64,000 nucleotides of DNA, taken from the NCBI RefSeq assembly GCF_028368935.1, contig NZ_JAQNDK010000002.1, forward strand, positions 1,798,001 to 1,862,000. The letters are read 5' to 3'. Position 1 is the first letter of the stretch. Each line of letters opens with the position of its first letter. This DNA is from Sorangium aterium (GTDB lineage: Bacteria; Myxococcota_A; Polyangia; Polyangiales; Polyangiaceae). The notes under the pieces were generated by a model. The model was not told the DNA's origin. It saw nothing but the letters and a program-made list of their open reading frames with translations, and did no database searches. Position numbers and translations under genes: made by a program. Shown here piece after piece: positions 1-64,000 of this stretch.

Positions 1-1
1 G

Positions 2-598
2 GACGGCGAGCGCCTCCGCGCCGCGACCGTCATCTGGGCCGCGGGGGTCCGCGGCACCCCGCTCGCGCACGCGCTCGGCGTCGAGCTCGATCGCGTCGGC
101 CGCGTGAAGGTCGGGCCGGACTGCTCCCTCCCCGGGCATCCGAACGTCTTCGCGATCGGCGACATGGCGATGCTCCGCGACCGGAACGGCGTCGACGTGC
201 CCGGCCTCAGCCCTGCCGCGATCCAGGAGGGGCGCTTCGTCGCGCGCTGCATCCTCGGCGATCTCGAGGGCCGCCCGCGCGGGCAGTTCGCCTACCTCGA
301 CAAGGGGACGATGGCGACCATCGGCCGCTCGCGCGCCATCGCGAAGGTCGGGCGCCTGCAGATGTCGGGCACGCTGGCGTGGCTCGCCTGGCTGGCCGTC
401 CACGTGCTGTTCCTTATCGGCTTCAGGAACCGCTTCACCGTCATGTTCGCGTGGATGTGGCAGTACATCACCTTCAAGCGCGGCGCCCGCCTCATCACCG
501 GCCATACCTCGCCGGTGCTCCTGGCGGCGCCTGCGCCTTCGCTGCGTCGCCCGTCGGCCGCGAGTCCGGCGGCTGAGGCCGTCTCCAGCGGCCCCTGA
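2..598 (+). CDS. ndh: Type II NADH:quinone dehydrogenase (NDH-2), C-terminal part
   Basis: The gene is cut by the left edge; the frame is open from base 2 and about 198 residues remain. What is left is the C-terminal part of a two-dinucleotide-fold flavoprotein: TVIWAAGVRGTPL, then the FAD-binding stretch NVFAIGDMAML, then VPGLSPAAIQEGRFVAR, which is the NDH-2 quinone-side signature region. The end holds a hydrophobic amphipathic segment (TLAWLAWLAVHVLFLIGFRNR) and the WMWQYITFKRGARLITG tail typical of NDH-2 for membrane association. The family oxidises NADH and passes electrons to quinone without pumping protons. Downstream is an unrelated regulator gene 39 bp away. Confidence in the family is high; the N-terminal half cannot be examined. 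Confidence 0.9.
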   Translation, partial: DGERLRAATVIWAAGVRGTPLAHALGVELDRVGRVKVGPDCSLPGHPNVFAIGDMAMLRDRNGVDVPGLSPAAIQEGRFVARCILGDLEGRPRGQFAYLDKGTMATIGRSRAIAKVGRLQMSGTLAWLAWLAVHVLFLIGFRNRFTVMFAWMWQYITFKRGARLITGHTSPVLLAAPAPSLRRPSAASPAAEAVSSGP

Positions 599-637
599 GC
601 GCGCCTTCCCCCGCTTGCTTGACGCGCGCCCTCCACC

Positions 638-1330
638 ATGGCGGATACGCGTCCAGTGAAGGCACGCAGAGCCCAGACCCCCGCGCGATCGGCGGCTGCC
701 GAGCCGCCGTCCCCACCCCCGCCCCCGGCGAGCGAGCCTGGCGGGGACGACCCGGCGTTCGACGAGGCGTCGGACCTCACGCCGGTCGTCGCCTCCAACC
801 TGAAGCGGTTCCGGGCCGAGCGCGGCCTCTCGCTCGAGCGCCTGGCGAAGGCGTCCGGGGTGAGCCGGGCGATGCTCGGGCAGATCGAGCTGGGCCAGAG
901 CACGCCGACCATCAACGTCCTCTGGAAGATCGCGCGCGCCCTCGGGGTCCCCTTCTCGGCGCTGATGAGCCAGGCGACCTCGCCCGTCACGACCGTCATG
1001 CAGTCCTCGCACGCGCGCATCCTGCGATCGCGCAACGGCGACTTCTCTTCCCGGGCGCTCTTCCCGATGGACCGGCCGCGCAACGTGGAGTTCTACGAGC
1101 TCCGCCTCGCGCCGCGCTCGGTCGAGCACGCCGACGCGCACGCGCCGGGCACCGCGGAGAACCTGATCGTCACCGAGGGCTCGGTGGAAATCACCGTGGC
1201 CGGCGAGCGGCGCCTGCTCGAGACCGGCGACGCCATCCTGTTCGAGGCCGACAGCCCGCACAGCTACCGCAACCCGGGCAGCGCAGAGGCCGTCATGTAC
1301 CTCGTCATGACCTACGGCTCGCGCGGGTAG
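638..1330 (+). CDS. XRE-family transcriptional regulator with C-terminal cupin domain
   Basis: A 230-residue protein. Residues 1-45 are a low-complexity Pro/Ala-rich tail. Residues ~50-105 form a helix-turn-helix of XRE type (VVASNLKRFRAERGLSLERL then GVSRAMLGQIELGQSTPTI). Residues ~150-225 form a small cupin barrel, with GTAENLIVTEGSVEITVAGE and ETGDAILFEADSPHSYRNPG. The family comprises DNA-binding regulators whose cupin part senses a small ligand; known relatives control amino-acid, polyamine or sulfur metabolism genes. The ATG at 638 lacks a clear Shine-Dalgarno sequence. It lies 167 bp upstream of the DUF2325/sulfate-transport group and could control it, but no direct evidence links them. 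Confidence 0.85.
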   Translation: MADTRPVKARRAQTPARSAAAEPPSPPPPPASEPGGDDPAFDEASDLTPVVASNLKRFRAERGLSLERLAKASGVSRAMLGQIELGQSTPTINVLWKIARALGVPFSALMSQATSPVTTVMQSSHARILRSRNGDFSSRALFPMDRPRNVEFYELRLAPRSVEHADAHAPGTAENLIVTEGSVEITVAGERRLLETGDAILFEADSPHSYRNPGSAEAVMYLVMTYGSRG

Positions 1331-1398
1331 GTAGGTAGCTCGGCCGCATTTCCGGACCCCACCGGCCTCGTGTCCCTCCGGTATCCAAGACATGTCCT

Positions 1399-1462
1399 CC
1401 GTTATTTTGGCAGAACTCCCTTGCGTCCTCTGCTTTAGCGTGAGATATGTCCGTTATAACGG
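1399..1462 (+). promoter_or_regulatory. Putative operator: perfect 12-bp palindrome with upstream half-similar copy
   Basis: CCGTTATAACGG at 1451-1462 is a perfect palindrome 35 bp before the ATG of the DUF2325 gene. It contains TATAAC, which could serve as a -10 element. A related sequence, CCGTTATTTTGG, lies at 1399-1410. Two such sites about 52 bp apart in an otherwise GC-rich leader suggest a repressor binding region for the sulfate-transport operon. The regulator is unknown. Confidence 0.4.
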
Positions 1463-1497
1463 CGGTTACCCGCTGCGAGGAGCAAGGAGGCGGAGCG

Positions 1498-1821
1498 ATG
1501 CGGATCACCTGGATTGGTGGGTTGGATCGCAACCAGGCTCAGCTGGAGCGGATGGCCCTGCAGGCGGGGCACCATCTGGAGTTTCACACGGGCAACACGG
1601 GCGGCCGCGGGGCGGCCGAGCTGCGGGCGGCCATCGAGCGGGCCGATCTCGTGATCGTGCTGACCGACGTGAACAGCCACGGCGGTGTGCTCCTCGCCAA
1701 GAAGCTCTGCCAGAAGCTCGGCCGCGCGGCGTTCATGGCCCGGCGCTGCGGCGCCTCGCGCTTCCAGCAGCTGCTCGACGCGCTCGCGCAGCGGGAATCG
1801 CGGTATCTCGCGGCTGGATGA
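1498..1821 (+). CDS. DUF2325 domain protein heading the sulfate-transport operon
   Basis: A 107-residue protein. I take the ATG at 1498 because AAGGAGG sits at 1484-1490, seven bases upstream; an upstream ATG at 1447 lies inside the palindromic leader and lacks a ribosome site. The sequence starts MRITWIGGLDRNQAQLERMA and ends with a Cys-rich basic part (CQKLGRAAFMARRCGASRF). The body follows the DUF2325 pattern: a Rossmann-like beta strand with GG, a conserved His region (GHHLEFHTGNTGGRG), an acidic strand (RADLVIVLTDVNSHGG) and a basic helix. The biochemical function of the family is not established. It is 17 bp upstream of the sulfate-binding protein, so co-transcription and a role in sulfur handling are inferred. 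Confidence 0.75.
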   Translation: MRITWIGGLDRNQAQLERMALQAGHHLEFHTGNTGGRGAAELRAAIERADLVIVLTDVNSHGGVLLAKKLCQKLGRAAFMARRCGASRFQQLLDALAQRESRYLAAG

Positions 1822-1838
1822 GGGAGTAGGGACGATCG

Positions 1839-2873
1839 ATGCGATGCTTGATGACGGTGCTTTGTTGTGTGCTGGCGCTGGCGCTCTCGGCGTGCTCGAA
1901 GGGCGATGCGGCCGGCGCCTCGAAGTCGGGGTCGCTGCAGATACTGAACGTCTCGTACGACCCCACGCGTGAGCTCTATGAAGAGGTGAACGCCGCCTTC
2001 GCGAAGCGCTGGAAGGAGCAGAGCGGACAGGACGTCACCATCAAGCAATCACACGGCGGCTCGGGCAAGCAGGCCCGGTCGGTGATCGACGGGCTCGAGG
2101 CGGACGTGGTCACGCTCGCGCTCGCCTACGACGTCGATGCGGTCGCGTCTGCCGGGCTGATCAAGGAGGGATGGCAGGCGCGCCTCAAGGACAACAGCGC
2201 TCCTTACACGTCGACCATTGTCTTCCTGGTGCGCAAGGGCAACCCCAAGGGCATCAAGGACTGGGACGATCTCGTGAAGGAGGGCGTCGCGGTCATCACC
2301 CCGAACCCGAAGACCTCCGGCGGGGCGCGGTGGAACTACCTCGCCGCGTGGGGGTACGAGCTGAAGCGGGCGGGCGGCGACGAGGCGAAGGCGAAGGACT
2401 TCGTCGGCCGCCTCTTCAAGAACGTGCCCGTCCTCGACACGGGGGCGCGCGGCTCGACCACGACGTTCGTCGAGCGTGGGCTCGGCGACGTCCTGATCGC
2501 CTGGGAGAACGAGGCGCTGCTCGCGGTGAAGCAGAGCGGTAAGGACAAGTTCGAGGTGATCGTGCCGTCGATCAGCATCCTCGCCGAGCCGCCTGTCGCG
2601 GTGGTCGACAAGGTGGTCGACAGGCGCGGGACGAGGGCCGCGGCGGAGGCGTACCTCGCCTTCCTCTCCACGGAGGAGGGGCAGCGCATCGCGGTGAAGC
2701 ACTTCTATCGCCCGCGCAACCCGGCGATCCTCGCGGCGGCCGAGTCGGAGGGTGTCTTCCAGAAGGTCGCGCTCTTCTCGATTGACGACGTGTTCGGCGG
2801 GTGGCAAAAAGCCCAGAAGACGCATTTCTCCGACGGCGGCGTCTTCGACCAGATCTACCAGGCCGGTAAGTAG
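1839..2873 (+). CDS. sbp: Sulfate/thiosulfate ABC transporter substrate-binding lipoprotein
   Basis: A 344-residue periplasmic binding protein. Residues 1-19 are a lipoprotein signal with lipobox LSAC, so the mature protein would be tethered through Cys19, unlike many soluble Sbp/CysP proteins. Family signatures are [19 protein letters not shown] near the start, [33 protein letters not shown], and [20 protein letters not shown]. These match the sulfate-binding fold, in which backbone amides and helix N termini hold the dianion. It captures sulfate (or thiosulfate) and delivers it to the permeases encoded directly downstream; the next start codon is five bases after the stop. Another in-frame ATG at residue 5 is an alternative start. 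Confidence 0.92.
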
Positions 2874-2878
2874 ACTTC

Positions 2879-3784
2879 GTGGCTCTCCTCTGGCGGCGAC
2901 AGAGCGTTCTGCCCGGCTTCGGGCTGGCGATGGGGATTACGGTAACGTACCTGTCGCTGCTCGTGCTTGTCCCGCTGTCGATGATCTTCCTCAAGACGGC
3001 GACGCTCCAGCCCGCCGAGATCTGGGCGGTGGTGACGTCGCCGCGCGCCGTCGCCTCCTTGAAGATGAGCTTCTCCGCGTCGCTCATCGCAGCGGGCATC
3101 AACGCGGTCTTCGGCGTCCTCGTGGCGTGGGTGCTCGTGCGCTACAGCTTTCCGGGCAAATCGATCGTCGACGCGCTCGTCGACCTGCCCTTCGCGCTGC
3201 CGACGGCGGTCGGCGGCATCGCGCTCACGGCCATCTATGCGCAGCAGGGGTGGGTCGGTCGGTTCCTGTACCCGCTCGGGATCCAGAGCGCGTTCAGCCG
3301 CCTGGGCGTCGTCATTGCGCTCACCTTCGTGGGGCTCCCGTTCGTCGTGCGGACCGTCCAGCCGGTGATGGAGGAGCTCGAGGTCGACCAGGAAGAGGCG
3401 GCGGCGTCGCTCGGCGCGGGCCGATTCGAGATCTTCCGTCGCATCCTCCTGCCCGCGCTCTGGCCATCGATCCTCACCGGGTTCGCGATGTCGTTCGCGA
3501 GGGCGTTCGGCGAGTACGGGTCGGTCGTGTTCATCTCCGGGAACATGCCGCTCAAGACGGAGATCACGCCGCTCGTCATCATGACCAAGCTCGAGCAGTA
3601 CGACTATGCGGGCGCGACGGCGCTCGCGCTCGTGATGCTGCTCTGCTCCTTCGTGCTCCTCTTCCTGATCAACCGACTCCAGTCCTGGAGCGGCGCGCGC
3701 GTGTCGTCGCGGAGCCCTGTCGAAGCGCCCAAGCCCGCGTCGGAGCGGCCCGCGGGGGCCAGAGCGCCCGGGGTCGCGTCGTAA
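2879..3784 (+). CDS. cysT: Sulfate ABC transporter permease CysT (CysU)
   Basis: A 301-residue inner-membrane permease starting at GTG 2879. It has about six hydrophobic segments. The binding-protein-dependent transport signature lies in the cytoplasmic loop (EAAASLGAGRFEIFRRILLPAL), which contacts the ATPase. Sulfate-permease-specific stretches include DLPFALPTAVGGIALTAIYA and FARAFGEYGSVVFISGNMP. It forms the translocation pore together with CysW, encoded next with a one-base overlap (TAATG), which implies translational coupling. The C-terminal ~40 residues are a Ser/Pro/Ala-rich tail that may be unstructured. Confidence 0.93.
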   Translation: MALLWRRQSVLPGFGLAMGITVTYLSLLVLVPLSMIFLKTATLQPAEIWAVVTSPRAVASLKMSFSASLIAAGINAVFGVLVAWVLVRYSFPGKSIVDALVDLPFALPTAVGGIALTAIYAQQGWVGRFLYPLGIQSAFSRLGVVIALTFVGLPFVVRTVQPVMEELEVDQEEAAASLGAGRFEIFRRILLPALWPSILTGFAMSFARAFGEYGSVVFISGNMPLKTEITPLVIMTKLEQYDYAGATALALVMLLCSFVLLFLINRLQSWSGARVSSRSPVEAPKPASERPAGARAPGVAS

Positions 3785-4689
3785 TGGCTGGCGCGGCGGG
3801 CAAGCTGCGGGTCAGGTCGCGCGGGGCGGTGCGCGGCGCCACGTCCGAGCCCCCGCTGGTGCGCTGGGCGCTGACGGCGGTGGCGCTCGCGTTCCTCGGG
3901 TTCTTCCTGTTCCTGCCGGTCGTGTCGGTGTTCATCGAGGCGTTGAAGGACGGCCTCGCGGGGTACTGGCGGGCGATCACCGCGCCCGACGCCGTGGCCG
4001 CCATCGAGCTGACGCTCACGACCGCGATCATCGCCGTGCCGCTCAACCTCGTCTTCGGCGTGGCCGCGGCCTGGGCGATCGCGCGCTTCGAGTTCACGGG
4101 AAAGAGCCTGCTCGTCACGCTCATCGATCTCCCGTTCGCTGTCTCGCCGGTGATCTCCGGCATGATCTTCGTCCTGCTCTTCGGGGCGCAAGGGGTGCTC
4201 GGCCCCTGGCTCATCGAGCACGACCTCCGGGTCATCTTCGATCGTCCGGGGATCATCCTCGCGACGACGTTCGTGACGTTCCCGTTCGTCGCGCGCGAGC
4301 TCATCCCGTTCCTGGAGAGCCAGGGGGCCGACGAGGAGCACGCGGCGCTGTCGCTCGGCGCGAGCGGGTGGAGCATGTTCTTCCGCATCACCCTCCCCAA
4401 CGCGAAGTGGGGCCTGCTCTACGGCGTGGTGCTCTGCAACGCGCGGGCGATGGGCGAGTTCGGCGCGGTGTCGGTCGTCTCGGGGCATATCCGGGGGCAG
4501 ACCAACACCATGCCGCTGCACGTCGAGGTGCTCTACAACGAGTTCCACTTCTCGGCGGCGTTCGCCGTCGCCTCGCTGCTCGTCCTGCTCGCGCTCCTGA
4601 CGCTCGTGGCGAAGCGCCTTATCGAGTACCGGGCGGAGCGAGACGCCGCTCCGGCGATCGACCCGGCGGCGAAGGCCGGCGCGGGGTGA
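3784..4689 (+). CDS. cysW: Sulfate ABC transporter permease CysW
   Basis: A 301-residue permease starting at the ATG that overlaps the cysT stop by one base. A basic N-terminal tail (~30 residues) precedes six predicted membrane spans beginning VRWALTAVALAFLGFFLFLP. The ATPase-contact loop is EEHAALSLGASGWSMFFRIT. CysW-type signatures are DLPFAVSPVISGMIFVLLFG and ARAMGEFGAVSVVSGHIRGQ, followed by TNTMPLHVEVLYNEF. The protein pairs with CysT to import sulfate. The usual fourth member, the CysA ATPase, is not encoded after it or anywhere in this window, so the transporter must use an ATPase from another locus. Confidence 0.93.
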   Translation: MAGAAGKLRVRSRGAVRGATSEPPLVRWALTAVALAFLGFFLFLPVVSVFIEALKDGLAGYWRAITAPDAVAAIELTLTTAIIAVPLNLVFGVAAAWAIARFEFTGKSLLVTLIDLPFAVSPVISGMIFVLLFGAQGVLGPWLIEHDLRVIFDRPGIILATTFVTFPFVARELIPFLESQGADEEHAALSLGASGWSMFFRITLPNAKWGLLYGVVLCNARAMGEFGAVSVVSGHIRGQTNTMPLHVEVLYNEFHFSAAFAVASLLVLLALLTLVAKRLIEYRAERDAAPAIDPAAKAGAG

Positions 4690-4956
4690 CGCGCGGGCGC
4701 CGTCCGGCGCTCGCGGGGGACAGGGCGCGCGCGGAGGAGCGAGGGGCGCTGGAGGACTCGGCGCGAGCGGCATGAGAGGGAGCGCCGGGGACACGGCGCT
4801 TCCCTGGAATCGCCGTTGCGCGGGAGAACGGAGCGCGCGCGGAGAACAGCGGCTCTCGACGCCTCGATCCCGGTGAGCGCCGCGGGAGGGCGGCTGCCGG
4901 GCTGCGCCCAACTTGCGATTGGCCCCCGGCGCTCCAGGTTCGAGGGAGGGGTCACC

Positions 4957-5757
4957 ATGCGGTTCTTGGAAGCGGTTGGGCGTGTGATCGGCGGAGCGCT
5001 GTCTCCCATCGCCTTGGGAGGCAGCTTCATCCGGAGAGCGAGGCTGTTCCATCCCGACGGCGTGGTCTACTGCGCCGGGGTGAAGGCGCTCGCGGCGGAG
5101 GGCGAGGTCGGCGCGCTGGCGCAGCGGCTTGCGGGGCCGGCGCTCGTGCGGCTCTCGGGCGGGATGTGGCGGTGGCGGGACGGCAAGGGCGAGCGCCGTC
5201 CGGACGTGCTGGGGGTCGCGGTGCGCTTCCGGACCAGCGAAGAGGTGACGCCGGCCGCGAGCGCCGGCGATCAGGACCTGGTCTTCGTGAGCGCGCGCCG
5301 ATTCTGGCTGCTCCCGTTCGCGCTCTTCACGACGAAGAGGCACGATTTCCTGGACAACGACTACTACGCGCTGGCGCGGTTCGACGTGGCCGGCCTCGGT
5401 CGCGCGGAGTTCCGCCTGGTGCCGCTGCGCGCGTCGGTGGTGAAAGGCAACCGCCGGGAGAAGCTGGAGCGCGCCGCAGCGGCGGGGCTCGCGCTGATGC
5501 GCCTCGAGGTGAGGCGAGGGGGATCGCGCGCGCGGTGGATGGCAGTGGCCGATATGGAGCTGTACGAGCCGGTGGACATCGACCAGCGCGCCCTCCGCTT
5601 CAACCCGTTCCAGACGGGGAAGGGGATCGTGCCGCGCGGGCTGCTCCAGGCGACGCGGCGGGCGGTCTACATGGCCAGCTACATCGGGCGGGCCCTGGGG
5701 GGGCGGGAGAGGGTGCCGCGCGCGAGAAGGACGCGGCGCGGCGGGCGCGAACAGTAA
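4957..5757 (+). CDS. Catalase-fold-like protein of unknown activity
   Basis: A 266-residue protein; the ATG at 4957 is preceded by GAGGGAGGGG, whereas the longer open frame upstream has no ribosome site. Features resembling the haem-catalase/allene-oxide-synthase superfamily are the early RRARLFHPDGVVYCAGV stretch, the beta-barrel strand DVLGVAVRFRT followed by QDLVFVSARRFWLLPF, and near the end LRFNPFQTGKGIVPRGLLQA followed by RRAVYMASYIGRAL, which resembles the haem-proximal region of catalases. It is much shorter than a monofunctional catalase (about 480 residues or more), and I could not assign the distal His with certainty. It stands alone on its strand between the sulfate operon and a repeat region. 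The fold assignment is moderate; the activity is unknown. Confidence 0.5.
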   Translation: MRFLEAVGRVIGGALSPIALGGSFIRRARLFHPDGVVYCAGVKALAAEGEVGALAQRLAGPALVRLSGGMWRWRDGKGERRPDVLGVAVRFRTSEEVTPAASAGDQDLVFVSARRFWLLPFALFTTKRHDFLDNDYYALARFDVAGLGRAEFRLVPLRASVVKGNRREKLERAAAAGLALMRLEVRRGGSRARWMAVADMELYEPVDIDQRALRFNPFQTGKGIVPRGLLQATRRAVYMASYIGRALGGRERVPRARRTRRGGREQ

Positions 5758-5840
5758 TCAGCGGGGCGGCGCCGGGGTGCGGTGCGGGGGTTCTGGAGGG
5801 CTGCGGGGGAACGCGCGGAGGCCGCCTCCAAGGGGCAGCG

Positions 5841-6007
5841 GCCGGCGGAGGGGGGAGGGGGAGCGCACGGCGCGCGCTGGGGCCCCGCCGAACTCGCGTG
5901 AACGCCTGCGTTCACCTCGCTTCGCGAGATGAACGCAGGCGCAGAGTCGCTCGGACAGCGGCCCGTCCCCAGCGCGCGCCGTGCGCTCTCCTCCCCCCTC
6001 CGCCGGC
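5841..6007. repeat. Long interrupted palindrome with an internal hairpin
   Basis: The outer arms are 5841-5882 and 5967-6007. Their reverse complements agree at nearly all of 41-42 positions, with a small difference inside a C-rich run. Between them lies a tight hairpin with 18-bp arms (5903-5920 and 5924-5941, one G-T pair) and a TTC loop. The whole could fold as a two-tier cruciform. It follows the catalase-like gene and precedes tRNA-Cys. It may serve as a terminator or be a non-autonomous repetitive element; no coding potential is evident. Confidence 0.7.
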
Positions 6008-6028
6008 TCCAGGATCGGGACGGAGGGA

Positions 6029-6092
6029 GCTGGAAGCTGGAAGCTGGAAGACAGAGCGAGAACGGCGACTGAACGGCGACTGAACGGCGACT
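6029..6092. repeat. Two short tandem arrays
   Basis: GCTGGAA is repeated three times at 6029-6049. GAACGGCGACT (11 bp) is repeated three times without mismatch at 6060-6092. They sit just outside the long interrupted palindrome. Such arrays suggest slippage-prone DNA; no function is evident. Confidence 0.8.
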
Positions 6093-6222
6093 GGACGAGC
6101 GCGGCGGAGCGCTGGCGGAAGAGGCGGCTCGGCCGCGTGAATCGTGAATGGAGACGGGGGGCACCAAAGGCGTTGACAGCCGGGCGGAGATGAGGCATGA
6201 CCACGCGCCGCTTCGAACAGTC

Positions 6223-6294
6223 GGTGAGGTAGCCAAGTGGTTAGGCAACGGTTTGCAAAACCGTTATACGCGGGTTCGAATCCCGTCCTCACCT
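6223..6294 (+). tRNA. tRNA-Cys (anticodon GCA)
   Basis: The acceptor stem GGTGAGG (6223-6229) pairs with CCTCACC (6287-6293), followed by discriminator T73, which is normal for tRNA-Cys. The anticodon stem is 6248-6252/6260-6264, with loop TTGCAAA and anticodon GCA at 6255-6257. The T arm contains GGGTTCGAATCCC. The 3' CCA is not fully encoded (CCG follows). Confidence 0.96.
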
Positions 6295-6400
6295 CCGCAC
6301 GGACGTCACAGTTCGACTCTGCCGGTGGCATGCGACGGTGCCCAGCATCGCGCACCACGACGCCTCGATCGACGTCCGAGAGTTGTCGCAGCGGGCAGCG

Positions 6401-6490
6401 GCGATACTTCGTGCGCCACGGTTCTGGATCCAACGGATCGAGCCGAACGGCGCCGATGAGCCCGTAACGCACGAAGATGCGCCCCGCCAT
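6401..6490. repeat. Degenerate copy of a dispersed palindromic element
   Basis: Bases 6440-6490 match 51182-51232 at about 44 of 51 positions (my count by eye). The left part, 6401-6420, is roughly complementary to 6461-6484 (shared core CTTCGTGCG), so this is an imperfect inverted repeat. It lies between tRNA-Cys and the 3' end of the SET gene and looks like a decayed relative of the perfect element at 51105-51232. Confidence 0.6.
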
Positions 6491-6508
6491 GGAGCACCTC
6501 GGAAGAGA

Positions 6509-6859
6509 TTACTTCAGAGGGAACCAGACGGACTCGTAGCGGAACGTCACCTCTTCGCCTGGATGGATGTCGCGCACGGCGACGATCTCCATCTCCCTCG
6601 ACTCGAGGTGTCGGATGACCTTTGCGTTTGGCTCGGGGGAGTGGTTGTACAGCATCCCGAGCCCGGTCGGGATCGCCGCCGCGTGCTCTCCCCAGAGGAA
6701 GTAATACGCGTGGAGCGCCGTCTGCTCGAGCAGCTCCCACTGCGGATCCGGGAGCACGATCACCGGCACACGCTCGACCGTCTCGTCCTTCGCGATGAGG
6801 CCGCACGCGAAGACGCCGAGACCCCTCTCTCCACTTGAGCCAATCTTGAGCTTCGTCAT
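6509..6859 (-). CDS. Small SET-domain protein (putative protein-lysine methyltransferase)
   Basis: A 116-residue protein starting at the ATG at 6859; a longer open frame upstream is Ala/Arg-rich and is not supported. It is a minimal SET domain. The SAM-binding loop is GERGLGVFACG. The knot motif YNHSPEPNA corresponds to the canonical NHS-x-x-PN, and the catalytic/closing strand is GEEVTFRYESVWF. Between them is ALHAYYFLWGEHAAAIPTG. No pre-SET or post-SET zinc module is present. Family members transfer methyl groups to lysines; bacterial stand-alone versions have mostly unknown substrates. The gene is divergent from the penicillin-binding protein gene, sharing a ~230-bp intergenic region. Confidence 0.8.
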   Translation of the reverse strand: MTKLKIGSSGERGLGVFACGLIAKDETVERVPVIVLPDPQWELLEQTALHAYYFLWGEHAAAIPTGLGMLYNHSPEPNAKVIRHLESREMEIVAVRDIHPGEEVTFRYESVWFPLK

Positions 6860-7088
6860 GGGCACGGCGTTATCGATCGGGCCGGCGAGGGCGCGGCGCC
6901 TCTCACCTCTTCTCCAGGTCTCGCCGCAGCCTGCCATGGGCCGATGCCCGCACCAAAAATTTTGCGCTCCACGGCTGGGACGCCGGCAGCCATGAGGCCT
7001 CTGCGTCGAGGTCCGGGCTCGTGATATTGTGGCGTGGCTGGATCGGCTCACCGCCGCGATGGGGCTGGTGATTCCGGCGCGCTGACGC

Positions 7089-9620
7089 ATGGCCTCGGAT
7101 CTCCCGCGAAAGCCCGTCGTGCCGCCCGACGCATCGAGCGATCGGGCCGCACCCGTGGAACGTACGCTCCCCGATGACGGTGGCGCCGATGGCTCAGGCC
7201 CCTCGCCGAGCGAGCGCGCGCCGACGCGGCTCTGGTCCCCACGGCGGTCCGCGGCCGAGCGTGCGCGAGCGGCGCTGGGCGCGCTCTTGCGAGCGGCGCT
7301 GGGCGCGCTCTTGCGGCGGGAGCCCCGCGCGCCGCGGCCCAAGCTGCCGCCCCGCGCGCTGCTCCTCCGCTGGGGAAAGCGGCTCGCGATCGCCCTCGCC
7401 TGCCTCCTTGCCGTCGCCGTGGTCGCCTTCTTCCTCGTCGTCCATCACTACGAGCGCGACCTGCCGACCACCGAGGAGCTCAAGAGCTACAACCCGCCGC
7501 AGGTGACGCGGTTCCTCGCGCGCGACGGCACCGTCATCGGTGAGCTCTTCGTCGAGCGCCGGACGCTCGTGCCCGTCATCGAGATCCCGCCGGTGATGAG
7601 CCTCGCGGCGCTCGCGGCCGAGGACGCCAGGTTCTACAAACACGACGGCCTCAATTACCTGGGCATGCTCCGCGCGCTGATCGTCAATCTGCGCTCGGCG
7701 GAGGCGCGCCAGGGCGGCAGCACGATCACCCAGCAGGTCGTGAAGAACGTGCTGCTCACGCACGAGCGCACGCTGGACCGGAAGGTGCGCGAGCTCCTCC
7801 TCGCGCGCCGTATCGAGCAGGAGCTCACGAAGGACCAGATCCTCGAGCTCTACCTGAACCACATCTACTTCGGGCACGGGCGCTACGGGGTCGAGGAGGC
7901 GGCGCGGTTCTACTTCGGCAAGAGCGTCCGTCAGGTCACGCTGGCCGAGGCGGCGCTCCTCGCGGGCCTCGTGAAGGGGCCCTCCATCTACTCGCCGCGC
8001 GTGAACAAGGAGCGCGCCGAGAAGCGCCGCGCCTTCGTGCTCGGTCAGATGCGCGAGAAGCGCTTCCTGCCCGCGGCGCAGATCGACGCCGCGCTCGCGG
8101 AGCCGATCCGCCTCGCGCCCGAGCCGGAGCACCTGGACGAGCTCGCGCCCGAGGTCCTCGCCGAGGCCGAGCGCGCGCTGCGGAAGGCCGTCGGGCCCGA
8201 CGCGAGGTACGGCGGCTACACGGTCGTGACCTCGATCGACCCGAAGATGCAGGCCGCGGCGCGCGCGGCGGTGCGCCAGAACCTCGACGCCTACGCCGCG
8301 CGGCACGGGCTCGTCGCGCCGTTCACCCGCGCCAAGGGGGATCCGGCGCCCTTCCAGGGCGCGCCCAAGGACGCGGGCCGCGCCTACCTCGGCGCGGTGA
8401 CCGGCGCCGACGACGCGCGCGGGACGCTGGCCGTCCGCGTCGGCACGGCGCAAGGCACCGTCGATCTGCGCAAGGAGCGCCGATACAACCCGCGCGGGCT
8501 CCCGCCGAGCCGCTTCGCCGAGGTCGGCAAGGTGCTGCGCGTGCGCTTCGAGGGCGATCCCGAGGCCGGCAAGCTCCGGCTCGACCTCGGCCCGCAGGGG
8601 GCGCTCGTCGCGATCGACGCGCGCACGCGCGAGATCGTCGCGCTCGCCGGCGGCTACGAGGGCGCGCGCGGCGGCCTCGATCGGGCGAGCAACGCGCACC
8701 GCCAGCCAGGATCGACCTTCAAGGCGATCGTCTACGGCTACGGCATCCATTCGCGAAAGCTCACGGCCGCGTCGATGCTCGAGACCGATCCGGCGGCGCT
8801 CGAGGGCTATCGGCCCGGCAACTACGACGAGAGCGAAGGGCAGAGCCCGAAGCGCCTGCGCGAGGCGCTCGCCCACAGCGTGAACGTGGCCGCGGTGTCG
8901 GCGCTCCGGGACGTCGGCCCCGAGGGCGTGGTCGCGTGGGCGCGGGAGCTCGGGATCGCGTCGAAGCTCGGCGCGGACCTGTCCCTCGCGCTCGGCTCCT
9001 ACGAGGTGACCCCGCGCGAGATGGCGGCCGCCTACGCGACGTTCGCCGCGGGCGGCGCGTACCAGGAGCCCGTCCTCGTGACGAGGATCGCGGGCCCGCG
9101 CGGCGAGGCGCTGCCCCTGCCGGCGCGGCCCCCGCCGCGCCCGGTGATGACCGCGGCGGAGGCGTACATCACGACGGACCTGCTCACCTCGGTCGTGAAG
9201 GTCGGCACGGCGAAGCAGGCGCTCTCGCTGCGCCGGCCGATCGCCGGAAAGACCGGGACGACGAACGACGCGAGGGACGCGTGGTTCGTCGGCTACTCGA
9301 CCGACATCGCGTGCGCCGTGTGGACCGGCTTCGACGACGCCACGACGCTCGGCGCGCGCGAGGTGGGCAGCAGCGCCGCCCTGCCGGCGTTCATCGCGTT
9401 CATGGAGAAGGCGCACGCGGGGCGGCCGGCGACCGACTTCCCGGAGCCGCTCGGAATCGTGCGCCTCCCGATCGACCCGGAGAGCGGGATGCCGGCGTTC
9501 CCCGGCCAGGAGGGCGCTGTGGAGGAGGTGTTCCTCGAGGGCACCGAGCCGACCGGCGTCGCGGTGCCGGACCCGGCCGCGATCGGGCAGGGGATCCTGG
9601 ACCTCTTCAAGACGCAGTGA
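7089..9620 (+). CDS. Class A (PBP1A-type) penicillin-binding protein
   Basis: An 843-residue bifunctional peptidoglycan synthase. Residues 1-95 are a Pro/Arg/Ala-rich cytoplasmic tail containing a perfect 24-bp tandem duplication (7267-7314) that encodes a repeated RAALGALL. One membrane anchor lies at about residues 97-120 (LAIALACLLAVAVVAFFLVV). The GT51 glycosyltransferase begins around residue 178 with catalytic Glu in AAEDARFYKHDG and continues with GGSTITQQVVKN. The transpeptidase carries the serine motif STFK near residue 541, SVN in HSVNVAA, and KTGT near residue 721. The protein polymerises lipid II and crosslinks the stem peptides in the periplasm. It is monocistronic by spacing. 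Confidence 0.95.
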   Translation: MASDLPRKPVVPPDASSDRAAPVERTLPDDGGADGSGPSPSERAPTRLWSPRRSAAERARAALGALLRAALGALLRREPRAPRPKLPPRALLLRWGKRLAIALACLLAVAVVAFFLVVHHYERDLPTTEELKSYNPPQVTRFLARDGTVIGELFVERRTLVPVIEIPPVMSLAALAAEDARFYKHDGLNYLGMLRALIVNLRSAEARQGGSTITQQVVKNVLLTHERTLDRKVRELLLARRIEQELTKDQILELYLNHIYFGHGRYGVEEAARFYFGKSVRQVTLAEAALLAGLVKGPSIYSPRVNKERAEKRRAFVLGQMREKRFLPAAQIDAALAEPIRLAPEPEHLDELAPEVLAEAERALRKAVGPDARYGGYTVVTSIDPKMQAAARAAVRQNLDAYAARHGLVAPFTRAKGDPAPFQGAPKDAGRAYLGAVTGADDARGTLAVRVGTAQGTVDLRKERRYNPRGLPPSRFAEVGKVLRVRFEGDPEAGKLRLDLGPQGALVAIDARTREIVALAGGYEGARGGLDRASNAHRQPGSTFKAIVYGYGIHSRKLTAASMLETDPAALEGYRPGNYDESEGQSPKRLREALAHSVNVAAVSALRDVGPEGVVAWARELGIASKLGADLSLALGSYEVTPREMAAAYATFAAGGAYQEPVLVTRIAGPRGEALPLPARPPPRPVMTAAEAYITTDLLTSVVKVGTAKQALSLRRPIAGKTGTTNDARDAWFVGYSTDIACAVWTGFDDATTLGAREVGSSAALPAFIAFMEKAHAGRPATDFPEPLGIVRLPIDPESGMPAFPGQEGAVEEVFLEGTEPTGVAVPDPAAIGQGILDLFKTQ

Positions 9621-9764
9621 CCGTCGTGATGCGACGGCGTTTCCCCTGCGCCCTGCGCCGCGGCCTCCATGTCGGGCTGGCCGGGCGCGCGGCGCCCTTG
9701 TGATCCTCGCAGCGCGACGCCGGCCCCACGCGGGCCGCCGCGCGCTATGTTCCGGGCCGCCCGC

Positions 9765-10121
9765 ATGAAGTGGTCGCCGATCCTCGCCGCCCTGCTCCTG
9801 CTCGTGGCCGCGTGCAAGAGGCCCGCCGAGGAGGCGGTCGCGCTCTCGCCGCAGGCCGCGAAGGGCAAGGCCATGTTCTCCACCCTCTGCGCGGCGTGCC
9901 ACGCCCCCAGCTCCAAGCTGGTCGGCCCTCCGCTCAGCGAGATCGCAGGGCTCTACAGGGCCGATCCCGCGGGCATCGTCCGCTGGGCCGTGACCCCGGG
10001 GCGCAAGCGCGCCGACGTCCCCCCGATGCCCAGCTTCCGCGGCGTCCGGGAGTCGGATCTCGCCGACATCGCGCAGTACATCATCGAGGCCGGCACCGCG
10101 GCCGGAAAGCAGGGTCCATGA
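9765..10121 (+). CDS. Lipoprotein cytochrome c (single haem)
   Basis: A 118-residue protein if started at ATG 9765, which gives a clean lipoprotein signal (MKWSPILAALLLLVAAC, lipobox VAAC); an ATG at 9747 is possible. The haem-binding motif is CAACH, in FSTLCAACHAPSSKLVGPPL. The likely axial Met is in PPMPSFRGV, and the C-terminal helix ESDLADIAQYIIEAG completes a class I cytochrome c fold. It probably carries electrons at the outer face of the inner membrane or on the outer membrane. Its stop overlaps the start of the next gene (ATGA), which indicates a coupled pair with a membrane protein. Confidence 0.88.
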   Translation: MKWSPILAALLLLVAACKRPAEEAVALSPQAAKGKAMFSTLCAACHAPSSKLVGPPLSEIAGLYRADPAGIVRWAVTPGRKRADVPPMPSFRGVRESDLADIAQYIIEAGTAAGKQGP

Positions 10122-10585
10122 TCTATTCGTTCGTCCTCGTCGCGCACTCGTGGCTGCGCTGGGTCGTCCTGCTGCTCGGGCTCCTGGCGCTCGCGCGGTC
10201 GGTCCGTGGCTGGGCCCAGCGGGGGCCGTGGACGGCGGCGGATCGCAAGGTCGGCGCGGCGTTCGTCGGCTCGCTCGACGCCCAGTTCCTCCTCGGCATC
10301 CTGCTCTACACCGCGCTCAGCCCGCTCAGGCCCACGTCGCTGGCCGCGCTGAAGGCCGCCATGCCCATCGCGGCGCTGCGCTTCTTCGCCGTCGAGCACA
10401 TCTTCACCATGATCGTGGCGGTGGCGGTCGCCCACGTCGCCTGGGCCCGGGTGAAGCGAGCCCCGGACCCCACCGCGCAGCACCGGCGCCTGGCGCTCGG
10501 CGTCCTCTTCACGCTGCTCGTCATCCTCGCCGCCATCCCGTGGCCCTTCATGGAGTACGGTCGCCCGCTCTTCCGGCTGCCCTGA
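10118..10585 (+). CDS. Four-helix integral membrane protein, possibly haem-binding
   Basis: A 155-residue protein starting at the ATG overlapping the cytochrome c stop. Four hydrophobic helices are visible: ~1-25 (FVLVAHSWLRWVVLLLGLLA), ~45-65, ~82-105 (FAVEHIFTMIVAVAVAHVAW) and ~125-145. His residues lie inside or at the edges of helices (HSWLRW, VEHIF, VAHVAW), as in small b-type cytochromes. Short proteins with a similar first helix are found in other phyla and are sometimes labelled cytochrome b, but I am not certain of the family. Translational coupling to the cytochrome c suggests an electron-transfer partner or haem-bearing membrane anchor. This is inference. Confidence 0.6.
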   Translation: MIYSFVLVAHSWLRWVVLLLGLLALARSVRGWAQRGPWTAADRKVGAAFVGSLDAQFLLGILLYTALSPLRPTSLAALKAAMPIAALRFFAVEHIFTMIVAVAVAHVAWARVKRAPDPTAQHRRLALGVLFTLLVILAAIPWPFMEYGRPLFRLP

Positions 10586-10645
10586 GAGGCCGCCCACCGC
10601 CGCGCGTTCCCGGAGCAGCAGCCCGGGGCGCGCCGGCTTACGGGC

Positions 10646-13600
10646 TTACGCGACGTCCTCCCGGCTCATCCGGAGCAGCCACAGCGGCGCCAGCGCCTGC
10701 GACAGGCTCCGCACCAGCGCCGACTCGGCATACCCCATCACGTAGTCCTCGATCTCGATAGGCGCCGTCGCGCCCGGGCGGCGCGGCGGGTCGAACCGGA
10801 CCCGTCGCACCACCGGGAGGAGCTCGGCCGGGTTCGGCGGGAGCGCGTGCCCGCGCCGCGCCGCCTCGTCGAACGCCGCCTGCAGCTCGAGGTGCTCCCG
10901 GACCGCGCCCGCCGGCGAGAGGCCCGGCCGGGCCGGCAGGACGCGCACCCGCACCACCTCGGGGCCGCGCGAGAGCGACGTCCAGACGTGCGCGCCCGTC
11001 TCCAGCTCGAAGAAGTCCGTCACGCACAGGCCCACGACGCTCAGGACGAGGAGCTCGGCCCCGCGCCCGGGGGCGGCGAGCATCGCCTCGAGCCCCGCCG
11101 CCCCGCGGCCCTGCTCGACCACGCGCGCGTGCCCGTCGCCGTCGGACGCGCTGCAGAGGGGCGCGCAGGCCCACCCCTCCACCTCACCCCCCGCCTCGCC
11201 GTAGGCGCGCGCGAGCGCCTCGAAGAGCCCCTCCTCGGGCTCGTCGCGCGCGCCGGCCGGCCTCTCGTCGAAGCGCGCCGCGCGGAGCAGCTCGATGAGG
11301 ACCGCGTGCTGGCCCGGCTCGTCCACCTTGCGGAGCGCGCGCCGGAGCGCGTGGCCCTCCGCGATGCACTCAAGGACCTCCTGCTTCGCCGGCCGGCGCA
11401 GCGGGCCCGGCAGCTGGCGCCGGTGGAACAGGCGCACCCTGGAGCGGCTCCACTCGTCCTCGACCGTCACGTAGCCGAACCGCCGGACCTCCAGGTCGAG
11501 GTGCTGCTGCTCGTCGTCGTCGCCGCTCCGCCGCCGGACGAGGTCGATCCGCTCGCGGAACGCCCGGATCGCGCCGCGCATGGCGTCGAGGTTGTAGACC
11601 GCCTCCGCGTGCTCGTGCGCCTCGGGCCCCTCCGCCGCGGTCCGGCTGTGCTCCGCGAGGTGGTAGCGGATCCGCTCGGAGAGGCGCGCGAGGTCGTCGC
11701 TCCGATCGAGCGCGTCGACGAACTCGAGCAGCGGCGAGAGCTCCGCCGTGAGCGCGCCGAGCGGCCTCGCCATGAGCGGCGCGAGGGCCCACGCCGCGGC
11801 CGCGGGCTCGGCCTCCGCGAGCGCCTCGCGGTGCAGCGCAAACGTGGGTGACGCGGGCGACTCGGGTGACCCGGGTGACGCGGCGCCGTCGCTGCGCGCG
11901 GTCGTGAAGATGCGGATCACCTGCATCGCGGCGGGCGCGCCGCGGGTGAGCGCGTCGCTCAGCAGCGATCCGATCTCGTCCTCGATGAACCGCTTCACCG
12001 AGCGGGCGCCGTCCTCGGCAACGAACGCCTCGCGCGCGATCCGCTCGGCCACGCCGGCGCCCCGGCGCACGAAGGCGCTCCGCTCGGCGAGCCCGCGCCG
12101 GGCGAGCAGCCGGTCGAGCTCCTTCTCGGCCACCCGCACCGCCACCTCGGGCGTCAGCGGCCGGAACGGCACGACGCGGTCGATCCGGTTGAACAGCTCG
12201 GGCGGGAAGAAGTCGCGCACCGCCCGCGCGACCTCCTGGGCCGACTCCTCCGCGATCGCGAGCGCCCGCGCCTCGGGCAGTCCCGCGCCGCCGAAGCCCA
12301 CCAGCGCCCGCGACCGCGCGCCCAGGTTGGACGTCATCACCACGACCGCGTGGTGGAAGTGCGCGGGCCTCGCCGCCGCGTCCGTGAGCCGCCCGTCCTC
12401 GAAGAGCTGGAGCAAGAGGCCGTGCACCGACGGGTGCGCCTTCTCGATCTCGTCGAGCAGCACCAGCGAGAACGGCTGCTCCCGCACCCGCTGCGTCAGG
12501 AGCCCGTCGGGCGCGTAGCGATCGCCGACGAGCCGCGCCGGCGCGTCCGGGCCGCTCTGCTCGCTCATGTCGAAGCGGAGCAGGCGCGACGCGCTGCCGT
12601 AGATGAGCTCCGCCATGCACCTGGCGAGCTCGGTCTTGCCGGTCCCCGTCGGCCCTGTGAACAGGTACACGCCGTACGGGCGCCGCGGATCCACGAGGCC
12701 CGCCTTGATGCGCGCCACGAGGTCCGCGGCGGCGCGCACGGCCTCCGGCTGGCCGATCACCCGCCGGCCGAGCTCCTCCTCCAGCGCGCCGGCGTCGAGC
12801 GGCTCGTCGCCGCCCAGGAGGAGCCGCGGTACGCCGGTCTTCTGCGACAGGAGCCGCAGCACGTCCTGCGAGCCGACCGATCGCGACGCGTGGCCGCGCG
12901 CCGGTCCCGGCTCCCCGGAGGACGAGGGCGTCACGCCCGCGCGGACGACCTCGCGCAGGAGGTCGACGGCCTTGCCCGGCAGCGCCTGCGCCGAGAGGAG
13001 CGAGCCGCCGAGATCGAGGATCGTCCGCAGCACGTACGGGCTCACGCGGGCGGCGTGGCGCTGCTCGAGCGCGCGGACCTCCCGCACCATGAGGCGGAAC
13101 GTCTCGGAGGGCGTCGCCTCGGGGAGGAAGAGCGGCGTGAACAGGGCCGCGAACGACGGGGACTCCTGCTCGAGGAGGCGGAACGCCTCGGGGGAGCACT
13201 CGCCGACCATCACGATCTCGCGGCGGGAGAGCGGGCCGCGGAAGAAATCGGCGAGCGAGCGCTCGCTCTCGCGCGACCTGCCGATCCGGCCGAAGTGGTG
13301 GAGGTCGTCGATCACGAGGATCGCGCCCCGGCTGCGCGCGTCGTCGACGAGCTCGACGCACCGCTTCTCCCAGTCGCCGAGGTGGCTCATCCCGGCGATG
13401 AGCCTGCGGCCGCTCACGGCGAAGACGTCGCGGACGCGGTCGAGGTTCTTGTGCGCGCCGTACCCGTCGGCCGCGAGGAGATCGAGCACCGCCCGGTGGA
13501 TCAGGGTCGTCTTGCCGCACCCCGGCGGGCCGACGACGACGACCGGCTGCGCCCTGCCCGCGCCGAGCAGCAGCGCGAGCTGCTCGCGCTGCGGCGATCG

Positions 13601-14260
13601 CGGCACGCCCGCGTCGAGGTTGCCCTGGGCCGCGCGCTGCGTGAGGCTCACGCCGAGGCTCGGCAGGACCTTGAGGCCCCGGCGCTTCTTCCAGCGGAAC
13701 GCCGGATCGGCGCCGGTGTCGTCGTCGCCCGGTCGATCCGGCAGATCGGCGAGCGCCGAGCGCGGGGCGCACGAGAACGACAGCGCCGTGATGCGCTCCT
13801 TGCCCCGGCTCCAGAGCCGCGCGATCTCGTCGTCGTCGAGCGCGGCCCACGCGACCTGGAACAGCGCGCGGAGCTGCTCGTCCAGCGGGAGATCCTCGCG
13901 GATCGGCGCGGCCTCGCCCTGGCGGGCGGGGTGGTAGGCGAAGACGATGCGCTCCTGCTCCGAGGCCCAGCGCGGCTCGAGCACGACGGGGCAGAGCCCG
14001 CTCACCTTGCGCCGGTCGGCGGCGCCGGAGAGCGTGAGCTCGAGGCGCACCTTCTCGAGCCGGATGCCGCGGGGAAACTCGAAGCGCGCGATCTCGGCCG
14101 CGCGCGCCTTCTCGAAGACGGGCCTGAGCTCGTCGGTGAGCAGGCGCCGGACGCGCTCCGAGTGCCGCCCCTCCCGCGAGCGCGTGCTCGGGCCGAGGCC
14201 GAGCGTCACGCACTCGACGTTCGTGGTCCGCCGTTCGAAGAGCGGGATCGTGAAGTGCAC
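10646..14260 (-). CDS. ClpA/ClpB-like double AAA+ ATPase with C-terminal release-factor-like domain
   Basis: A 1204-residue protein, GTG start. Residues 1-200 are an N-domain shared in outline with the paralogue at 15231-17870. AAA1: Walker A GPPGCGKT (244-251), Walker B ILVIDDL (~314-320), pore-loop position GMSHLGDWE instead of the usual Clp AKYRGEFE. AAA2: Walker A GPTGTGKT (536-543), Walker B LLDEIEKAH, pore region GDRYAPDG (~579), sensor TSNLG, arginine-finger region ELFNRIDR, sensor-2 GAR (~751). There is no ClpB-type coiled middle domain. After a Ser/Pro linker (tandem 9-bp units at ~11842-11880), residues ~840-1150 resemble the helical plus PCRF region of release factors (VVGLCVTDFFELETGAHVW), without GGQ. 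It lies 26 bp after the preceding gene in one operon. Expected to be an ATP-driven remodeller; partner and substrate unknown. Confidence 0.75.
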   Translation of the reverse strand: MHFTIPLFERRTTNVECVTLGLGPSTRSREGRHSERVRRLLTDELRPVFEKARAAEIARFEFPRGIRLEKVRLELTLSGAADRRKVSGLCPVVLEPRWASEQERIVFAYHPARQGEAAPIREDLPLDEQLRALFQVAWAALDDDEIARLWSRGKERITALSFSCAPRSALADLPDRPGDDDTGADPAFRWKKRRGLKVLPSLGVSLTQRAAQGNLDAGVPRSPQREQLALLLGAGRAQPVVVVGPPGCGKTTLIHRAVLDLLAADGYGAHKNLDRVRDVFAVSGRRLIAGMSHLGDWEKRCVELVDDARSRGAILVIDDLHHFGRIGRSRESERSLADFFRGPLSRREIVMVGECSPEAFRLLEQESPSFAALFTPLFLPEATPSETFRLMVREVRALEQRHAARVSPYVLRTILDLGGSLLSAQALPGKAVDLLREVVRAGVTPSSSGEPGPARGHASRSVGSQDVLRLLSQKTGVPRLLLGGDEPLDAGALEEELGRRVIGQPEAVRAAADLVARIKAGLVDPRRPYGVYLFTGPTGTGKTELARCMAELIYGSASRLLRFDMSEQSGPDAPARLVGDRYAPDGLLTQRVREQPFSLVLLDEIEKAHPSVHGLLLQLFEDGRLTDAAARPAHFHHAVVVMTSNLGARSRALVGFGGAGLPEARALAIAEESAQEVARAVRDFFPPELFNRIDRVVPFRPLTPEVAVRVAEKELDRLLARRGLAERSAFVRRGAGVAERIAREAFVAEDGARSVKRFIEDEIGSLLSDALTRGAPAAMQVIRIFTTARSDGAASPGSPESPASPTFALHREALAEAEPAAAAWALAPLMARPLGALTAELSPLLEFVDALDRSDDLARLSERIRYHLAEHSRTAAEGPEAHEHAEAVYNLDAMRGAIRAFRERIDLVRRRSGDDDEQQHLDLEVRRFGYVTVEDEWSRSRVRLFHRRQLPGPLRRPAKQEVLECIAEGHALRRALRKVDEPGQHAVLIELLRAARFDERPAGARDEPEEGLFEALARAYGEAGGEVEGWACAPLCSASDGDGHARVVEQGRGAAGLEAMLAAPGRGAELLVLSVVGLCVTDFFELETGAHVWTSLSRGPEVVRVRVLPARPGLSPAGAVREHLELQAAFDEAARRGHALPPNPAELLPVVRRVRFDPPRRPGATAPIEIEDYVMGYAESALVRSLSQALAPLWLLRMSREDVA

Positions 14261-14286
14261 GGCCTCAGGGTAGTGGCTACGCCAGG

Positions 14287-15285
14287 TCAGGCGTCGTGCA
14301 AATCATCCAGCGCCGCGCCGTCCCCGCCTGCGCTGAAGTACTCGCTCCGATCCAGCCCGCTCCCCTCGTCCTCGAACAGGAGCAGGTGCGTCAGCGCGAC
14401 CTCGTCGAGCCGCTCCCAGTACCAGGCCGGGTCCATCGCGATCCGCGCCCTGCGCCCCGCGATCAGCGCCGCGCCCTCGACCTCGTCGAGCTCGCGCGCG
14501 GCCGCCCCGCGCCGCCGCGCCGCGGCCGAGCCGGCGGGCGGCGGGGCGAGCGACCTGTGCTCCCACTGGTCCTCGGCGATGTCGGCCGCGTGCGCGACGA
14601 AGTGCACGAACACGTGCATCCGGCCGTCGTCCGAAGCCTCGCCCGCGTCCCGCTTGCGCGCGACCACCCGGTGGAGCCCTCGCTCCAGCGAGAGGAACGC
14701 CCCGGCGTACGCGCCGGTGCAGCGGAGGAGCACGCTCCGGAACCCGCGCTTCGGCTTGTCGAGCGCCTCCAGCACGTCGCCCGGGGCGCGCGGCGGGCCC
14801 CACCGCCGGCTCGCGGGCCACGCGCCGTCGTTGGGCCCGGCCCGCTCGCCGTCGATGTGCAGCGTCGCGCTCCACCCGCGCCGCGGGAGCTGCCTGAGGA
14901 GCGGCGCGAGCCACCGCTCGAACGCCCCCGCGTCGAGCTCCTCCAGGATCAGCGTGATCGCGTCGCGGCGCGACTCGGTCGCGACGAGCGCGCGGGGCAG
15001 CACCTTGCGCACGCCGTCCCACGCCGCGCGCGCCTCGCCCGCGAGCCCGCGCACCTCCTCGCCCTCGAGCAGCGCCATCAGGGCGAGCTCTTCGACGCCG
15101 TGCATCTCCTCCTGCGCGCGCTCGAGCTGCCCCCAGAGCTCGCTCAGCCGGTGGTGCTCCGCCTGCAGCGCCGCGGCGTCGATCTCCTTCCGCCGATCGC
15201 GCGACGGCCCGCTCGCGAGGCTCAGCTGCGTCAGCAGGAAGTCGATCTGCTCTTGAGCTGCTCGAGCGGCCCGAGGCCCATCCAC
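14287..15285 (-). CDS. Release-factor-like (PCRF core) protein lacking GGQ
   Basis: A 332-residue protein, GTG start at 15285 with GAGG seven bases upstream; it overlaps the preceding AAA gene by 55 nt in another frame. Residues 1-105 are helical, like domain 1 of RF1/RF2. Residues ~107-230 follow the RF2 core: RRDAITLILEELDAGAFERW corresponds to the strand/helix after the RF2 GSGGTEAQDW region, and SVLLRCTGAYAGAFLSLERG followed by LHRVVARK matches the GxYAYGxLxxExGVHRLVR signature. The SPF-type stop-codon motif is replaced by RDAGEASDD. The final ~100 residues have no GGQ loop. It therefore should not catalyse peptide release. Placement between two Clp-like genes suggests an adaptor or ribosome-docking subunit; that role is inferred. 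Confidence 0.75.
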   Translation of the reverse strand: MDGPRAARAAQEQIDFLLTQLSLASGPSRDRRKEIDAAALQAEHHRLSELWGQLERAQEEMHGVEELALMALLEGEEVRGLAGEARAAWDGVRKVLPRALVATESRRDAITLILEELDAGAFERWLAPLLRQLPRRGWSATLHIDGERAGPNDGAWPASRRWGPPRAPGDVLEALDKPKRGFRSVLLRCTGAYAGAFLSLERGLHRVVARKRDAGEASDDGRMHVFVHFVAHAADIAEDQWEHRSLAPPPAGSAAARRRGAAARELDEVEGAALIAGRRARIAMDPAWYWERLDEVALTHLLLFEDEGSGLDRSEYFSAGGDGAALDDLHDA

Positions 15286-17870
15286 CGGTCCACCTCGCGC
15301 CGGAGCTCGCCGAGCTGCTCGACGCCGAACGCCTGCTGCGCCGCCTTCGCCGCGCGCCGCCGCCGCGCCACGAGGCGGAGCGCGGGCGTCTCGGCGCGGG
15401 CCACGACGGCGCCGTCGGCGGGCGCCGCCGCGTCAGGCTCGCCCGCCTCGGCCACCCACACCGTGAGCTCCCGCGCGTCGCCCCCGAGCTTCGCGAGCAG
15501 CCGCGCGAGCGGCGCCGCGAGGTGCTCCTCGACGTGCCGGCGCAGCGCCCGCGCCCCGTACGCCGGCGCGTGGCCGTCCTCGGCGAGCCGCGCGAGCGCC
15601 CGCTCCGACACCTCGAGCGCGACGCCCGCCTCCGACAGCCCGCGGCGCTGGGCGAGGCGCTGCGCCGTGAGGCGCGCGACCTCGGCGAGCTCCGCGCGGG
15701 TCAGCGCCCGGAACGGCACGACGCGATCGATGCGGTTCACGAACTCCTGCCGGAACGCGCCCGCGACGACGCGCTGGTAGTGCGCCTCGTCCAGCGCGGC
15801 CTGCTCCTCCGGCCGCTCCGCGCCCCGCTCGCCGGCGAACCCGGCCCGCGCGCGCCGCTCCGCCGCGCCGAGGTTCGAGGTCATGATCACGATCGCGTTG
15901 TGGAAGTACGCCGTCCTGCCGCGCGCGTCGGACAGGCGCCCCTCGCCGAGCACCTGCAGCAGGAGATCGAACACGGCCCGGTGGGCCTTCTCGATCTCGT
16001 CGAGCAGGAGCACGCAGAACGGCTGCTCGCGCACGCGCTGCGTGAGCAGCCCGCCCGCGCCGTCGGTCCCGCGGATCAGGCGATCGGCCGCGCCCTCGCT
16101 CGAGAACTCGCTCATGTCGAACCGCGAGAGCCGATCGGGCGAGCCGAAGAGCAGCCCGGCGAGCGCGCGGGCCAGCTCGGTCTTGCCGACGCCCGTCGGC
16201 CCCACGAAGAGGAACGCCGCGAGCGGCTTGTCGGGCGGCGAGAGCCCCGCCTTCACCACGGCGATCGTCTCGGCGAGCGCGCGCACCGCGCGCTCCTGCC
16301 CGACCACGCTCGCGCCGAGGGCGCGCGCCACGCGGTCGACGCGGAGCGGGAGATCGTCGCGCAGCAAGAACGCCGGCATCCCTGTGCGCATCGAGAACAG
16401 CTCGTAGAGATCGCCCCGCCCGAGCGTGACCGGCTCCCCCTGCGCTGTCCGCTCCCGCTCGTGCACGGCGCGCAGGTCCTCGTAGAGGCGGACCGCCTTG
16501 CCGGGAAACGCGCTGTACGGCAGGTAGCGCTCCGCGAGATCGACGAGCGCCGTCAGCGCGTCGGCCGCGACCGCGGGGCGGTGCGGCTCGACGCGCGCGT
16601 CGCGCTCGGCGCGCGCGCCGAGCGCCTTCCGGGTATCGGCGGCCGAGAGCGGATCGATCCGGATGCGGCTCAGGCCCGCGAAGAACGCCCAGTGCCGCCC
16701 CTCGAGCGCGTCGAGCCGGTCGTCCCGGAGCTCGCACAGGACGCGCACCCGCCCCTCGTCGAGGTAGGGCCGCATCGCGCCGGCCAGGTCCACGTGGCCC
16801 CCGTCGACGCGCTCGGCCAGGAGGTCGTCGAGGTTCTCGAAGTAGAGCACCGCGTCGAGCGCGGCGGCGGCCTCCATCACGCCGTGGATGCGCTCCTGCC
16901 ACTGCCCGAGCCCGCTCATGCCCGCGATGAGCTGCGCGCCCGACGTCGCGTAGACGAGCCGCGTCTGGCGGGCGACGTACGCCAGCGCGAGCGCGGTCTT
17001 CCCGGCGTGCTCCGGGCCCACGAGCAGCACGCCGAGGCGCTCCTCGCCGTCGAGCAGCGCCGCGAGGCGCGCGAGCTCCGCGTCGCGGCAGGCGAGCGGC
17101 GGCGCCGCGTGCGGGCTCCGCTGCGCCGCCACGTGGAGCGGCGTCGCCACCGCGACGAGCGCCTCCACCGCCTTCTTCCGCCGCGCGCGCTCCACGATCG
17201 AGGCGCCGCGCGGCCCGTGCCCGCCCGCGCGCTCGGGCTCGGGCAGCCGCGTGTGGAGCACCTCCAGGCGGTGCGCGCTCCCGGGCAGGAGCCCCAGGTG
17301 CTCCCACGTCGACAGGACCTGCGACGCGAGCAGCCGGCGCACCTCGTGCCGGATCGCCGCCTCGATCGGCTCGCCCGCCTCCACGTAGAACGCGTGCCCG
17401 AGGCTCGGCACGAGCACCCACGCGTCGCTGTCGCCGCGCTCCGCCGGCGTCTCCGTCTGCCCGCGCCCGCTCAGCTCGCCGGCCGGCACGACGACGCAGG
17501 GGAAGCTCACCGGCACCTCGTTCCGCAGCTTGCGCGGCAGATCGTCGCGCGGGACGGGGACGCTCACGGAGAGGAGCCCCGTCCCTTGCGGGAACGAGAG
17601 CCGGGAGACCGCCTCGGGCCGGGCGCGTATGGCGTGCTCGCGCAGGAAGAGCTGCTGCTCGACGAGGACGTCCTCGTCGCGGCCGAAGCTCGCGACGTCC
17701 GGCGCCGCGACGGGGAAGGCGAGGCACGCGCCGTCGAAGCGCTCGCGCACGAAGACGAGCGCCCTCGAGGTGCGCCCCTCGCTCGCGTCGCGAGCTCCTT
17801 CCGCGGACGCGCCCGCTCCGTCCTCTGGAGCGGGCGCGGATTGTCCGTCGTCGCTGGAGCTCATGCTCAT
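15231..17870 (-). CDS. ClpA/ClpB-like double AAA+ ATPase with degenerate first ATPase site
   Basis: An 879-residue protein. Residues 1-35 are low complexity; ~36-250 form an N-domain resembling that of the 1204-residue paralogue (FLREHAIRARPEAVSRLSFP, then a beta strand). AAA1: P-loop GPEHAGKT (285-292); the Walker B position reads VLYFENL, so the usual Asp-Glu pair is Glu-Asn; the pore position reads GMSGLGQWQ. AAA2 is well preserved: GPTGVGKT (557-564), LLLDEIEKAH, TSNLG, EFVNRIDRVV, GARALRR near the end. The AAA2 pore loop (RGTDGAGGLL) has no aromatic residue, unlike Clp GYVG. The C-terminal helix (GELRREVDRWMGLGPLEQLK) aligns with the start of the release-factor-like region of the larger paralogue, and the next gene continues that alignment in another frame. 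Confidence 0.8.
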   Translation of the reverse strand: MSMSSSDDGQSAPAPEDGAGASAEGARDASEGRTSRALVFVRERFDGACLAFPVAAPDVASFGRDEDVLVEQQLFLREHAIRARPEAVSRLSFPQGTGLLSVSVPVPRDDLPRKLRNEVPVSFPCVVVPAGELSGRGQTETPAERGDSDAWVLVPSLGHAFYVEAGEPIEAAIRHEVRRLLASQVLSTWEHLGLLPGSAHRLEVLHTRLPEPERAGGHGPRGASIVERARRKKAVEALVAVATPLHVAAQRSPHAAPPLACRDAELARLAALLDGEERLGVLLVGPEHAGKTALALAYVARQTRLVYATSGAQLIAGMSGLGQWQERIHGVMEAAAALDAVLYFENLDDLLAERVDGGHVDLAGAMRPYLDEGRVRVLCELRDDRLDALEGRHWAFFAGLSRIRIDPLSAADTRKALGARAERDARVEPHRPAVAADALTALVDLAERYLPYSAFPGKAVRLYEDLRAVHERERTAQGEPVTLGRGDLYELFSMRTGMPAFLLRDDLPLRVDRVARALGASVVGQERAVRALAETIAVVKAGLSPPDKPLAAFLFVGPTGVGKTELARALAGLLFGSPDRLSRFDMSEFSSEGAADRLIRGTDGAGGLLTQRVREQPFCVLLLDEIEKAHRAVFDLLLQVLGEGRLSDARGRTAYFHNAIVIMTSNLGAAERRARAGFAGERGAERPEEQAALDEAHYQRVVAGAFRQEFVNRIDRVVPFRALTRAELAEVARLTAQRLAQRRGLSEAGVALEVSERALARLAEDGHAPAYGARALRRHVEEHLAAPLARLLAKLGGDARELTVWVAEAGEPDAAAPADGAVVARAETPALRLVARRRRAAKAAQQAFGVEQLGELRREVDRWMGLGPLEQLKSRSTSC

Positions 17871-17942
17871 CCGAGAGGGCGGAGCAGAGCCGATCCGCCC
17901 TCCCGGCGCAATCAGGTGAACAGCGTGAACAGCGCGATCAGC

Positions 17943-19061
<1,119 letters not shown>

Positions 19062-19547
19062 GAGGTCTCCTGGCTCGTGAGGACGCCGTCCACGGTATGA
19101 GAGAGCCGCCGTGGACGTCAACGCGCGCCGCGGCCGCGCCGTCGGGCGCGCTCGCCGGCCAAGGCGCGGTGCTGGCGGCGGTCGCGGGGGCGCCTCCGGG
19201 GTGATGCATGTTACCGGTCGGCTGCGACTCGCGGTCTCGAAGGTAGCGCAATGGATGTCGAGGTGCCTCCTGCGCGCCTATCTCCTCCGAGGTGCGCTTC
19301 TCCGCTTCGCCCAATTTCTCCGAGATGCCGCGCGGCGCGCTCGCGCGGCCTGCGGGGCGTGGCAGGTGGGCTGCGGGAGGGCGGAAGCGTGGGAGCGCGG
19401 AAACGCCGGATAACGGAAGCGCGGAAACGCGGAAACGCCGGATAGCGGAAGCGCGGGAGGGCGGAAGCGCGGGACCGTGGGCGACACGAGGCCGGCCGGC
19501 GAGGGGCCCCTTGCGCGCCCGGGGGGCGCCGGGCAACCCTTCCGGCC
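19062..19547. other. Intergenic region with degenerate GGAA-rich tandem repeats
   Basis: This 486-bp spacer lies between divergent genes (peroxidase and SDR). Bases ~19381-19472 contain imperfect copies of a unit resembling GCGGAAGCGCGGAAACGCC, including GGAAACGCCGGATA followed by CGGAAGCGC twice. No gene is supported. Promoters for both flanking genes should lie here, but I see no convincing box. Confidence 0.6.
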
Positions 19548-20387
19548 GTGCAATCGCCGATCGACAGCGGGGTCGTGCTCATCACCGGCGCGTCGTCGGG
19601 CATCGGCCGCGCGCTGGCGCACGAGATCGCCCATCGCGCCCGGGCGCTCGTGCTTGTCGCGCGCCGCAAGGATCGCCTGGAGGCGCTGCGCGCCGAGCTC
19701 GTCGCGGCGCGCCCGGCGCTCGCCGTGCTCGTCTTCGGCTGCGACGTCACCGATCGGGCCGCGGTCGACGCGATGCTGCTCGCCGTCGAGGCCGAGGTCG
19801 GGGGGGTCGACGTCCTCGTCAACAACGCCGGCTTCGGCGACCTCGGCGTGTTCGACCTCTCCGCGTGGTCGCGCACCGAGCAGATGATCGCGCTGAACGT
19901 GACGAGCCTCGCGTACCTCACGCACCGGCTCGTCGGCCCGATGGTGTCGCGCGGGCGCGGCGCGATCGCCAACGTGAGCTCCGGCTTCGGGATGACGTTC
20001 GGGCCCGGGATGGCCTCGTACGTCGGCACGAAGCACTTCGTCACGAGCTTTACCGAAGCGCTCCGCCTCGACCTCGCCGGCACCGGCGTGCGGGTGACGC
20101 AGGTCTGTCCGGGGCCCGTGAGGACCGAGTTCAACGAGGTGGCCGGCAACTTCACGGGCCTCGAGCCTCCCGCGCTCCTCTCGATCTCCCCGGAGCGCTG
20201 CGCGCGCACGCTGGTCGGCGCGGTGGACCGCGGCCGCGCGCTCGTGGTGCCCGGGGTGGTGGCGTGGCTCGTCATCCATCTCGGCGTCATCTGCCCGCGG
20301 TGGGTGCTCCGGCTCGCCTACTGGCCGATCGCGCGCGTGCTGCGGAAGAAGCAGCTCGCGGTGCGCGGCGCTCCGGCGCCGCCGTGA
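19548..20387 (+). CDS. Short-chain dehydrogenase/reductase (SDR)
   Basis: A 279-residue classical SDR, GTG start at 19548. Cofactor motif TGASSGIGRALA (residues ~13-24), structural motif NNAGFG (~88-93), catalytic Ser in ANVSSGFGM (~140) and YxxxK in YVGTKHF (~153-157), followed by the PG motif VCPGPVRTEF. The C-terminal third ends in a hydrophobic segment (VVAWLVIHLGVICPRWVLR) and basic residues, as in membrane-associated SDRs of the 11-beta-HSD/DltE-like group. The substrate cannot be told from sequence. It probably acts on a lipid or other hydrophobic carbonyl/alcohol using NAD(P)H. Single gene by spacing. Confidence 0.88.
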   Translation: MQSPIDSGVVLITGASSGIGRALAHEIAHRARALVLVARRKDRLEALRAELVAARPALAVLVFGCDVTDRAAVDAMLLAVEAEVGGVDVLVNNAGFGDLGVFDLSAWSRTEQMIALNVTSLAYLTHRLVGPMVSRGRGAIANVSSGFGMTFGPGMASYVGTKHFVTSFTEALRLDLAGTGVRVTQVCPGPVRTEFNEVAGNFTGLEPPALLSISPERCARTLVGAVDRGRALVVPGVVAWLVIHLGVICPRWVLRLAYWPIARVLRKKQLAVRGAPAPP

Positions 20388-20553
20388 GGCGCCCGCCCCC
20401 TCGGGCCCGCGATCGGCGGGGCGGCGCGCCGAGGCGCAGGACCTGGGCGCTGCGGCGAGAGCTGCGGTGCGGACCAGAAGGTTCATCTGCGGTCGTGTCC
20501 GCCCTCGTGGTAGCGTCTTGCGCCGCTCGTCGAGATCCTGAGGAGGACCACGG

Positions 20554-20718
20554 ATGAAGAAATATCGGTGTCTGGTGTGCGGATTCGTCTATGACCCGGG
20601 GGTCGGTGACCCCGACACCGGCATCGCGCCCGGGACCTCGTTCGAGGACCTGCCTGACTCCTGGATGTGCCCGGAGTGCGGCGCGACCAAGGCCGATTTC
20701 GAGCCGATCGACGAGTGA
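20554..20718 (+). CDS. Rubredoxin
   Basis: A 54-residue iron protein. The ATG at 20554 follows AGGAGG (20541-20546). It has the two iron-binding knuckles, CLVCG near residue 6 and CPECG near residue 39, and the aromatic/acidic core pattern [20 protein letters not shown] then [12 protein letters not shown]. Rubredoxins are one-electron carriers for oxygenases, superoxide/peroxide reductases and other redox enzymes. No partner is adjacent: upstream is the SDR gene (166 bp) and downstream an empty spacer. This gene was found by direct translation. Confidence 0.96.
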
Positions 20719-21164
20719 GCGGTCCGAGCCTCCGCGCCGTCTCGGCGAGCCGAGTCCCGGGCAGCGCGGAGGCGCCGGCAGGGTGAGCGCATCGGCCGCG
20801 CGGCCTCCGCGCGCCGATGAGCGCATCGGATCGCGCAGCGCGCGGTCCCGGTGGGCGCTCCACCTCATCGACCGCGGACCGGCTTGACTCACGCGGCGCG
20901 GCGACCGCCATCCGCAGCCGCGCGGGAGCTCAGCGCAGCGAGGCATACGGCGAGGTCGACGAGCGCCCCGCGGCGAGAGCTCAGCGCGCTGCGAGTCGAC
21001 CCGGTGCGGAGGAGAACACCCCTTCGGGCGTCATTGCGCAATCGCGTGAGCTCGCACGCTCTACGCGGACCGCTTCTCATGAAGCCGCACGCTCTCGAGT
21101 GAAGAGCGATTGCGGGGAGGATGAAGAAGAACGGTTAAGAAAGAGAACTGAGCTGCTTCGAGGG
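20719..21164. other. Non-coding spacer between rubredoxin and tRNA-Ala
   Basis: In 446 bp I see no supported gene, RNA or repeat. The open frames present are Arg/Ala-rich, have no ribosome site and no recognisable domain. Confidence 0.5.
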
Positions 21165-21237
<73 letters not shown>

Positions 21238-21383
21238 TCGCTTTCGAGAGCGCGGACTCTACTCGCCGGGGCGCTGGTGTCAAGCATTGATGGCGGTTTT
21301 CTCTCCACCGCCGGTCTGTCGTTCGGGGGGACCCTGGGCGCCCCACCAGGTCCCCTTGCTTGCCGTGGTTCCCCCGTTTCCCC

Positions 21384-23588
21384 CTAGTTGGCAGGGCTCG
21401 GCGGCTCCGCGGGCGCGCCGGGCGCCGGCGGAGGCTCGGCCTGCGCGCGCGCCTGGGCCTTCGGGTTCTGGAAGGAGAAGAGCTTCTCGCGCTCCTCCCC
21501 GTAGCTCTCCGTGCTGCCCCACTTCGGGTTCCAGTCCTTCACCCAGTACACGTCCCCGGAGACGATCGCGTCCTCGGGCCGGCCCGTGCGGTCCGGGTAG
21601 CGGTACATGTACTCCTTCATCGCGTCCCGGTACGAGGTGTTCGCCGGCAGCTTGATGCGGGCGAAGTAGTCGCACCAGATCTGCGTGTACCCGAAGCTCT
21701 TCGCGTGCAGGAGGTCGAAGTTCGGCGGCTCGCCGGTGAAGGGGTTGATGTGGCGGCCGTCGACCGTGACCGCGTCCACGACGATCGTCCCGTCGTCCAT
21801 CACGGGGTTCGGCGAGAACATGAACCAGCCCTGGAGGAACCGGAGCTTCTGCGCGAGGACCCGCGTCGGCTCGGGGTGAGGCACCTTCCAGCGGTTCTTG
21901 ATGACCCAGAGCTCGACCGCCGCCTGGTTGATCGCGCCGACGAACATCACGAGCACGGCGACCTCGCGCAGCGCCACGAGCACCTTCCGGCCGGCGAGCC
22001 GGAGCGGCGCCGGCGGGGGCGCGATCTCCGAGCGCTCCGGGATCCGCGCGCCGAGCGCCCGGCCCAGGCTGCGGCGGTGCGCCGCCGCCATCGCCGCGGT
22101 CGCCGCGTCGCGCACGAGCGGCAGGCGGAACACCCACGCCACGACGGGGCCGAGCGGGATCGCCGAGACGATGTCGGCGAGCGCCGCGGCCCCCTCGGCC
22201 GCCTCGCCGCCCGGACGCCGCGCCGCGAGCCCGTGGGCCGCGGAGTCCGACGCCTCGAAGGTGAGCAGCCCGAAGCGGTCCATCCGCTTCAGCAAGCGGC
22301 AGGCGAGCACGGCGCCCGGCGACCTCGGGTCGAACAGCACCACGCGGGCCCGGTGCACGCGCCGCATCGTGCGCGCGGCGATCTCCCAGTCCTCGCGGCT
22401 GATGAGGAGCGTGGAGAACACGCAGAGCGCCCACGCGAACGGGCCCAGCACGAACGTCGTGCCGAACCCGACGTGGAGCAGGTTCATCATCACGAGCGTG
22501 AGCCGCCGCGCCCACACCCTGCCGAGCGGCGACAGCAGGCACACCGGGATGGCCGCCTCGAACGAGATGACCATCTTCGTCATGAACAGGATGAGGAAGT
22601 TCGGCGCGTAGTCGCGGACGTCCGCGATGATCGGCGTCACCATCCGGTCGACGTAGAGCACGAAGTGGACAGCGGTCCCGTTCTTCCAGGCGGGGCCGGT
22701 CTTGTGCACGACGTTGAAGAAGTAGATCGCCGCGAGCTGGATCAGCAGGACGGGCCCGAGGACGGTCACGTGGGCGTCCGGCTTCCGGGGGTCGTCGAGC
22801 GTGGAGCGGTCGTTCAGATCGTCCGCGGTCCGTTCACGGCTCCGCTTCAGCGACGCGCGGAGCGCGTCGACGGAGAAGCGATCGCCCAGCGGCAGGAAGC
22901 ACGTCCAGAGCAGCAGCAGGTTGTGGACGACGTAGCCGCCGTTCTCGATGAGCAGGACGCGCCCGTTCATGCTCGTGACGAACACGAGCGAGAGGACCTG
23001 CATGAGCTTCGTCTTCCAGCCGATGAGCAGGCAGACGTAGGTGGCGAAGATCACGGCCCAGAGGACCCAGAGCTCGCCCGGCGTGGAGAAGGCGTTGACG
23101 ATCGAGAAGTTCCCGCCGCCCTGCGGGCGCCAGAGGTTCACGTGGTTCGGCAGGACGCCGATGTCCGCGAACATGTCGGACCACGCCCAGCTGCGGCGGA
23201 ACAGGTCGCCGAGGAGGAAGAAGCCGAGCAGGATGCGCGTGAAGCCGAGCGTGCGCCGGTCGAACGTGAAGAAGCTGTCCCGGAGGATGTCCCACATCGA
23301 GGGCCCGCGCGGCCGGGGAGGCGGCTCCGGCTCCGCGTCGTCTTCCTCGTCGTGCTCGCCCTCCGCGGCGACATCGTCCTCGGCGACCCCTTCGCGCCGC
23401 GCCTCGCGCGCCGCGCCGTCGTCCACGCGCGCGGCCTTGCTCGCGCCGTCGTCTGCGCGCGCGCCCTCGCTCGCGCCGGAGCCTCTCGCGGCGGCGGCCT
23501 CCGGGCCTGCTTCGCGGCTCTCGCCGGGGTCCTCGTTCCGGAGCGCGCCCTCGGGCCCACCCTCGTCGCGATCGTCTTTTGCGTTCAT
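21384..23588 (-). CDS. HTTM-domain membrane protein with DCC-like segment
   Basis: A 734-residue protein. Residues 1-90 are an acidic/Ala/Arg-rich low-complexity tail ending in a Pro/Arg stretch. Residues ~100-400 contain several membrane helices with the HTTM (vitamin-K-carboxylase-like) pattern: FFTFDRRTLGFTRILLGFFL at the start, then FNVVHKTGPAWKNGTAVHFV and LLHVGFGTTFVLGPFAW. Around residues 410-470, RARVVLFDPRSPGAVLACRL followed by LKRMDRFGLLTFEA resembles a DCC thiol-disulfide family strand-helix unit in which the usual CxxC has been lost. Another helix near 560 is followed by a soluble C-terminal domain (ends ~730). The function of bacterial HTTM proteins is unknown. The ATG at 23588 is accepted; the gene is transcribed away from the small genes upstream. 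Confidence 0.75.
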   Translation of the reverse strand: MNAKDDRDEGGPEGALRNEDPGESREAGPEAAAARGSGASEGARADDGASKAARVDDGAAREARREGVAEDDVAAEGEHDEEDDAEPEPPPRPRGPSMWDILRDSFFTFDRRTLGFTRILLGFFLLGDLFRRSWAWSDMFADIGVLPNHVNLWRPQGGGNFSIVNAFSTPGELWVLWAVIFATYVCLLIGWKTKLMQVLSLVFVTSMNGRVLLIENGGYVVHNLLLLWTCFLPLGDRFSVDALRASLKRSRERTADDLNDRSTLDDPRKPDAHVTVLGPVLLIQLAAIYFFNVVHKTGPAWKNGTAVHFVLYVDRMVTPIIADVRDYAPNFLILFMTKMVISFEAAIPVCLLSPLGRVWARRLTLVMMNLLHVGFGTTFVLGPFAWALCVFSTLLISREDWEIAARTMRRVHRARVVLFDPRSPGAVLACRLLKRMDRFGLLTFEASDSAAHGLAARRPGGEAAEGAAALADIVSAIPLGPVVAWVFRLPLVRDAATAAMAAAHRRSLGRALGARIPERSEIAPPPAPLRLAGRKVLVALREVAVLVMFVGAINQAAVELWVIKNRWKVPHPEPTRVLAQKLRFLQGWFMFSPNPVMDDGTIVVDAVTVDGRHINPFTGEPPNFDLLHAKSFGYTQIWCDYFARIKLPANTSYRDAMKEYMYRYPDRTGRPEDAIVSGDVYWVKDWNPKWGSTESYGEEREKLFSFQNPKAQARAQAEPPPAPGAPAEPPSPAN

Positions 23589-23788
23589 AAGGCGTCGAGA
23601 TCGATATCGATGCTGCGCGAGCGGAGCGCTCGCCGTTCCGATCCCCTACCTACCGCAACCGCGCGGGCGCCGCACGAGGCGACCAGGGGCGCGACGGGCG
23701 AGCGCGCCGCGTCACGCCCTGTGGGCAGGATCGCGACCGCACGGCGCTCTTGATGTGCGCGGCGCGGGACGGTAACGAGGAGGGCGAC

Positions 23789-24070
23789 GTGCGCCCGATG
23801 CCCGAAGCGCCCAACGCGCCCGAAGCGCCCGAAGCGCCCGACGCTGAAGAGCGCCTCGCGCTCGCGAGCTGCGCCTTCGCGTCCGGCTGCATCCTGCTCG
23901 CGCCGCGTGAGTGGATCTCGTCGGGGCTCGCGCTCGTGCTCGCGGCGGTGCTCTTCGGGTGGCACCTCCGGCGGCGCGCCAGGGCCCCGAAGGGAGGGCC
24001 GGCGGCGCTCGCGCAGGGCGCCCGCGGCGCTCAGGGCGCGCCGGGTGAAGAGCCGCGGGCCTCCGCCTGA
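23789..24070 (+). CDS. Small hypothetical membrane protein
   Basis: A 93-residue open frame from GTG 23789, which is preceded by GAGGAGGG five bases upstream; this ribosome site is the main reason for calling it. The N terminus is an APEAPEAPDA repeat rich in Pro/Glu. Two hydrophobic stretches follow (LALASCAFASGCILLA and ISSGLALVLAAVLFGWHL), then a basic, Ala/Gly-rich tail. No family is recognised. It ends 40 bp inside the convergent PGPGW gene. It could be spurious. Confidence 0.45.
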   Translation: MRPMPEAPNAPEAPEAPDAEERLALASCAFASGCILLAPREWISSGLALVLAAVLFGWHLRRRARAPKGGPAALAQGARGAQGAPGEEPRASA

Positions 24071-24516
24071 ACGCGCAGCGGAGGGCGGCCGAAGCGGGCG
24101 CGCACGCGGTCGGCGACGGCGCGCACCTGCGGCGCCCCGAGCAGCCGCCGCTCCAGGCGCCGCTTGCCGGGGATGTCGAGGAGCATCACGCCGATCACGA
24201 TCACCAGCACGCCCGGACCGGGGACGCCGGGCAGCGACAGCAGGATCCCGAGCGCGACGGCCATCACGCCGAGCAGGTTCTTTCCGATGCGCGCCGCCAC
24301 GCGCACCCAGGCCGGGCGCCCTTCCAGGAAGGGCGCCTCTTCCTCCCTCTCCAGGTAGTCCTCGGGCAACCGGACGAGCACGACAGCGGCGAGCGCCATG
24401 CCCGCGAGGAAGCTGACGAGGCACACGCCCACGCCGATGGCGAACTGCTCGCGGTGCGACTCGACGAACGCGAGCGCTGCTCGGGCGGAATCCGTCATCG
24501 ATGAGGCGGGCAACAT
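24031..24516 (-). CDS. PGPGW-type transmembrane protein
   Basis: A 161-residue protein (ATG at 24516; ATG at 24498 is an alternative). Two membrane regions are seen. The first is ~25-50 (FAIGVGVCLVSFLAGMALAA). The second is a tight hairpin pair around ~85-115 (NLLGVMAVALGILLSLPGVP, then PGPGVLVIVIGVMLLDIPGK), which carries the PGPG motif of the PGPGW putative membrane protein family. The C terminus is basic (KRRLERRLL and onwards). The function is unknown. It is 60 bp upstream of the argB stop on the same strand, so it may be in one transcript with argB. Confidence 0.75.
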   Translation of the reverse strand: MLPASSMTDSARAALAFVESHREQFAIGVGVCLVSFLAGMALAAVVLVRLPEDYLEREEEAPFLEGRPAWVRVAARIGKNLLGVMAVALGILLSLPGVPGPGVLVIVIGVMLLDIPGKRRLERRLLGAPQVRAVADRVRARFGRPPLRVQAEARGSSPGAP

Positions 24517-24576
24517 ACGGCGGTGAGGCGGGGAGCATACGGCGCGAGGCCGGCTCGGGCGAGTCGGGCCGGCGGC

Positions 24577-25431
24577 TCAGGGGATGAGCACGGTGCCGAT
24601 CGAGCCCGGCTCGCTCGCCTCGCGCGCGAGATCGCCCGGCTTGAGCCGCCCCAGGATGTGGATGCGGCGGACCCCTTCGGCGAGCGCGGCGAACGACTCC
24701 TCGAGCTTCGGGATCATCCCGCGGGTGACGGCGCCGCTCGCGATGAGGGCGCGCCCTTCGGCGACCGTGAGGCTCGGGATGCGCGAGGCGGGATCGGACA
24801 CGTCGCGCAGCACGCCCGGCACGTCGCTCACGAGGAAGAGCCCCGCCGCGCCGAGCTCGACGGCGACCCGGTTGGCGACCGTGTCGGCGTTGATGTTGTA
24901 CGCCTGCCCGTCCGCGCCGGCCCCGAGGCAGGCGAGGACGGGCAAGTAGCCGCCGCTCCCGAGCAGCTCGAGCAGCCCGCGATCGACGCCCGTGATGTCG
25001 CCGACGAGGCCGAGGTCCACCGGCTCGGGCCCGGCGCTGGCGTACACCTGCGGCGGCCGCTTGACCGCCGAGAGGGCGGGCCCGCTCGCGCCGTGGAGCC
25101 CGACCGGCCTCGCCCCCGCGGCGACGAGCGCGGCGCACAGGTCGACGTTGAGCTTGCCGGCGACGACCATCTTCATGACGTCGAGCGTGTCCGCGTCGGT
25201 GACCCGCTGACCGGCGACCTGCCGGACGGGGATGCCGAGGCGCTCCTGCAGCCGGGTGGCCTGCGCGCCGCCGCCATGGACGACGATCGCGCGCGTGCCC
25301 GCGCGGGTGAGCGCCGCGAGGTCGCTGGAGAGGATGGCGAGGGCAGGGCCGCCGACGACCTCACCGCCGAGCTTGATGACGAGCGGGCCTGTCGCCGTGG
25401 TCACGGGTGCCTCCGCGCTGCTCTGGGACAT
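24577..25431 (-). CDS. argB: Acetylglutamate kinase
   Basis: A 284-residue amino-acid kinase, started at ATG 25431 (MSQSSAEAP); 33 upstream in-frame residues are low complexity and discounted. The phosphate-binding start is PLVIKLGGEVV, the second Gly-rich loop AIVVHGGGAQATRLQ, substrate region GQRVTDADTLDVMKMVVAGK (Arg and Asp contacts of N-acetylglutamate), NINADTVAN, and the ATP-site loop SDVPGVL, with Lys in MIPKLEESF. The enzyme phosphorylates N-acetyl-L-glutamate in arginine biosynthesis in the cytoplasm. No other arg gene is adjacent. Whether it is arginine-inhibited cannot be judged: an N-terminal kinked helix typical of inhibited hexameric enzymes is not obvious. Confidence 0.93.
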   Translation of the reverse strand: MSQSSAEAPVTTATGPLVIKLGGEVVGGPALAILSSDLAALTRAGTRAIVVHGGGAQATRLQERLGIPVRQVAGQRVTDADTLDVMKMVVAGKLNVDLCAALVAAGARPVGLHGASGPALSAVKRPPQVYASAGPEPVDLGLVGDITGVDRGLLELLGSGGYLPVLACLGAGADGQAYNINADTVANRVAVELGAAGLFLVSDVPGVLRDVSDPASRIPSLTVAEGRALIASGAVTRGMIPKLEESFAALAEGVRRIHILGRLKPGDLAREASEPGSIGTVLIP

Positions 25432-25625
25432 TTCATGAGGGGCACACGTACCACTTCTGAAACGGCCAGGGCAGAGGTCGCCCGCGCCCGCGCCCGCGCG
25501 CGGGGTGGCGGGGGGTGGGTGAGCGCTCACGCCGCGCGCGGGGCGGGTGGTAGCGCGAGCGGGCGCCGGCGACCTCGCGCGGGGCGGCGCTCGGCCCTCC
25601 GCGGCTTCCGTGGCATGCTTGCGCG

Positions 25626-26786
<1,161 letters not shown>

Positions 26787-26904
26787 GGGCTGACAGGCGG
26801 CGCGCGACTCCGACGCTCGCCTGCCGCGGGCTGCCACGTGCGACCCCAGTGGATCACCTGGGCGGCTGCCTCGGGTCGCGGCTGTAAGGGATCCCCTTGC
26901 TGCG

Positions 26905-29900
26905 ATGGCCCGAACCCGCGAGAATGTATTTATGACAAGTGGGGCTGCTTACACATTGACGGGGGTCATCCACGAATCCACGGCGACGACGGTCTACCGG
27001 GGAGTTCGAGAGAGCGACCGCTCGCCGGTGGCGATCAAGCGGCTCAAGAGCGAGCGCCCGCTGCCGGTCGAGATCGCGAAGCTCAAGTACGAATACGCCA
27101 TCGCCCGAGACCTCGCGCTGCCGGGCGTCGTGAGGGTCTATGGGATCGAGAAGGTGGGGAGCAGCCTCGCGCTCATCATGGAGGACGCGGGCGAGCGCCC
27201 GCTCAACGAGATCATCGGCGCGAGCAAGCTGAAGCTGGAGGACGCGCTCCGTATCGCGATCTCGATCGCCGACGTCCTGGAGTCGATCCATCGGAGAGGC
27301 GTCACGCACATGGACGTCAAGCCGCACAACATCCTCGTCGACGCGGAGACGTTGCAGGCCAAGCTGACGGATTTCGGCAGCGCGACGCGCCTATCGCAGG
27401 AAGCCCACAAAGCGAGCCGCTTCGCGTCCTTCGAGGGGACCCTGGCCTACATGTCGCCGGAGCAGAGCGGGCGGCTGAACGTCGTCATCGATCGCCGCAC
27501 GGACCTCTACTCCCTGGGCGTCACCCTGTACGAGATGGTGACGGGCGTCCTCCCCTTCCGGACGACGGACCTCATGGACCTCGTGCACAGCCACATCGCG
27601 CGGACCCCGCCGGCGCCGCACACCGTGTCGCCCGCGGTGCCGAGCGCCGTGTCCGACATCGTGATGAAGCTGCTCGCCAAGAGCCCCGACGACAGGTACC
27701 AGAGCGCCCACGGGCTCAAGGTCGACCTGGAAGAGTGCTCGTCGCAGCTCTCCTCGAAGGGGAAGATCGAGCCGTTCCCCGCCGGCCGATACGACTACGT
27801 CGATGAGCTGCGGGCGCCTCAGAAGCTCTACGGCCGGGAGACCGAGGTCGCGCTCCTCTCCGACGCCTGGGGCCGCACGAGGCAGGGCGGCAGCGAGTCC
27901 GTCCTGGTCTCCGGCTACTCCGGGATCGGCAAGTCGGTCCTCGTGAACGAGCTCCAGAAGAGCGTCGTTCGCGAGAGAGGGTATTTCGCGACCGGCAAGT
28001 TCGACCAGCTCAACCGGACCACCCCGTACGCGGCCGTCGCGCACGTCTACCAGGAGCTCCTCCGCAACATCATGGCGGAGCCCGCCGAGGCGCTGGCGCA
28101 GTGGAAGAGCAGGCTGGGGGAGGCGGTCGGCTCGAACGGGCAGCTCCTCATCGACCTGATACCGGAGCTCGAGCTCCTCATCGGCCCTCAGCCGGCCGTC
28201 CAGGCGCTCGGCCCCACGGAGTCCCAGGCGCGGTTTCAGCTGACGCTCCACAACTTCTGCCGCGCCTTCCCCTCCAAGGATCGCCCCCTGGTCCTCTTCT
28301 TCGATGACCTGCAGTGGGCGGACGCGGCGTCGCTCAAGTTCCTTCAGACCATCGCGGCCGAAGCGCGCATCGCCTACATGCTCATGATCGGCGCGTACCG
28401 CGACAACGAGGTCGACGCGAGCCACCTGTTCTCCGTGGTCCTCGGGGAGCTCCGCACGAAGGCGGCGGGGGTGAGCGAGCTTTCGCTCAAGCCGCTCGCC
28501 TTCTCCGACGTGAACCAGCTCGTCGCCGACACGTTGAGCTGCGATCCTCATCGCGCGGAGCCCCTCGCGAGGCTCATCTTCGACAAGACCCGGGGCAACC
28601 CGTTCTTCATGAGCCAGCTCATGAAGAGCCTGCACGCAGAGAAGCTCCTCTCGTTCGACCCCACCCGCTTCTCGTGGACATGGGACGTCGATCGCATCCA
28701 CGAGGCGAAGGCCTCGGAGAACGTGATCGAGCTCATGGTGGGCAAGATGCGCCGGCTGCCCGAGCGCGCCCAGCGCGTCCTCTCCCTCGCGGCGTGCGTC
28801 GGCCACCAGTTCGATCTGACGACGCTGGCGATCGTCACGAGGCGGTCTCGCCAGGAAGCGGCCCGCGAGCTCTGGGGCGTGCTCCGCGAGGGGTTCATCC
28901 TCCCCGTGGACGCGGAGTCCAGGTTCTTCGATATCGCGATGGACGGTGAGCTCGCCGTCGCCGAGGACGGCTCCGGCGAGGAGCTCAACGTCTCTTACAG
29001 GTTCTTGCACGATCGCGTGCAGCAGGCCGCCTACGCGCTCATGGACGACGCGGACAAGCAGGCGGCGCACCTCCAGATCGGGCGGCTGATGCTGGAGGAC
29101 AGCAGGCGAGATCAGTCCGAGGCCGAGCTGTTCGACATCGTGGGCCACATGAACAGGGGCGTCGCCCTGATCACGGACGAGCGCGAGAGGCGGACGCTCT
29201 CGGGGCTGAACCTCGACGCAGGCAAGCGGGCGAAGATGGGGGCCGCCTATGACGCCGCGGTCCATTACCTCGAGGTCGGGACATCGCTGCTCGATCAGGA
29301 GAGCTGGAAGCGCGAGTACGAGCTCACGTTCGGGCTCCACGCCGAGCTCGCGGAGTGCAGGTGTCTGAACGGCAGCTTCGAGGCGGCCGAGCCGCTGCTC
29401 GACGTCCTCTCTGCCCAGGCGAAGAGCACGCTGGATCGCGCGAACATCTGCGTCCTGCGCATGACCTTCTTCGTGATGACCGGCCAGATCGGCAAGGTGA
29501 TCAGCCAGGCGCTGGAGGCGCTCGGCCTCTTCGGGATCGACATCCCCGAGGGGGTCGAGGAGCGCGACGCGATGCTGCGCAAAGAGCTCGCCGCCATGCG
29601 CGCGGGCCTGGAGGGGCGCGAGATCGCCGAGCTCATCGACCTGCCGCCGGCCGCCAGCGCGGAGACACAGAAGATCCTGAGCCTCCTGGGCGAGCTGGCG
29701 ACGCCGGCGAACGCCGTGGATCCCACGCTCGCGCTGCTCGCGGTGGTCAAGCAGATCAACCTGTCGATGAAGCACGGGAACTCGGCCATGTCCGCCGTGG
29801 GGTACGTCACGTACGGCAGCATGCTGGTGAACGACCTACCCCAGCTCCGAGGCAACCCGCGGCGGCACGAGGAGGGATACGCGTTCGCGAAGCTAGGGAT

Positions 29901-31995
29901 CGAGCTCAACGAGAAGTTCAACGACATCCGCCTCACCTGCAAGCTCCTGATCTACTTCGCGGCGATACTCCATTTCTTCGAGCACCTCACGGTGGCGATC
30001 GACTATTTCGGGCGCGCCCGCGAGGCCGGGCTGGCGAGCGGCGACCCGGTCTTCTCGTCGTTTTGCTGCATGCATATCGCGGCGGCGAAGCTGAACCTCG
30101 GTGACGAGCTGGACGCGCTCGCGGAAGAGATCGAGCAGAACCTCGCGCTCGTGCGGCGGATCGGCGATCTGACCACGATCCACACGCTGATCTGCGCGAA
30201 GCAGGTGGTCGCGAACCTCACGGGCCGAACCGAAGGGGGGCACTCCCTGAGCGGCGGCTCGTTCGACGAGGCCGAGTTCACGAGGTCGATCGAGGGGCCG
30301 GAGTTCGGCTATGTGGCCAGCTGGTACAGCGCCTTCAAGCTTCAGCTGAGCTACCTTCACGGGGACTACGCGGCCGCGCGCTCGTTCCTGGCCGCGGCCG
30401 AGCGGCAGATCGCGGGGTGGTCGAGCCACGCCTGGGCGACGGAGATCGTGTTCTTCGGCTGCTTGACGCTCGCGGCGTCGTGCGACGCGGCGCCGGCCGG
30501 CGAGCGGGAGCAGCACATGGAGGCGCTCGCGAGGCTCGAGGCGAAGCTGCGCCGCTGGGCGGAGCTGAGCCCGTCCAACTACGCCCACAAGAGCACCCTC
30601 GTGGCGGGCGAGGTGGCGCGCCTCTCGGGGCGGACGCGGGACGCCATGATGCTTTACGAGAAGGCGATCGACGGGGCGAGGGCGAACCGGTTCGTGCGCG
30701 ACGAGGCGATCGCGAACGAGCTCGCGGCGAAGCTGTACGAGGGCGAGGGGCTGCTCCGGAGCGCTCGCGCCTTCATGACGGACGCGTACCACGCGTACCT
30801 CTTGTGGGGCGCGACAGCCAAGGTGGAGAGCCTGGCGCGGGTCGCGCCCCACCTCGTGCCTCCCGACGGAGGGCTCCTCGGGCCGCGCAGCGTGACCGCG
30901 TCGTCATCGCGCTCCAGCCGGGCCCAGACCACGTCGACGACGCGGCTCAGCACGAGCATCCTCGACGTGGAAGCGGTCATCCGGGCCGCGCAGGCGCTCG
31001 CGGGCGAGGTCGTCCTGGAGAGCGTCGTGAGCCGGCTGATGGAGATCGTCATCAAGAACTCCGGCGCGCAGAAGGGCGCCCTCATCCTCGATCGCGAGCA
31101 GCACCTGCTCGTCGAGGCGGTCGTCACGGCGGAGCCGAGCTCGCTCCGGGCAGGCCTGGCCATCCCGCTCGAGGGGAGCGACGACGTGCCGGTCTCCATC
31201 GTGCAGTACGTCGCGAGGACGAGGGAGCCCGTGATCCTGGCGGACGCGACGCAGGAGCCCCGGTTCGCGAGCGACCCGTACGTCGCCGCGTGCGCCCCGA
31301 GGTCGATCCTGTGCCTGCCCATGGTCCACCAGGGCCGGACCAAGGGGATCATCTACCTGGAGAACCGGCTCGCCCCGAGCACCTTCAAGCCGGCGCGGCA
31401 GGAGCTCGTCAGGCTCCTCTTGTCCCAGGCCGGGACGGCCGTGGAGAACGCGCTGCTCTACGAGCACCTGGAGCACCGCACGGCGGCGCTCCAGGAGGCC
31501 GAGCAGCGGCTCGGGGTCGAGTTCGCCGGGCGAGAGCGGAGCGAGCGGGCGCGCCTGTCGCTGCAGGAAGAGATCATCCGGGTGCAGAACGATCGGCTCG
31601 CGGAGCTGTCCACCCCCCTCATCCCGATCACCGACCGGATCATGGTCATGCCGCTGATCGGGATGATGGACCGCGCGCGGGCCCAGCAGGCGCTCAGCAC
31701 CGCGCTGCACGGGGTCGAATCGAACGGCGCCGAGGTCGTGATCCTCGACATCACCGGCGTGAAGCTCGTCGACACCGACGTCGCGAGCACGCTGATGTCC
31801 ACCGCGAAGGCCCTCCGGATGCTCGGGGCGCAGGCGGTGCTCACCGGCATCCGCCCCGAGGTCGCGACGACCCTCACGGGCCTGCAGATCGAGTTCAAGG
31901 AGATCGTGACGCGGGGGACGCTCCAGAGCGGCATCGCGTACGCGCTGCAGAGGACGGGGAGGCCCGAGGCCCTCGCGAAGAGCGCTGCGCGCTGA
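26905..31995 (+). CDS. Giant Ser/Thr kinase-AAA-GAF-STAS signalling protein
   Basis: A 1696-residue cytoplasmic protein. Kinase domain ~15-275: Lys45 in VAIKRLK, catalytic HMDVKPHN (HRD reads HMD), DFGSA near 156, SPE in MSPEQSG. AAA/STAND-type ATPase from ~310: Walker A GYSGIGKS near 336, Walker B LVLFFDDLQWAD near 460. A long helical, TPR-like region covers ~620-1330. GAF domain ~1365-1520 (SGAQKGALILDREQHLLVEA). A short coiled coil leads to a C-terminal STAS domain ~1570-1690 (VVILDITGVKLVDTDVASTL). The layout follows the kinase/ATPase/GAF proteins common in myxobacteria and cyanobacteria, but with STAS in place of a histidine kinase or cyclase. It likely integrates ligand sensing with partner-switch signalling. 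ATG 26932 is an alternative start. Confidence 0.88.
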   Translation: MARTRENVFMTSGAAYTLTGVIHESTATTVYRGVRESDRSPVAIKRLKSERPLPVEIAKLKYEYAIARDLALPGVVRVYGIEKVGSSLALIMEDAGERPLNEIIGASKLKLEDALRIAISIADVLESIHRRGVTHMDVKPHNILVDAETLQAKLTDFGSATRLSQEAHKASRFASFEGTLAYMSPEQSGRLNVVIDRRTDLYSLGVTLYEMVTGVLPFRTTDLMDLVHSHIARTPPAPHTVSPAVPSAVSDIVMKLLAKSPDDRYQSAHGLKVDLEECSSQLSSKGKIEPFPAGRYDYVDELRAPQKLYGRETEVALLSDAWGRTRQGGSESVLVSGYSGIGKSVLVNELQKSVVRERGYFATGKFDQLNRTTPYAAVAHVYQELLRNIMAEPAEALAQWKSRLGEAVGSNGQLLIDLIPELELLIGPQPAVQALGPTESQARFQLTLHNFCRAFPSKDRPLVLFFDDLQWADAASLKFLQTIAAEARIAYMLMIGAYRDNEVDASHLFSVVLGELRTKAAGVSELSLKPLAFSDVNQLVADTLSCDPHRAEPLARLIFDKTRGNPFFMSQLMKSLHAEKLLSFDPTRFSWTWDVDRIHEAKASENVIELMVGKMRRLPERAQRVLSLAACVGHQFDLTTLAIVTRRSRQEAARELWGVLREGFILPVDAESRFFDIAMDGELAVAEDGSGEELNVSYRFLHDRVQQAAYALMDDADKQAAHLQIGRLMLEDSRRDQSEAELFDIVGHMNRGVALITDERERRTLSGLNLDAGKRAKMGAAYDAAVHYLEVGTSLLDQESWKREYELTFGLHAELAECRCLNGSFEAAEPLLDVLSAQAKSTLDRANICVLRMTFFVMTGQIGKVISQALEALGLFGIDIPEGVEERDAMLRKELAAMRAGLEGREIAELIDLPPAASAETQKILSLLGELATPANAVDPTLALLAVVKQINLSMKHGNSAMSAVGYVTYGSMLVNDLPQLRGNPRRHEEGYAFAKLGIELNEKFNDIRLTCKLLIYFAAILHFFEHLTVAIDYFGRAREAGLASGDPVFSSFCCMHIAAAKLNLGDELDALAEEIEQNLALVRRIGDLTTIHTLICAKQVVANLTGRTEGGHSLSGGSFDEAEFTRSIEGPEFGYVASWYSAFKLQLSYLHGDYAAARSFLAAAERQIAGWSSHAWATEIVFFGCLTLAASCDAAPAGEREQHMEALARLEAKLRRWAELSPSNYAHKSTLVAGEVARLSGRTRDAMMLYEKAIDGARANRFVRDEAIANELAAKLYEGEGLLRSARAFMTDAYHAYLLWGATAKVESLARVAPHLVPPDGGLLGPRSVTASSSRSSRAQTTSTTRLSTSILDVEAVIRAAQALAGEVVLESVVSRLMEIVIKNSGAQKGALILDREQHLLVEAVVTAEPSSLRAGLAIPLEGSDDVPVSIVQYVARTREPVILADATQEPRFASDPYVAACAPRSILCLPMVHQGRTKGIIYLENRLAPSTFKPARQELVRLLLSQAGTAVENALLYEHLEHRTAALQEAEQRLGVEFAGRERSERARLSLQEEIIRVQNDRLAELSTPLIPITDRIMVMPLIGMMDRARAQQALSTALHGVESNGAEVVILDITGVKLVDTDVASTLMSTAKALRMLGAQAVLTGIRPEVATTLTGLQIEFKEIVTRGTLQSGIAYALQRTGRPEALAKSAAR

Positions 31996-32016
31996 GCGCA
32001 GCGCTGGCCCGACCGC

Positions 32017-35000
32017 CTAGTGCGTCGTGTCGCCGCTGTCGGGGCTGCTGTCCGGGCCGCTTCTCTGGGAGCCCCAGCGGCCCGTCCTCGCCCGGGCGGC
32101 GGCCGAGGGGATCGCGGTCCGCGCGTGGCTCCGCGCCGCGATGTGCTCCCGGATGACGCGGGCCACGGACGCGACCTGGGGAGGCTCCATCATCGTGAAA
32201 TGGTTGCCGGGGACCTGGTGCATGGCGAACGGGCCGCGGGTGAGGTTCATCCAGTAGCCGACGTCGTCGGACTCCGCCTCGAGCTGCTCGCGCGCGCGCA
32301 CGAACAGGACGCTGGCCTGCGTCGGGCGCGGCTCGTAGAGCGTCATGGCGCGCCAGGTGCTCAGCACGATGGCGCGGAACGGCGTGTCCTCCTGGAGCGC
32401 CGCGACGAAGCCCTCGTACGCCTTGGGCGCCGTCTCCTGGAGCGCGCTCATCTGCTGGACCATGTCCTCGGCGCCCTCGATCGACCTGCGCCGCGCCGAC
32501 GCGAGGGATCCGGTGTCGAGCAGGAGGAGCTGCGCCTTCTGCCCTTCCGCGAGGAGCTGCTGCGCCATCTCGTAGGCGATCACGCCGCCGGCCGAGTGAC
32601 CGCCCAGGAGGTACGGGCCCTCCGGCTGGACGGCGCGCAGCTCCTGCAGGTACCGCGCGGCCATGGCGGGGATCTCGGTGACGACGGGCTCGTCGGGCTC
32701 CATCCCCGACGCCCGGATCCCGTAGATGGGCAGCTCGGCGCCCATCTGCCGCGCCAGCTCGCGGTAGATGTAGATCGTGCCGCCGATGGGCTGCACGAGG
32801 AACAGCGGCGCCCTCCGGCGCGCCCCGACCTGGAGCGGGACAAGGAGCCGGCCGCCCCCGCGATCCGACGCCACGGCGCTCGCGCTCCTGCAGGTGGGAG
32901 GGGCGCTCAGCGGCGCGGGCGCGCTGGGGGGCTGGCTCCCGCGGATGTGCTCGGCGAGCGCCGCGACGGTGCGGAGCTCCAGCAGCACGTGCACCGGTAG
33001 CTCGACCTTCAGCCGCTCCTTGATCTGGGCCCGCACCTGGAGGGCGCTCAGGGAGCTCCCGCCGAGGTCGAAGAAGTTGTCGTGCGGCCGCACCCTGGCC
33101 ACGCCGAGCACCTTCCTGAAGATGTCCGCGAGCGCGCGCGCCACGTGATCGGCGGGCGCTCCGTCCCTCTCTTCGTAGGTCGCGCCGACCCGCTGGGACA
33201 CAGGCGCCGGGGCAGGCGGGGCGTCGCGGCTGTCGAGCGCCGACGAGGGCGCCGCCCTGGACGCGGGCGCCGGGCGCGAGGCGCCGATCACGTACGGGGT
33301 GCGCTCGAACGGGTAGGTGGGCAGCGGGACGCGACGGCGCCGCTCGTCCCGGCAGAACGCCGCCCAGTCGACGTCGGCGCCGGCGCACCAGAGCTGGCCG
33401 ACGGCGGCGAGCAGCGCCTCCAGGTCCGTCCGATCGGAGCCCGAGCTCGCCAGGGTCGTGAGGACGAGCCGCCCCTCGCCGGCGTCGGGGTGCCGGCTCG
33501 TCAACGCGGCCAGGGTTCGCCCGGGCCCCACCTCGACGAAGACGTGGTCCGGGTCGACGAGCAGCGCCGCGATCCCTCGCTCGAAGCGGACGGTCCCCCG
33601 GAGGTGCCGCGCCCAGTACGACGGATCCTGCGCATCGGCGTCCGTCATCCAGGTGCCGGTGAGGTTCGAGAGCATCGGGATGCGCGGCGCCCGCCGCTCG
33701 AGGGAGGCCGCCAGCCGGGTCAAGCGGTCCGCGAGGGGGCCAACGAGCGAGGAGTGCGCCGCGATGGCGACCGGAAGGCGCCGGGTCTCGTGGCCCTCGA
33801 GCGCGAGCTCCCGCTCGAGGCGATCGATCGCCGAGGCCATCCCGGAGACGACGCACGCCTCCGGGCCGTTGACGGCGGCCAGAGAGAGGCCGTCGCCGAG
33901 GCGAGCGAGCAGCGCGTCCTCGGAGAGGTGCACGACGAGCGTGGCCGTGTCCTCGGGCAGCAGCTCGTACAGGCGCCCGCGCGCCGCGATGAGCTTCACC
34001 GCGGCCTCGAGCGACAGCACGCCCGCGACGCAGGCCGCCGTGTACTCGCCAAGGCTGTGCCCGCTGACCGCCGCGGGGCGGATGCCCCACGAGAGGAGCA
34101 GCTGCGCCGTCGCGTACTCGGTCGAGAAGATGGCCGCCAGGTTCGCGCAGGGGGCGCGCAGCCGCTCGGCCGCGCGCTCCCGCTCCTCGGGGTCCGGGAA
34201 GAGCAGCGCCCGGATGTCCATGGACAGCTCGCGCTCGAACAGCGCCGCGCACCGATCGATGCTCTCCCGGAAGACGCGCTCGCTCCCGTAAGGCTCTCGC
34301 CCCATGTCCACCCGCTGGGTGCCCCCGCCGGGGAACAGGAACACGACCTTCGGCGAGCGGCCCTCGGCCACATCGCTGAAGGCGTGGGCGGGATCGCGCG
34401 CTCGCAGGTGGGAGGCCGCCGAGGCCAGGTCGCGGCAGACGACCGCTCGGCGATGCGCGAACGGCGCCCGGCCCTGCTGGAGCGTGAAGGCGACGTCGGG
34501 GAGGGAGAGGTCCGCCGCGTGCCGCAGCCGTCCGGCCAGTCGATCGGTGGCGCGCTCGAGCGCGTCGTTCGTCCGCGCGGACAGGACCAGCAGCTGGCAG
34601 GCCCGCGATGGGCCGGACGGCTCCCGGGCGGGGGCCTCCTCCAGGACCACGTGGGCGTTCGTGCCCCCCATCCCGAACGCGCTCACGCCGGCGCGGCGCG
34701 GGAGCGCTCCGCGCTTCCACGCGAGCGGCGCGGAGTTGACGAAGAACGGGCTGCTCTCCAGGTGGAGCTCGGGGTTCGGGCGTCGGAAGTGGAGCGTGGC
34801 CGGGATCAGCTCGCGCTCGAGCGAGAGCGCGGCCTTGACGAGCCCGGTGACCCCGGCGGCGGCTCCGAGGTGCCCCAGGTTGCTCTTCACCGAGCCCAGC
34901 GCGCAGAACCCGACTTTGTCAGTGCCATTTCTGAAGGCGCGCGACAGGGCGGCGACCTCGATCGGATCGCCGAGCTTCGTGGCCGTGCCGTGGCCCTCGA

Positions 35001-38000
35001 CGAAGCCGATGCTCTCCGGCTCCACCCCCGCGGCGGCGTGGGCCTTGAGGATCGCCTGCACCTGCCCTTCCAGGCCCGGCGCGGCGTAGCCGACCTTGCG
35101 CGCGCCGTCGTTGGTGATCGCGGATCCGAGGAGGACGGCGTGGATGTGATCGCCGTCGCTCAGCGCGTCCTCCAGCCGCTTGAGCACGACCACCGACACG
35201 CCGCTGCCGGCCACGGTCCCCTGCGCGTCGGCGTCGAACGGCCGGCAGTGTCCGTCCGGCGACGCGAGCGAGCCCTCCTCGTGGACGTGACCGAGCCGCT
35301 TCAGCGGGAGGACCACGACGCCGCCCGCGAGGACCATGTCGCAGTCCTTCGCGGCGAGGCTCTGGCAGGCCATGTGGACCGCGACGAGCGACGTCGAGCA
35401 CGCGCTCAGGACCGTCACCGCGGGCCCGCGGAGGCCCAGCTTGTACGCCACCCGGGTCGTGAGGCCGTCGGTGATGTTCCCGGTGAGGACCTGGTAATAC
35501 TCGGCGCTCAGCGGCGCCTTGGGCACGCCGATGTGCTCGAGCCAGTAGAGCGGCGCCTCGCTGCCGGCGAAGACGCCGACCGACTGCTTGCAGGAGAGCG
35601 GGTCGTAGCCGGCCCTCTCCATCGCTTCCCAGGCGCACTCGAGGAAGATCCGATGCTGCGGGTCCATCAGCGTCGCCTCGTTCGGGCTGTAGCCGAAGAA
35701 CCGCGCGTCGAAGCACATCGCGTCGTCCAGCACGCCGCACGCCGGCACGAGGTTCGGCGCGCGGATGAGGTCCAGATCGACGCCCGAGGCCTCCAGCTCC
35801 TCGGGCGTGAAGAAGCGGATGCCCTCGACGCCGTTGCGCAGGTTGAACCAGAGCGCGTCGATGTCGCGCGCCCTGGGGTAGCGTCCGGCCATCCCGACGA
35901 TCGCGACGGCGTTCTCGGGCGCCCTCCTGCGCGCAGGAGCGGGGCCCGGGCGGCTCGAGGGCTGCGTCGGCGGCGCGGGCGCCTCGCCCTCGTCTGCCTC
36001 CGCGGCCGGGGGCGCCGCCCCGAGGTGCGCGGCCAGGCTGCGTATCGTCGGGTGCTGGAACAGCTCCACGATCGGCACGTCCCGGCCGAGGCGCGCCTGG
36101 ATCGCGGCGCGGACCTGCACGAGCAGGAGCGAGTGGCCGCCGAGCTCGAAGAACCGGTCGTCGAGCCCCACGCGGTCGAGGTCGAGCACCTTGCGCCAGA
36201 TCTCGCTGAGGACCGCCTCGAGGTCCGAGGCCGGCGCGGCGGCCTTCGGCGCGGCGCTCGGCGCCGGGCGCTCCGGCGCGGGGAGCGCTCGCCGGTCGAC
36301 CTTCCCGCTCGCGTTGAGCGGCAGCGCGTCGAGCTTCACGAAGGCCGTCGGGACCATGTACTCGGGCAGCTTCGCGACGAGGAACGCCCGCAGCGCGGGG
36401 ACGAGGGCGCGCGCCTGCCTGGCGCGGACCGGGTCGTTCGTGAGCGGCGCGCGCGCCTGCTCCTCGTCGACGCGCGCGGCGCGCGCCTCGCGCCAGGCGC
36501 GCGGCCTGCGCGGGTCCCCGTCGCGCTCGAAGAGGGCGTCCATGCGCCCCGGCGCCCCGTCGCGCGACCACGTGACGCGGATCGCGTAGCCCAGCCTGCC
36601 GCCGAGCTCCCAGAGCGCCTCCGGGTCGATCGCGGCGCCCGGGAGCGCGCCGCCCGCCGCGAGGACGTCCTCCTTGGTCCCGCTCGCCGCGGCGAGCGCC
36701 GCCGCCGCGGCGAGGTCCGCGTGCACGCGCGCGTTCGGGATGCCCAGCACCTCCAGCGCCTCGGGGCGGTCGTCGCGCAGGGCTCGCTCGAGCTCCTCCA
36801 GGCCCGCCGAGGGCCAGCCCAGCGACCGGGTGATCACGACCGGCTCCGGCGCCTCGCCGACGAACAGCACGGCGTCGTAGCGGTAGCGGGTCATCTCGTC
36901 GGCGCCGCGGCCGCGCCTGAGCCAGATCTCGACGTGCGAGACGCCGGGGATCCGGCCGAGCAGGGCGTGGAAGTACCCGGGCGCCACGACGAGCTCCTCC
37001 TCGGCCGAGATCGCCCGCTCGACCCGGCTTCGCAGCGCCGCGGCCGGGGTGTCCGGCGACGCCCGGTGCAGCGCGACCGACGCGTGGAAGGCCTCGAGCA
37101 GCGGCAGGCTCCGCACGTCACCGACGAAGACGAGCCCGCCGGGCGCGACAGCGCGCGCGGCGCCCTCGAGCACCGAGCGCAGGTAGTCGGCGCCGGGGAA
37201 GTACTGGACGATCGAGTTGAGGACGACCGCGTCGACGCTCTCCGGCGCGACGTGATCGAAGTCGCTGGCCTCGCGGCGCGCCAGCGTCACGCGCGCGTAC
37301 GCGCCGCCCGCGAGCCGGGCCCGGAGCAGCGAGAGGGCCTGCTCGGAGATGTCCGTCCCGAGGTAGGCCTCGCAGCGGGGCGCCGCCTGCAGCAGCAAGA
37401 GGCCCGTCCCGCAGCCGATCTCCCAGACCCGCCTCGGCTGGAAGGACAGGATCCGGTCGACCGTGACGTCGCGCCACACGCGCATCTCCGCCGGATCGAT
37501 CGGCGCGCCTGTGTAGCTGCTGTTCCAGCCCGCCGTGTCGAGATCCGGATCGGCGCCCGCGCCGCCCTTCGCGTACGTGTCGTCGTCGTACAGCGCGCGC
37601 CACGCCGAGACGTGGTCCGCGTCGAGACCCGGGTCACCTGCCGCGGGCCGCTCGCCGCGCAGGCCCGGCACGACGTAGGCGACGAGCTGCCTGTGGCCGG
37701 GGGTGTCCTCCCTGGCGAGGACGACGGCGTCATCGACGCCGGGGTGCTGCCGGAGGGCGGCCTCGATCTCGCCGAGCTCGACGCGGAAGCCGCGGAGCTT
37801 CACCTGATGGTCGAGCCTGCCGAGGAACTCGATGTTGCCGTCGGGCAGCCAGCGGGCGAGGTCGCCGCTGCGGTACATGCGGGCGCCGGGCGCGTCGGCG
37901 AAGGGGTCGTCGAGGAAGCGGCCCTGGGTGAGGGCGGGGTCGCCGAGGTAGCCGCGGGCGAGGCTGTCGCCGCCGATGTAGAGCTCGCCGGGGACGCCGA

Positions 38001-41000
38001 TCGGGACGGGCTGTCGCCGCGGGTCGAGGAGGTAGACGCGCACGTTGTCGATGGGTCGGCCGATGGGCGGCTCGCGCGCGGCGTCGTCGGGCGCGAGCCT
38101 GGGCAGCGCGCAGGAGGTGGTGCAGACGGTGGCCTCGGTGGGGCCGTAGTTGTTGACGACCTCGAAGGGGATGGCGCGGTGGGGCCAGAGCCGGAGCTTG
38201 TCGCCGCCGGTCGTCAGGGCGCGCAGGGCGCAGCGCGCGGGCCACTCCAGGCGCAGGAGCTCGTCCGTCATCGGCGTGGGGACATACGCGACGGTGATCT
38301 GCTGCTCCAGCAGCCACTGCTTGAGGTCCAGGGGCGAGCGGCGGACCGGATCGGAGGGGATGTGCAGGCACGCGCCCGAGCAGAGCGAGGGCCACACCTC
38401 CCAGACCGAGGCGTCGAAGCCCGGGCTCGCCATGAGCGTGGTCCGATCGGTGCCGGACAGGGCGAAGCGCCGCCTGTGCCAGGCCACGAGGTTGGTGAGC
38501 CCCCGGTGCTCCACGAGCACGCCTTTCGGGCGTCCCGTCGAGCCCGACGTGTAGATGACGTAGGCCAGGTCGGCGGGGCCCGCGCTCCTCGGCGGCGCCG
38601 AGCCGGGCAGCCCGGCGAGCGCCGCTCCGCCCGCGTCGAGGCGGATCACCGCGCCGCCGAACGCGGGGATGCGGTCGGCGAGGCGCGCCTCGGCGACGAG
38701 CACCGGCGCCCGGGAGTCGCTCAGCATGAACGCGAGCCGGTCCTGCGGAGAGTCCGGGTCGAGCGGGACGTACGCCCCGCCCGCCTTGAGGATCCCGACG
38801 ATGCCGAGGAGCAGCTCGAGCGACCGCTCCGCGCAGATCGCGACCGTCGTCTCCGGCCCCACCCCGGCCTCGCGCAGGCGGTGGGCGAGCTGGTTCGCCC
38901 GGCGATCGAGCTCGCCGTACGTCAGCGCGCCGCGGTCCGACACAGCGGCCGGGGCGCGCGGCGCCCGCGCCGCCTGCGCCTCGAACAGGTCGAGGACGCT
39001 CCGGTCCCTCGGGTGATCCGCGGCGGTGTCGTTCATCTCGACGACGAGCCGGCGCTGCTCGGCGCGCGTGAGCATCGGCAGCGACGAGACGGGCAGCCCC
39101 GGCTCCGAGGCCGCGGTCCCGAGCATCGTCAGCAGGTGATCCGCCATGCGCTCGATGGTCGCTCGCTCGAACAGATCGGCGCTGTACTCGAACATCGCCG
39201 CCACGCCGCCCTCGCTCTCCCAGGAATAGAGCGAGAGATCGAAGATCGTCTTCTTGGCGTCCGCCTCGATGGGACGGACCTCGACCCCGGCGAGCGCGAG
39301 ATCGCGCTCCGCCGGCATCTGCGGGGCGAACGCGATCTGCACGATCGGGTTGTAGCCGGGGCTGCGCTCGGGCCGGAGCTCGTGCACGAGCACGTCGAAG
39401 GGCAGCGTGTCGTGCTCGTAGGCCTCCAGGCACACCTGCCGCACCCGGTGGAGCAGATCGTCGAAGCTCGGGTCGCCGGAGAGATCGAGGCGTACGGGCA
39501 CCGTGTTCACGAGGAAGCCCATGAGCGCCTCGAGATCCATGCGCGCCCGGTTGGCGCTCGGCATTCCGATCAGGATGTCGTCGTGGTGCGTGTAACGGTG
39601 CAGGAGCACGCTGAAAGCGGCCATGAGGACCATCGTCACCGTCATGCCGCGCCGGACGGCGAGCTCCCGGAGGGCCTCGACGAGCGGCGCCTCGATCCGG
39701 AAGGAAACGGCCCCGCCGCGCAGGCTCTGGACCGCCGGCCGCGGGCGATCGCTCGGGAGATCGAGCAGCGGCGGCGCGTGGAGGAGGCGCTCTTTCCACC
39801 AGGCGAGCAGCCCTGCGTGGGCGTCGTCCTTCACGTGCTCGCGTTGCCACGCCGCGAAGTCGGCGTACTGGATCGCGAGCTCGGGCAGCGCGGCGGGGGC
39901 GCCCTGGCGGTGGCCGTCATAGAGCACGGCGAGCTCTCGGAACGCGAGCTCCATGGACCAGCCGTCGGTCGCGATGTGATGGATGTGGAGCCAGAGGATA
40001 TGGTCCTCCGGCCCGAGCTTGAGCAGGCAGGCGCGCAGCACGGGGCCGCGCGCCAGGTCGAAGAGGGTGCGCGCCTCCGCGTTGATGCGCTGGTGCGCCG
40101 CGACCTCTCGCTCTCCCTCGGCGAGGTGCTGGAGATCCACCACGTCGAGCTGCAAGGAGCTCTGCGGGGCGATGACCTGGACCGGACGCCCGTCGCGCTC
40201 CGCGTAGGTCGTCCGCAGGATCTCGTGCCGCTCCGCGAGCTCTCGGACGCCCCTGTCCAGCGCTCGGACGTCGACGTGCCCGCGCAGGCGGAACGGGAAC
40301 AGGCAGTTGTAGGCCCGGCTCTCGGGCGAGAGCCGCTGGAGGAACCAGAGGCGCTCCTGTCCGAAGGACAGAGGCAGCGGCCCGAGGCGCGGGACCTTCG
40401 TGATCGCGCGCTCGGCCCGCCGCGCCGCGCGCTCCCGCTCCAGGACGGGCGCGAGATCGACGATGGTCGGGTGGCGGAAGAGCTCCTCGAACCTGAGGTC
40501 CACCCCGAGCGCGCCGCGGACGCGGGAGAGCAGCCGCACCGCGTGGACCGAGCTGCCGCCCAGCTCGAAGAAGCTGTCGTGGATCCCCACGCGCTCTCGC
40601 CGCAGCACCTCCTGCCATATCCCCGCGAGCGACGCCTCGATCGGAGAGCGAGGCGCCGCGAAGCCCCGCGCGAGCTCGGTCGACGCGGCGGCGGGGGCAG
40701 GGAGCGCGGAGCGGTCGATCTTGCCGTTCGCCGTCACCGGCAGCGCGTCGAGCGCGACGAAGGTGGACGGCACCATGTACTCGGGTAGCCGGCCCTGGAG
40801 GTGAGCGCGGAGCGCCGCCGGCGACGCCTCCGCTCCCTGCGCGGAAGCTGCCTCACGGCTCCTCGCGACCACGTAGGCGACGAGGCGCTTGTCGTCGTGT
40901 CCGTCTTCCCTGGCGAGGACGACGGCGTCGTCGACGGCGGGGTGCTGCCGGAGGGCGGCCTCGATCTCGCCGAGCTCGAGGCGGAAGCCGCGTATCTTGA

Positions 41001-43593
41001 CCTGGTGGTCGAGCCTGCCGAGGAACCCGATGTTGCCGTCGGGTAGCCAGCGGACGAGGTCGCCGGTCCGGTACATCCGTGCATCCGCCGACGCGGAGAA
41101 GGGGTCGGGGACGAAGCGGTCTCGGGTGAGATCCGGGTCGTGGAGGTAGCCGCGGGCGAGGCCGTCGCCGGCGATGTGGAGCTCGCCGGGGACGCCGATC
41201 GGGACGGGCTGGCGCCGCGGGTCGAGGACGTAGACGCGCACGTTGTCGATGGGTCGGCCGATGGGCGGCTCGCGTGAGGCGCCGAGGTCTTCGGGGGCGG
41301 CCGTGGGGAGCGCGCAAGAGGTGGTGACGACGGTGGCCTCGGTGGGGCCGTAGTTGTTGACGACCTCGAAGGGGATGGCGCGGTGAGGCCAGAGTCGGAG
41401 CCTGTCGCCCCCGGTCAGCAGGGAGCGCAGCGCGCAGCGCGCGGGCCACTCGAGGCGCAATAGCTCCTCGGCGATGGGGGTGGGGACGAAGGAGACGGTG
41501 ATGTGCTGATCGAGGAGCCACTGCTTGAGCTCCAGGGGCGAGCGGCGGAGGGGCTCGGAGGGGATGTGCAGGCAGGCCCCGGAGCAGAGCGGGGGCCACA
41601 TCTCCCAGACCGAGGCGTCGAAGCCCGGGCTCGCCACGAGGGTGGTTCGATCCGCGCTGGACAGGGCGAACCGCCGCCTGTGCCAGGCCACGAGGTTGGT
41701 GAGCCCCCGGTGCTCCACGAGCACGCCTTTGGGGCGGCCCGTCGAGCCTGACGTGTAGATGAGATACGCCAGGTCGTCCGGCGCCTGGCCGGCAGCGGGA
41801 GGAGGCACCTCGTGCGCGGGCTCGCGATCGAGCGTCGCCCGATCCGCGTCGAGGCGAACGACGTCGAGCCTGTGGCCCGGCACGCGGCCGACGAGGCGCT
41901 CGCTGGTCAGGAGCACCGACACCTTCGCGTCCTCCACCATGAACGCGAGCCGATCCTGGGGATAGGCCGGGTCGAGCGCGACATACGCGCCCCCCGCCTT
42001 GAGCACGCCGAGCGCGGCCACGATCATGTCCGGCGAGCGCTCCAGGCAGACGCCGACGAGCACGTCGGGCCCGACGCCGCTCTTCCTGAGGAGGTGGGCG
42101 ATCTGGTTGCTCCGCCGATCCAGCTCGGCATAGGTGAGGCGCTCGCCTTCGAACGCCACCGCGACGGCGGAGGGGGCGCGGCGCGCCTGCGCCGCGATCT
42201 GCTCGTCGACCCGCTCGCGCGGCCGGGAGTGTGATGCGCCGCTGCTCCAGTCGACGAGGAGCTGCCGCCGCGCGCCGGCCGACAGGAGAGGCAGCTCCGA
42301 GATCCGCCGGTCAGGGTCCTCCGCGGCGCCGCCGAGCAGCGCTTCCCAGTGGTCGAGCAGCCTGGCCGCCGTCGCGTGCTCGAAGAGATCGCGGCGGTAA
42401 TCGAGCCTCGCGACGACCCCTGCGCCGGCGTCGTAAATGCTCGCCACGAGATCGTAGCCGACGTAGGGCAGGTCGAGGTCCGCTCGGGTCAGCGTGAGGA
42501 GCGGCCCTTCGCACGGCGGAGGGCTGGGGGGCCGCGCCTCGAAGAGGGCCTGGACGATCGGCGTGCGGCCCGGGTCGCGCGGCGCCGCGAGCCTCTCCAG
42601 CAGCGCCCTGGCGGGAACCTCGCTGTTCGCTCTGCCCTCCTCGATGGATCGGTGTACCTGGCGCAGGAGCTCTCGGAACGAGGGCGCTGCGCCGAACCTG
42701 CCCCGCACGATCATCGGGCCGCCGAAGAGGCCGATGAGCCCCTGAACGTCCGGCGCATCGCGTCCGGGCGAGGGCACGCCGATCAGGACGTCCTCCTGGC
42801 CGGTGATCCGGTGCAGGACAGCCAGCATCCCCGCGAGCAGCCCCGTGAACAGGCCCGCTCCTTGATCCCGGGCCGCTGCTTCGAGCCGCTGTAGGAGCTC
42901 TCGATCGAGCGCGCGCTCGGCTGATCCTCCGGCGAAGGTCTGCGCGGCGGGCCGCGGCAGGTCCGTCGGAAGATCGAGGGCAGTCGGCGCGCCAGCGAGC
43001 TCTCGCGCCCAGTGGTCGAGCCGCGCGTCGAGGCGTTCGCCCGCGGCGCGGCCGAGCTGCCGCCGCACGTGGTCCTGGTAGCGCATGGGCAGCGCCGGAG
43101 GCGTCATGGAATGGTAGAGGGCGAAGAGCTCCGAGAAGAACAGACCCACGCTGAAGGCGCCGTCGCAGATGAGGCCGTGCATGGACAGCGCGACCAGGTG
43201 GCGGCGCGGGCGCGCTCGGATGAGCGCCACCCGCCAGAGCGGGGCGCGCTCATGATCGATGGTACGAGCGACCTCCTCGCGGGCGGCCGCGAGCGCCGCC
43301 TCGTCCGAGGTGGTCTGTCGGTCCGCGGCGAGGTCCACCTCCCGGAGGTCGATTGCCACCGTGGGTGAGACGACCTGCGCGGCCTCTCCCTCGCGTTCGA
43401 CGAAGGAGGTCCTCAGCGGCTCGTGGCGCGCCGCGATCGCCTCGACGGCGCGGATCAGCCTCTGCACGTCGAGATCCCCGTCGAGCCAGGCCACGCCTCG
43501 TTCATGGATCGCCGGCGTGGGGCCGTGGATCCGGGCAAGCAGCCACTTCGTCTCTTGCTCCAACGAAAGTGGCGCGTACGTCAGCTCAACCAT
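32017..43593 (-). CDS. Hybrid NRPS-PKS megasynthase: C-A-T-C-A-nMT-T-KS-AT-T-TE
   Basis: 3858 residues, positions approximate. C1 1-440, with catalytic motif HGLICDG (139-145) instead of HHxxxDG. A1 465-970; the pocket residues I read, DAWFLGNVVK, equal the classic Leu code. T1 LGGSS ~1011. C2 1065-1500, intact HHIATDG. A2 1530-2440, code DAWYTGNVCK (Leu-like, unsure), interrupted at ~2000-2400 by an N-methyltransferase (WNSSYTGAPI, EIGCGTG). T2 LGGHS ~2483. KS 2560-2980 with Cys in SACSTS, EGHGTATKLGDP and SNLGHLG. AT 3085-3430 with GHSLGEY; specificity motif AAHSS, malonyl likely. T3 LGGSS ~3511. TE ~3590-3840, GHSAGG. There is no KR, DH or ER. AGGAGGG precedes the ATG by eight bases. Predicted chain: Leu, an N-methylated residue, then an unreduced ketide, released by TE. 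Confidence 0.93.
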   Translation of the reverse strand: MVELTYAPLSLEQETKWLLARIHGPTPAIHERGVAWLDGDLDVQRLIRAVEAIAARHEPLRTSFVEREGEAAQVVSPTVAIDLREVDLAADRQTTSDEAALAAAREEVARTIDHERAPLWRVALIRARPRRHLVALSMHGLICDGAFSVGLFFSELFALYHSMTPPALPMRYQDHVRRQLGRAAGERLDARLDHWARELAGAPTALDLPTDLPRPAAQTFAGGSAERALDRELLQRLEAAARDQGAGLFTGLLAGMLAVLHRITGQEDVLIGVPSPGRDAPDVQGLIGLFGGPMIVRGRFGAAPSFRELLRQVHRSIEEGRANSEVPARALLERLAAPRDPGRTPIVQALFEARPPSPPPCEGPLLTLTRADLDLPYVGYDLVASIYDAGAGVVARLDYRRDLFEHATAARLLDHWEALLGGAAEDPDRRISELPLLSAGARRQLLVDWSSGASHSRPRERVDEQIAAQARRAPSAVAVAFEGERLTYAELDRRSNQIAHLLRKSGVGPDVLVGVCLERSPDMIVAALGVLKAGGAYVALDPAYPQDRLAFMVEDAKVSVLLTSERLVGRVPGHRLDVVRLDADRATLDREPAHEVPPPAAGQAPDDLAYLIYTSGSTGRPKGVLVEHRGLTNLVAWHRRRFALSSADRTTLVASPGFDASVWEMWPPLCSGACLHIPSEPLRRSPLELKQWLLDQHITVSFVPTPIAEELLRLEWPARCALRSLLTGGDRLRLWPHRAIPFEVVNNYGPTEATVVTTSCALPTAAPEDLGASREPPIGRPIDNVRVYVLDPRRQPVPIGVPGELHIAGDGLARGYLHDPDLTRDRFVPDPFSASADARMYRTGDLVRWLPDGNIGFLGRLDHQVKIRGFRLELGEIEAALRQHPAVDDAVVLAREDGHDDKRLVAYVVARSREAASAQGAEASPAALRAHLQGRLPEYMVPSTFVALDALPVTANGKIDRSALPAPAAASTELARGFAAPRSPIEASLAGIWQEVLRRERVGIHDSFFELGGSSVHAVRLLSRVRGALGVDLRFEELFRHPTIVDLAPVLERERAARRAERAITKVPRLGPLPLSFGQERLWFLQRLSPESRAYNCLFPFRLRGHVDVRALDRGVRELAERHEILRTTYAERDGRPVQVIAPQSSLQLDVVDLQHLAEGEREVAAHQRINAEARTLFDLARGPVLRACLLKLGPEDHILWLHIHHIATDGWSMELAFRELAVLYDGHRQGAPAALPELAIQYADFAAWQREHVKDDAHAGLLAWWKERLLHAPPLLDLPSDRPRPAVQSLRGGAVSFRIEAPLVEALRELAVRRGMTVTMVLMAAFSVLLHRYTHHDDILIGMPSANRARMDLEALMGFLVNTVPVRLDLSGDPSFDDLLHRVRQVCLEAYEHDTLPFDVLVHELRPERSPGYNPIVQIAFAPQMPAERDLALAGVEVRPIEADAKKTIFDLSLYSWESEGGVAAMFEYSADLFERATIERMADHLLTMLGTAASEPGLPVSSLPMLTRAEQRRLVVEMNDTAADHPRDRSVLDLFEAQAARAPRAPAAVSDRGALTYGELDRRANQLAHRLREAGVGPETTVAICAERSLELLLGIVGILKAGGAYVPLDPDSPQDRLAFMLSDSRAPVLVAEARLADRIPAFGGAVIRLDAGGAALAGLPGSAPPRSAGPADLAYVIYTSGSTGRPKGVLVEHRGLTNLVAWHRRRFALSGTDRTTLMASPGFDASVWEVWPSLCSGACLHIPSDPVRRSPLDLKQWLLEQQITVAYVPTPMTDELLRLEWPARCALRALTTGGDKLRLWPHRAIPFEVVNNYGPTEATVCTTSCALPRLAPDDAAREPPIGRPIDNVRVYLLDPRRQPVPIGVPGELYIGGDSLARGYLGDPALTQGRFLDDPFADAPGARMYRSGDLARWLPDGNIEFLGRLDHQVKLRGFRVELGEIEAALRQHPGVDDAVVLAREDTPGHRQLVAYVVPGLRGERPAAGDPGLDADHVSAWRALYDDDTYAKGGAGADPDLDTAGWNSSYTGAPIDPAEMRVWRDVTVDRILSFQPRRVWEIGCGTGLLLLQAAPRCEAYLGTDISEQALSLLRARLAGGAYARVTLARREASDFDHVAPESVDAVVLNSIVQYFPGADYLRSVLEGAARAVAPGGLVFVGDVRSLPLLEAFHASVALHRASPDTPAAALRSRVERAISAEEELVVAPGYFHALLGRIPGVSHVEIWLRRGRGADEMTRYRYDAVLFVGEAPEPVVITRSLGWPSAGLEELERALRDDRPEALEVLGIPNARVHADLAAAAALAAASGTKEDVLAAGGALPGAAIDPEALWELGGRLGYAIRVTWSRDGAPGRMDALFERDGDPRRPRAWREARAARVDEEQARAPLTNDPVRARQARALVPALRAFLVAKLPEYMVPTAFVKLDALPLNASGKVDRRALPAPERPAPSAAPKAAAPASDLEAVLSEIWRKVLDLDRVGLDDRFFELGGHSLLLVQVRAAIQARLGRDVPIVELFQHPTIRSLAAHLGAAPPAAEADEGEAPAPPTQPSSRPGPAPARRRAPENAVAIVGMAGRYPRARDIDALWFNLRNGVEGIRFFTPEELEASGVDLDLIRAPNLVPACGVLDDAMCFDARFFGYSPNEATLMDPQHRIFLECAWEAMERAGYDPLSCKQSVGVFAGSEAPLYWLEHIGVPKAPLSAEYYQVLTGNITDGLTTRVAYKLGLRGPAVTVLSACSTSLVAVHMACQSLAAKDCDMVLAGGVVVLPLKRLGHVHEEGSLASPDGHCRPFDADAQGTVAGSGVSVVVLKRLEDALSDGDHIHAVLLGSAITNDGARKVGYAAPGLEGQVQAILKAHAAAGVEPESIGFVEGHGTATKLGDPIEVAALSRAFRNGTDKVGFCALGSVKSNLGHLGAAAGVTGLVKAALSLERELIPATLHFRRPNPELHLESSPFFVNSAPLAWKRGALPRRAGVSAFGMGGTNAHVVLEEAPAREPSGPSRACQLLVLSARTNDALERATDRLAGRLRHAADLSLPDVAFTLQQGRAPFAHRRAVVCRDLASAASHLRARDPAHAFSDVAEGRSPKVVFLFPGGGTQRVDMGREPYGSERVFRESIDRCAALFERELSMDIRALLFPDPEERERAAERLRAPCANLAAIFSTEYATAQLLLSWGIRPAAVSGHSLGEYTAACVAGVLSLEAAVKLIAARGRLYELLPEDTATLVVHLSEDALLARLGDGLSLAAVNGPEACVVSGMASAIDRLERELALEGHETRRLPVAIAAHSSLVGPLADRLTRLAASLERRAPRIPMLSNLTGTWMTDADAQDPSYWARHLRGTVRFERGIAALLVDPDHVFVEVGPGRTLAALTSRHPDAGEGRLVLTTLASSGSDRTDLEALLAAVGQLWCAGADVDWAAFCRDERRRRVPLPTYPFERTPYVIGASRPAPASRAAPSSALDSRDAPPAPAPVSQRVGATYEERDGAPADHVARALADIFRKVLGVARVRPHDNFFDLGGSSLSALQVRAQIKERLKVELPVHVLLELRTVAALAEHIRGSQPPSAPAPLSAPPTCRSASAVASDRGGGRLLVPLQVGARRRAPLFLVQPIGGTIYIYRELARQMGAELPIYGIRASGMEPDEPVVTEIPAMAARYLQELRAVQPEGPYLLGGHSAGGVIAYEMAQQLLAEGQKAQLLLLDTGSLASARRRSIEGAEDMVQQMSALQETAPKAYEGFVAALQEDTPFRAIVLSTWRAMTLYEPRPTQASVLFVRAREQLEAESDDVGYWMNLTRGPFAMHQVPGNHFTMMEPPQVASVARVIREHIAARSHARTAIPSAAARARTGRWGSQRSGPDSSPDSGDTTH

Positions 43594-44120
43594 TGCGCAT
43601 GCCCTCCTGTCCGTCGATGTCAGGGCTCCCCTCTCTCTTCACGCTCGAGCGTTCGGAGCGGGCCCTCGCGCTGCGTTCACGCGCGCCGCGTGCGCGGTGC
43701 CATGCAGCTTGTCAACCACTCCATCCCTCCCCGCGCGCGGGCTGTCGGCTCAGCGATGCCCTCGGCGCTCGGGCGTTTCCCCTCCCGAACGCGCGATCCA
43801 TCCCGAGCGCGCAGCTGGTGTACGCCTGCGACGAGTCCAGGGCGCGAGGTCTCGACGTCTATACCTCCCCCGGCAAGACGATTTATTAGTTTGCAGAATT
43901 AATAATGATCTTTGGTTTTGGACTTGCCAAGCGGAATCATGAAAATCGTTCGACCGATGAGCGGCGGGCTCACTTCGATCCTCTCCGCGCTAGTTCACGC
44001 GCGCCGCGCGCCGCGCGCTGCCCGGCGCCGCGCCGGCAGAGGGTCGGGTCTGGCGATGAGTATTCAGCACATCCGCGGCTTGGTGGTTTGCCTTCCGCGA
44101 ACGGACCACAAGGGCAGGCG
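43594..44120. promoter_or_regulatory. Leader region of the NRPS-PKS gene with AT-rich island
   Basis: No gene is supported in these 527 bp. Bases ~43880-43950 are strikingly AT-rich compared with the surroundings and contain TTATTA, TAATAA and TTGGCA-like hexamers on the minus strand, where the promoter of the megasynthase is expected. The spacing of the hexamers does not give one clear sigma-70 promoter. Between the AT-rich island and the start codon is GC-rich DNA without recognisable elements. Confidence 0.45.
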
Positions 44121-44702
44121 CTACTTCGTGGGAGGGTCGGTGAAGAGCAGGCCAGTCGCCGCCGTGAGCTTCTCCAGGATTGCGGGCCCGAAGCGCTCGG
44201 CGAAGCGCGCCCTGTCCTCGGGGGCGATGGCGATGTCGCCGGGCTCGTCCTCGTGCTCGTCCGTGATGATGGCGAGGAGCAGCGCTGGCTCCTGGCCGAC
44301 GTTCTCGAACTGCCGGTAGACGCCCACGGGGACGTCGATCATATCGAACGGCTCGAGCGTCGTCTCGTCCGTGCCGCCCTCGTTCCATCGCAGCGCGAAG
44401 CGGCCCTTGAGGCACAGGAATACCTCCCGCGAGCGATGGTGTACGTGCAACAGAACTTTATCGCCGGGCCGGCAGCTGACGATGCCCACGCTCATGCCCT
44501 TGGGGCCGGCGATGGCCGGCTCCATCCCCTCGCCGACGCCCTGCGCCGCGTGCGCCATGAGGAGATACATGGGAGGGTTCACGGCGTCGAACGCCTCTTG
44601 TGGGATGCTGGCGTCGACGGTGTGATTCATGTGAGCCCGGAGCTCGCCGAACCGCGCGATGCGCGAGCGCATCTGCTCCGGGGTAATCCTCAGCGTCTTC
44701 AT
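44121..44702 (-). CDS. Cupin-domain protein upstream of the NRPS-PKS
   Basis: A 193-residue protein; the ATG at 44702 follows AAGGGGG. The cupin core lies at ~75-150: GDKVLLHVHHRSREVFLCLK is motif 1 with His residues and Glu as possible metal ligands, and FDMIDVPVGVYRQFENVGQE is motif 2, in which the usual His is replaced by Tyr/Arg context. An N-terminal ~60-residue helical part (MRSRIARFGELRAHMNHTVD) precedes it. No signal peptide. Cupins of this type can be dioxygenases, isomerases or ligand sensors. It is on the same strand as the megasynthase and 527 bp upstream, so it may be a tailoring or regulatory gene of that cluster, but the gap argues against a simple operon. Confidence 0.75.
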   Translation of the reverse strand: MKTLRITPEQMRSRIARFGELRAHMNHTVDASIPQEAFDAVNPPMYLLMAHAAQGVGEGMEPAIAGPKGMSVGIVSCRPGDKVLLHVHHRSREVFLCLKGRFALRWNEGGTDETTLEPFDMIDVPVGVYRQFENVGQEPALLLAIITDEHEDEPGDIAIAPEDRARFAERFGPAILEKLTAATGLLFTDPPTK

Positions 44703-45119
44703 GATAGACCCCCTTGTCTTCTGCGTCCGAGCTACTGGCGTACTCGGCGCGACTCTCCGCCAAGGTACCGCGGATTATGGCGGTGCGCCCGATGAACGAC
44801 TGCTTGGATGCTGCTTTATTGCTCAGCCTTGTCGCAGGTAAGCAGTGCGTTGGCCAAGTAATGGGCAATACTGAGCCGGTATAGTAGTGTGGCCACGGAA
44901 GGCCGACATCACGCCGAAACAGGGAGCATCGAGGCGCGATGCTGCCGAGGCGCCGAGAGCCGCGCCGCGGGGCCGATACGGCCGCGGCGCGCGGCGGTCA
45001 TGTCTTTATATCGACAGCGAATTCCAGGCACGGCCATTTCCACCGTGCCGGATTGAACGCGCGCCACGGCGCGCCGCGGCGCGCCGCGCCGCGCGTTCAA
45101 TGGCGCGCGCGTCAGCCCC
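44703..45119. other. Intergenic region with two hairpins, likely terminator of the rRNA methyltransferase gene
   Basis: This 417-bp region contains the promoter side of the cupin gene and the downstream side of the 45120 gene (both minus strand). Bases 45052-45101 have 11-bp perfect inverted arms (ATTGAACGCGC / GCGCGTTCAAT) enclosing GC-rich palindromic sequence. A second hairpin has arms 45027-45033 and 45043-45049 (GGCACGG/CCGTGCC). No T-run follows. No gene is supported. Confidence 0.5.
45052..45101 (-). terminator. Hairpin downstream of the RlmI-like gene
   Basis: Perfect 11-bp arms at 45052-45062 and 45091-45101, 18 bp beyond the stop codon of the minus-strand methyltransferase gene. 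The loop is GC-rich and can itself pair. There is no poly-T tract, so termination would be non-canonical, or it merely protects the 3' end. Confidence 0.45.
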
Positions 45120-46361
45120 TCACTCCAGCACCACGAACTTCAGATACCGCCCCTCCCACCACGCCGGCAGCGTCGGGTGGTCCTCCGGCTGCCCGTGGAT
45201 CGCCCGGATCCGAAGGTCGTCCCGCTCCAGCGTGGCGTCGTCCAGCGTCGCCAGGAAGTCTTCCGCCGTGATGTGGCTCGAGCACGACGCCGCGCACAAT
45301 ATGCCGCCCCGATCCAGCACGCGCGCGACCGCCGTGTGCAGCCGCCGGTAGGCGCCGAGCGCGCGCGGCTTCGCGCGCTCGCTCGGCGCGAAGCTCGGCG
45401 GGTCGCAGACGACGAGATCGTACCGGTCGCCGCGCGCGCGGGCCTTCTCGAGGAAGTCGAACGCGTCCGCCGTCACGAACTCGTGGGCCGCGGGATCCAC
45501 GCCGTTCTCGCGGAACGTGCGCTGCGCCGACGCGTGCGCGGCCGACGCCGAGTCGACGGAGGTGACCCGGCCCGCGCCGCCGAGCGCCGCGGCCACCGAG
45601 AAGCCCCCCGCATAGCTGAACAGGTTCAGCACGCGCCGGCGCCCGGCCGCGAGCGCGCGCACGCGGGCGCGGTTGTCGCGCTGGTCGAGGAACGCCCCCG
45701 TCTTCTGGCCGCGCGCGAGATCGACCTCCATCGCGACCCCCGTCTCCCTCACGAAGAGGCGATCCGGCAGCGGCGGCCCGTGCAGGTGCGCGAGCTTCTT
45801 CCCGTCGGCGTCCTCGCCCGCCGCCGACGCGCGCGCGCGCAGGCCGATCGAGCGCACGCCGCGGGCGCCCAGCGCGCGCGCGAGGTGCGGGAGCAGGCGA
45901 TCGAGCCAGGGCGCCAGCATGTCGCCGTCGAGGCGGATCACCGCCGCGCGCTCGTACCGATCGATGACGAGCGACGGCACCCGGTCCCCCTCGCCGTTGC
46001 ACAGCCGGTAGGCCGTCGTGTCGCGGCCGGCGAACCAGCCGTCGCGCAGGGCGAAGGCGCGCTCGAGCCGCTCCGCGATCGCCCGCTCGTCGAGCGGCGG
46101 CGCCTGCGTGCGCTGGAAGACGCGGACGGCGATCGCCGAGTTCGCGTCCCAGAGCCCTCGCCCGAGGAACGGCGCCCCCTCGGCCGACAGCTCGACGACG
46201 TCGCCCGACGCCGCGGCGCCCCCGCGATGCGCGCGCTCTCCGCGCTTGCCGTCGCCGCGCTTGCTCCCGTGCCCGCCGCCGTCCGCGATGCCGTCTCGGT
46301 AGACCCATGGGTGGCCGCGGCGGACGGCGGCCGCGGCCGTCGCGGTGAGATGGACCCGCAT
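45120..46361 (-). CDS. rlmI: Class I rRNA cytosine-C5 methyltransferase, RlmI-like
   Basis: A 413-residue protein. N-terminal PUA-like RNA-binding domain (starts MRVHLTATAAAAVRRGHPWV, includes a Gly/Arg/Lys-rich insertion at ~30-50). The central EEHEE-like domain contains RQKTGAFLDQRDNRARVRAL, the strongly conserved RlmI/YccW segment. The Rossmann SAM domain starts with VLNLFSYAGGFSVAAALGG; motif IV is LVVCDPPSFAPSERAK, and CSSHITAEDF supplies the second conserved Cys region. The family methylates C1962 of 23S rRNA (E. coli numbering) in the cytoplasm. It overlaps nothing and is divergent from the next lipoprotein gene by ~30 bp, so the promoters must overlap the coding starts. Confidence 0.9.
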   Translation of the reverse strand: MRVHLTATAAAAVRRGHPWVYRDGIADGGGHGSKRGDGKRGERAHRGGAAASGDVVELSAEGAPFLGRGLWDANSAIAVRVFQRTQAPPLDERAIAERLERAFALRDGWFAGRDTTAYRLCNGEGDRVPSLVIDRYERAAVIRLDGDMLAPWLDRLLPHLARALGARGVRSIGLRARASAAGEDADGKKLAHLHGPPLPDRLFVRETGVAMEVDLARGQKTGAFLDQRDNRARVRALAAGRRRVLNLFSYAGGFSVAAALGGAGRVTSVDSASAAHASAQRTFRENGVDPAAHEFVTADAFDFLEKARARGDRYDLVVCDPPSFAPSERAKPRALGAYRRLHTAVARVLDRGGILCAASCSSHITAEDFLATLDDATLERDDLRIRAIHGQPEDHPTLPAWWEGRYLKFVVLE

Positions 46362-46391
46362 CGACCCCGCCTAGCACGGTAAGCTCGCAGC

Positions 46392-47465
46392 GTGCTGCAC
46401 CGAGTTCGTTCGTCCGGATGGGTCTGCCTCGGGGGGATCGCGCTTGCCGTCGCGGCAGGCTGCACGCAGGACCACGGCGTCCTCGGCCGGGATCCGTCGA
46501 GCGGGGCGAGCACCTCCGGCGCCGGCGGCGGCCCGGGGGCGACCACGAGCGGAGCGACGACGACCTCGGGCGCGGGCGGCGGCGAGGTCGAGCCGCCGGG
46601 GCCGACGAAGCTGACGGTGGTGAACGGCGTCGGCGATCACGACGCGGTCCGCTTCTGCTTCCTCGCGTACCCCGACGGGACCGGCGCCGGCGTGGACCCC
46701 TGGCCGAGCGCCGCCGCGGGCCTCGCGTTCGCCCGGGCGCAGGCGGTCGAGCCGCTCGGCTCGGCGATCCCCGAGGGGACGAGCCTGCGCGCGCACGTGA
46801 TCGCCGGCGACCTCCGCGCGACGGAGGGGCTCGACTGCGCGGAGATCCTCGCGCTCGCCGCGGAGAGCGCGGCCCCGATCGTGGCCGCGGGGCTCCCCGT
46901 GCTGCCGGCGCCCGTGTTCGCCGAGGAGAAGAGCCTCCTCCTGGTCGCTACCGGATGCCTCGGCGGCGAGGGGCACACCCACGCCAGCGAGAAAGAAGGC
47001 TGCGGCGACGCCTACACGATCGACACGCCGACCGCCGGGCTCGTCGCGGTCGCCATGTCGCGGCGGACGAGGTTCGACAGGGTGAGCCTGCAGGTCGCGC
47101 ACGCGAGCGCGGCGACGGCGGTGGTCCAGGTGGAGCTGACGCCCGGGCGCGGGGGCGCGACCGGGGCGACGCTGGCGCAGGACCTCTCGTACGGCGCGAT
47201 CGCCCCGTTCCCGCCGTCCACCGGCTTCTCGGTGGGCGACCTCGGCGCGCTCGAGGAGGTCACGATCGAGACCCGCGATCCCATCGAGGGGGCGGTGACT
47301 TCGTCGGTGCCGATGCGCGAGATCCTGGCGAGCAGCGACGTGCCGGCGGCGGACATCGGGGACGGTCTCGGGTTCGTGCTTGTGGCCGTCGGGGCTGCTC
47401 CGGGGGCGGAGCAGGGCGGGTTCTGGCACCCCCTGACGTACTCGCTCGTGCGGGCGAATCCCTGA
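46392..47465 (+). CDS. Hypothetical secreted lipoprotein
   Basis: A 357-residue protein, GTG start at 46392. Lipoprotein signal with lipobox VAAGC (Cys24), then a Gly/Ser/Thr-rich linker to residue ~65 (repeated TSGAGGG and TTSGATTTSG units) typical of myxobacterial surface lipoproteins. The globular part starts LTVVNGVGDHDAVRFCFLAY, reminiscent of DUF4397-type domains that open with a similar strand, and contains two Cys pairs (GLDCAEI; TGCLGGEGHTHASEKEGCGD) that may form disulfides. Function unknown. It starts only ~30 bp from the divergent rRNA methyltransferase gene. Confidence 0.7.
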   Translation: MLHRVRSSGWVCLGGIALAVAAGCTQDHGVLGRDPSSGASTSGAGGGPGATTSGATTTSGAGGGEVEPPGPTKLTVVNGVGDHDAVRFCFLAYPDGTGAGVDPWPSAAAGLAFARAQAVEPLGSAIPEGTSLRAHVIAGDLRATEGLDCAEILALAAESAAPIVAAGLPVLPAPVFAEEKSLLLVATGCLGGEGHTHASEKEGCGDAYTIDTPTAGLVAVAMSRRTRFDRVSLQVAHASAATAVVQVELTPGRGGATGATLAQDLSYGAIAPFPPSTGFSVGDLGALEEVTIETRDPIEGAVTSSVPMREILASSDVPAADIGDGLGFVLVAVGAAPGAEQGGFWHPLTYSLVRANP

Positions 47466-48014
47466 GCTCGTCCCCGAATCATCCCATCCCCGGCGAGGTT
47501 CCGGTGTTCACCGTCTCTCGTCGGACGGAACGACCACGCCTCGCCCGGCAGCGCGCCGTGGACTCCCTTGATTCCGCCTCGGGCATCAAGGCTCCATCGA
47601 GCGCGGTTCGCAATGCCACGCTGCTGCCGTGTGGTGCCGTGTTGTCCAGTATTTGCGCAAGACCCTGATTGCTTCTGTACGGCCGATTCGAGTGTGTCCG
47701 GCGCGTCTGCCGAGCTTGCGGCGCACGTTGTCTTATTGGAGGATGAGGGGTCTGCCCCCTCGGCCTCAGGCGCCTCCCTCTCTCCTCGCGGGTCTGCGCT
47801 TCGCAGGCCTCCCCACGGCTCTGCCTGGCTCTTCGCCAAGGCGCGTCGCGCCGGGAAAGACGTGAAAAGACGTGGAAAGACTTGAAAAGACGCGAGTCGC
47901 TCGACGAACGGGAGCGCCCTGTACGGATGACATCACGGGAGGATCACCCGCCGTGACGATCGGATGAATCTCCAGTATAACGCGAGTGCCGAAATTCCGA
48001 GGGGGGGAGGGAAC
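47466..48014. other. Intergenic region with AAAAGACGTG tandem repeat
   Basis: This 549-bp spacer separates two plus-strand genes. At ~47853-47893 an 11-bp-like unit (GAAAAGACGTG and variants) is repeated four times. It lies ~120 bp upstream of the FIST gene and could be a regulator-binding array or slippage product. The remaining sequence shows no supported gene. Confidence 0.5.
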
Positions 48015-49208
48015 ATGGCGACACAGGTATTTGTCGGGGCGAGCTCCGCGGCGGATCCGAAAGAGGCTGCCTCAGAGGCCGTGGCGACGGCGCTCCGCGG
48101 GTCTTCCCGCACGGAGCATGCGGCGCGACCGGCGTTCGCCCTCGTCTTATCGACGGACCAGTACGACGCCGACGCGCTCGCCGCGGCCGTGACGAGCCAG
48201 CTGCCGGGCGTCCCCTGGGCGGGGTGCTGCACTGCAGGGGTCTTCGCCGGCAGCCGGCTGCTCCGGCAGGGGCTCGTGGTGGGGCTTGTCGCCTCGGGGA
48301 CGGTGCGTGTCGGCGTCGGGGTCGCGCAGCCGGTGAGCCAGGACGGGCGGCGCGCCGGCGTGCTGGCCGCCTCGCGCGCCCTCGAGGCGTTCCCGTCGTC
48401 CGTCGCTCCCGGGTGGAGCCGCGCGCTCATCGTGCTGCCGGACGCGGTCACGGGCAACGGGGCCGACGTGGTGCGCGGCGCGGTCGAGGTCGGCGGGACG
48501 GGCGTCGTCTGGGCCGGCGGCGGCGCGGGCGACAACCTTCGCTTCGTGCGCACCGCCCAGTTCGCGGGCGGCAGGGCCTACTCGGACAGCGTGGTCGTTG
48601 TCGCCATCGACTCGCCGGCGCGCATGGCGACCGGCATCCGCCACGGCTTCCGGCCGTATGGCCCGCCCACGATGGTCACCCGCGCCGAGGGCACGGTCCT
48701 CGCCGAGCTCGAGTACGAGGGCGCCTTCTCGGTCTACCAGCGCACCGCGCGCGCGAGGGGGCATCAGGTGAACATCGACGGCTTCGCCACGTTCGCCATG
48801 ACCCACCCGCTCGGCATCCCGCAGGCCGACGGCGAGCACGTCATCCGCGACCCGCTGCGCGTCGTCTCGCCGGGGGGGCTCTACTGCGTCGGCGAGGTCC
48901 CGGACGGGTGCCTCATCCGCGTCATGGAGGGCGACCCCATCGGCCTCGTCGGCGCCGCGCGCGAGGCCGCGACCACGGCGCGCGACGCGGTGGCCGGGCC
49001 CATCGCCGGAGCGTTCGTGTTCGACTGCATCTCGCGGTGCATGATGCTCGGCGAGACGGTGCGCGACGAGCTGACCACCTTCGAGAGCGAGCTCGGCGAG
49101 AGCGTCCCGGTGATGGGCTGTCTGACCTTTGGAGAGGTCGGCACGCTGGGCCGAGGAGTACCGCAGTTTCACAACAAGACCGCTGTCGTGCTCGCCCTGG
49201 GGGCCTGA
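48015..49208 (+). CDS. FIST-domain sensory protein
   Basis: A 397-residue protein; ATG 48015 follows GGGGGAGGGA. An N-terminal FIST domain (~20-215; ALVLSTDQYDADALAAAVTS, GVPWAGCCTAGVF, GVVWAGGGAGDNL) is followed by a FIST_C domain (~225-380; EYEGAFSVYQRTA, PVMGCLTFGEVG, QFHNKTAVVLALG). FIST proteins are thought to bind small ligands, perhaps amino acids, and feed signal-transduction chains. There are no membrane segments. The next gene, a histidine kinase, begins 25 bp downstream, so the two probably form a cytosolic sensor-kinase pair. No response regulator is adjacent. Confidence 0.88.
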   Translation: MATQVFVGASSAADPKEAASEAVATALRGSSRTEHAARPAFALVLSTDQYDADALAAAVTSQLPGVPWAGCCTAGVFAGSRLLRQGLVVGLVASGTVRVGVGVAQPVSQDGRRAGVLAASRALEAFPSSVAPGWSRALIVLPDAVTGNGADVVRGAVEVGGTGVVWAGGGAGDNLRFVRTAQFAGGRAYSDSVVVVAIDSPARMATGIRHGFRPYGPPTMVTRAEGTVLAELEYEGAFSVYQRTARARGHQVNIDGFATFAMTHPLGIPQADGEHVIRDPLRVVSPGGLYCVGEVPDGCLIRVMEGDPIGLVGAAREAATTARDAVAGPIAGAFVFDCISRCMMLGETVRDELTTFESELGESVPVMGCLTFGEVGTLGRGVPQFHNKTAVVLALGA

Positions 49209-49233
49209 GCGCCGGAGCGGTTGGAGCCCTGTC

Positions 49234-51105
49234 ATGGCGAGCGGCGAAGAGCACGAGATCCAGGAGGAACGGCTGGCGCTCCTCAGCGTCCTCCAGGAGC
49301 TCACGGTCGCGGCGCTCGACCTCTTCGATCCGCACCAGTCGATGGCGGTCTTCCTGGAGCGGCTCGCCGAGCGCCTGAGCTGCATCGCCGTGCTCGTGCT
49401 CGTCGAGCCGGCCCCGCTCGCCCCGCGGCTCCTCGACGCCGCGGGCCTGTCGGCGAGCTCGCGCGCGCTGCCCATCCCGCCGCGCTCGCCCGCCGCGGCG
49501 GGCGAGCCCACCGGCGGGGGCGCGGGCCTCTCCTTGCCCTACCCCGAGCTCGCGCGGCCCGGGCTCGTGACGTGGCACTTCTCGCTGGAGGGGCAGGGCG
49601 ACAGCGGCGCATCCAGCCTCCTCCTCTGCTTCGAGAGCGAGCCCCCGTTCGCGCCTCGGTACCGGGGCATGATGCGCCGGCTCACGGCGACCTTCCGCAC
49701 GGCGCTCGTGCACCGCCTGCTCTACGCCCGCATGCTCGAGAACGAGCGCGAGCGAGCGCGGAACCTCGCCGCCGCGGAGGCGGGGCGCGCGGCGGCGGAG
49801 GCGGCGCAGCGGCGCGCGGCGTTCCTCTCGGAGGCGAGCCGGCTGCTCTCGAGCTCGCTCAACTACGAGGCGACGCTGGTGCGCGTCGCGCGCCTGCCGG
49901 TCCCGTTCGTCGCGGACTGGTGCATGGTCGACATCATCGAGCGCGAGGCGATGCTCCGGCGCGCTGTCGTCGTCCACGCCGATCCCCAGAAGAGCGAGCT
50001 CGCGCGCCTCCTGCAGGGCCAGACGCCGATGGACTCGGTCCTCCCGTCCGGCGTCGCGCGCGTGCTGGAGACGGGCGAGGCGGCGCTCTGCGAGGTCGCG
50101 GGCGCGCCCCTCGCCCCGGAGAGCGAGCGCGGCTCGTACGACAGCGAGCCGCCGGTGTCGGCCAGCGAGGCGCTCCTCATGGAGCTCGGCCTCCGGCGTT
50201 ACATCGCCGTGCCGCTCGTCACGCGCGGCACGATGCTCGGCGTGCTCACCATCGCGTCCGGCCGCGACGATCTGACGTACGGCGTGGAGGACCGGGCGCT
50301 CGCCGAGGATCTCGGGCGGAGGGCCGCGCTGGCGATCGACAACGCGCGGCTGTACGAGAGCGCGCAGCGGGCGATCCGGGCCCGGGAGGAGCTCGTCGCG
50401 GTGGTGTCGCACGATCTCAAGAGCCCGCTCGCCACCATCGTCATGAACACGAGCCTCCTGCGCCGGAAGCTGCCGGGCGCGGACGAAGCCGTCGAGGTGC
50501 GGCGCCCCGTCGAGCGCATCCAGAAGGCGGCCGATCGCATGAACCGCCTCATCCGCGATCTGCTCGACCTGGCGAAGCTCGACGGCGGCCACATCTCGAT
50601 CCAGCCGGTGCCCCACGACGTCGCCGGCCTGCTCGGCGACGCCATCGAGCTCCTGCGGGAGGAGGCGGCGGAGAAGTCGCTGCGCCTCGAGCAGAGCGTC
50701 GAGCTCGGCGTCGATCGGGCGCTCTGCGATCGCGAGCGGATCCTCCAGGTGATCGCCAACCTCGTCGGCAACGCGATCAAGTTCACGTCGGCCGGCGGCG
50801 AGGTCGCTATCCGGGCCGAGCCGTGGGGCCGGGAGGTGCGCCTCTCGGTGCGCGACACCGGCCCGGGCATCCCGGAGGACCAGCGGGCGCGGATCTTCGA
50901 GCGCTACTGGCAGGCGAAGGAGACGGCCCACAAGGGCACCGGGCTCGGCCTCTCGATCGCGAAGGCGCTCGTCGAGGTGCACGGCGGGCGCATCTGGGTC
51001 GAGAGCAAGGTGGGCGAGGGCAGCACGTTCTTCTTCACGCTGCCGATGGTGGAGGCCACCAGCGCGACCTCGGGAGTCGCGGCAGGCACGCGCCTCGGGG
51101 CCTGA
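49234..51105 (+). CDS. Soluble GAF sensor histidine kinase
   Basis: A 623-residue cytoplasmic kinase; ATG 49234 chosen because it follows a GGAG and the FIST stop; longer frames overlap the FIST gene. The N-terminal ~170 residues may be a diverged sensor domain, followed by a short coiled coil (NERERARNLAAAEAGRAAAE). GAF domain ~200-375 (WCMVDIIEREAMLRRAVVVH, YIAVPLVTRGTMLGVLTIAS). HisKA H-box AVVSHDLKSPLATIVMNTSL near 392. HATPase: N-box NLVGNAIKFTSAGG (~508), DTGPGIP, and GTGLGLSIAK. No membrane segment and no receiver domain. It autophosphorylates on His and must signal to a response regulator encoded elsewhere. It is likely controlled by the upstream FIST protein. Confidence 0.93.
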   Translation: MASGEEHEIQEERLALLSVLQELTVAALDLFDPHQSMAVFLERLAERLSCIAVLVLVEPAPLAPRLLDAAGLSASSRALPIPPRSPAAAGEPTGGGAGLSLPYPELARPGLVTWHFSLEGQGDSGASSLLLCFESEPPFAPRYRGMMRRLTATFRTALVHRLLYARMLENERERARNLAAAEAGRAAAEAAQRRAAFLSEASRLLSSSLNYEATLVRVARLPVPFVADWCMVDIIEREAMLRRAVVVHADPQKSELARLLQGQTPMDSVLPSGVARVLETGEAALCEVAGAPLAPESERGSYDSEPPVSASEALLMELGLRRYIAVPLVTRGTMLGVLTIASGRDDLTYGVEDRALAEDLGRRAALAIDNARLYESAQRAIRAREELVAVVSHDLKSPLATIVMNTSLLRRKLPGADEAVEVRRPVERIQKAADRMNRLIRDLLDLAKLDGGHISIQPVPHDVAGLLGDAIELLREEAAEKSLRLEQSVELGVDRALCDRERILQVIANLVGNAIKFTSAGGEVAIRAEPWGREVRLSVRDTGPGIPEDQRARIFERYWQAKETAHKGTGLGLSIAKALVEVHGGRIWVESKVGEGSTFFFTLPMVEATSATSGVAAGTRLGA

Positions 51106-51232
51106 TAGCGGGGTGCAGGTTCGTGCGCTACGGGCTCAGCCGCTAGGCAGGCGAGTGAGGCGTACGAAAGTACGCCGCAGCGAGCCGAACGACGCGGATG
51201 AGCCCGTAGCGCACGAACCTGCACCCCGCTAT
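51105..51232. repeat. Intergenic cruciform element with perfect 34-bp arms
   Basis: Arms 51105-51138 and 51199-51232 are exact reverse complements over 34 bp. The centre holds a second perfect hairpin, GGCGTAC-GAAA-GTACGCC (51159-51176), with a stable GNRA-type tetraloop. The element begins at the last base of the histidine-kinase stop codon. A decayed relative is at 6401-6490. It could be a terminator, an mRNA 3' stabiliser, or a copy of a mobile palindromic repeat family. Confidence 0.85.
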
Positions 51233-51345
51233 GACGGCGGCATTCGGGGTTTGCCGTACATCGGTGTAATCACATCACCGAGGCAGATTGTCTCTTCACT
51301 TTGCGCGTTGGCGGCCCGATCCGTTCATCGCTATACCTTGCCACG

Positions 51346-53304
51346 ATGAAGGACGTCGGGGACGACAGGGGCGATGCGGCGCCGGCCGAGGCTCGATGGG
51401 TCGATGACGAGAGGGGGCTCGTGGAAGCCGCGCTGCGGCTGCTGGGCATCCGCAACCTCGTGCTCGCGATCCACGATCCGAGCTTTCCCTCGGACGACGC
51501 GGAGGACATCGGGCGCGGGTCCCCGTACACCGAGGGCGGGCGCCGATTCCTCCGGTTCGTCCGGGATCTCGGCTTCAACGGCGTCCAGCTGGGGCCGCAG
51601 GGGGAGACCTCCGCCGACAACGCGTCTCCGTACGACGGCACCATCTTCTCGCGGAGCACGCTGTCGATCGCGCTCGCCCGGCTGGTCGAGGACGGCCCCT
51701 CTGGCGCGCTCCTCCGCCCCGAGTCGCTCCGGGAGATCGTCGCGGGGCGGCCTCCTGGCAGCGAGGCTCGCGCGCAGCACGGCCATGCGTACCGCGCGCA
51801 GCGCGCCGCGCTCCGCGAGGCGTACGCGTCGTTCGAGGGCCGGCGGAGGCGCGGCGAGCTCGGCGACCTTGGCGACCTCGAGCGCCGCCTGGACGCGTTC
51901 ACGCGGCGGAACGCGGCGTGGCTCGAGAGGGACGGGCTCTACGGCCCCCTCTGCGCCGAGCACCGGAGCGGCTGGTTTCACGGCTGGTCCGGCGAGCCGG
52001 ATCTGGACCGGCGCCTGTACGCGCCTGGCCCTGGCGAGGTGGTCGCGTGCGGGGAGCGCAGGAGAGCGCTCCTCGACCGGTACCGCGACGAGCTCCGCTT
52101 CTACGCCTTCTGCCAGCTCCTCGCGCACGAGCAGCACGCGGCGCTCCGCGCGGTGACGGCCGATCTCGGGCTCAAGCTCTACGGTGATCTGCAGATCGGC
52201 TATTCGCCTCAGGATGCCTGGGCCTATCAATCGGTCTTCCTCAGGGGCTATCTGATGGGGGCGCCGCCGAGCCGGACCAACCCGGAGGGCCAGGTGTGGA
52301 GCTATCCTGTCCTGGATCCCGCGCAGTACGCGGATGCGTCGTCCGGCGGGCTCGCGCTCGTCCGGGCGCGGATGGACAAGATGTTCGACGAGTTCGACGG
52401 GGTGCGCCTCGATCACCCGCACGGGCTCGTCTGCCCCTGGGTCTATGCCGCGGACGCCCCCGATCCGCTCCGCGCCGTCCAGGGAGGGGCGCGGCTCTTC
52501 TCGTCGCCCGACCTGCCGGAGCACCCGTTGCTCGCGCGGTACGCCATCGTCTCTCCTGGGCAGCTGAACCGCGCCGTGCCCCGGTACGCCGACGACTGGG
52601 TCGCCTCGCTGTCCCCGGAGCAGGTCGGGCGCTACAGCGTCGTCTTCGACACGATCGCGCGCTGCGCGGAGGCCCGCGGGCGCGCCATCTCCGACGTCGT
52701 GTGCGAGGTCCTGAGCACGCTCCCGTTCCCGCTCGGGGCCGTCCTCGAGCGGCACGGGCTGGGGCGTTTCCGGGTCACGCAGAAGGCCGATCTCGACAAC
52801 CCGAAGGACGTCTATCGCAGCGAGAACGCCGCGCCCGCCGATTGGATCATGGTGGGGACCCACGACACGCCGCCGCTCTGGAGGCTCCTCGACACCTGGG
52901 AGCGCGCCTCCGCGCTGGGGCGGCAGGCGGCGTACCTGGCGACGCGCCTCGCGCCCTCGCCGGCCGAGGAGGGCGCGATGGCGCGCGCGCTCGCGTCCGA
53001 CCCCCGCGCGCTGGCGCAGGCCAAGCTCGCCGACCTCTTCGCCAGCCGGGCGTCGAACGTGATGGTCTTCTTCGCCGATCTGCTCGGGATGAAGGAGATC
53101 TACAACACGCCCGGGACGGTGGGCGACCACAACTGGTCTCTGCGGGTCCCCCGCGATTACGAGCGGTCCTATCTGGAGATGCGCGCGCGCGGCGCGGCCC
53201 TCGATCTCCCTCGCGTGCTCGCGCTCGCGCTGCGCGCGCGGGGGGGCGCGGAGTCGGAGGAGCGCGGGAACCTCGCCAGGCGGCTGGAGCGCCGCCCGGG
53301 CTAG
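51346..53304 (+). CDS. GH77-like 4-alpha-glucanotransferase (diverged MalQ)
   Basis: A 652-residue protein. ATG 51346 is preferred over an upstream TTG at 51301. Segments match the MalQ order: LYGDLQIGYSPQDAWAYQSV (MalQ GDLPIFVS region), FDGVRLDHPHGL near 354 with the catalytic nucleophile Asp, SDVVCEVLSTLPF near 450 with the likely acid/base Glu followed by HGLGRFRVTQ, and VGTHDTPPLWRLLDTWE, equivalent to GTHDNDT. Motif wording deviates from typical MalQ (for example RLDHPHG for RIDHFRG), so the donor and acceptor range may differ. The enzyme would transfer glucan segments in glycogen or maltodextrin metabolism in the cytoplasm. Single gene by spacing. Confidence 0.8.
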   Translation: MKDVGDDRGDAAPAEARWVDDERGLVEAALRLLGIRNLVLAIHDPSFPSDDAEDIGRGSPYTEGGRRFLRFVRDLGFNGVQLGPQGETSADNASPYDGTIFSRSTLSIALARLVEDGPSGALLRPESLREIVAGRPPGSEARAQHGHAYRAQRAALREAYASFEGRRRRGELGDLGDLERRLDAFTRRNAAWLERDGLYGPLCAEHRSGWFHGWSGEPDLDRRLYAPGPGEVVACGERRRALLDRYRDELRFYAFCQLLAHEQHAALRAVTADLGLKLYGDLQIGYSPQDAWAYQSVFLRGYLMGAPPSRTNPEGQVWSYPVLDPAQYADASSGGLALVRARMDKMFDEFDGVRLDHPHGLVCPWVYAADAPDPLRAVQGGARLFSSPDLPEHPLLARYAIVSPGQLNRAVPRYADDWVASLSPEQVGRYSVVFDTIARCAEARGRAISDVVCEVLSTLPFPLGAVLERHGLGRFRVTQKADLDNPKDVYRSENAAPADWIMVGTHDTPPLWRLLDTWERASALGRQAAYLATRLAPSPAEEGAMARALASDPRALAQAKLADLFASRASNVMVFFADLLGMKEIYNTPGTVGDHNWSLRVPRDYERSYLEMRARGAALDLPRVLALALRARGGAESEERGNLARRLERRPG

Positions 53305-53342
53305 CTCTCCTGCGGGAAGTTGCGCCGGATCAGCAGAACCAC

Positions 53343-53424
53343 CGCCAAGGCCGCCAAGAGAGAGGTGGATGGTGGCCCTGACACTCTTCGGTCCTATTCC
53401 CCCGATTTCTTGGCGGCCTTGGCG
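53343..53424. terminator. Bidirectional hairpin between convergent genes
   Basis: Perfect 16-bp inverted arms at 53343-53358 (CGCCAAGGCCGCCAAG) and 53409-53424, separated by 50 bp. They lie between the stop of the glucanotransferase (plus) and the stop of the beta-helix lipoprotein (minus), the expected place for a shared terminator. The loop is long and no clear T-run follows. Confidence 0.5.
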
Positions 53425-53464
53425 TCATGGCGGTTGGCTTTCGGTCTGACTTCCCACAGCCGTG

Positions 53465-54961
53465 CTACTTCGGGCTCCACACGGCCCACTTCCCCGACGT
53501 GGCCCATGTGTCGCTCGCATCCTTGAACGCGCCGATGAACGCGGCGCTCGAGTCGAAGAAGCCGTCCGGCGGCGCGACAGCGTCCTTGGTCAGGGACGTC
53601 GCGGGACCGAAGACCGGCGCTGACGGGTCGAAGCAGCCCTGGATACCGGGGTCCTCCTCCCGATTCTTCCGATCGGGCTCGCTCAGGAACGCGATCTCAT
53701 CGAAGCCGCCGTCGTCGTCCTGGAGAATGCCTGTCCCGTCGCTCGTCTCGGCATAGGCGAAGTCATTCACCAGATTGGAGAAGATCGAGCTCGATATGCT
53801 CTGCTCGTGGTCCGGGTCGCGCACGTCGAGGCCCGACTCGAAGCCCGTGACGATCGTGTTGAAGATGTTCGCCTTCGTCGACCGGCGGAGGAGGATGCCG
53901 TACTGCTCCTTGCCCACGTCCACGCCTTTCCCGCAGAGCGTCGCGTTGTAGATCGTCGGCTCACTCCGAGGCTCGAGCGCCGGCGTGAGCGCGAGCGGGT
54001 CGTTGTCCCCTTCGAACCCGTTGGTCTCCTCCGCGACGTCCGGGTCCTGCTGCGCCACGAGGAACTGGAGCTTTCCGCGATAGCCTTGGTCCCAGTCGAA
54101 GGCGTCGTCGCCGCTGTACTGGCAGGCGAGGTGCTTTGCGTTCACCGTGCCCCCGAAGAACTCGAAGCAGTCGTCGGACACGTGCCTCACCTGGACGAAA
54201 TCGACGATCGTCCCCCTGCCGACCCCCCCGAAGGTGAGCCCATTGATCTCGTTGTTCGGCGCGAGCTTCACGCCGGAGTACTCGATGCGCACGTATTTGA
54301 GCGTGCCGCTCGAGTCGTTCTCGTCGATGCCCCCGTATTGTCCGTTGTTCGTCAATCCCTCGATCTGGCCCGGGCTGCGTGCGCCGTTCGCGTCCACGTG
54401 GTTGGTCGGCGCGTTGCCGAGGAGGATGACGCCGCCCCAGTCGCCGGCCATGCGATCCCTCGGGGGCTTGCTGCTCGTGAACACGATGGGCTCATCCCTG
54501 GTGCCCACGGCGATGAGCTTGGAGCCCGGGTGCACCACGAGGGCGGCGGGGACTTGCGGGTTCGTCTCGCCGAGGAGGGTCGTGCCCTTCTCGATGGTCA
54601 GCGTCGCCCCGGCCGAGACGTTCACCTGCCCCTTGAGGATGTAATTCTTGTCACATTTGAGCGTGAAATCCTCCGTGATATCACCGGTGATCTCGACGGG
54701 CGGCTTGTCGGCCGCCGCGCACCCGATGGGCGGGTTGCCGCCCCCGCCGCCGGCTGAGCCGCTCGACGAGGGGACGCAGATGCTGTCCGTGAGATTGCAG
54801 ATGGCGCCGTCGAACTGCGCGCAGTCCGCGTCGGAACTGCATTGCACATCCCGCTGCTCGATGATGAACGAGCACGCGAGGGCGCCCGTGGCGAGCGCGC
54901 CCATGGCGAGCGCGAGGGCGGCGGAAGGTGATGAGTCGACGAGGCTGCGCTTGCGGTTCAT
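53465..54961 (-). CDS. Secreted lipoprotein with parallel beta-helix repeats
   Basis: A 498-residue protein. Signal peptide with lipobox-like TGALAC (Cys30). A Cys-rich segment follows (DVQCSSDADCAQFDGAICNL; four or five Cys, the CxxDxDC style common in myxobacterial surface proteins). A Ser/Gly linker (~68-80) leads to ~400 residues of right-handed beta-helix character: LTIEKGTTLLGETNPQVPAA, DWGGVILLGNAPTNHVDANG, GTLKYVRIEYSGVKLAPNNE, INGLTFGGVGRGTIVDFVQV, DDCFEFFGGTVNAKHLACQY, and more. The same arrangement occurs in large extracellular proteins of Bacteroidetes and myxobacteria with unknown ligands. It is probably anchored on the cell surface. The ATG at 54961 is accepted. Confidence 0.8.
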   Translation of the reverse strand: MNRKRSLVDSSPSAALALAMGALATGALACSFIIEQRDVQCSSDADCAQFDGAICNLTDSICVPSSSGSAGGGGGNPPIGCAAADKPPVEITGDITEDFTLKCDKNYILKGQVNVSAGATLTIEKGTTLLGETNPQVPAALVVHPGSKLIAVGTRDEPIVFTSSKPPRDRMAGDWGGVILLGNAPTNHVDANGARSPGQIEGLTNNGQYGGIDENDSSGTLKYVRIEYSGVKLAPNNEINGLTFGGVGRGTIVDFVQVRHVSDDCFEFFGGTVNAKHLACQYSGDDAFDWDQGYRGKLQFLVAQQDPDVAEETNGFEGDNDPLALTPALEPRSEPTIYNATLCGKGVDVGKEQYGILLRRSTKANIFNTIVTGFESGLDVRDPDHEQSISSSIFSNLVNDFAYAETSDGTGILQDDDGGFDEIAFLSEPDRKNREEDPGIQGCFDPSAPVFGPATSLTKDAVAPPDGFFDSSAAFIGAFKDASDTWATSGKWAVWSPK

Positions 54962-55160
54962 TGCAATGACCCGATGGCAAGAGAATCGTTTCTGTCAAGC
55001 AGGGCCGCGCTGTCCGGCTGACAGGAGGTGGGGAAAACCGGTGCTAAGGGCCCATCCTATTCGCGAGAACGTCACATGACGGCCGCTTCGAGGTAACAGC
55101 TCGAGGGCATTCTCCCGCCCGGGCTGGCCTCCCTCTGGGGATCGATCCGGCACAGGTCGA

Positions 55161-56864
55161 ATGAGCGCTCCCAGCGATCCCAACGGTTGGCGGAAATATC
55201 GCCCGATTGCCGAGATCGGCAGGGGAGGCATGGCCGACGTCTGCCTCGCGGTCGCCCAGGGGCCCGCGGGGTTCAACAAGCTTGTCGTGCTGAAGCGGGT
55301 GCGCGCCGAGCTCGTGGAGGACGCCGAAATCCTCGCCATGTTCCTCGACGAGGCGCGCCTCGCGGCCCGATTGAATCACCCGAACGTCGTGCAGACGCAC
55401 GAGGTCGGGGATGAGGGGGCGCGCTTCTTCATCGCCATGGAGTACCTCGACGGCCAGCCGCTCGGCAGCGTTCGCTCCCGCATGGGGCACGACAAAGTCC
55501 CGCTGCCGCTCCAGGTGCGCGTCCTGTGCGACGCGCTCGCCGGGCTCCATTACGCGCACAATTTGCGCGATTTCGACGGGACGCCGATCCAGGTAGTCCA
55601 CCGCGACGTGAGCCCGCAAAACATCTTCGTCACCTATGACGGCGTGATCAAGGTGGTCGACTTCGGGATCGCCAAGGCGGCCGACTCGCTGACGGAGACG
55701 CGCACCGGAATGCTCAAGGGAAAGGTGTCGTATATGTCGCCGGAGCAAGCGCGCGGAGAGCGCGTCGACCGGCGATCCGACGTCTTTTCGGTGGGTGTGA
55801 TCCTCTGGGAGGCGATCGCCCGGAGGCGCATGTGGAAGGGCTTCAACGACCTCGCGATCCTCGGGCGGCTCGCCATCGGGGAGGTTCCGAGCCTCAGGGA
55901 AGAAGCGTCCAAGGTCGATGTCGACCCCGAGATCGAGCGGATCTGCCAGAAGGCGCTCGCGCCCGCGCTCGAAGGCCGCTACGCCACCGCGGCCGAGCTG
56001 CAGGCGGATCTCGAGCGCTGGCTGGTCGAGCGCCATCGGGGCATGACCGCGCGGGAAGCCGGCGAGATCGTCGCCAGCCAGTTCGCGGACGATCGGGCGC
56101 GGATCAAGCAGGTCGTGGAGGAGCAGCTGCGCGGCGTGCGCTGGACCGGGAGTTATCCGAGGGTCACGCTGACGCCCGATCTACCGAAGCTGGGCACCGG
56201 TCGGATGTCGACGACACCGACCATGACCGCGCCCGCGGCCATCAGCCATTCCTCGGACGCGACCTCGATGGTGCCCTCGGTGAGCGCGACCGAGGCGAAG
56301 GAGCGCGCCGCGCGCCCGAACCGCGCCATGTTCCTGGTCGCGGTCACCTTCGTCGCCATCGGGGGCACCGTGAGCGTCGGGGTCTTGCGCGCGCAGCCAT
56401 GGCGGCTCGCCGCGGGCGATCACCGCCAGGCGCAGGTCGCGGCGCCGCCCGCGATGGAGCCCTCTCCGACGCAGGAGGAGGACATCCGCCTCGTCGTCCG
56501 CGTCTCGCCGGTCGACGCGAAGGTCTCCATCGACGGCTCCCCGACGTCGAGCGGCGCCTACGAGGGCCGCCTCGCCAGGGATGGCCGCGTGCACGTCATC
56601 CGCGTGGAGGCGCCGGGTTTCATCGCGCAGGAAGAGACGATCACGGCGAGCAACGATCTCTTCTTGAGCCTCGCGTTGAAGAGCGCTCCGGAAGCGCAGC
56701 CAGGGAGGCTCGCCCCCATCGGTCGGGGCGCCCCGGCGGGCGCCGCCGCGGCGCCGCCTGCGTCCGCCGCGCCGCCGTCGAGCGCGCCTGCGCCGCTGTC
56801 GCCGCCGTCTGCCGAGCAGAAGCCGAAGCGGGGGATCGATCTGGAGAGCCCGTACGCCCGATGA
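55161..56864 (+). CDS. Membrane Ser/Thr protein kinase with extracytoplasmic PEGA domain
   Basis: A 567-residue protein. Kinase domain ~12-270: Gly loop IGRGGMADVCLA, Lys in VVLKRVR, HRDVSPQN, DFGIAKA, MSPEQARGE. A juxtamembrane Ser/Thr/Pro-rich region (~340-385) precedes one membrane span (~392-412, MFLVAVTFVAIGGTVSVGVL). Outside is a PEGA domain (~435-510; RLVVRVSPVDAKVSIDGSPT, HVIRVEAPGFIAQEE), then a Pro/Ala-rich tail. PEGA domains often contact the cell surface or glycans. The stop overlaps the next start (ATGA), so kinase and TPR-PEGA protein are coupled. A near-paralogue begins at 63823. Confidence 0.92.
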   Translation: MSAPSDPNGWRKYRPIAEIGRGGMADVCLAVAQGPAGFNKLVVLKRVRAELVEDAEILAMFLDEARLAARLNHPNVVQTHEVGDEGARFFIAMEYLDGQPLGSVRSRMGHDKVPLPLQVRVLCDALAGLHYAHNLRDFDGTPIQVVHRDVSPQNIFVTYDGVIKVVDFGIAKAADSLTETRTGMLKGKVSYMSPEQARGERVDRRSDVFSVGVILWEAIARRRMWKGFNDLAILGRLAIGEVPSLREEASKVDVDPEIERICQKALAPALEGRYATAAELQADLERWLVERHRGMTAREAGEIVASQFADDRARIKQVVEEQLRGVRWTGSYPRVTLTPDLPKLGTGRMSTTPTMTAPAAISHSSDATSMVPSVSATEAKERAARPNRAMFLVAVTFVAIGGTVSVGVLRAQPWRLAAGDHRQAQVAAPPAMEPSPTQEEDIRLVVRVSPVDAKVSIDGSPTSSGAYEGRLARDGRVHVIRVEAPGFIAQEETITASNDLFLSLALKSAPEAQPGRLAPIGRGAPAGAAAAPPASAAPPSSAPAPLSPPSAEQKPKRGIDLESPYAR

Positions 56865-57880
56865 AGACCCCGACAGCGCTCGCCCTCTGCGCTGCGATCG
56901 TGCTCAGCGCCCCGCTCGGCGCGCTCGCTCAGCCTGCCGGCAACAAGACCGAGGAAGCCGACGCTCGCTTCCGGCGAGGCGTCGAGCTCTACAACGAGGT
57001 TGATTATGGCGCTGCGCTCACCGAGTTTCGCCGCGCCTACGAGCTCGCGCCCGCCTATCAGGTGCTCTACAACATCGCGGGTACGTGTTATCAGCTCAAG
57101 GACTACGCCTGCGCGCTGCGTGCGTTCGAGAAGTACCTCGCCGACGGTGGCCAGCAGATCCCGGGCGGCCGGCGGGCGGAGGTGGAGCGGGACCTCGCCG
57201 TCCTGAGGGGCCGCGTCGCGACGGTCGAGATCTCGACATCGGCGCCGGGTGTCGAGATCTCCGTGGACGGCGTGCCGGCGGGCGAGACGCCGCTTTCTGA
57301 GCCCCTCCTGATGAGCGCCGGGCGCCGCCGCATCGTCGCCGAGGCGCCGGGCCGCCCGGCCCTGTTGAGGGTCGTCGATGTGGCCGGCGGCGATCACGTT
57401 CAGCTCAAGATCGAACTCCCCGAAGCGCGGGCCTCGCAGGGCCCCGGCGAGGGCGCGGGCGGCGCGCCGGCACCGCCGGGCGCGGTGCGGCCGGCGCCGC
57501 CAGGCGCGCTGCTGATGGACGACCGCGCGCCTCGCCAGCAGCGGAGCGTGCCCCTGTTCCCCTGGCTCGCGACCGGCGCGCTCGCCGTGGGCGCGGCCGC
57601 CACGGGGGTCCTTGCGCTCGGCGCCTCCGGCGACCTCGACGCGGAGCTCGATCGGTATCCCGGCGACGCCCGCGCCATCGAGCGAGCGCGGGCGAGGAGC
57701 GAGGCGCTCGCGCTCACCACCGACCTGCTCGCGGGCGCCGCGGTGCTCGCCGGCGGCCTCTCGATCTACCTCACTGTCGCTGGTGCAGGCCCGGAGCGCG
57801 CCGACGCAGAGCGCGCGTCATCTCCTCCGGTGAGCCTCAAGATCGCGCCGGCGTCTCTCGAGCTCGCGGGCTCTTTCTAG
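56861..57880 (+). CDS. Periplasmic TPR-PEGA protein with C-terminal membrane helices
   Basis: A 339-residue protein whose ATG overlaps the kinase stop. Cleavable signal peptide (MKTPTALALCAAIVLSAPLG, then ALA-QP). TPR units at ~35-105 (RFRRGVELYNEVDYGAALTE, YNIAGTCYQLKDYACALRAF). PEGA domain ~120-185 (TVEISTSAPGVEISVDGVPA). A Pro/Gly linker leads to two hydrophobic segments (~225-245 and ~285-305) near the C terminus. Such proteins are common in myxobacteria next to Ser/Thr kinases and may present protein-interaction surfaces to the envelope. Coupled translation with the kinase implies a shared pathway. Confidence 0.85.
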   Translation: MKTPTALALCAAIVLSAPLGALAQPAGNKTEEADARFRRGVELYNEVDYGAALTEFRRAYELAPAYQVLYNIAGTCYQLKDYACALRAFEKYLADGGQQIPGGRRAEVERDLAVLRGRVATVEISTSAPGVEISVDGVPAGETPLSEPLLMSAGRRRIVAEAPGRPALLRVVDVAGGDHVQLKIELPEARASQGPGEGAGGAPAPPGAVRPAPPGALLMDDRAPRQQRSVPLFPWLATGALAVGAAATGVLALGASGDLDAELDRYPGDARAIERARARSEALALTTDLLAGAAVLAGGLSIYLTVAGAGPERADAERASSPPVSLKIAPASLELAGSF

Positions 57881-58067
57881 GACCGACGCAGAGCGTCGCA
57901 GGGTCGCGACGGTCAAAACGCTTGCATCCAGGGCGCTGGAGCTGCATTGATCCGGGCGATCGCCGCGGTCATGGGGGCCTCTCCCGTACGACGCCGCGGC
58001 GACGGTGCGACAAGGTGGTCAATCGCCCGCGCTGCCCGCGAGTTGAGAACGAGATGGGAGACACCAG

Positions 58068-59018
58068 GTGAGCACGACCAAAGCGTCTCTTGGGACCCTG
58101 TTCCTCATGCTCTCGCTGGCCGCGCCTGCGCTGGGGCAAGAGGCGGCGCCGCGGCAGCCCGTCACGGACAAGACGAAGGAGCGTTGGGCGAAGAGCCAGG
58201 GAGGCCGGTTCGGGTTCGAGATCGACGTCCTCAGCTCGTCTTACCAGCGGGAGATCGCGGCGGCGAACGGCGAAGAGGCCTCCGTCGAGGAGTCGTCGCG
58301 GCTCGGCGTCGCCATCACCGCCGCCACCCAGTACAAGCTCTTCGCCGGTCTCCACCTCGACGCGGAGATCCCGTTCGTCTACGGCGACGTCTCGGGCCCC
58401 CAGTCCACAGACCTGTTCGGCAGGCCGTTCTCGAGCGGCGCAGGATACAGCCAGTTCTTCATCGGGAATCCCACGTTCGGCCTCCATTACGCTGCCAACG
58501 CGCTGCCCATCCTCGCGCTCTTCGGCGGCATGAGCTTCACGATCCCGCTCCACCCGCACCCGGGCACGGAGCTCGAGGTCGCGTCGGTGGCGAATTTCCC
58601 CGCGCGGGCTTACTTCGATGCGCAGCGCGTGCTGCTCGCGCACTGGGCCTTCCGGGCGCGCGTCGGGACCGAGATCAACGTCGGCAAGGTCCTGTTCCTC
58701 ACCCACGATCTCGCGAGTCAGGTCTTCTTTCCGACCCGGGACGGGGAGGACACGAAGACCGTGATCGAGCAGGGCAACGAGATCGCGTTCCGCCCGTTCG
58801 GCAGCTTCGGCATCGGCGTGCGCCTCCAGGCGGCGTTCCCTCTCTCCTCCACCAACTCGGCCCAGCTGGCGGCGGAGCCGTTCGTCGACTGGGAGCCGCT
58901 CGTGAAGGGCTCCTTCACCCGCGTCGGCGCGCTTGTCGCGCTCGACGACGACCTCGGCTTCGGCCTCGATCAGGGGAAGGTCGCCACCATCCGCGTCGCC
59001 CTGGGCAGCAAATGGTAG
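58068..59018 (+). CDS. Putative outer-membrane beta-barrel protein
   Basis: A 316-residue protein from GTG 58068 (GGGAGA upstream). Signal peptide (~22 residues, LFLMLSLAAPALGQ). The mature sequence alternates hydrophobic and polar residues in strand-length units (RFGFEIDVLSSSYQREI, GVAITAATQYKLFAGLHLDA, FRARVGTEINVGKVLFLTHD) and ends with an aromatic C-terminal residue (ALGSKW), as expected for a BAM-inserted barrel. No specific family is recognised. It follows the kinase/TPR-PEGA pair by 187 bp on the same strand and may share its regulation. Confidence 0.6.
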   Translation: MSTTKASLGTLFLMLSLAAPALGQEAAPRQPVTDKTKERWAKSQGGRFGFEIDVLSSSYQREIAAANGEEASVEESSRLGVAITAATQYKLFAGLHLDAEIPFVYGDVSGPQSTDLFGRPFSSGAGYSQFFIGNPTFGLHYAANALPILALFGGMSFTIPLHPHPGTELEVASVANFPARAYFDAQRVLLAHWAFRARVGTEINVGKVLFLTHDLASQVFFPTRDGEDTKTVIEQGNEIAFRPFGSFGIGVRLQAAFPLSSTNSAQLAAEPFVDWEPLVKGSFTRVGALVALDDDLGFGLDQGKVATIRVALGSKW

Positions 59019-59060
59019 GGAGCGAGCGCCGCCGGGGCGAGCTATGCTGAGCGCCCCGTG

Positions 59061-59834
59061 ATGACGACCCCCAGCCCGAGCCGCGACCTCTGGGTCGGCG
59101 TGCCGCGGCCGAACCCTGGTGCCCGGCTTCGCCTCTTCTGTGCGCCCTATGCGGGCGGCGGCTCGTCGATCTACAACGCCTGGTGGCGCGAGCTCCCCGC
59201 GCACACCGAGCTCTGCGCGCTCAAGCTCCCCGGCCGGGAGGCGCGCATGAGCGAGCCGCCGTTCGAGCGCATCACGCCGCTCGTCCAGGCCCTCGCCACC
59301 GCGCTCGAGCCATGGCTCACGAAGCCGTTCGCGCTGTATGGCCACAGCCTCGGCGCGCTCGTCTGCTTCGAGCTCGCGCGCGAGCTCCGCCGCCGGGGTG
59401 CTCCGCTGCCGCGCCATCTCCTCGTATCGGGCCGGCGCCCGCCTCACCTTCCCGGCTCGGATCCGCTCCACGGCCTGCCCGAGCCCGCGTTTCTGGAGCG
59501 GATCCGACGCATGGGGGGCACGCCCGACGAGGTGCTGCGCGAGCCGGAGCTCCTGGCGCTCTTCCTGCCTCTCCTGCGCGCGGATGTCGCGGTCAACGAG
59601 GCCGAGCCGTTCGTCCCGGGGGCCCCGCTCGAGTGCTCGATCTCCGCGTTCGGGGGCATCAACGACGAGCGCGCGGAGCGCGCCGAGCTCGAAGGCTGGC
59701 GCCATCACACGCGCGGGGCCTTCCGGGTCGAGATGTTCCCCGGCGGGCACTTCTTCCTGCGGAGCGCCCGGGAGCCGCTCCTGCGGTCGATCTCGGCCGT
59801 CCTCGACGACGTCGCGCGCGCGCTCCCCCCGTGA
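59061..59834 (+). CDS. Type II thioesterase (NRPS/PKS proofreading type)
   Basis: A 257-residue alpha/beta hydrolase; ATG 59061 (GTG 59058 is adjacent). Typical type II TE landmarks are [20 protein letters not shown] at the start, [13 protein letters not shown], nucleophile elbow [15 protein letters not shown] (Ser in GHSLG), [13 protein letters not shown], the lid segment MGGTPDEVL followed by [17 protein letters not shown], and a C-terminal His in GGHFFLRSA. The family removes aberrant acyl or aminoacyl groups from carrier-protein phosphopantetheine arms. It is encoded 15 kb from the NRPS-PKS, next to fumarase, so it may serve that synthase in trans or an off-window cluster. Confidence 0.9.
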
Positions 59835-59934
59835 CGACCGGCGCTGGGTGGGTGTTGAGCCCAGGGCAGGAGCCATGCAAAGAAGGAGGGACCCGCAGCC
59901 TCTCTGCCTCTCTGCTCCCCCGGAGACCCCAACG

Positions 59935-61581
<1,647 letters not shown>

Positions 61582-61967
61582 CGTCCGGAGCCCGGGGATC
61601 GCGGCCGGGCGGCTTCCCTAGGCCTCCAGCGCCGGCGCGGCAGCGGACCGCCGCCCTCCTTCTCCCGTGCCAGACCTTCCAGGACCTGCGCAAACTCCGC
61701 GTCGGCGGCGCAGCAACAGCGAGGTTGATTGGCGACGACGTCCCCTCCGGATCGGCGTCGAGGACCCGATTCCATCTGCTCCTGATACGGCTCATCACCT
61801 GCTCCCCTGCCACTGTCACCCGGATCAGCGCGGGTGACCGAGGCAAATGGTCACATTCGAGGCGTCCTGGCTCCTGTTCAGCCCGGTATCGTCTCGGCGA
61901 GCGCTGATGGGGCCGCGGTCCGCGGGGGCACGGTCCATGCTTCGACCTCGTGCGGAAGGAGCTGAGC
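61582..61967. other. Spacer without recognised features
   Basis: In 386 bp after fumarase I see no supported gene, RNA or strong repeat. The promoter of the following small gene/hydrolase pair should lie here. Confidence 0.4.
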
Positions 61968-62282
61968 ATGACAGTTCGACCTGATCGCGCGGTGTCTCAT
62001 GGCCATGTCGACGCTGGGCACCACCGTTTCGAGGATCGGCACGGTGGTCCCGATGGAGCTCGCCATCACCTGGAGGAGGATCGTTTGGAGCGGCTTGTGC
62101 GCGCAGCGCAGGAGGTCGCTGGTCAAGCAGAGCGTCGAGAGCGCGAGAAGCGCAGCGACGCCGGCCAGGAGGCGAGGCCGGGCGACGGCGGCGTCAAGTC
62201 GCGGCCGGCGCCGAGGAATCCGAGCATCGCCGACCTCGAGCGCGCGGACAACGAGGGGATGCTGCCGCCGGGGGAGACGTGA
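61968..62282 (+). CDS. Small charged hypothetical protein coupled to a hydrolase gene
   Basis: A 104-residue open frame. ATG 61968 has AAGGAG eight bases upstream, and its stop overlaps the hydrolase start by one base (TGATG); these two facts support it. The protein is very hydrophilic, rich in Arg, Glu, Asp, Gly and His, with a predicted helix in the middle (HHLEEDRLERLVRAAQEVAG) and an acidic end (SIADLERADNEGMLPPGET). No family is recognised and the N-terminal half is unusually His-rich. It may be a small partner of the hydrolase, or a leader whose translation drives it. Confidence 0.5.
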   Translation: MTVRPDRAVSHGHVDAGHHRFEDRHGGPDGARHHLEEDRLERLVRAAQEVAGQAERREREKRSDAGQEARPGDGGVKSRPAPRNPSIADLERADNEGMLPPGET

Positions 62283-63223
62283 TGAGCGCACGCGCGATGA
62301 GCCTCGATGGGCTCGTCGATCGGCTGGTGCCGAGCGCGCTCCGCCCCGCGGAGCGCGCGCCCCTCGCCCCTGCGCTCGACGCGGAGGTACGGCACGTGGA
62401 CACGTGGAGCGCGGGGCGCCTCGCCTATTACGTGGACACCCGCGCTGCCGGGCGCCCCGTGGTGCTCGTGCACGGGGTCGACGCCGCCGCCTCGTCCAGG
62501 GAGATGGCGCCCCTGTTCGATGCGCTCCGCGGCGAGCGGCCTGTCTACGCGCTCGATCTTCCCGGGTTCGGCCTCTCGGAGCGAGCGGACCGCGTGTACG
62601 ATCGCGAGCTCTACCGCGCCGCGCTGCGCCGCTTCCTCACGGACGTGGTCCGCGCGCCGGGCGGCGCCGACGTCATCGCGCTCTCCCTCTCCTCCGAGTT
62701 CGCCGCCGCCGTCGCCTGCGAGGAGATGAGCATCGTTCACAGCCTCGTGCTCGTGTCCCCGACGGGGCTCGGCCGCGAGCCTCCCGGCGCGAGCGCCCTC
62801 TTCCGGGCTGTCTCGCGCGTCCCCTACGTCGCGGAGGCGCTCTTTCGCGTGCTGGCCGCGCCGCCCAGCATTCGCTGGTTCCTGAAGAAGAACTTCGTCG
62901 GCGCGCCGGATCCGGGCCTCGTCGACTATGCCATCAGCGCGTCGAAGGAGCCTTTTGCCCACCGGGCCCCCCTCGCGTTCATCACCGGTGACCTGTTCAC
63001 GGACGACGCTCTCCAGCGCCTGTATGCGCGTCTGCCCGTCGCCACGCTGATCCTCCACGACCGTGACCCCTATTCGCGCTTCGACCGCCTCGGCGAGCTC
63101 ACGCAGCAGAACGCGCGCGTGGAGGTCGCCCGCATCGCGCCGACGCTGGGTCTCCCGCATTTCGAGCAGCTCGACGCCACGCTCGATGCCGTGCGCAGGT
63201 TCTGGGCGCAGGACCCTTGGTAG
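62282..63223 (+). CDS. Alpha/beta hydrolase with altered nucleophile elbow
   Basis: A 313-residue protein; ATG 62282, coupled to the upstream small gene. Alpha/beta-hydrolase fold: oxyanion-loop strand PVVLVHGVDAAASSREM, YALDLPGFGLSERADR, nucleophile region DVIALSLSSEFAAAV, LVLVSPTGLGREPPG, acid strand TLILHDRDPYSRFDRL and His in LGLPHFEQL. The GxSxG elbow reads L-S-L-S-S, so both glycines are replaced while the central Ser is kept. Such variants occur in some plant and bacterial hydrolases, and the enzyme may still be active. Substrate unknown; no signal peptide. Confidence 0.8.
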   Translation: MSARAMSLDGLVDRLVPSALRPAERAPLAPALDAEVRHVDTWSAGRLAYYVDTRAAGRPVVLVHGVDAAASSREMAPLFDALRGERPVYALDLPGFGLSERADRVYDRELYRAALRRFLTDVVRAPGGADVIALSLSSEFAAAVACEEMSIVHSLVLVSPTGLGREPPGASALFRAVSRVPYVAEALFRVLAAPPSIRWFLKKNFVGAPDPGLVDYAISASKEPFAHRAPLAFITGDLFTDDALQRLYARLPVATLILHDRDPYSRFDRLGELTQQNARVEVARIAPTLGLPHFEQLDATLDAVRRFWAQDPW

Positions 63224-63822
63224 ATCTCCTCCACAGAACGACCAGGACAGCCTTGTAGAGAGCTCCGCGCAGGGCGGACGTCGATTTCCTGCGGAGCCCC
63301 CGGCGCCGCAGGGAAGCCGAGGTCGTCCGGCCTGCTCGGGAGCCGCCGCCCTCCAGGTCAAACATGTATGCGCCATTACTGATTGGCCCCGTCTCGGGCC
63401 AGCGGGCCTGTGTCCCGCTGGCCTTGTGCGACCCCGAGGAGGGTCTCGAGGATCGACCTGCGACACGCATCCAGTTTCACCGCTCGTGAAGCGCTTGGTG
63501 TACAATGGAGCGGTGACCGAACACCGGGTGACCCGACAGGGGCACCATGTGTGTGTGGTCACGTGCTTGCCGGTTCGATCGTGGCCATTTCGTTAGGGCC
63601 ATGACATCCACAGCCTGGGCGGGGGTGTCCTTGCGCAGCAATCCGGCGATGGAGCGCTGCGCCAGAACGCTGCGATGTGCCATGGATGAGCCATGGTGGA
63701 TGGCCAGGCGATGGAGCAATGCGGCACGCGTCTCTACAGGGGGCGCGGATTGTTTCCAGGCGTAAAAGTCTTTGCAAACTCCAGGTCAACGGGCTAATTA
63801 AGCTCTTATAGCGGGGGATGTC
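63224..63822. other. Spacer of lower GC content without supported gene
   Basis: This 599-bp region is visibly less GC-rich than its surroundings, mainly from ~63480 onward. Several short open frames exist; the minus-strand one at 63477-63719 (80 codons) contains a helix-rich, basic segment (AQRSIAGLLRKDTPAQAVDV) but no motif I can assign. It could be a decayed insertion or a regulatory leader of the kinase gene. I see no terminal inverted repeats. Confidence 0.4.
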
Positions 63823-64000
63823 GTGAATGCAGGCGGCCAAACCATCTCTTCGACCCAGCAAGCGAGCAACAGCTTGCTTGGTCGATACCGCCTGATTGCA
63901 AAATTAGGCCGTGGAGGGATGGCAGATGTGTTTCTGGCCGTCTCCCGCGGGCCCGGGTCGTTCAACAAGCTTGTCGTCGTGAAGTGTCTCCGCGTCGGGA
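63823..64000 (+). CDS. Ser/Thr protein kinase, N-terminal fragment
   Basis: The gene runs off the right edge; 59 residues are visible from GTG 63823, preceded by GGGGGA. After a ~20-residue polar leader it enters a kinase domain: GRYRLIAKLGRGGMADVFLA (glycine loop), then VSRGPGSFNKLVVVKCLRVG with the ATP-binding Lys. The sequence is close to the start of the kinase at 55161 (shared GP-x-x-FNKLVV-x-K), so the two are paralogues. The rest of the protein cannot be judged. Confidence 0.88.
   Translation, partial: MNAGGQTISSTQQASNSLLGRYRLIAKLGRGGMADVFLAVSRGPGSFNKLVVVKCLRVG

What the first reader, a model, noticed from the sequence alone, without database searches (positions are those of the whole stretch)
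10646..17870. Operon of two Clp-like AAA+ proteins around a release-factor-like protein: candidate undescribed system
Seen: three minus-strand genes with a 55-nt overlap and a 26-bp gap encode a double-AAA protein (879 aa), a 332-aa protein with the PCRF signature of class I release factors (GAYAGAFLSLERGLHRVV), and a second double-AAA protein (1204 aa). Known: Clp/Hsp100 AAA proteins unfold or disassemble substrates; release factors bind the ribosomal A site. Inferred: the release-factor-like part docks on ribosomes or a mimicking partner while the AAA ring remodels or extracts something. It has neither GGQ nor an SPF motif, so ordinary termination is unlikely. I know of no characterised pathway with this combination.
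Basis: partly seen in the sequence, partly recalled or inferred. Interest (0 to 1): 0.87.

Follow-up and report, generated by a model that had tools for sequence, protein, structure and literature searches.

The report
Three-part Clp-like ATPase with release-factor domains
Myxobacteria carry a set of three related Clp-like ATPases that are gained and lost together; one of them, and probably a second, ends in the ribosome-binding half of a translation release factor without its catalytic part, which points to an undescribed ATP-driven machine that probably acts on ribosomes.

Summary
The "879-aa AAA" and the "332-aa RF-like" ORFs are one gene, split in this genome by a 1-bp deletion; in relatives they form one ORF of about 1200 aa (A1). 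A1's C-terminus is homologous to class I release-factor domains 1-2: all 31 PDB profile hits are RF1/RF2 (best 2.8e-5), and profile-profile gives E 1.7e-7 over 240 columns. GGQ is absent. The second protein (A2) probably carries a diverged copy. A third paralogue (A3), not in the window, follows A2 in most relatives. In 379 Myxococcota genomes, A1 and A2 occur in exactly the same 33, and A3 in 32 of these and nowhere else. Two complete Sorangium genomes that lost A1/A2 also lost A3, which is unlinked in that genus. All three keep an intact second ATPase domain, a degenerate first one, no GYVG pore loop and a new N-domain; A2 and A3 keep a ClpA-like VGF loop. I judge this an undescribed ternary AAA+ system, most likely translation-linked. 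Ribosome docking and ClpP coupling are inferred, not shown. AlphaFold failed on the allowed shallow alignment.

The parts
15234..17870 (-). A1, N-terminal part: new N-domain (about aa 36-200), degenerate AAA D1, intact AAA D2 (AAA_2 at 15723-16229), D2-small domain
   Evidence: Pfam AAA_2 7.5e-41; continuous with the next part in relatives
14290..15255 (-). A1, C-terminal part: class I release-factor domains 1-2 (PCRF-like), no GGQ domain; family motif WP..RRWGPP
   Evidence: hmmsearch of the family profile against PDB hits only RF1/RF2
15250..15258 (-). Site of the 1-bp deletion that splits A1 into two ORFs in this genome
   Evidence: Junction alignment with three Sorangium relatives
14662..14775 (-). 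PCRF core motif (GFRSVLLRCTGAYAGAFLSLERGLHRVV)
   Evidence: Pfam PCRF residues 171-208
10649..14260 (-). A2: N-domain homologous to that of A1, degenerate D1, intact D2 (AAA_2 at 12176-12682), VGF loop, C-terminal domain
10649..11842 (-). C-terminal domain of A2, probable diverged copy of the RF-like domain (motif VVGLCVTDFFELETGAHVW at about 10970-11038)
   Evidence: hhalign A1 C-term against A2 C-term E 1.4e-5 over 200 columns; A2 C-term against RF family E 0.0011

Best explanation
A1, A2 and A3 are three paralogous Clp/Hsp100-type AAA+ proteins that work as one obligate machine, probably a mixed ring. SHOWN: common architecture, strict co-occurrence, co-loss even when unlinked, RF domains 1-2 in A1. 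PROBABLE: a diverged RF domain in A2. INFERRED: the RF-like C-terminal domains of A1 and A2 dock the complex at the factor site or A site of ribosomes (or of a ribosome-derived complex) without reading stop codons or releasing peptide, because the recognition loop and the GGQ domain are gone. ATP hydrolysis by the D2 ring, the only one with complete Walker A/B, sensor and arginine-finger residues, then remodels that complex, for example by clearing, splitting or inactivating stalled or dormant ribosomes. The VGF loops of A2 and A3 leave open hand-over of a client to ClpP. By analogy this would be a bacterial counterpart of the eukaryotic pairing of an RF-like protein (Vms1) with the AAA+ ATPase Cdc48.
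For: RF homology: 31 of 31 PDB profile hits are RF1/RF2; hhalign score 62, E 1.7e-7, 240 columns, shuffles at most 20.5. The A1 profile also picks up genuine RF1 genes: 9 of 12 sampled weak hits are RF1 with GGQ at +54. A2 C-term: E 1.4e-5 to A1, 0.0011 to RF. Unit: A1 and A2 in the same 33 of 379 genomes, A3 in 32 of these 33 only; order A1-A2-A3 conserved; no other conserved neighbour; mirror-tree r 0.90-0.92 for all pairs; A3 unlinked yet co-lost with A1/A2 in G003 and G004. Motifs: intact D2, degenerate D1, VGF loop. Purifying selection on both halves of A1 and on A2 (dN/dS about 0.29-0.37). Ribosomal L7/L12-CTD-like tail after the RF domain in several A1 homologues. Two ClpP genes in the genome.
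Against: No experiment and no confident structure (AF2 pLDDT 40). The codon-recognition loop is not conserved and GGQ is absent, so ribosome binding cannot be read off the sequence. The D2 pore-loop motif GYVG is missing in all three, and the D1 aromatic is missing in A1 and retained in only part of A2, which argues against ordinary threading to ClpP. No translation or ribosome gene was found as a conserved neighbour of the cassette. A2's direct match to RF is weak.
Confidence: 0.42

Rival explanations
1. A ternary AAA+ remodelling machine in which the release-factor fold was taken over as an oligomerisation or client-adaptor domain, with no ribosome contact; the real substrate is something else (for example a storage, sporulation or envelope complex).
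For: Codon loop and GGQ domain lost; family-specific WP..RRWGPP insert with near-invariant residues; no translation neighbours.
Against: Both helical domain 1 and domain 2 are retained (240 aligned columns), and several homologues add an L7/L12-CTD-like domain.
Confidence: 0.27
2. A conflict or anti-phage system: the ATPase set senses or shuts down translation on invasion, with the RF-like domain as the part that engages ribosomes.
For: Patchy distribution with loss inside one genus, self-contained cassette in varied contexts, large multi-domain NTPases in multicellular bacteria.
Against: No PADLOC match beyond generic AAA; none in plasmids; no toxin-like effector domain; trees of the three parts agree; remnants show loss rather than transfer in G004.
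Confidence: 0.15
3. A ClpA-like unfoldase set that feeds ClpP, with the RF-like domains as ribosome tethers for co-translational degradation.
For: VGF/IGF/LGF loop at the ClpP-loop position in A2 (nearly all) and A3 (most), as in the genome's own ClpA; two ClpP genes.
Against: D2 GYVG pore loop missing in all three; D1 pore tyrosine kept in A3, in part of A2 and not in A1.
Confidence: 0.14
4. Artefact: chance motif similarity and a split gene of no wider meaning.
For: Single-sequence PCRF match is below Pfam's cut-off; the split itself is a frameshift.
Against: Family profile hits only release factors; shuffled and reversed controls fail.
Confidence: 0.02

Closest known systems
ClpA/ClpC (Hsp100 unfoldases of ClpP)
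   Same: Two AAA modules, intact D2 Walker A/B, sensor 1, arginine finger, sensor 2; VGF loop in A2/A3
   Different: No Clp-N domain; new N-domain; D1 Walker B and arginine fingers degenerate; GYVG pore loop absent; about 280-330 bits against a curated ClpA cut-off of 993; three obligate paralogues; RF-like C-terminal domains
ClpB/ClpG/ClpK disaggregases and ClpV (TssH)
   Same: Hsp100 core, D2-small domain
   Different: No M-domain, no type VI neighbours, far below all NCBIfam cut-offs
Class I release factors RF1/RF2
   Same: Domain 1 (helical) and domain 2 (PCRF, G..ag.L..E.GlHR) homologous
   Different: No GGQ domain, no conserved PxT/SPF loop, fused to the C-terminus of an AAA+ ATPase
Torsins
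   Same: Clp-related AAA+ without aromatic pore loops (PMC7175109)
   Different: Eukaryotic, need a cofactor to supply the arginine finger (PMC7175109); D2 here keeps its own arginine finger
Vms1-Cdc48 (eukaryotic ribosome quality control)
   Same: RF-like protein working with an AAA+ ATPase (PMC6514570)
   Different: Unrelated RF fold (aeRF1 superfamily), separate polypeptides

Membership tests
Class I release factor | PCRF domain (domains 1-2) | tested here: met
   only RF1/RF2 in PDB, E 1.7e-7 profile-profile; single sequence below Pfam gathering score
Class I release factor | GGQ catalytic domain | tested here: not met
   GGQ occurs in 3 of 41 A1 and 1 of 38 A2 C-termini, in unrelated contexts (two near the C-terminal end, one near the start), unlike the +54 position seen in RF1
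Class I release factor | PxT/SPF stop-codon loop | tested here: not met
   Loop after GLHR is variable in length and sequence
ClpA/ClpB/ClpC/ClpG/ClpK/ClpV equivalogs | NCBIfam curated score | tested here: not met
   At most about 333 bits against cut-offs of 885-1900
Clp/Hsp100 superfamily | Tandem AAA with Hsp100 D2 and D2-small | tested here: met
   AAA_2 and ClpB_D2-small above cut-off in A1, A2, A3
Clp/Hsp100 superfamily | Aromatic pore loops (D1 KYRG-type, D2 GYVG) | tested here: not met
   D2 motif absent from all three in aligned representatives; D1 Tyr in A3, in part of A2, not in A1
ClpP-partner ATPases | IGF/VGF-type ClpP loop | tested here: met
   [VIL]GF at the ClpA position in nearly all A2 and most A3; binding itself not tested
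Known anti-phage systems (PADLOC) | Specific model match over the whole protein | tested here: not met
   Only generic AAA-domain matches
Ribosome-associated factor | Physical binding to ribosomes | not testable with these tools
   Needs gradients, pull-down or cryo-EM

The most novel reading that the evidence does not exclude
A previously undescribed class of bacterial translation-control machine: a mixed ring of three Clp-like ATPases tethered to ribosomes by catalytically dead release-factor domains, which remodels or dismantles stalled or dormant ribosomes.
Probability: 0.35. Interest if true: 0.93.

Novelty: categorically new. Interest (0 to 1): 0.8.

Why it matters
No AAA+ ATPase fused to release-factor domains was found in the papers searched, and the broad evolutionary survey of release factors (PMC6514570) contains neither 'Clp' nor 'myxobacteria'. 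Direct coupling of an ATP-driven ring to a release-factor fold would give bacteria an analogue of the eukaryotic Vms1-Cdc48 pairing. The strict three-way co-occurrence makes it testable in Sorangium or in a heterologous laboratory host: delete or express the set and ask whether it binds ribosomes. It also shows a release-factor fold surviving without its catalytic domain, so that fold must serve another purpose.

Tried and rejected
Three separate genes: rejected, the first two are one frameshifted gene. Direct profile match of A2 C-term to RF with 13 sequences was no better than its reversed control; with 36 sequences it rose above controls. A2 profile against PDB: nothing relevant. Known Clp families, PADLOC systems and a type VI link: rejected. 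Plasmid search: no match; viral profile scan could not be set up. A first mirror-tree run gave a false low correlation for A3 because a wrong frame was used for the window's A3; corrected. Promoter/terminator and repeat scans showed only paralogy of the two AAA genes and chance-level signals. Phyla outside Myxococcota could not be sampled with the tools left.

Full report
OBSERVATION. The window lies in a 13.5-Mb genome whose closest named relatives are Sorangium. The three minus-strand ORFs are present at the stated coordinates with the stated overlap and gap. Pfam finds Hsp100-type AAA in 10646-14260 and 15231-17870, and a sub-threshold PCRF match (E 0.0017) in 14287-15285; phmmer against PDB gives RF2 at E 0.016.

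GENE STRUCTURE. Matches were found in 17 of 59 relatives and the own genome at first pass, one of them (G004) only marginal, and 40 loci were read in all. In all of them except the window, and except one locus whose A1 is broken elsewhere (L104), the AAA part and the RF-like part are one open frame, typically about 1130-1250 aa; residue 875 of the AAA ORF is followed by residue 11 of the RF-like ORF. The window lacks one base relative to three Sorangium relatives at the junction. Both halves are still under purifying selection (dN/dS 0.37 and 0.34 against So ce26; A2 0.29), so the split is a sequencing error or very recent. I call the fused protein A1 and the 1204-aa protein A2.

RELEASE-FACTOR HOMOLOGY. 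An alignment of 16 A1 C-termini searched against PDB returns 31 distinct sequences, every one RF1 or RF2, best E 2.8e-5. Profile-profile comparison with RF1/RF2 from related genomes gives E 2.6e-6 over 201 columns with 16 sequences and E 1.7e-7 over 240 columns with 38; column-shuffled controls stay at or below 20.5 against 62.2. The aligned span covers the helical domain 1 and domain 2. Used on whole genomes, the profile also recovers real RF1 genes as weak hits: 9 of 12 checked carry GGQ at +54 from the motif. The A1 family has no GGQ at that place, a variable recognition loop, and its own conserved insert WP..RRWGPP. In a few relatives the RF-like domain is followed by a ribosomal L7/L12-CTD-like segment (Pfam best E 7.3e-6, three members; motif in four).

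A2. The C-terminal 400 residues of A2 match the A1 C-term at E 1.4e-5 over 200 columns (shuffles at most 17.7) and the RF family at E 0.0011 (score 34.9; shuffles at most 25.8; reversed 21.8), aligning ELETGAHVW with the RF E.GVHR motif. I regard a diverged RF-like domain in A2 as probable, not proven.

A3 AND THE UNIT. In 29 of 40 loci a third Hsp100 paralogue of about 800 aa follows A2; no other neighbour is conserved beyond close relatives. In 379 Myxococcota genomes the A1 C-term (E < 1e-38) occurs in 33, the A2 C-term in the same 33, and the A3 N-domain (E < 1e-40) in 32 of these and in no other genome at that strength; the remaining weak A3 hits lie mostly at the Walker-A end of the profile and are generic Clp proteins. 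The one exception, G043, has a contig that ends inside A2. In the window's genome A3 lies on another contig (G000:C7, 54191-56434). Two complete Sorangium genomes, G003 and G004, lack A1 and A2: the flanks are present, with a clean gap in G003 and short remnants of both genes in G004. Both also lack A3, which in G001, the related complete genome that keeps all three, lies about 10.8 Mb away in contig coordinates. Distance matrices of A1, A2 and A3 agree (r 0.90-0.92; permutations at most 0.23). Together this shows functional coupling independent of linkage, although relatedness of the genomes means the counts are not independent events.

CATALYTIC AND BINDING MOTIFS. Against the genome's own ClpA and ClpB, all three keep D2 Walker A, DEIEKA Walker B, TSN sensor, NR(I/L)D arginine finger and GAR sensor 2; D1 Walker B is degraded (A1 LYFENLDD, A2 IDDLHH, A3 HVGALLP) and the D1 arginine-finger pair is missing. 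The GYVG pore loop of D2 is absent in the aligned representatives of all three. The D1 pore tyrosine is kept in A3 and in part of A2 and lost in A1. A VGF-type loop sits at the ClpP-loop position in A2 and most A3, weaker in A1. The N-domains of A1 and A2 (E 5e-6) and of A1 and A3 (E 5.5e-5) are homologous; outside the AAA region the A3 N-domain matches nothing convincing in Pfam or PDB. None reaches any NCBIfam Clp cut-off; PADLOC gives only generic AAA matches. The genome has two ClpP genes.

INTERPRETATION. Shown: an obligate three-protein Hsp100-derived set with RF domains 1-2 on A1. Probable: an RF-like domain on A2. Inferred: a mixed ring driven by D2, docked through the RF-like domains on ribosomes or a ribosomal complex, without termination activity. 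Loss of pore-loop motifs has a precedent in Torsins (PMC7175109), so remodelling without classic threading is plausible; the VGF loops keep a ClpP route open. An RF-like protein paired with an AAA+ ATPase has a functional precedent in Vms1-Cdc48 (PMC6514570), with an unrelated fold. Literature searches found no description of this fusion or set; the library is open-access only, so absence there is weak evidence.

LIMITS. No structure: AlphaFold2 on four near-identical sequences gave pLDDT 40. Distribution outside Myxococcota was not sampled, apart from plasmids (none). Function is inference.

Noticed in passing
window 32017-43593 (-): 3858-aa hybrid NRPS-PKS: condensation and AMP-binding domains, methyltransferase, KS-AT and a terminal thioesterase.
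   Followed up: no
window 26905-31995 (+): 1696-aa protein with Ser/Thr kinase, AAA_16, GAF and STAS domains.
   Followed up: no
window 47964-49208 (+): FIST sensor-domain protein.
   Followed up: no
window 17943-19121 (-): MauG-type di-haem cytochrome c peroxidase directly upstream of A1; adjacent to the cassette in four Sorangium genomes only.
   Followed up: partly
G000:C7:54191-56434 (L127:8110-10434): The window genome's A3 paralogue sits on a different contig, unlinked from A1-A2.
   Followed up: yes
L134 (G004) 8287-9396: Short remnants of A1 and A2 at the otherwise empty site: the system was lost here, with A3 missing too.
   Followed up: yes
L022:8144-9127 (-): In So ce26 a 328-aa ORF with RLGLDEGK repeats lies between A1 and A2.
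   Followed up: no
L026, L027, L029, L093, A1 C-termini: L7/L12 C-terminal-domain-like segment (GVGLKEAK) appended after the release-factor-like domain.
   Followed up: partly
L104:1543-5569: A1 is broken in a second genome too (G137), near the N-domain/D1 boundary; A1, A2 and A3 are otherwise in order.
   Followed up: no
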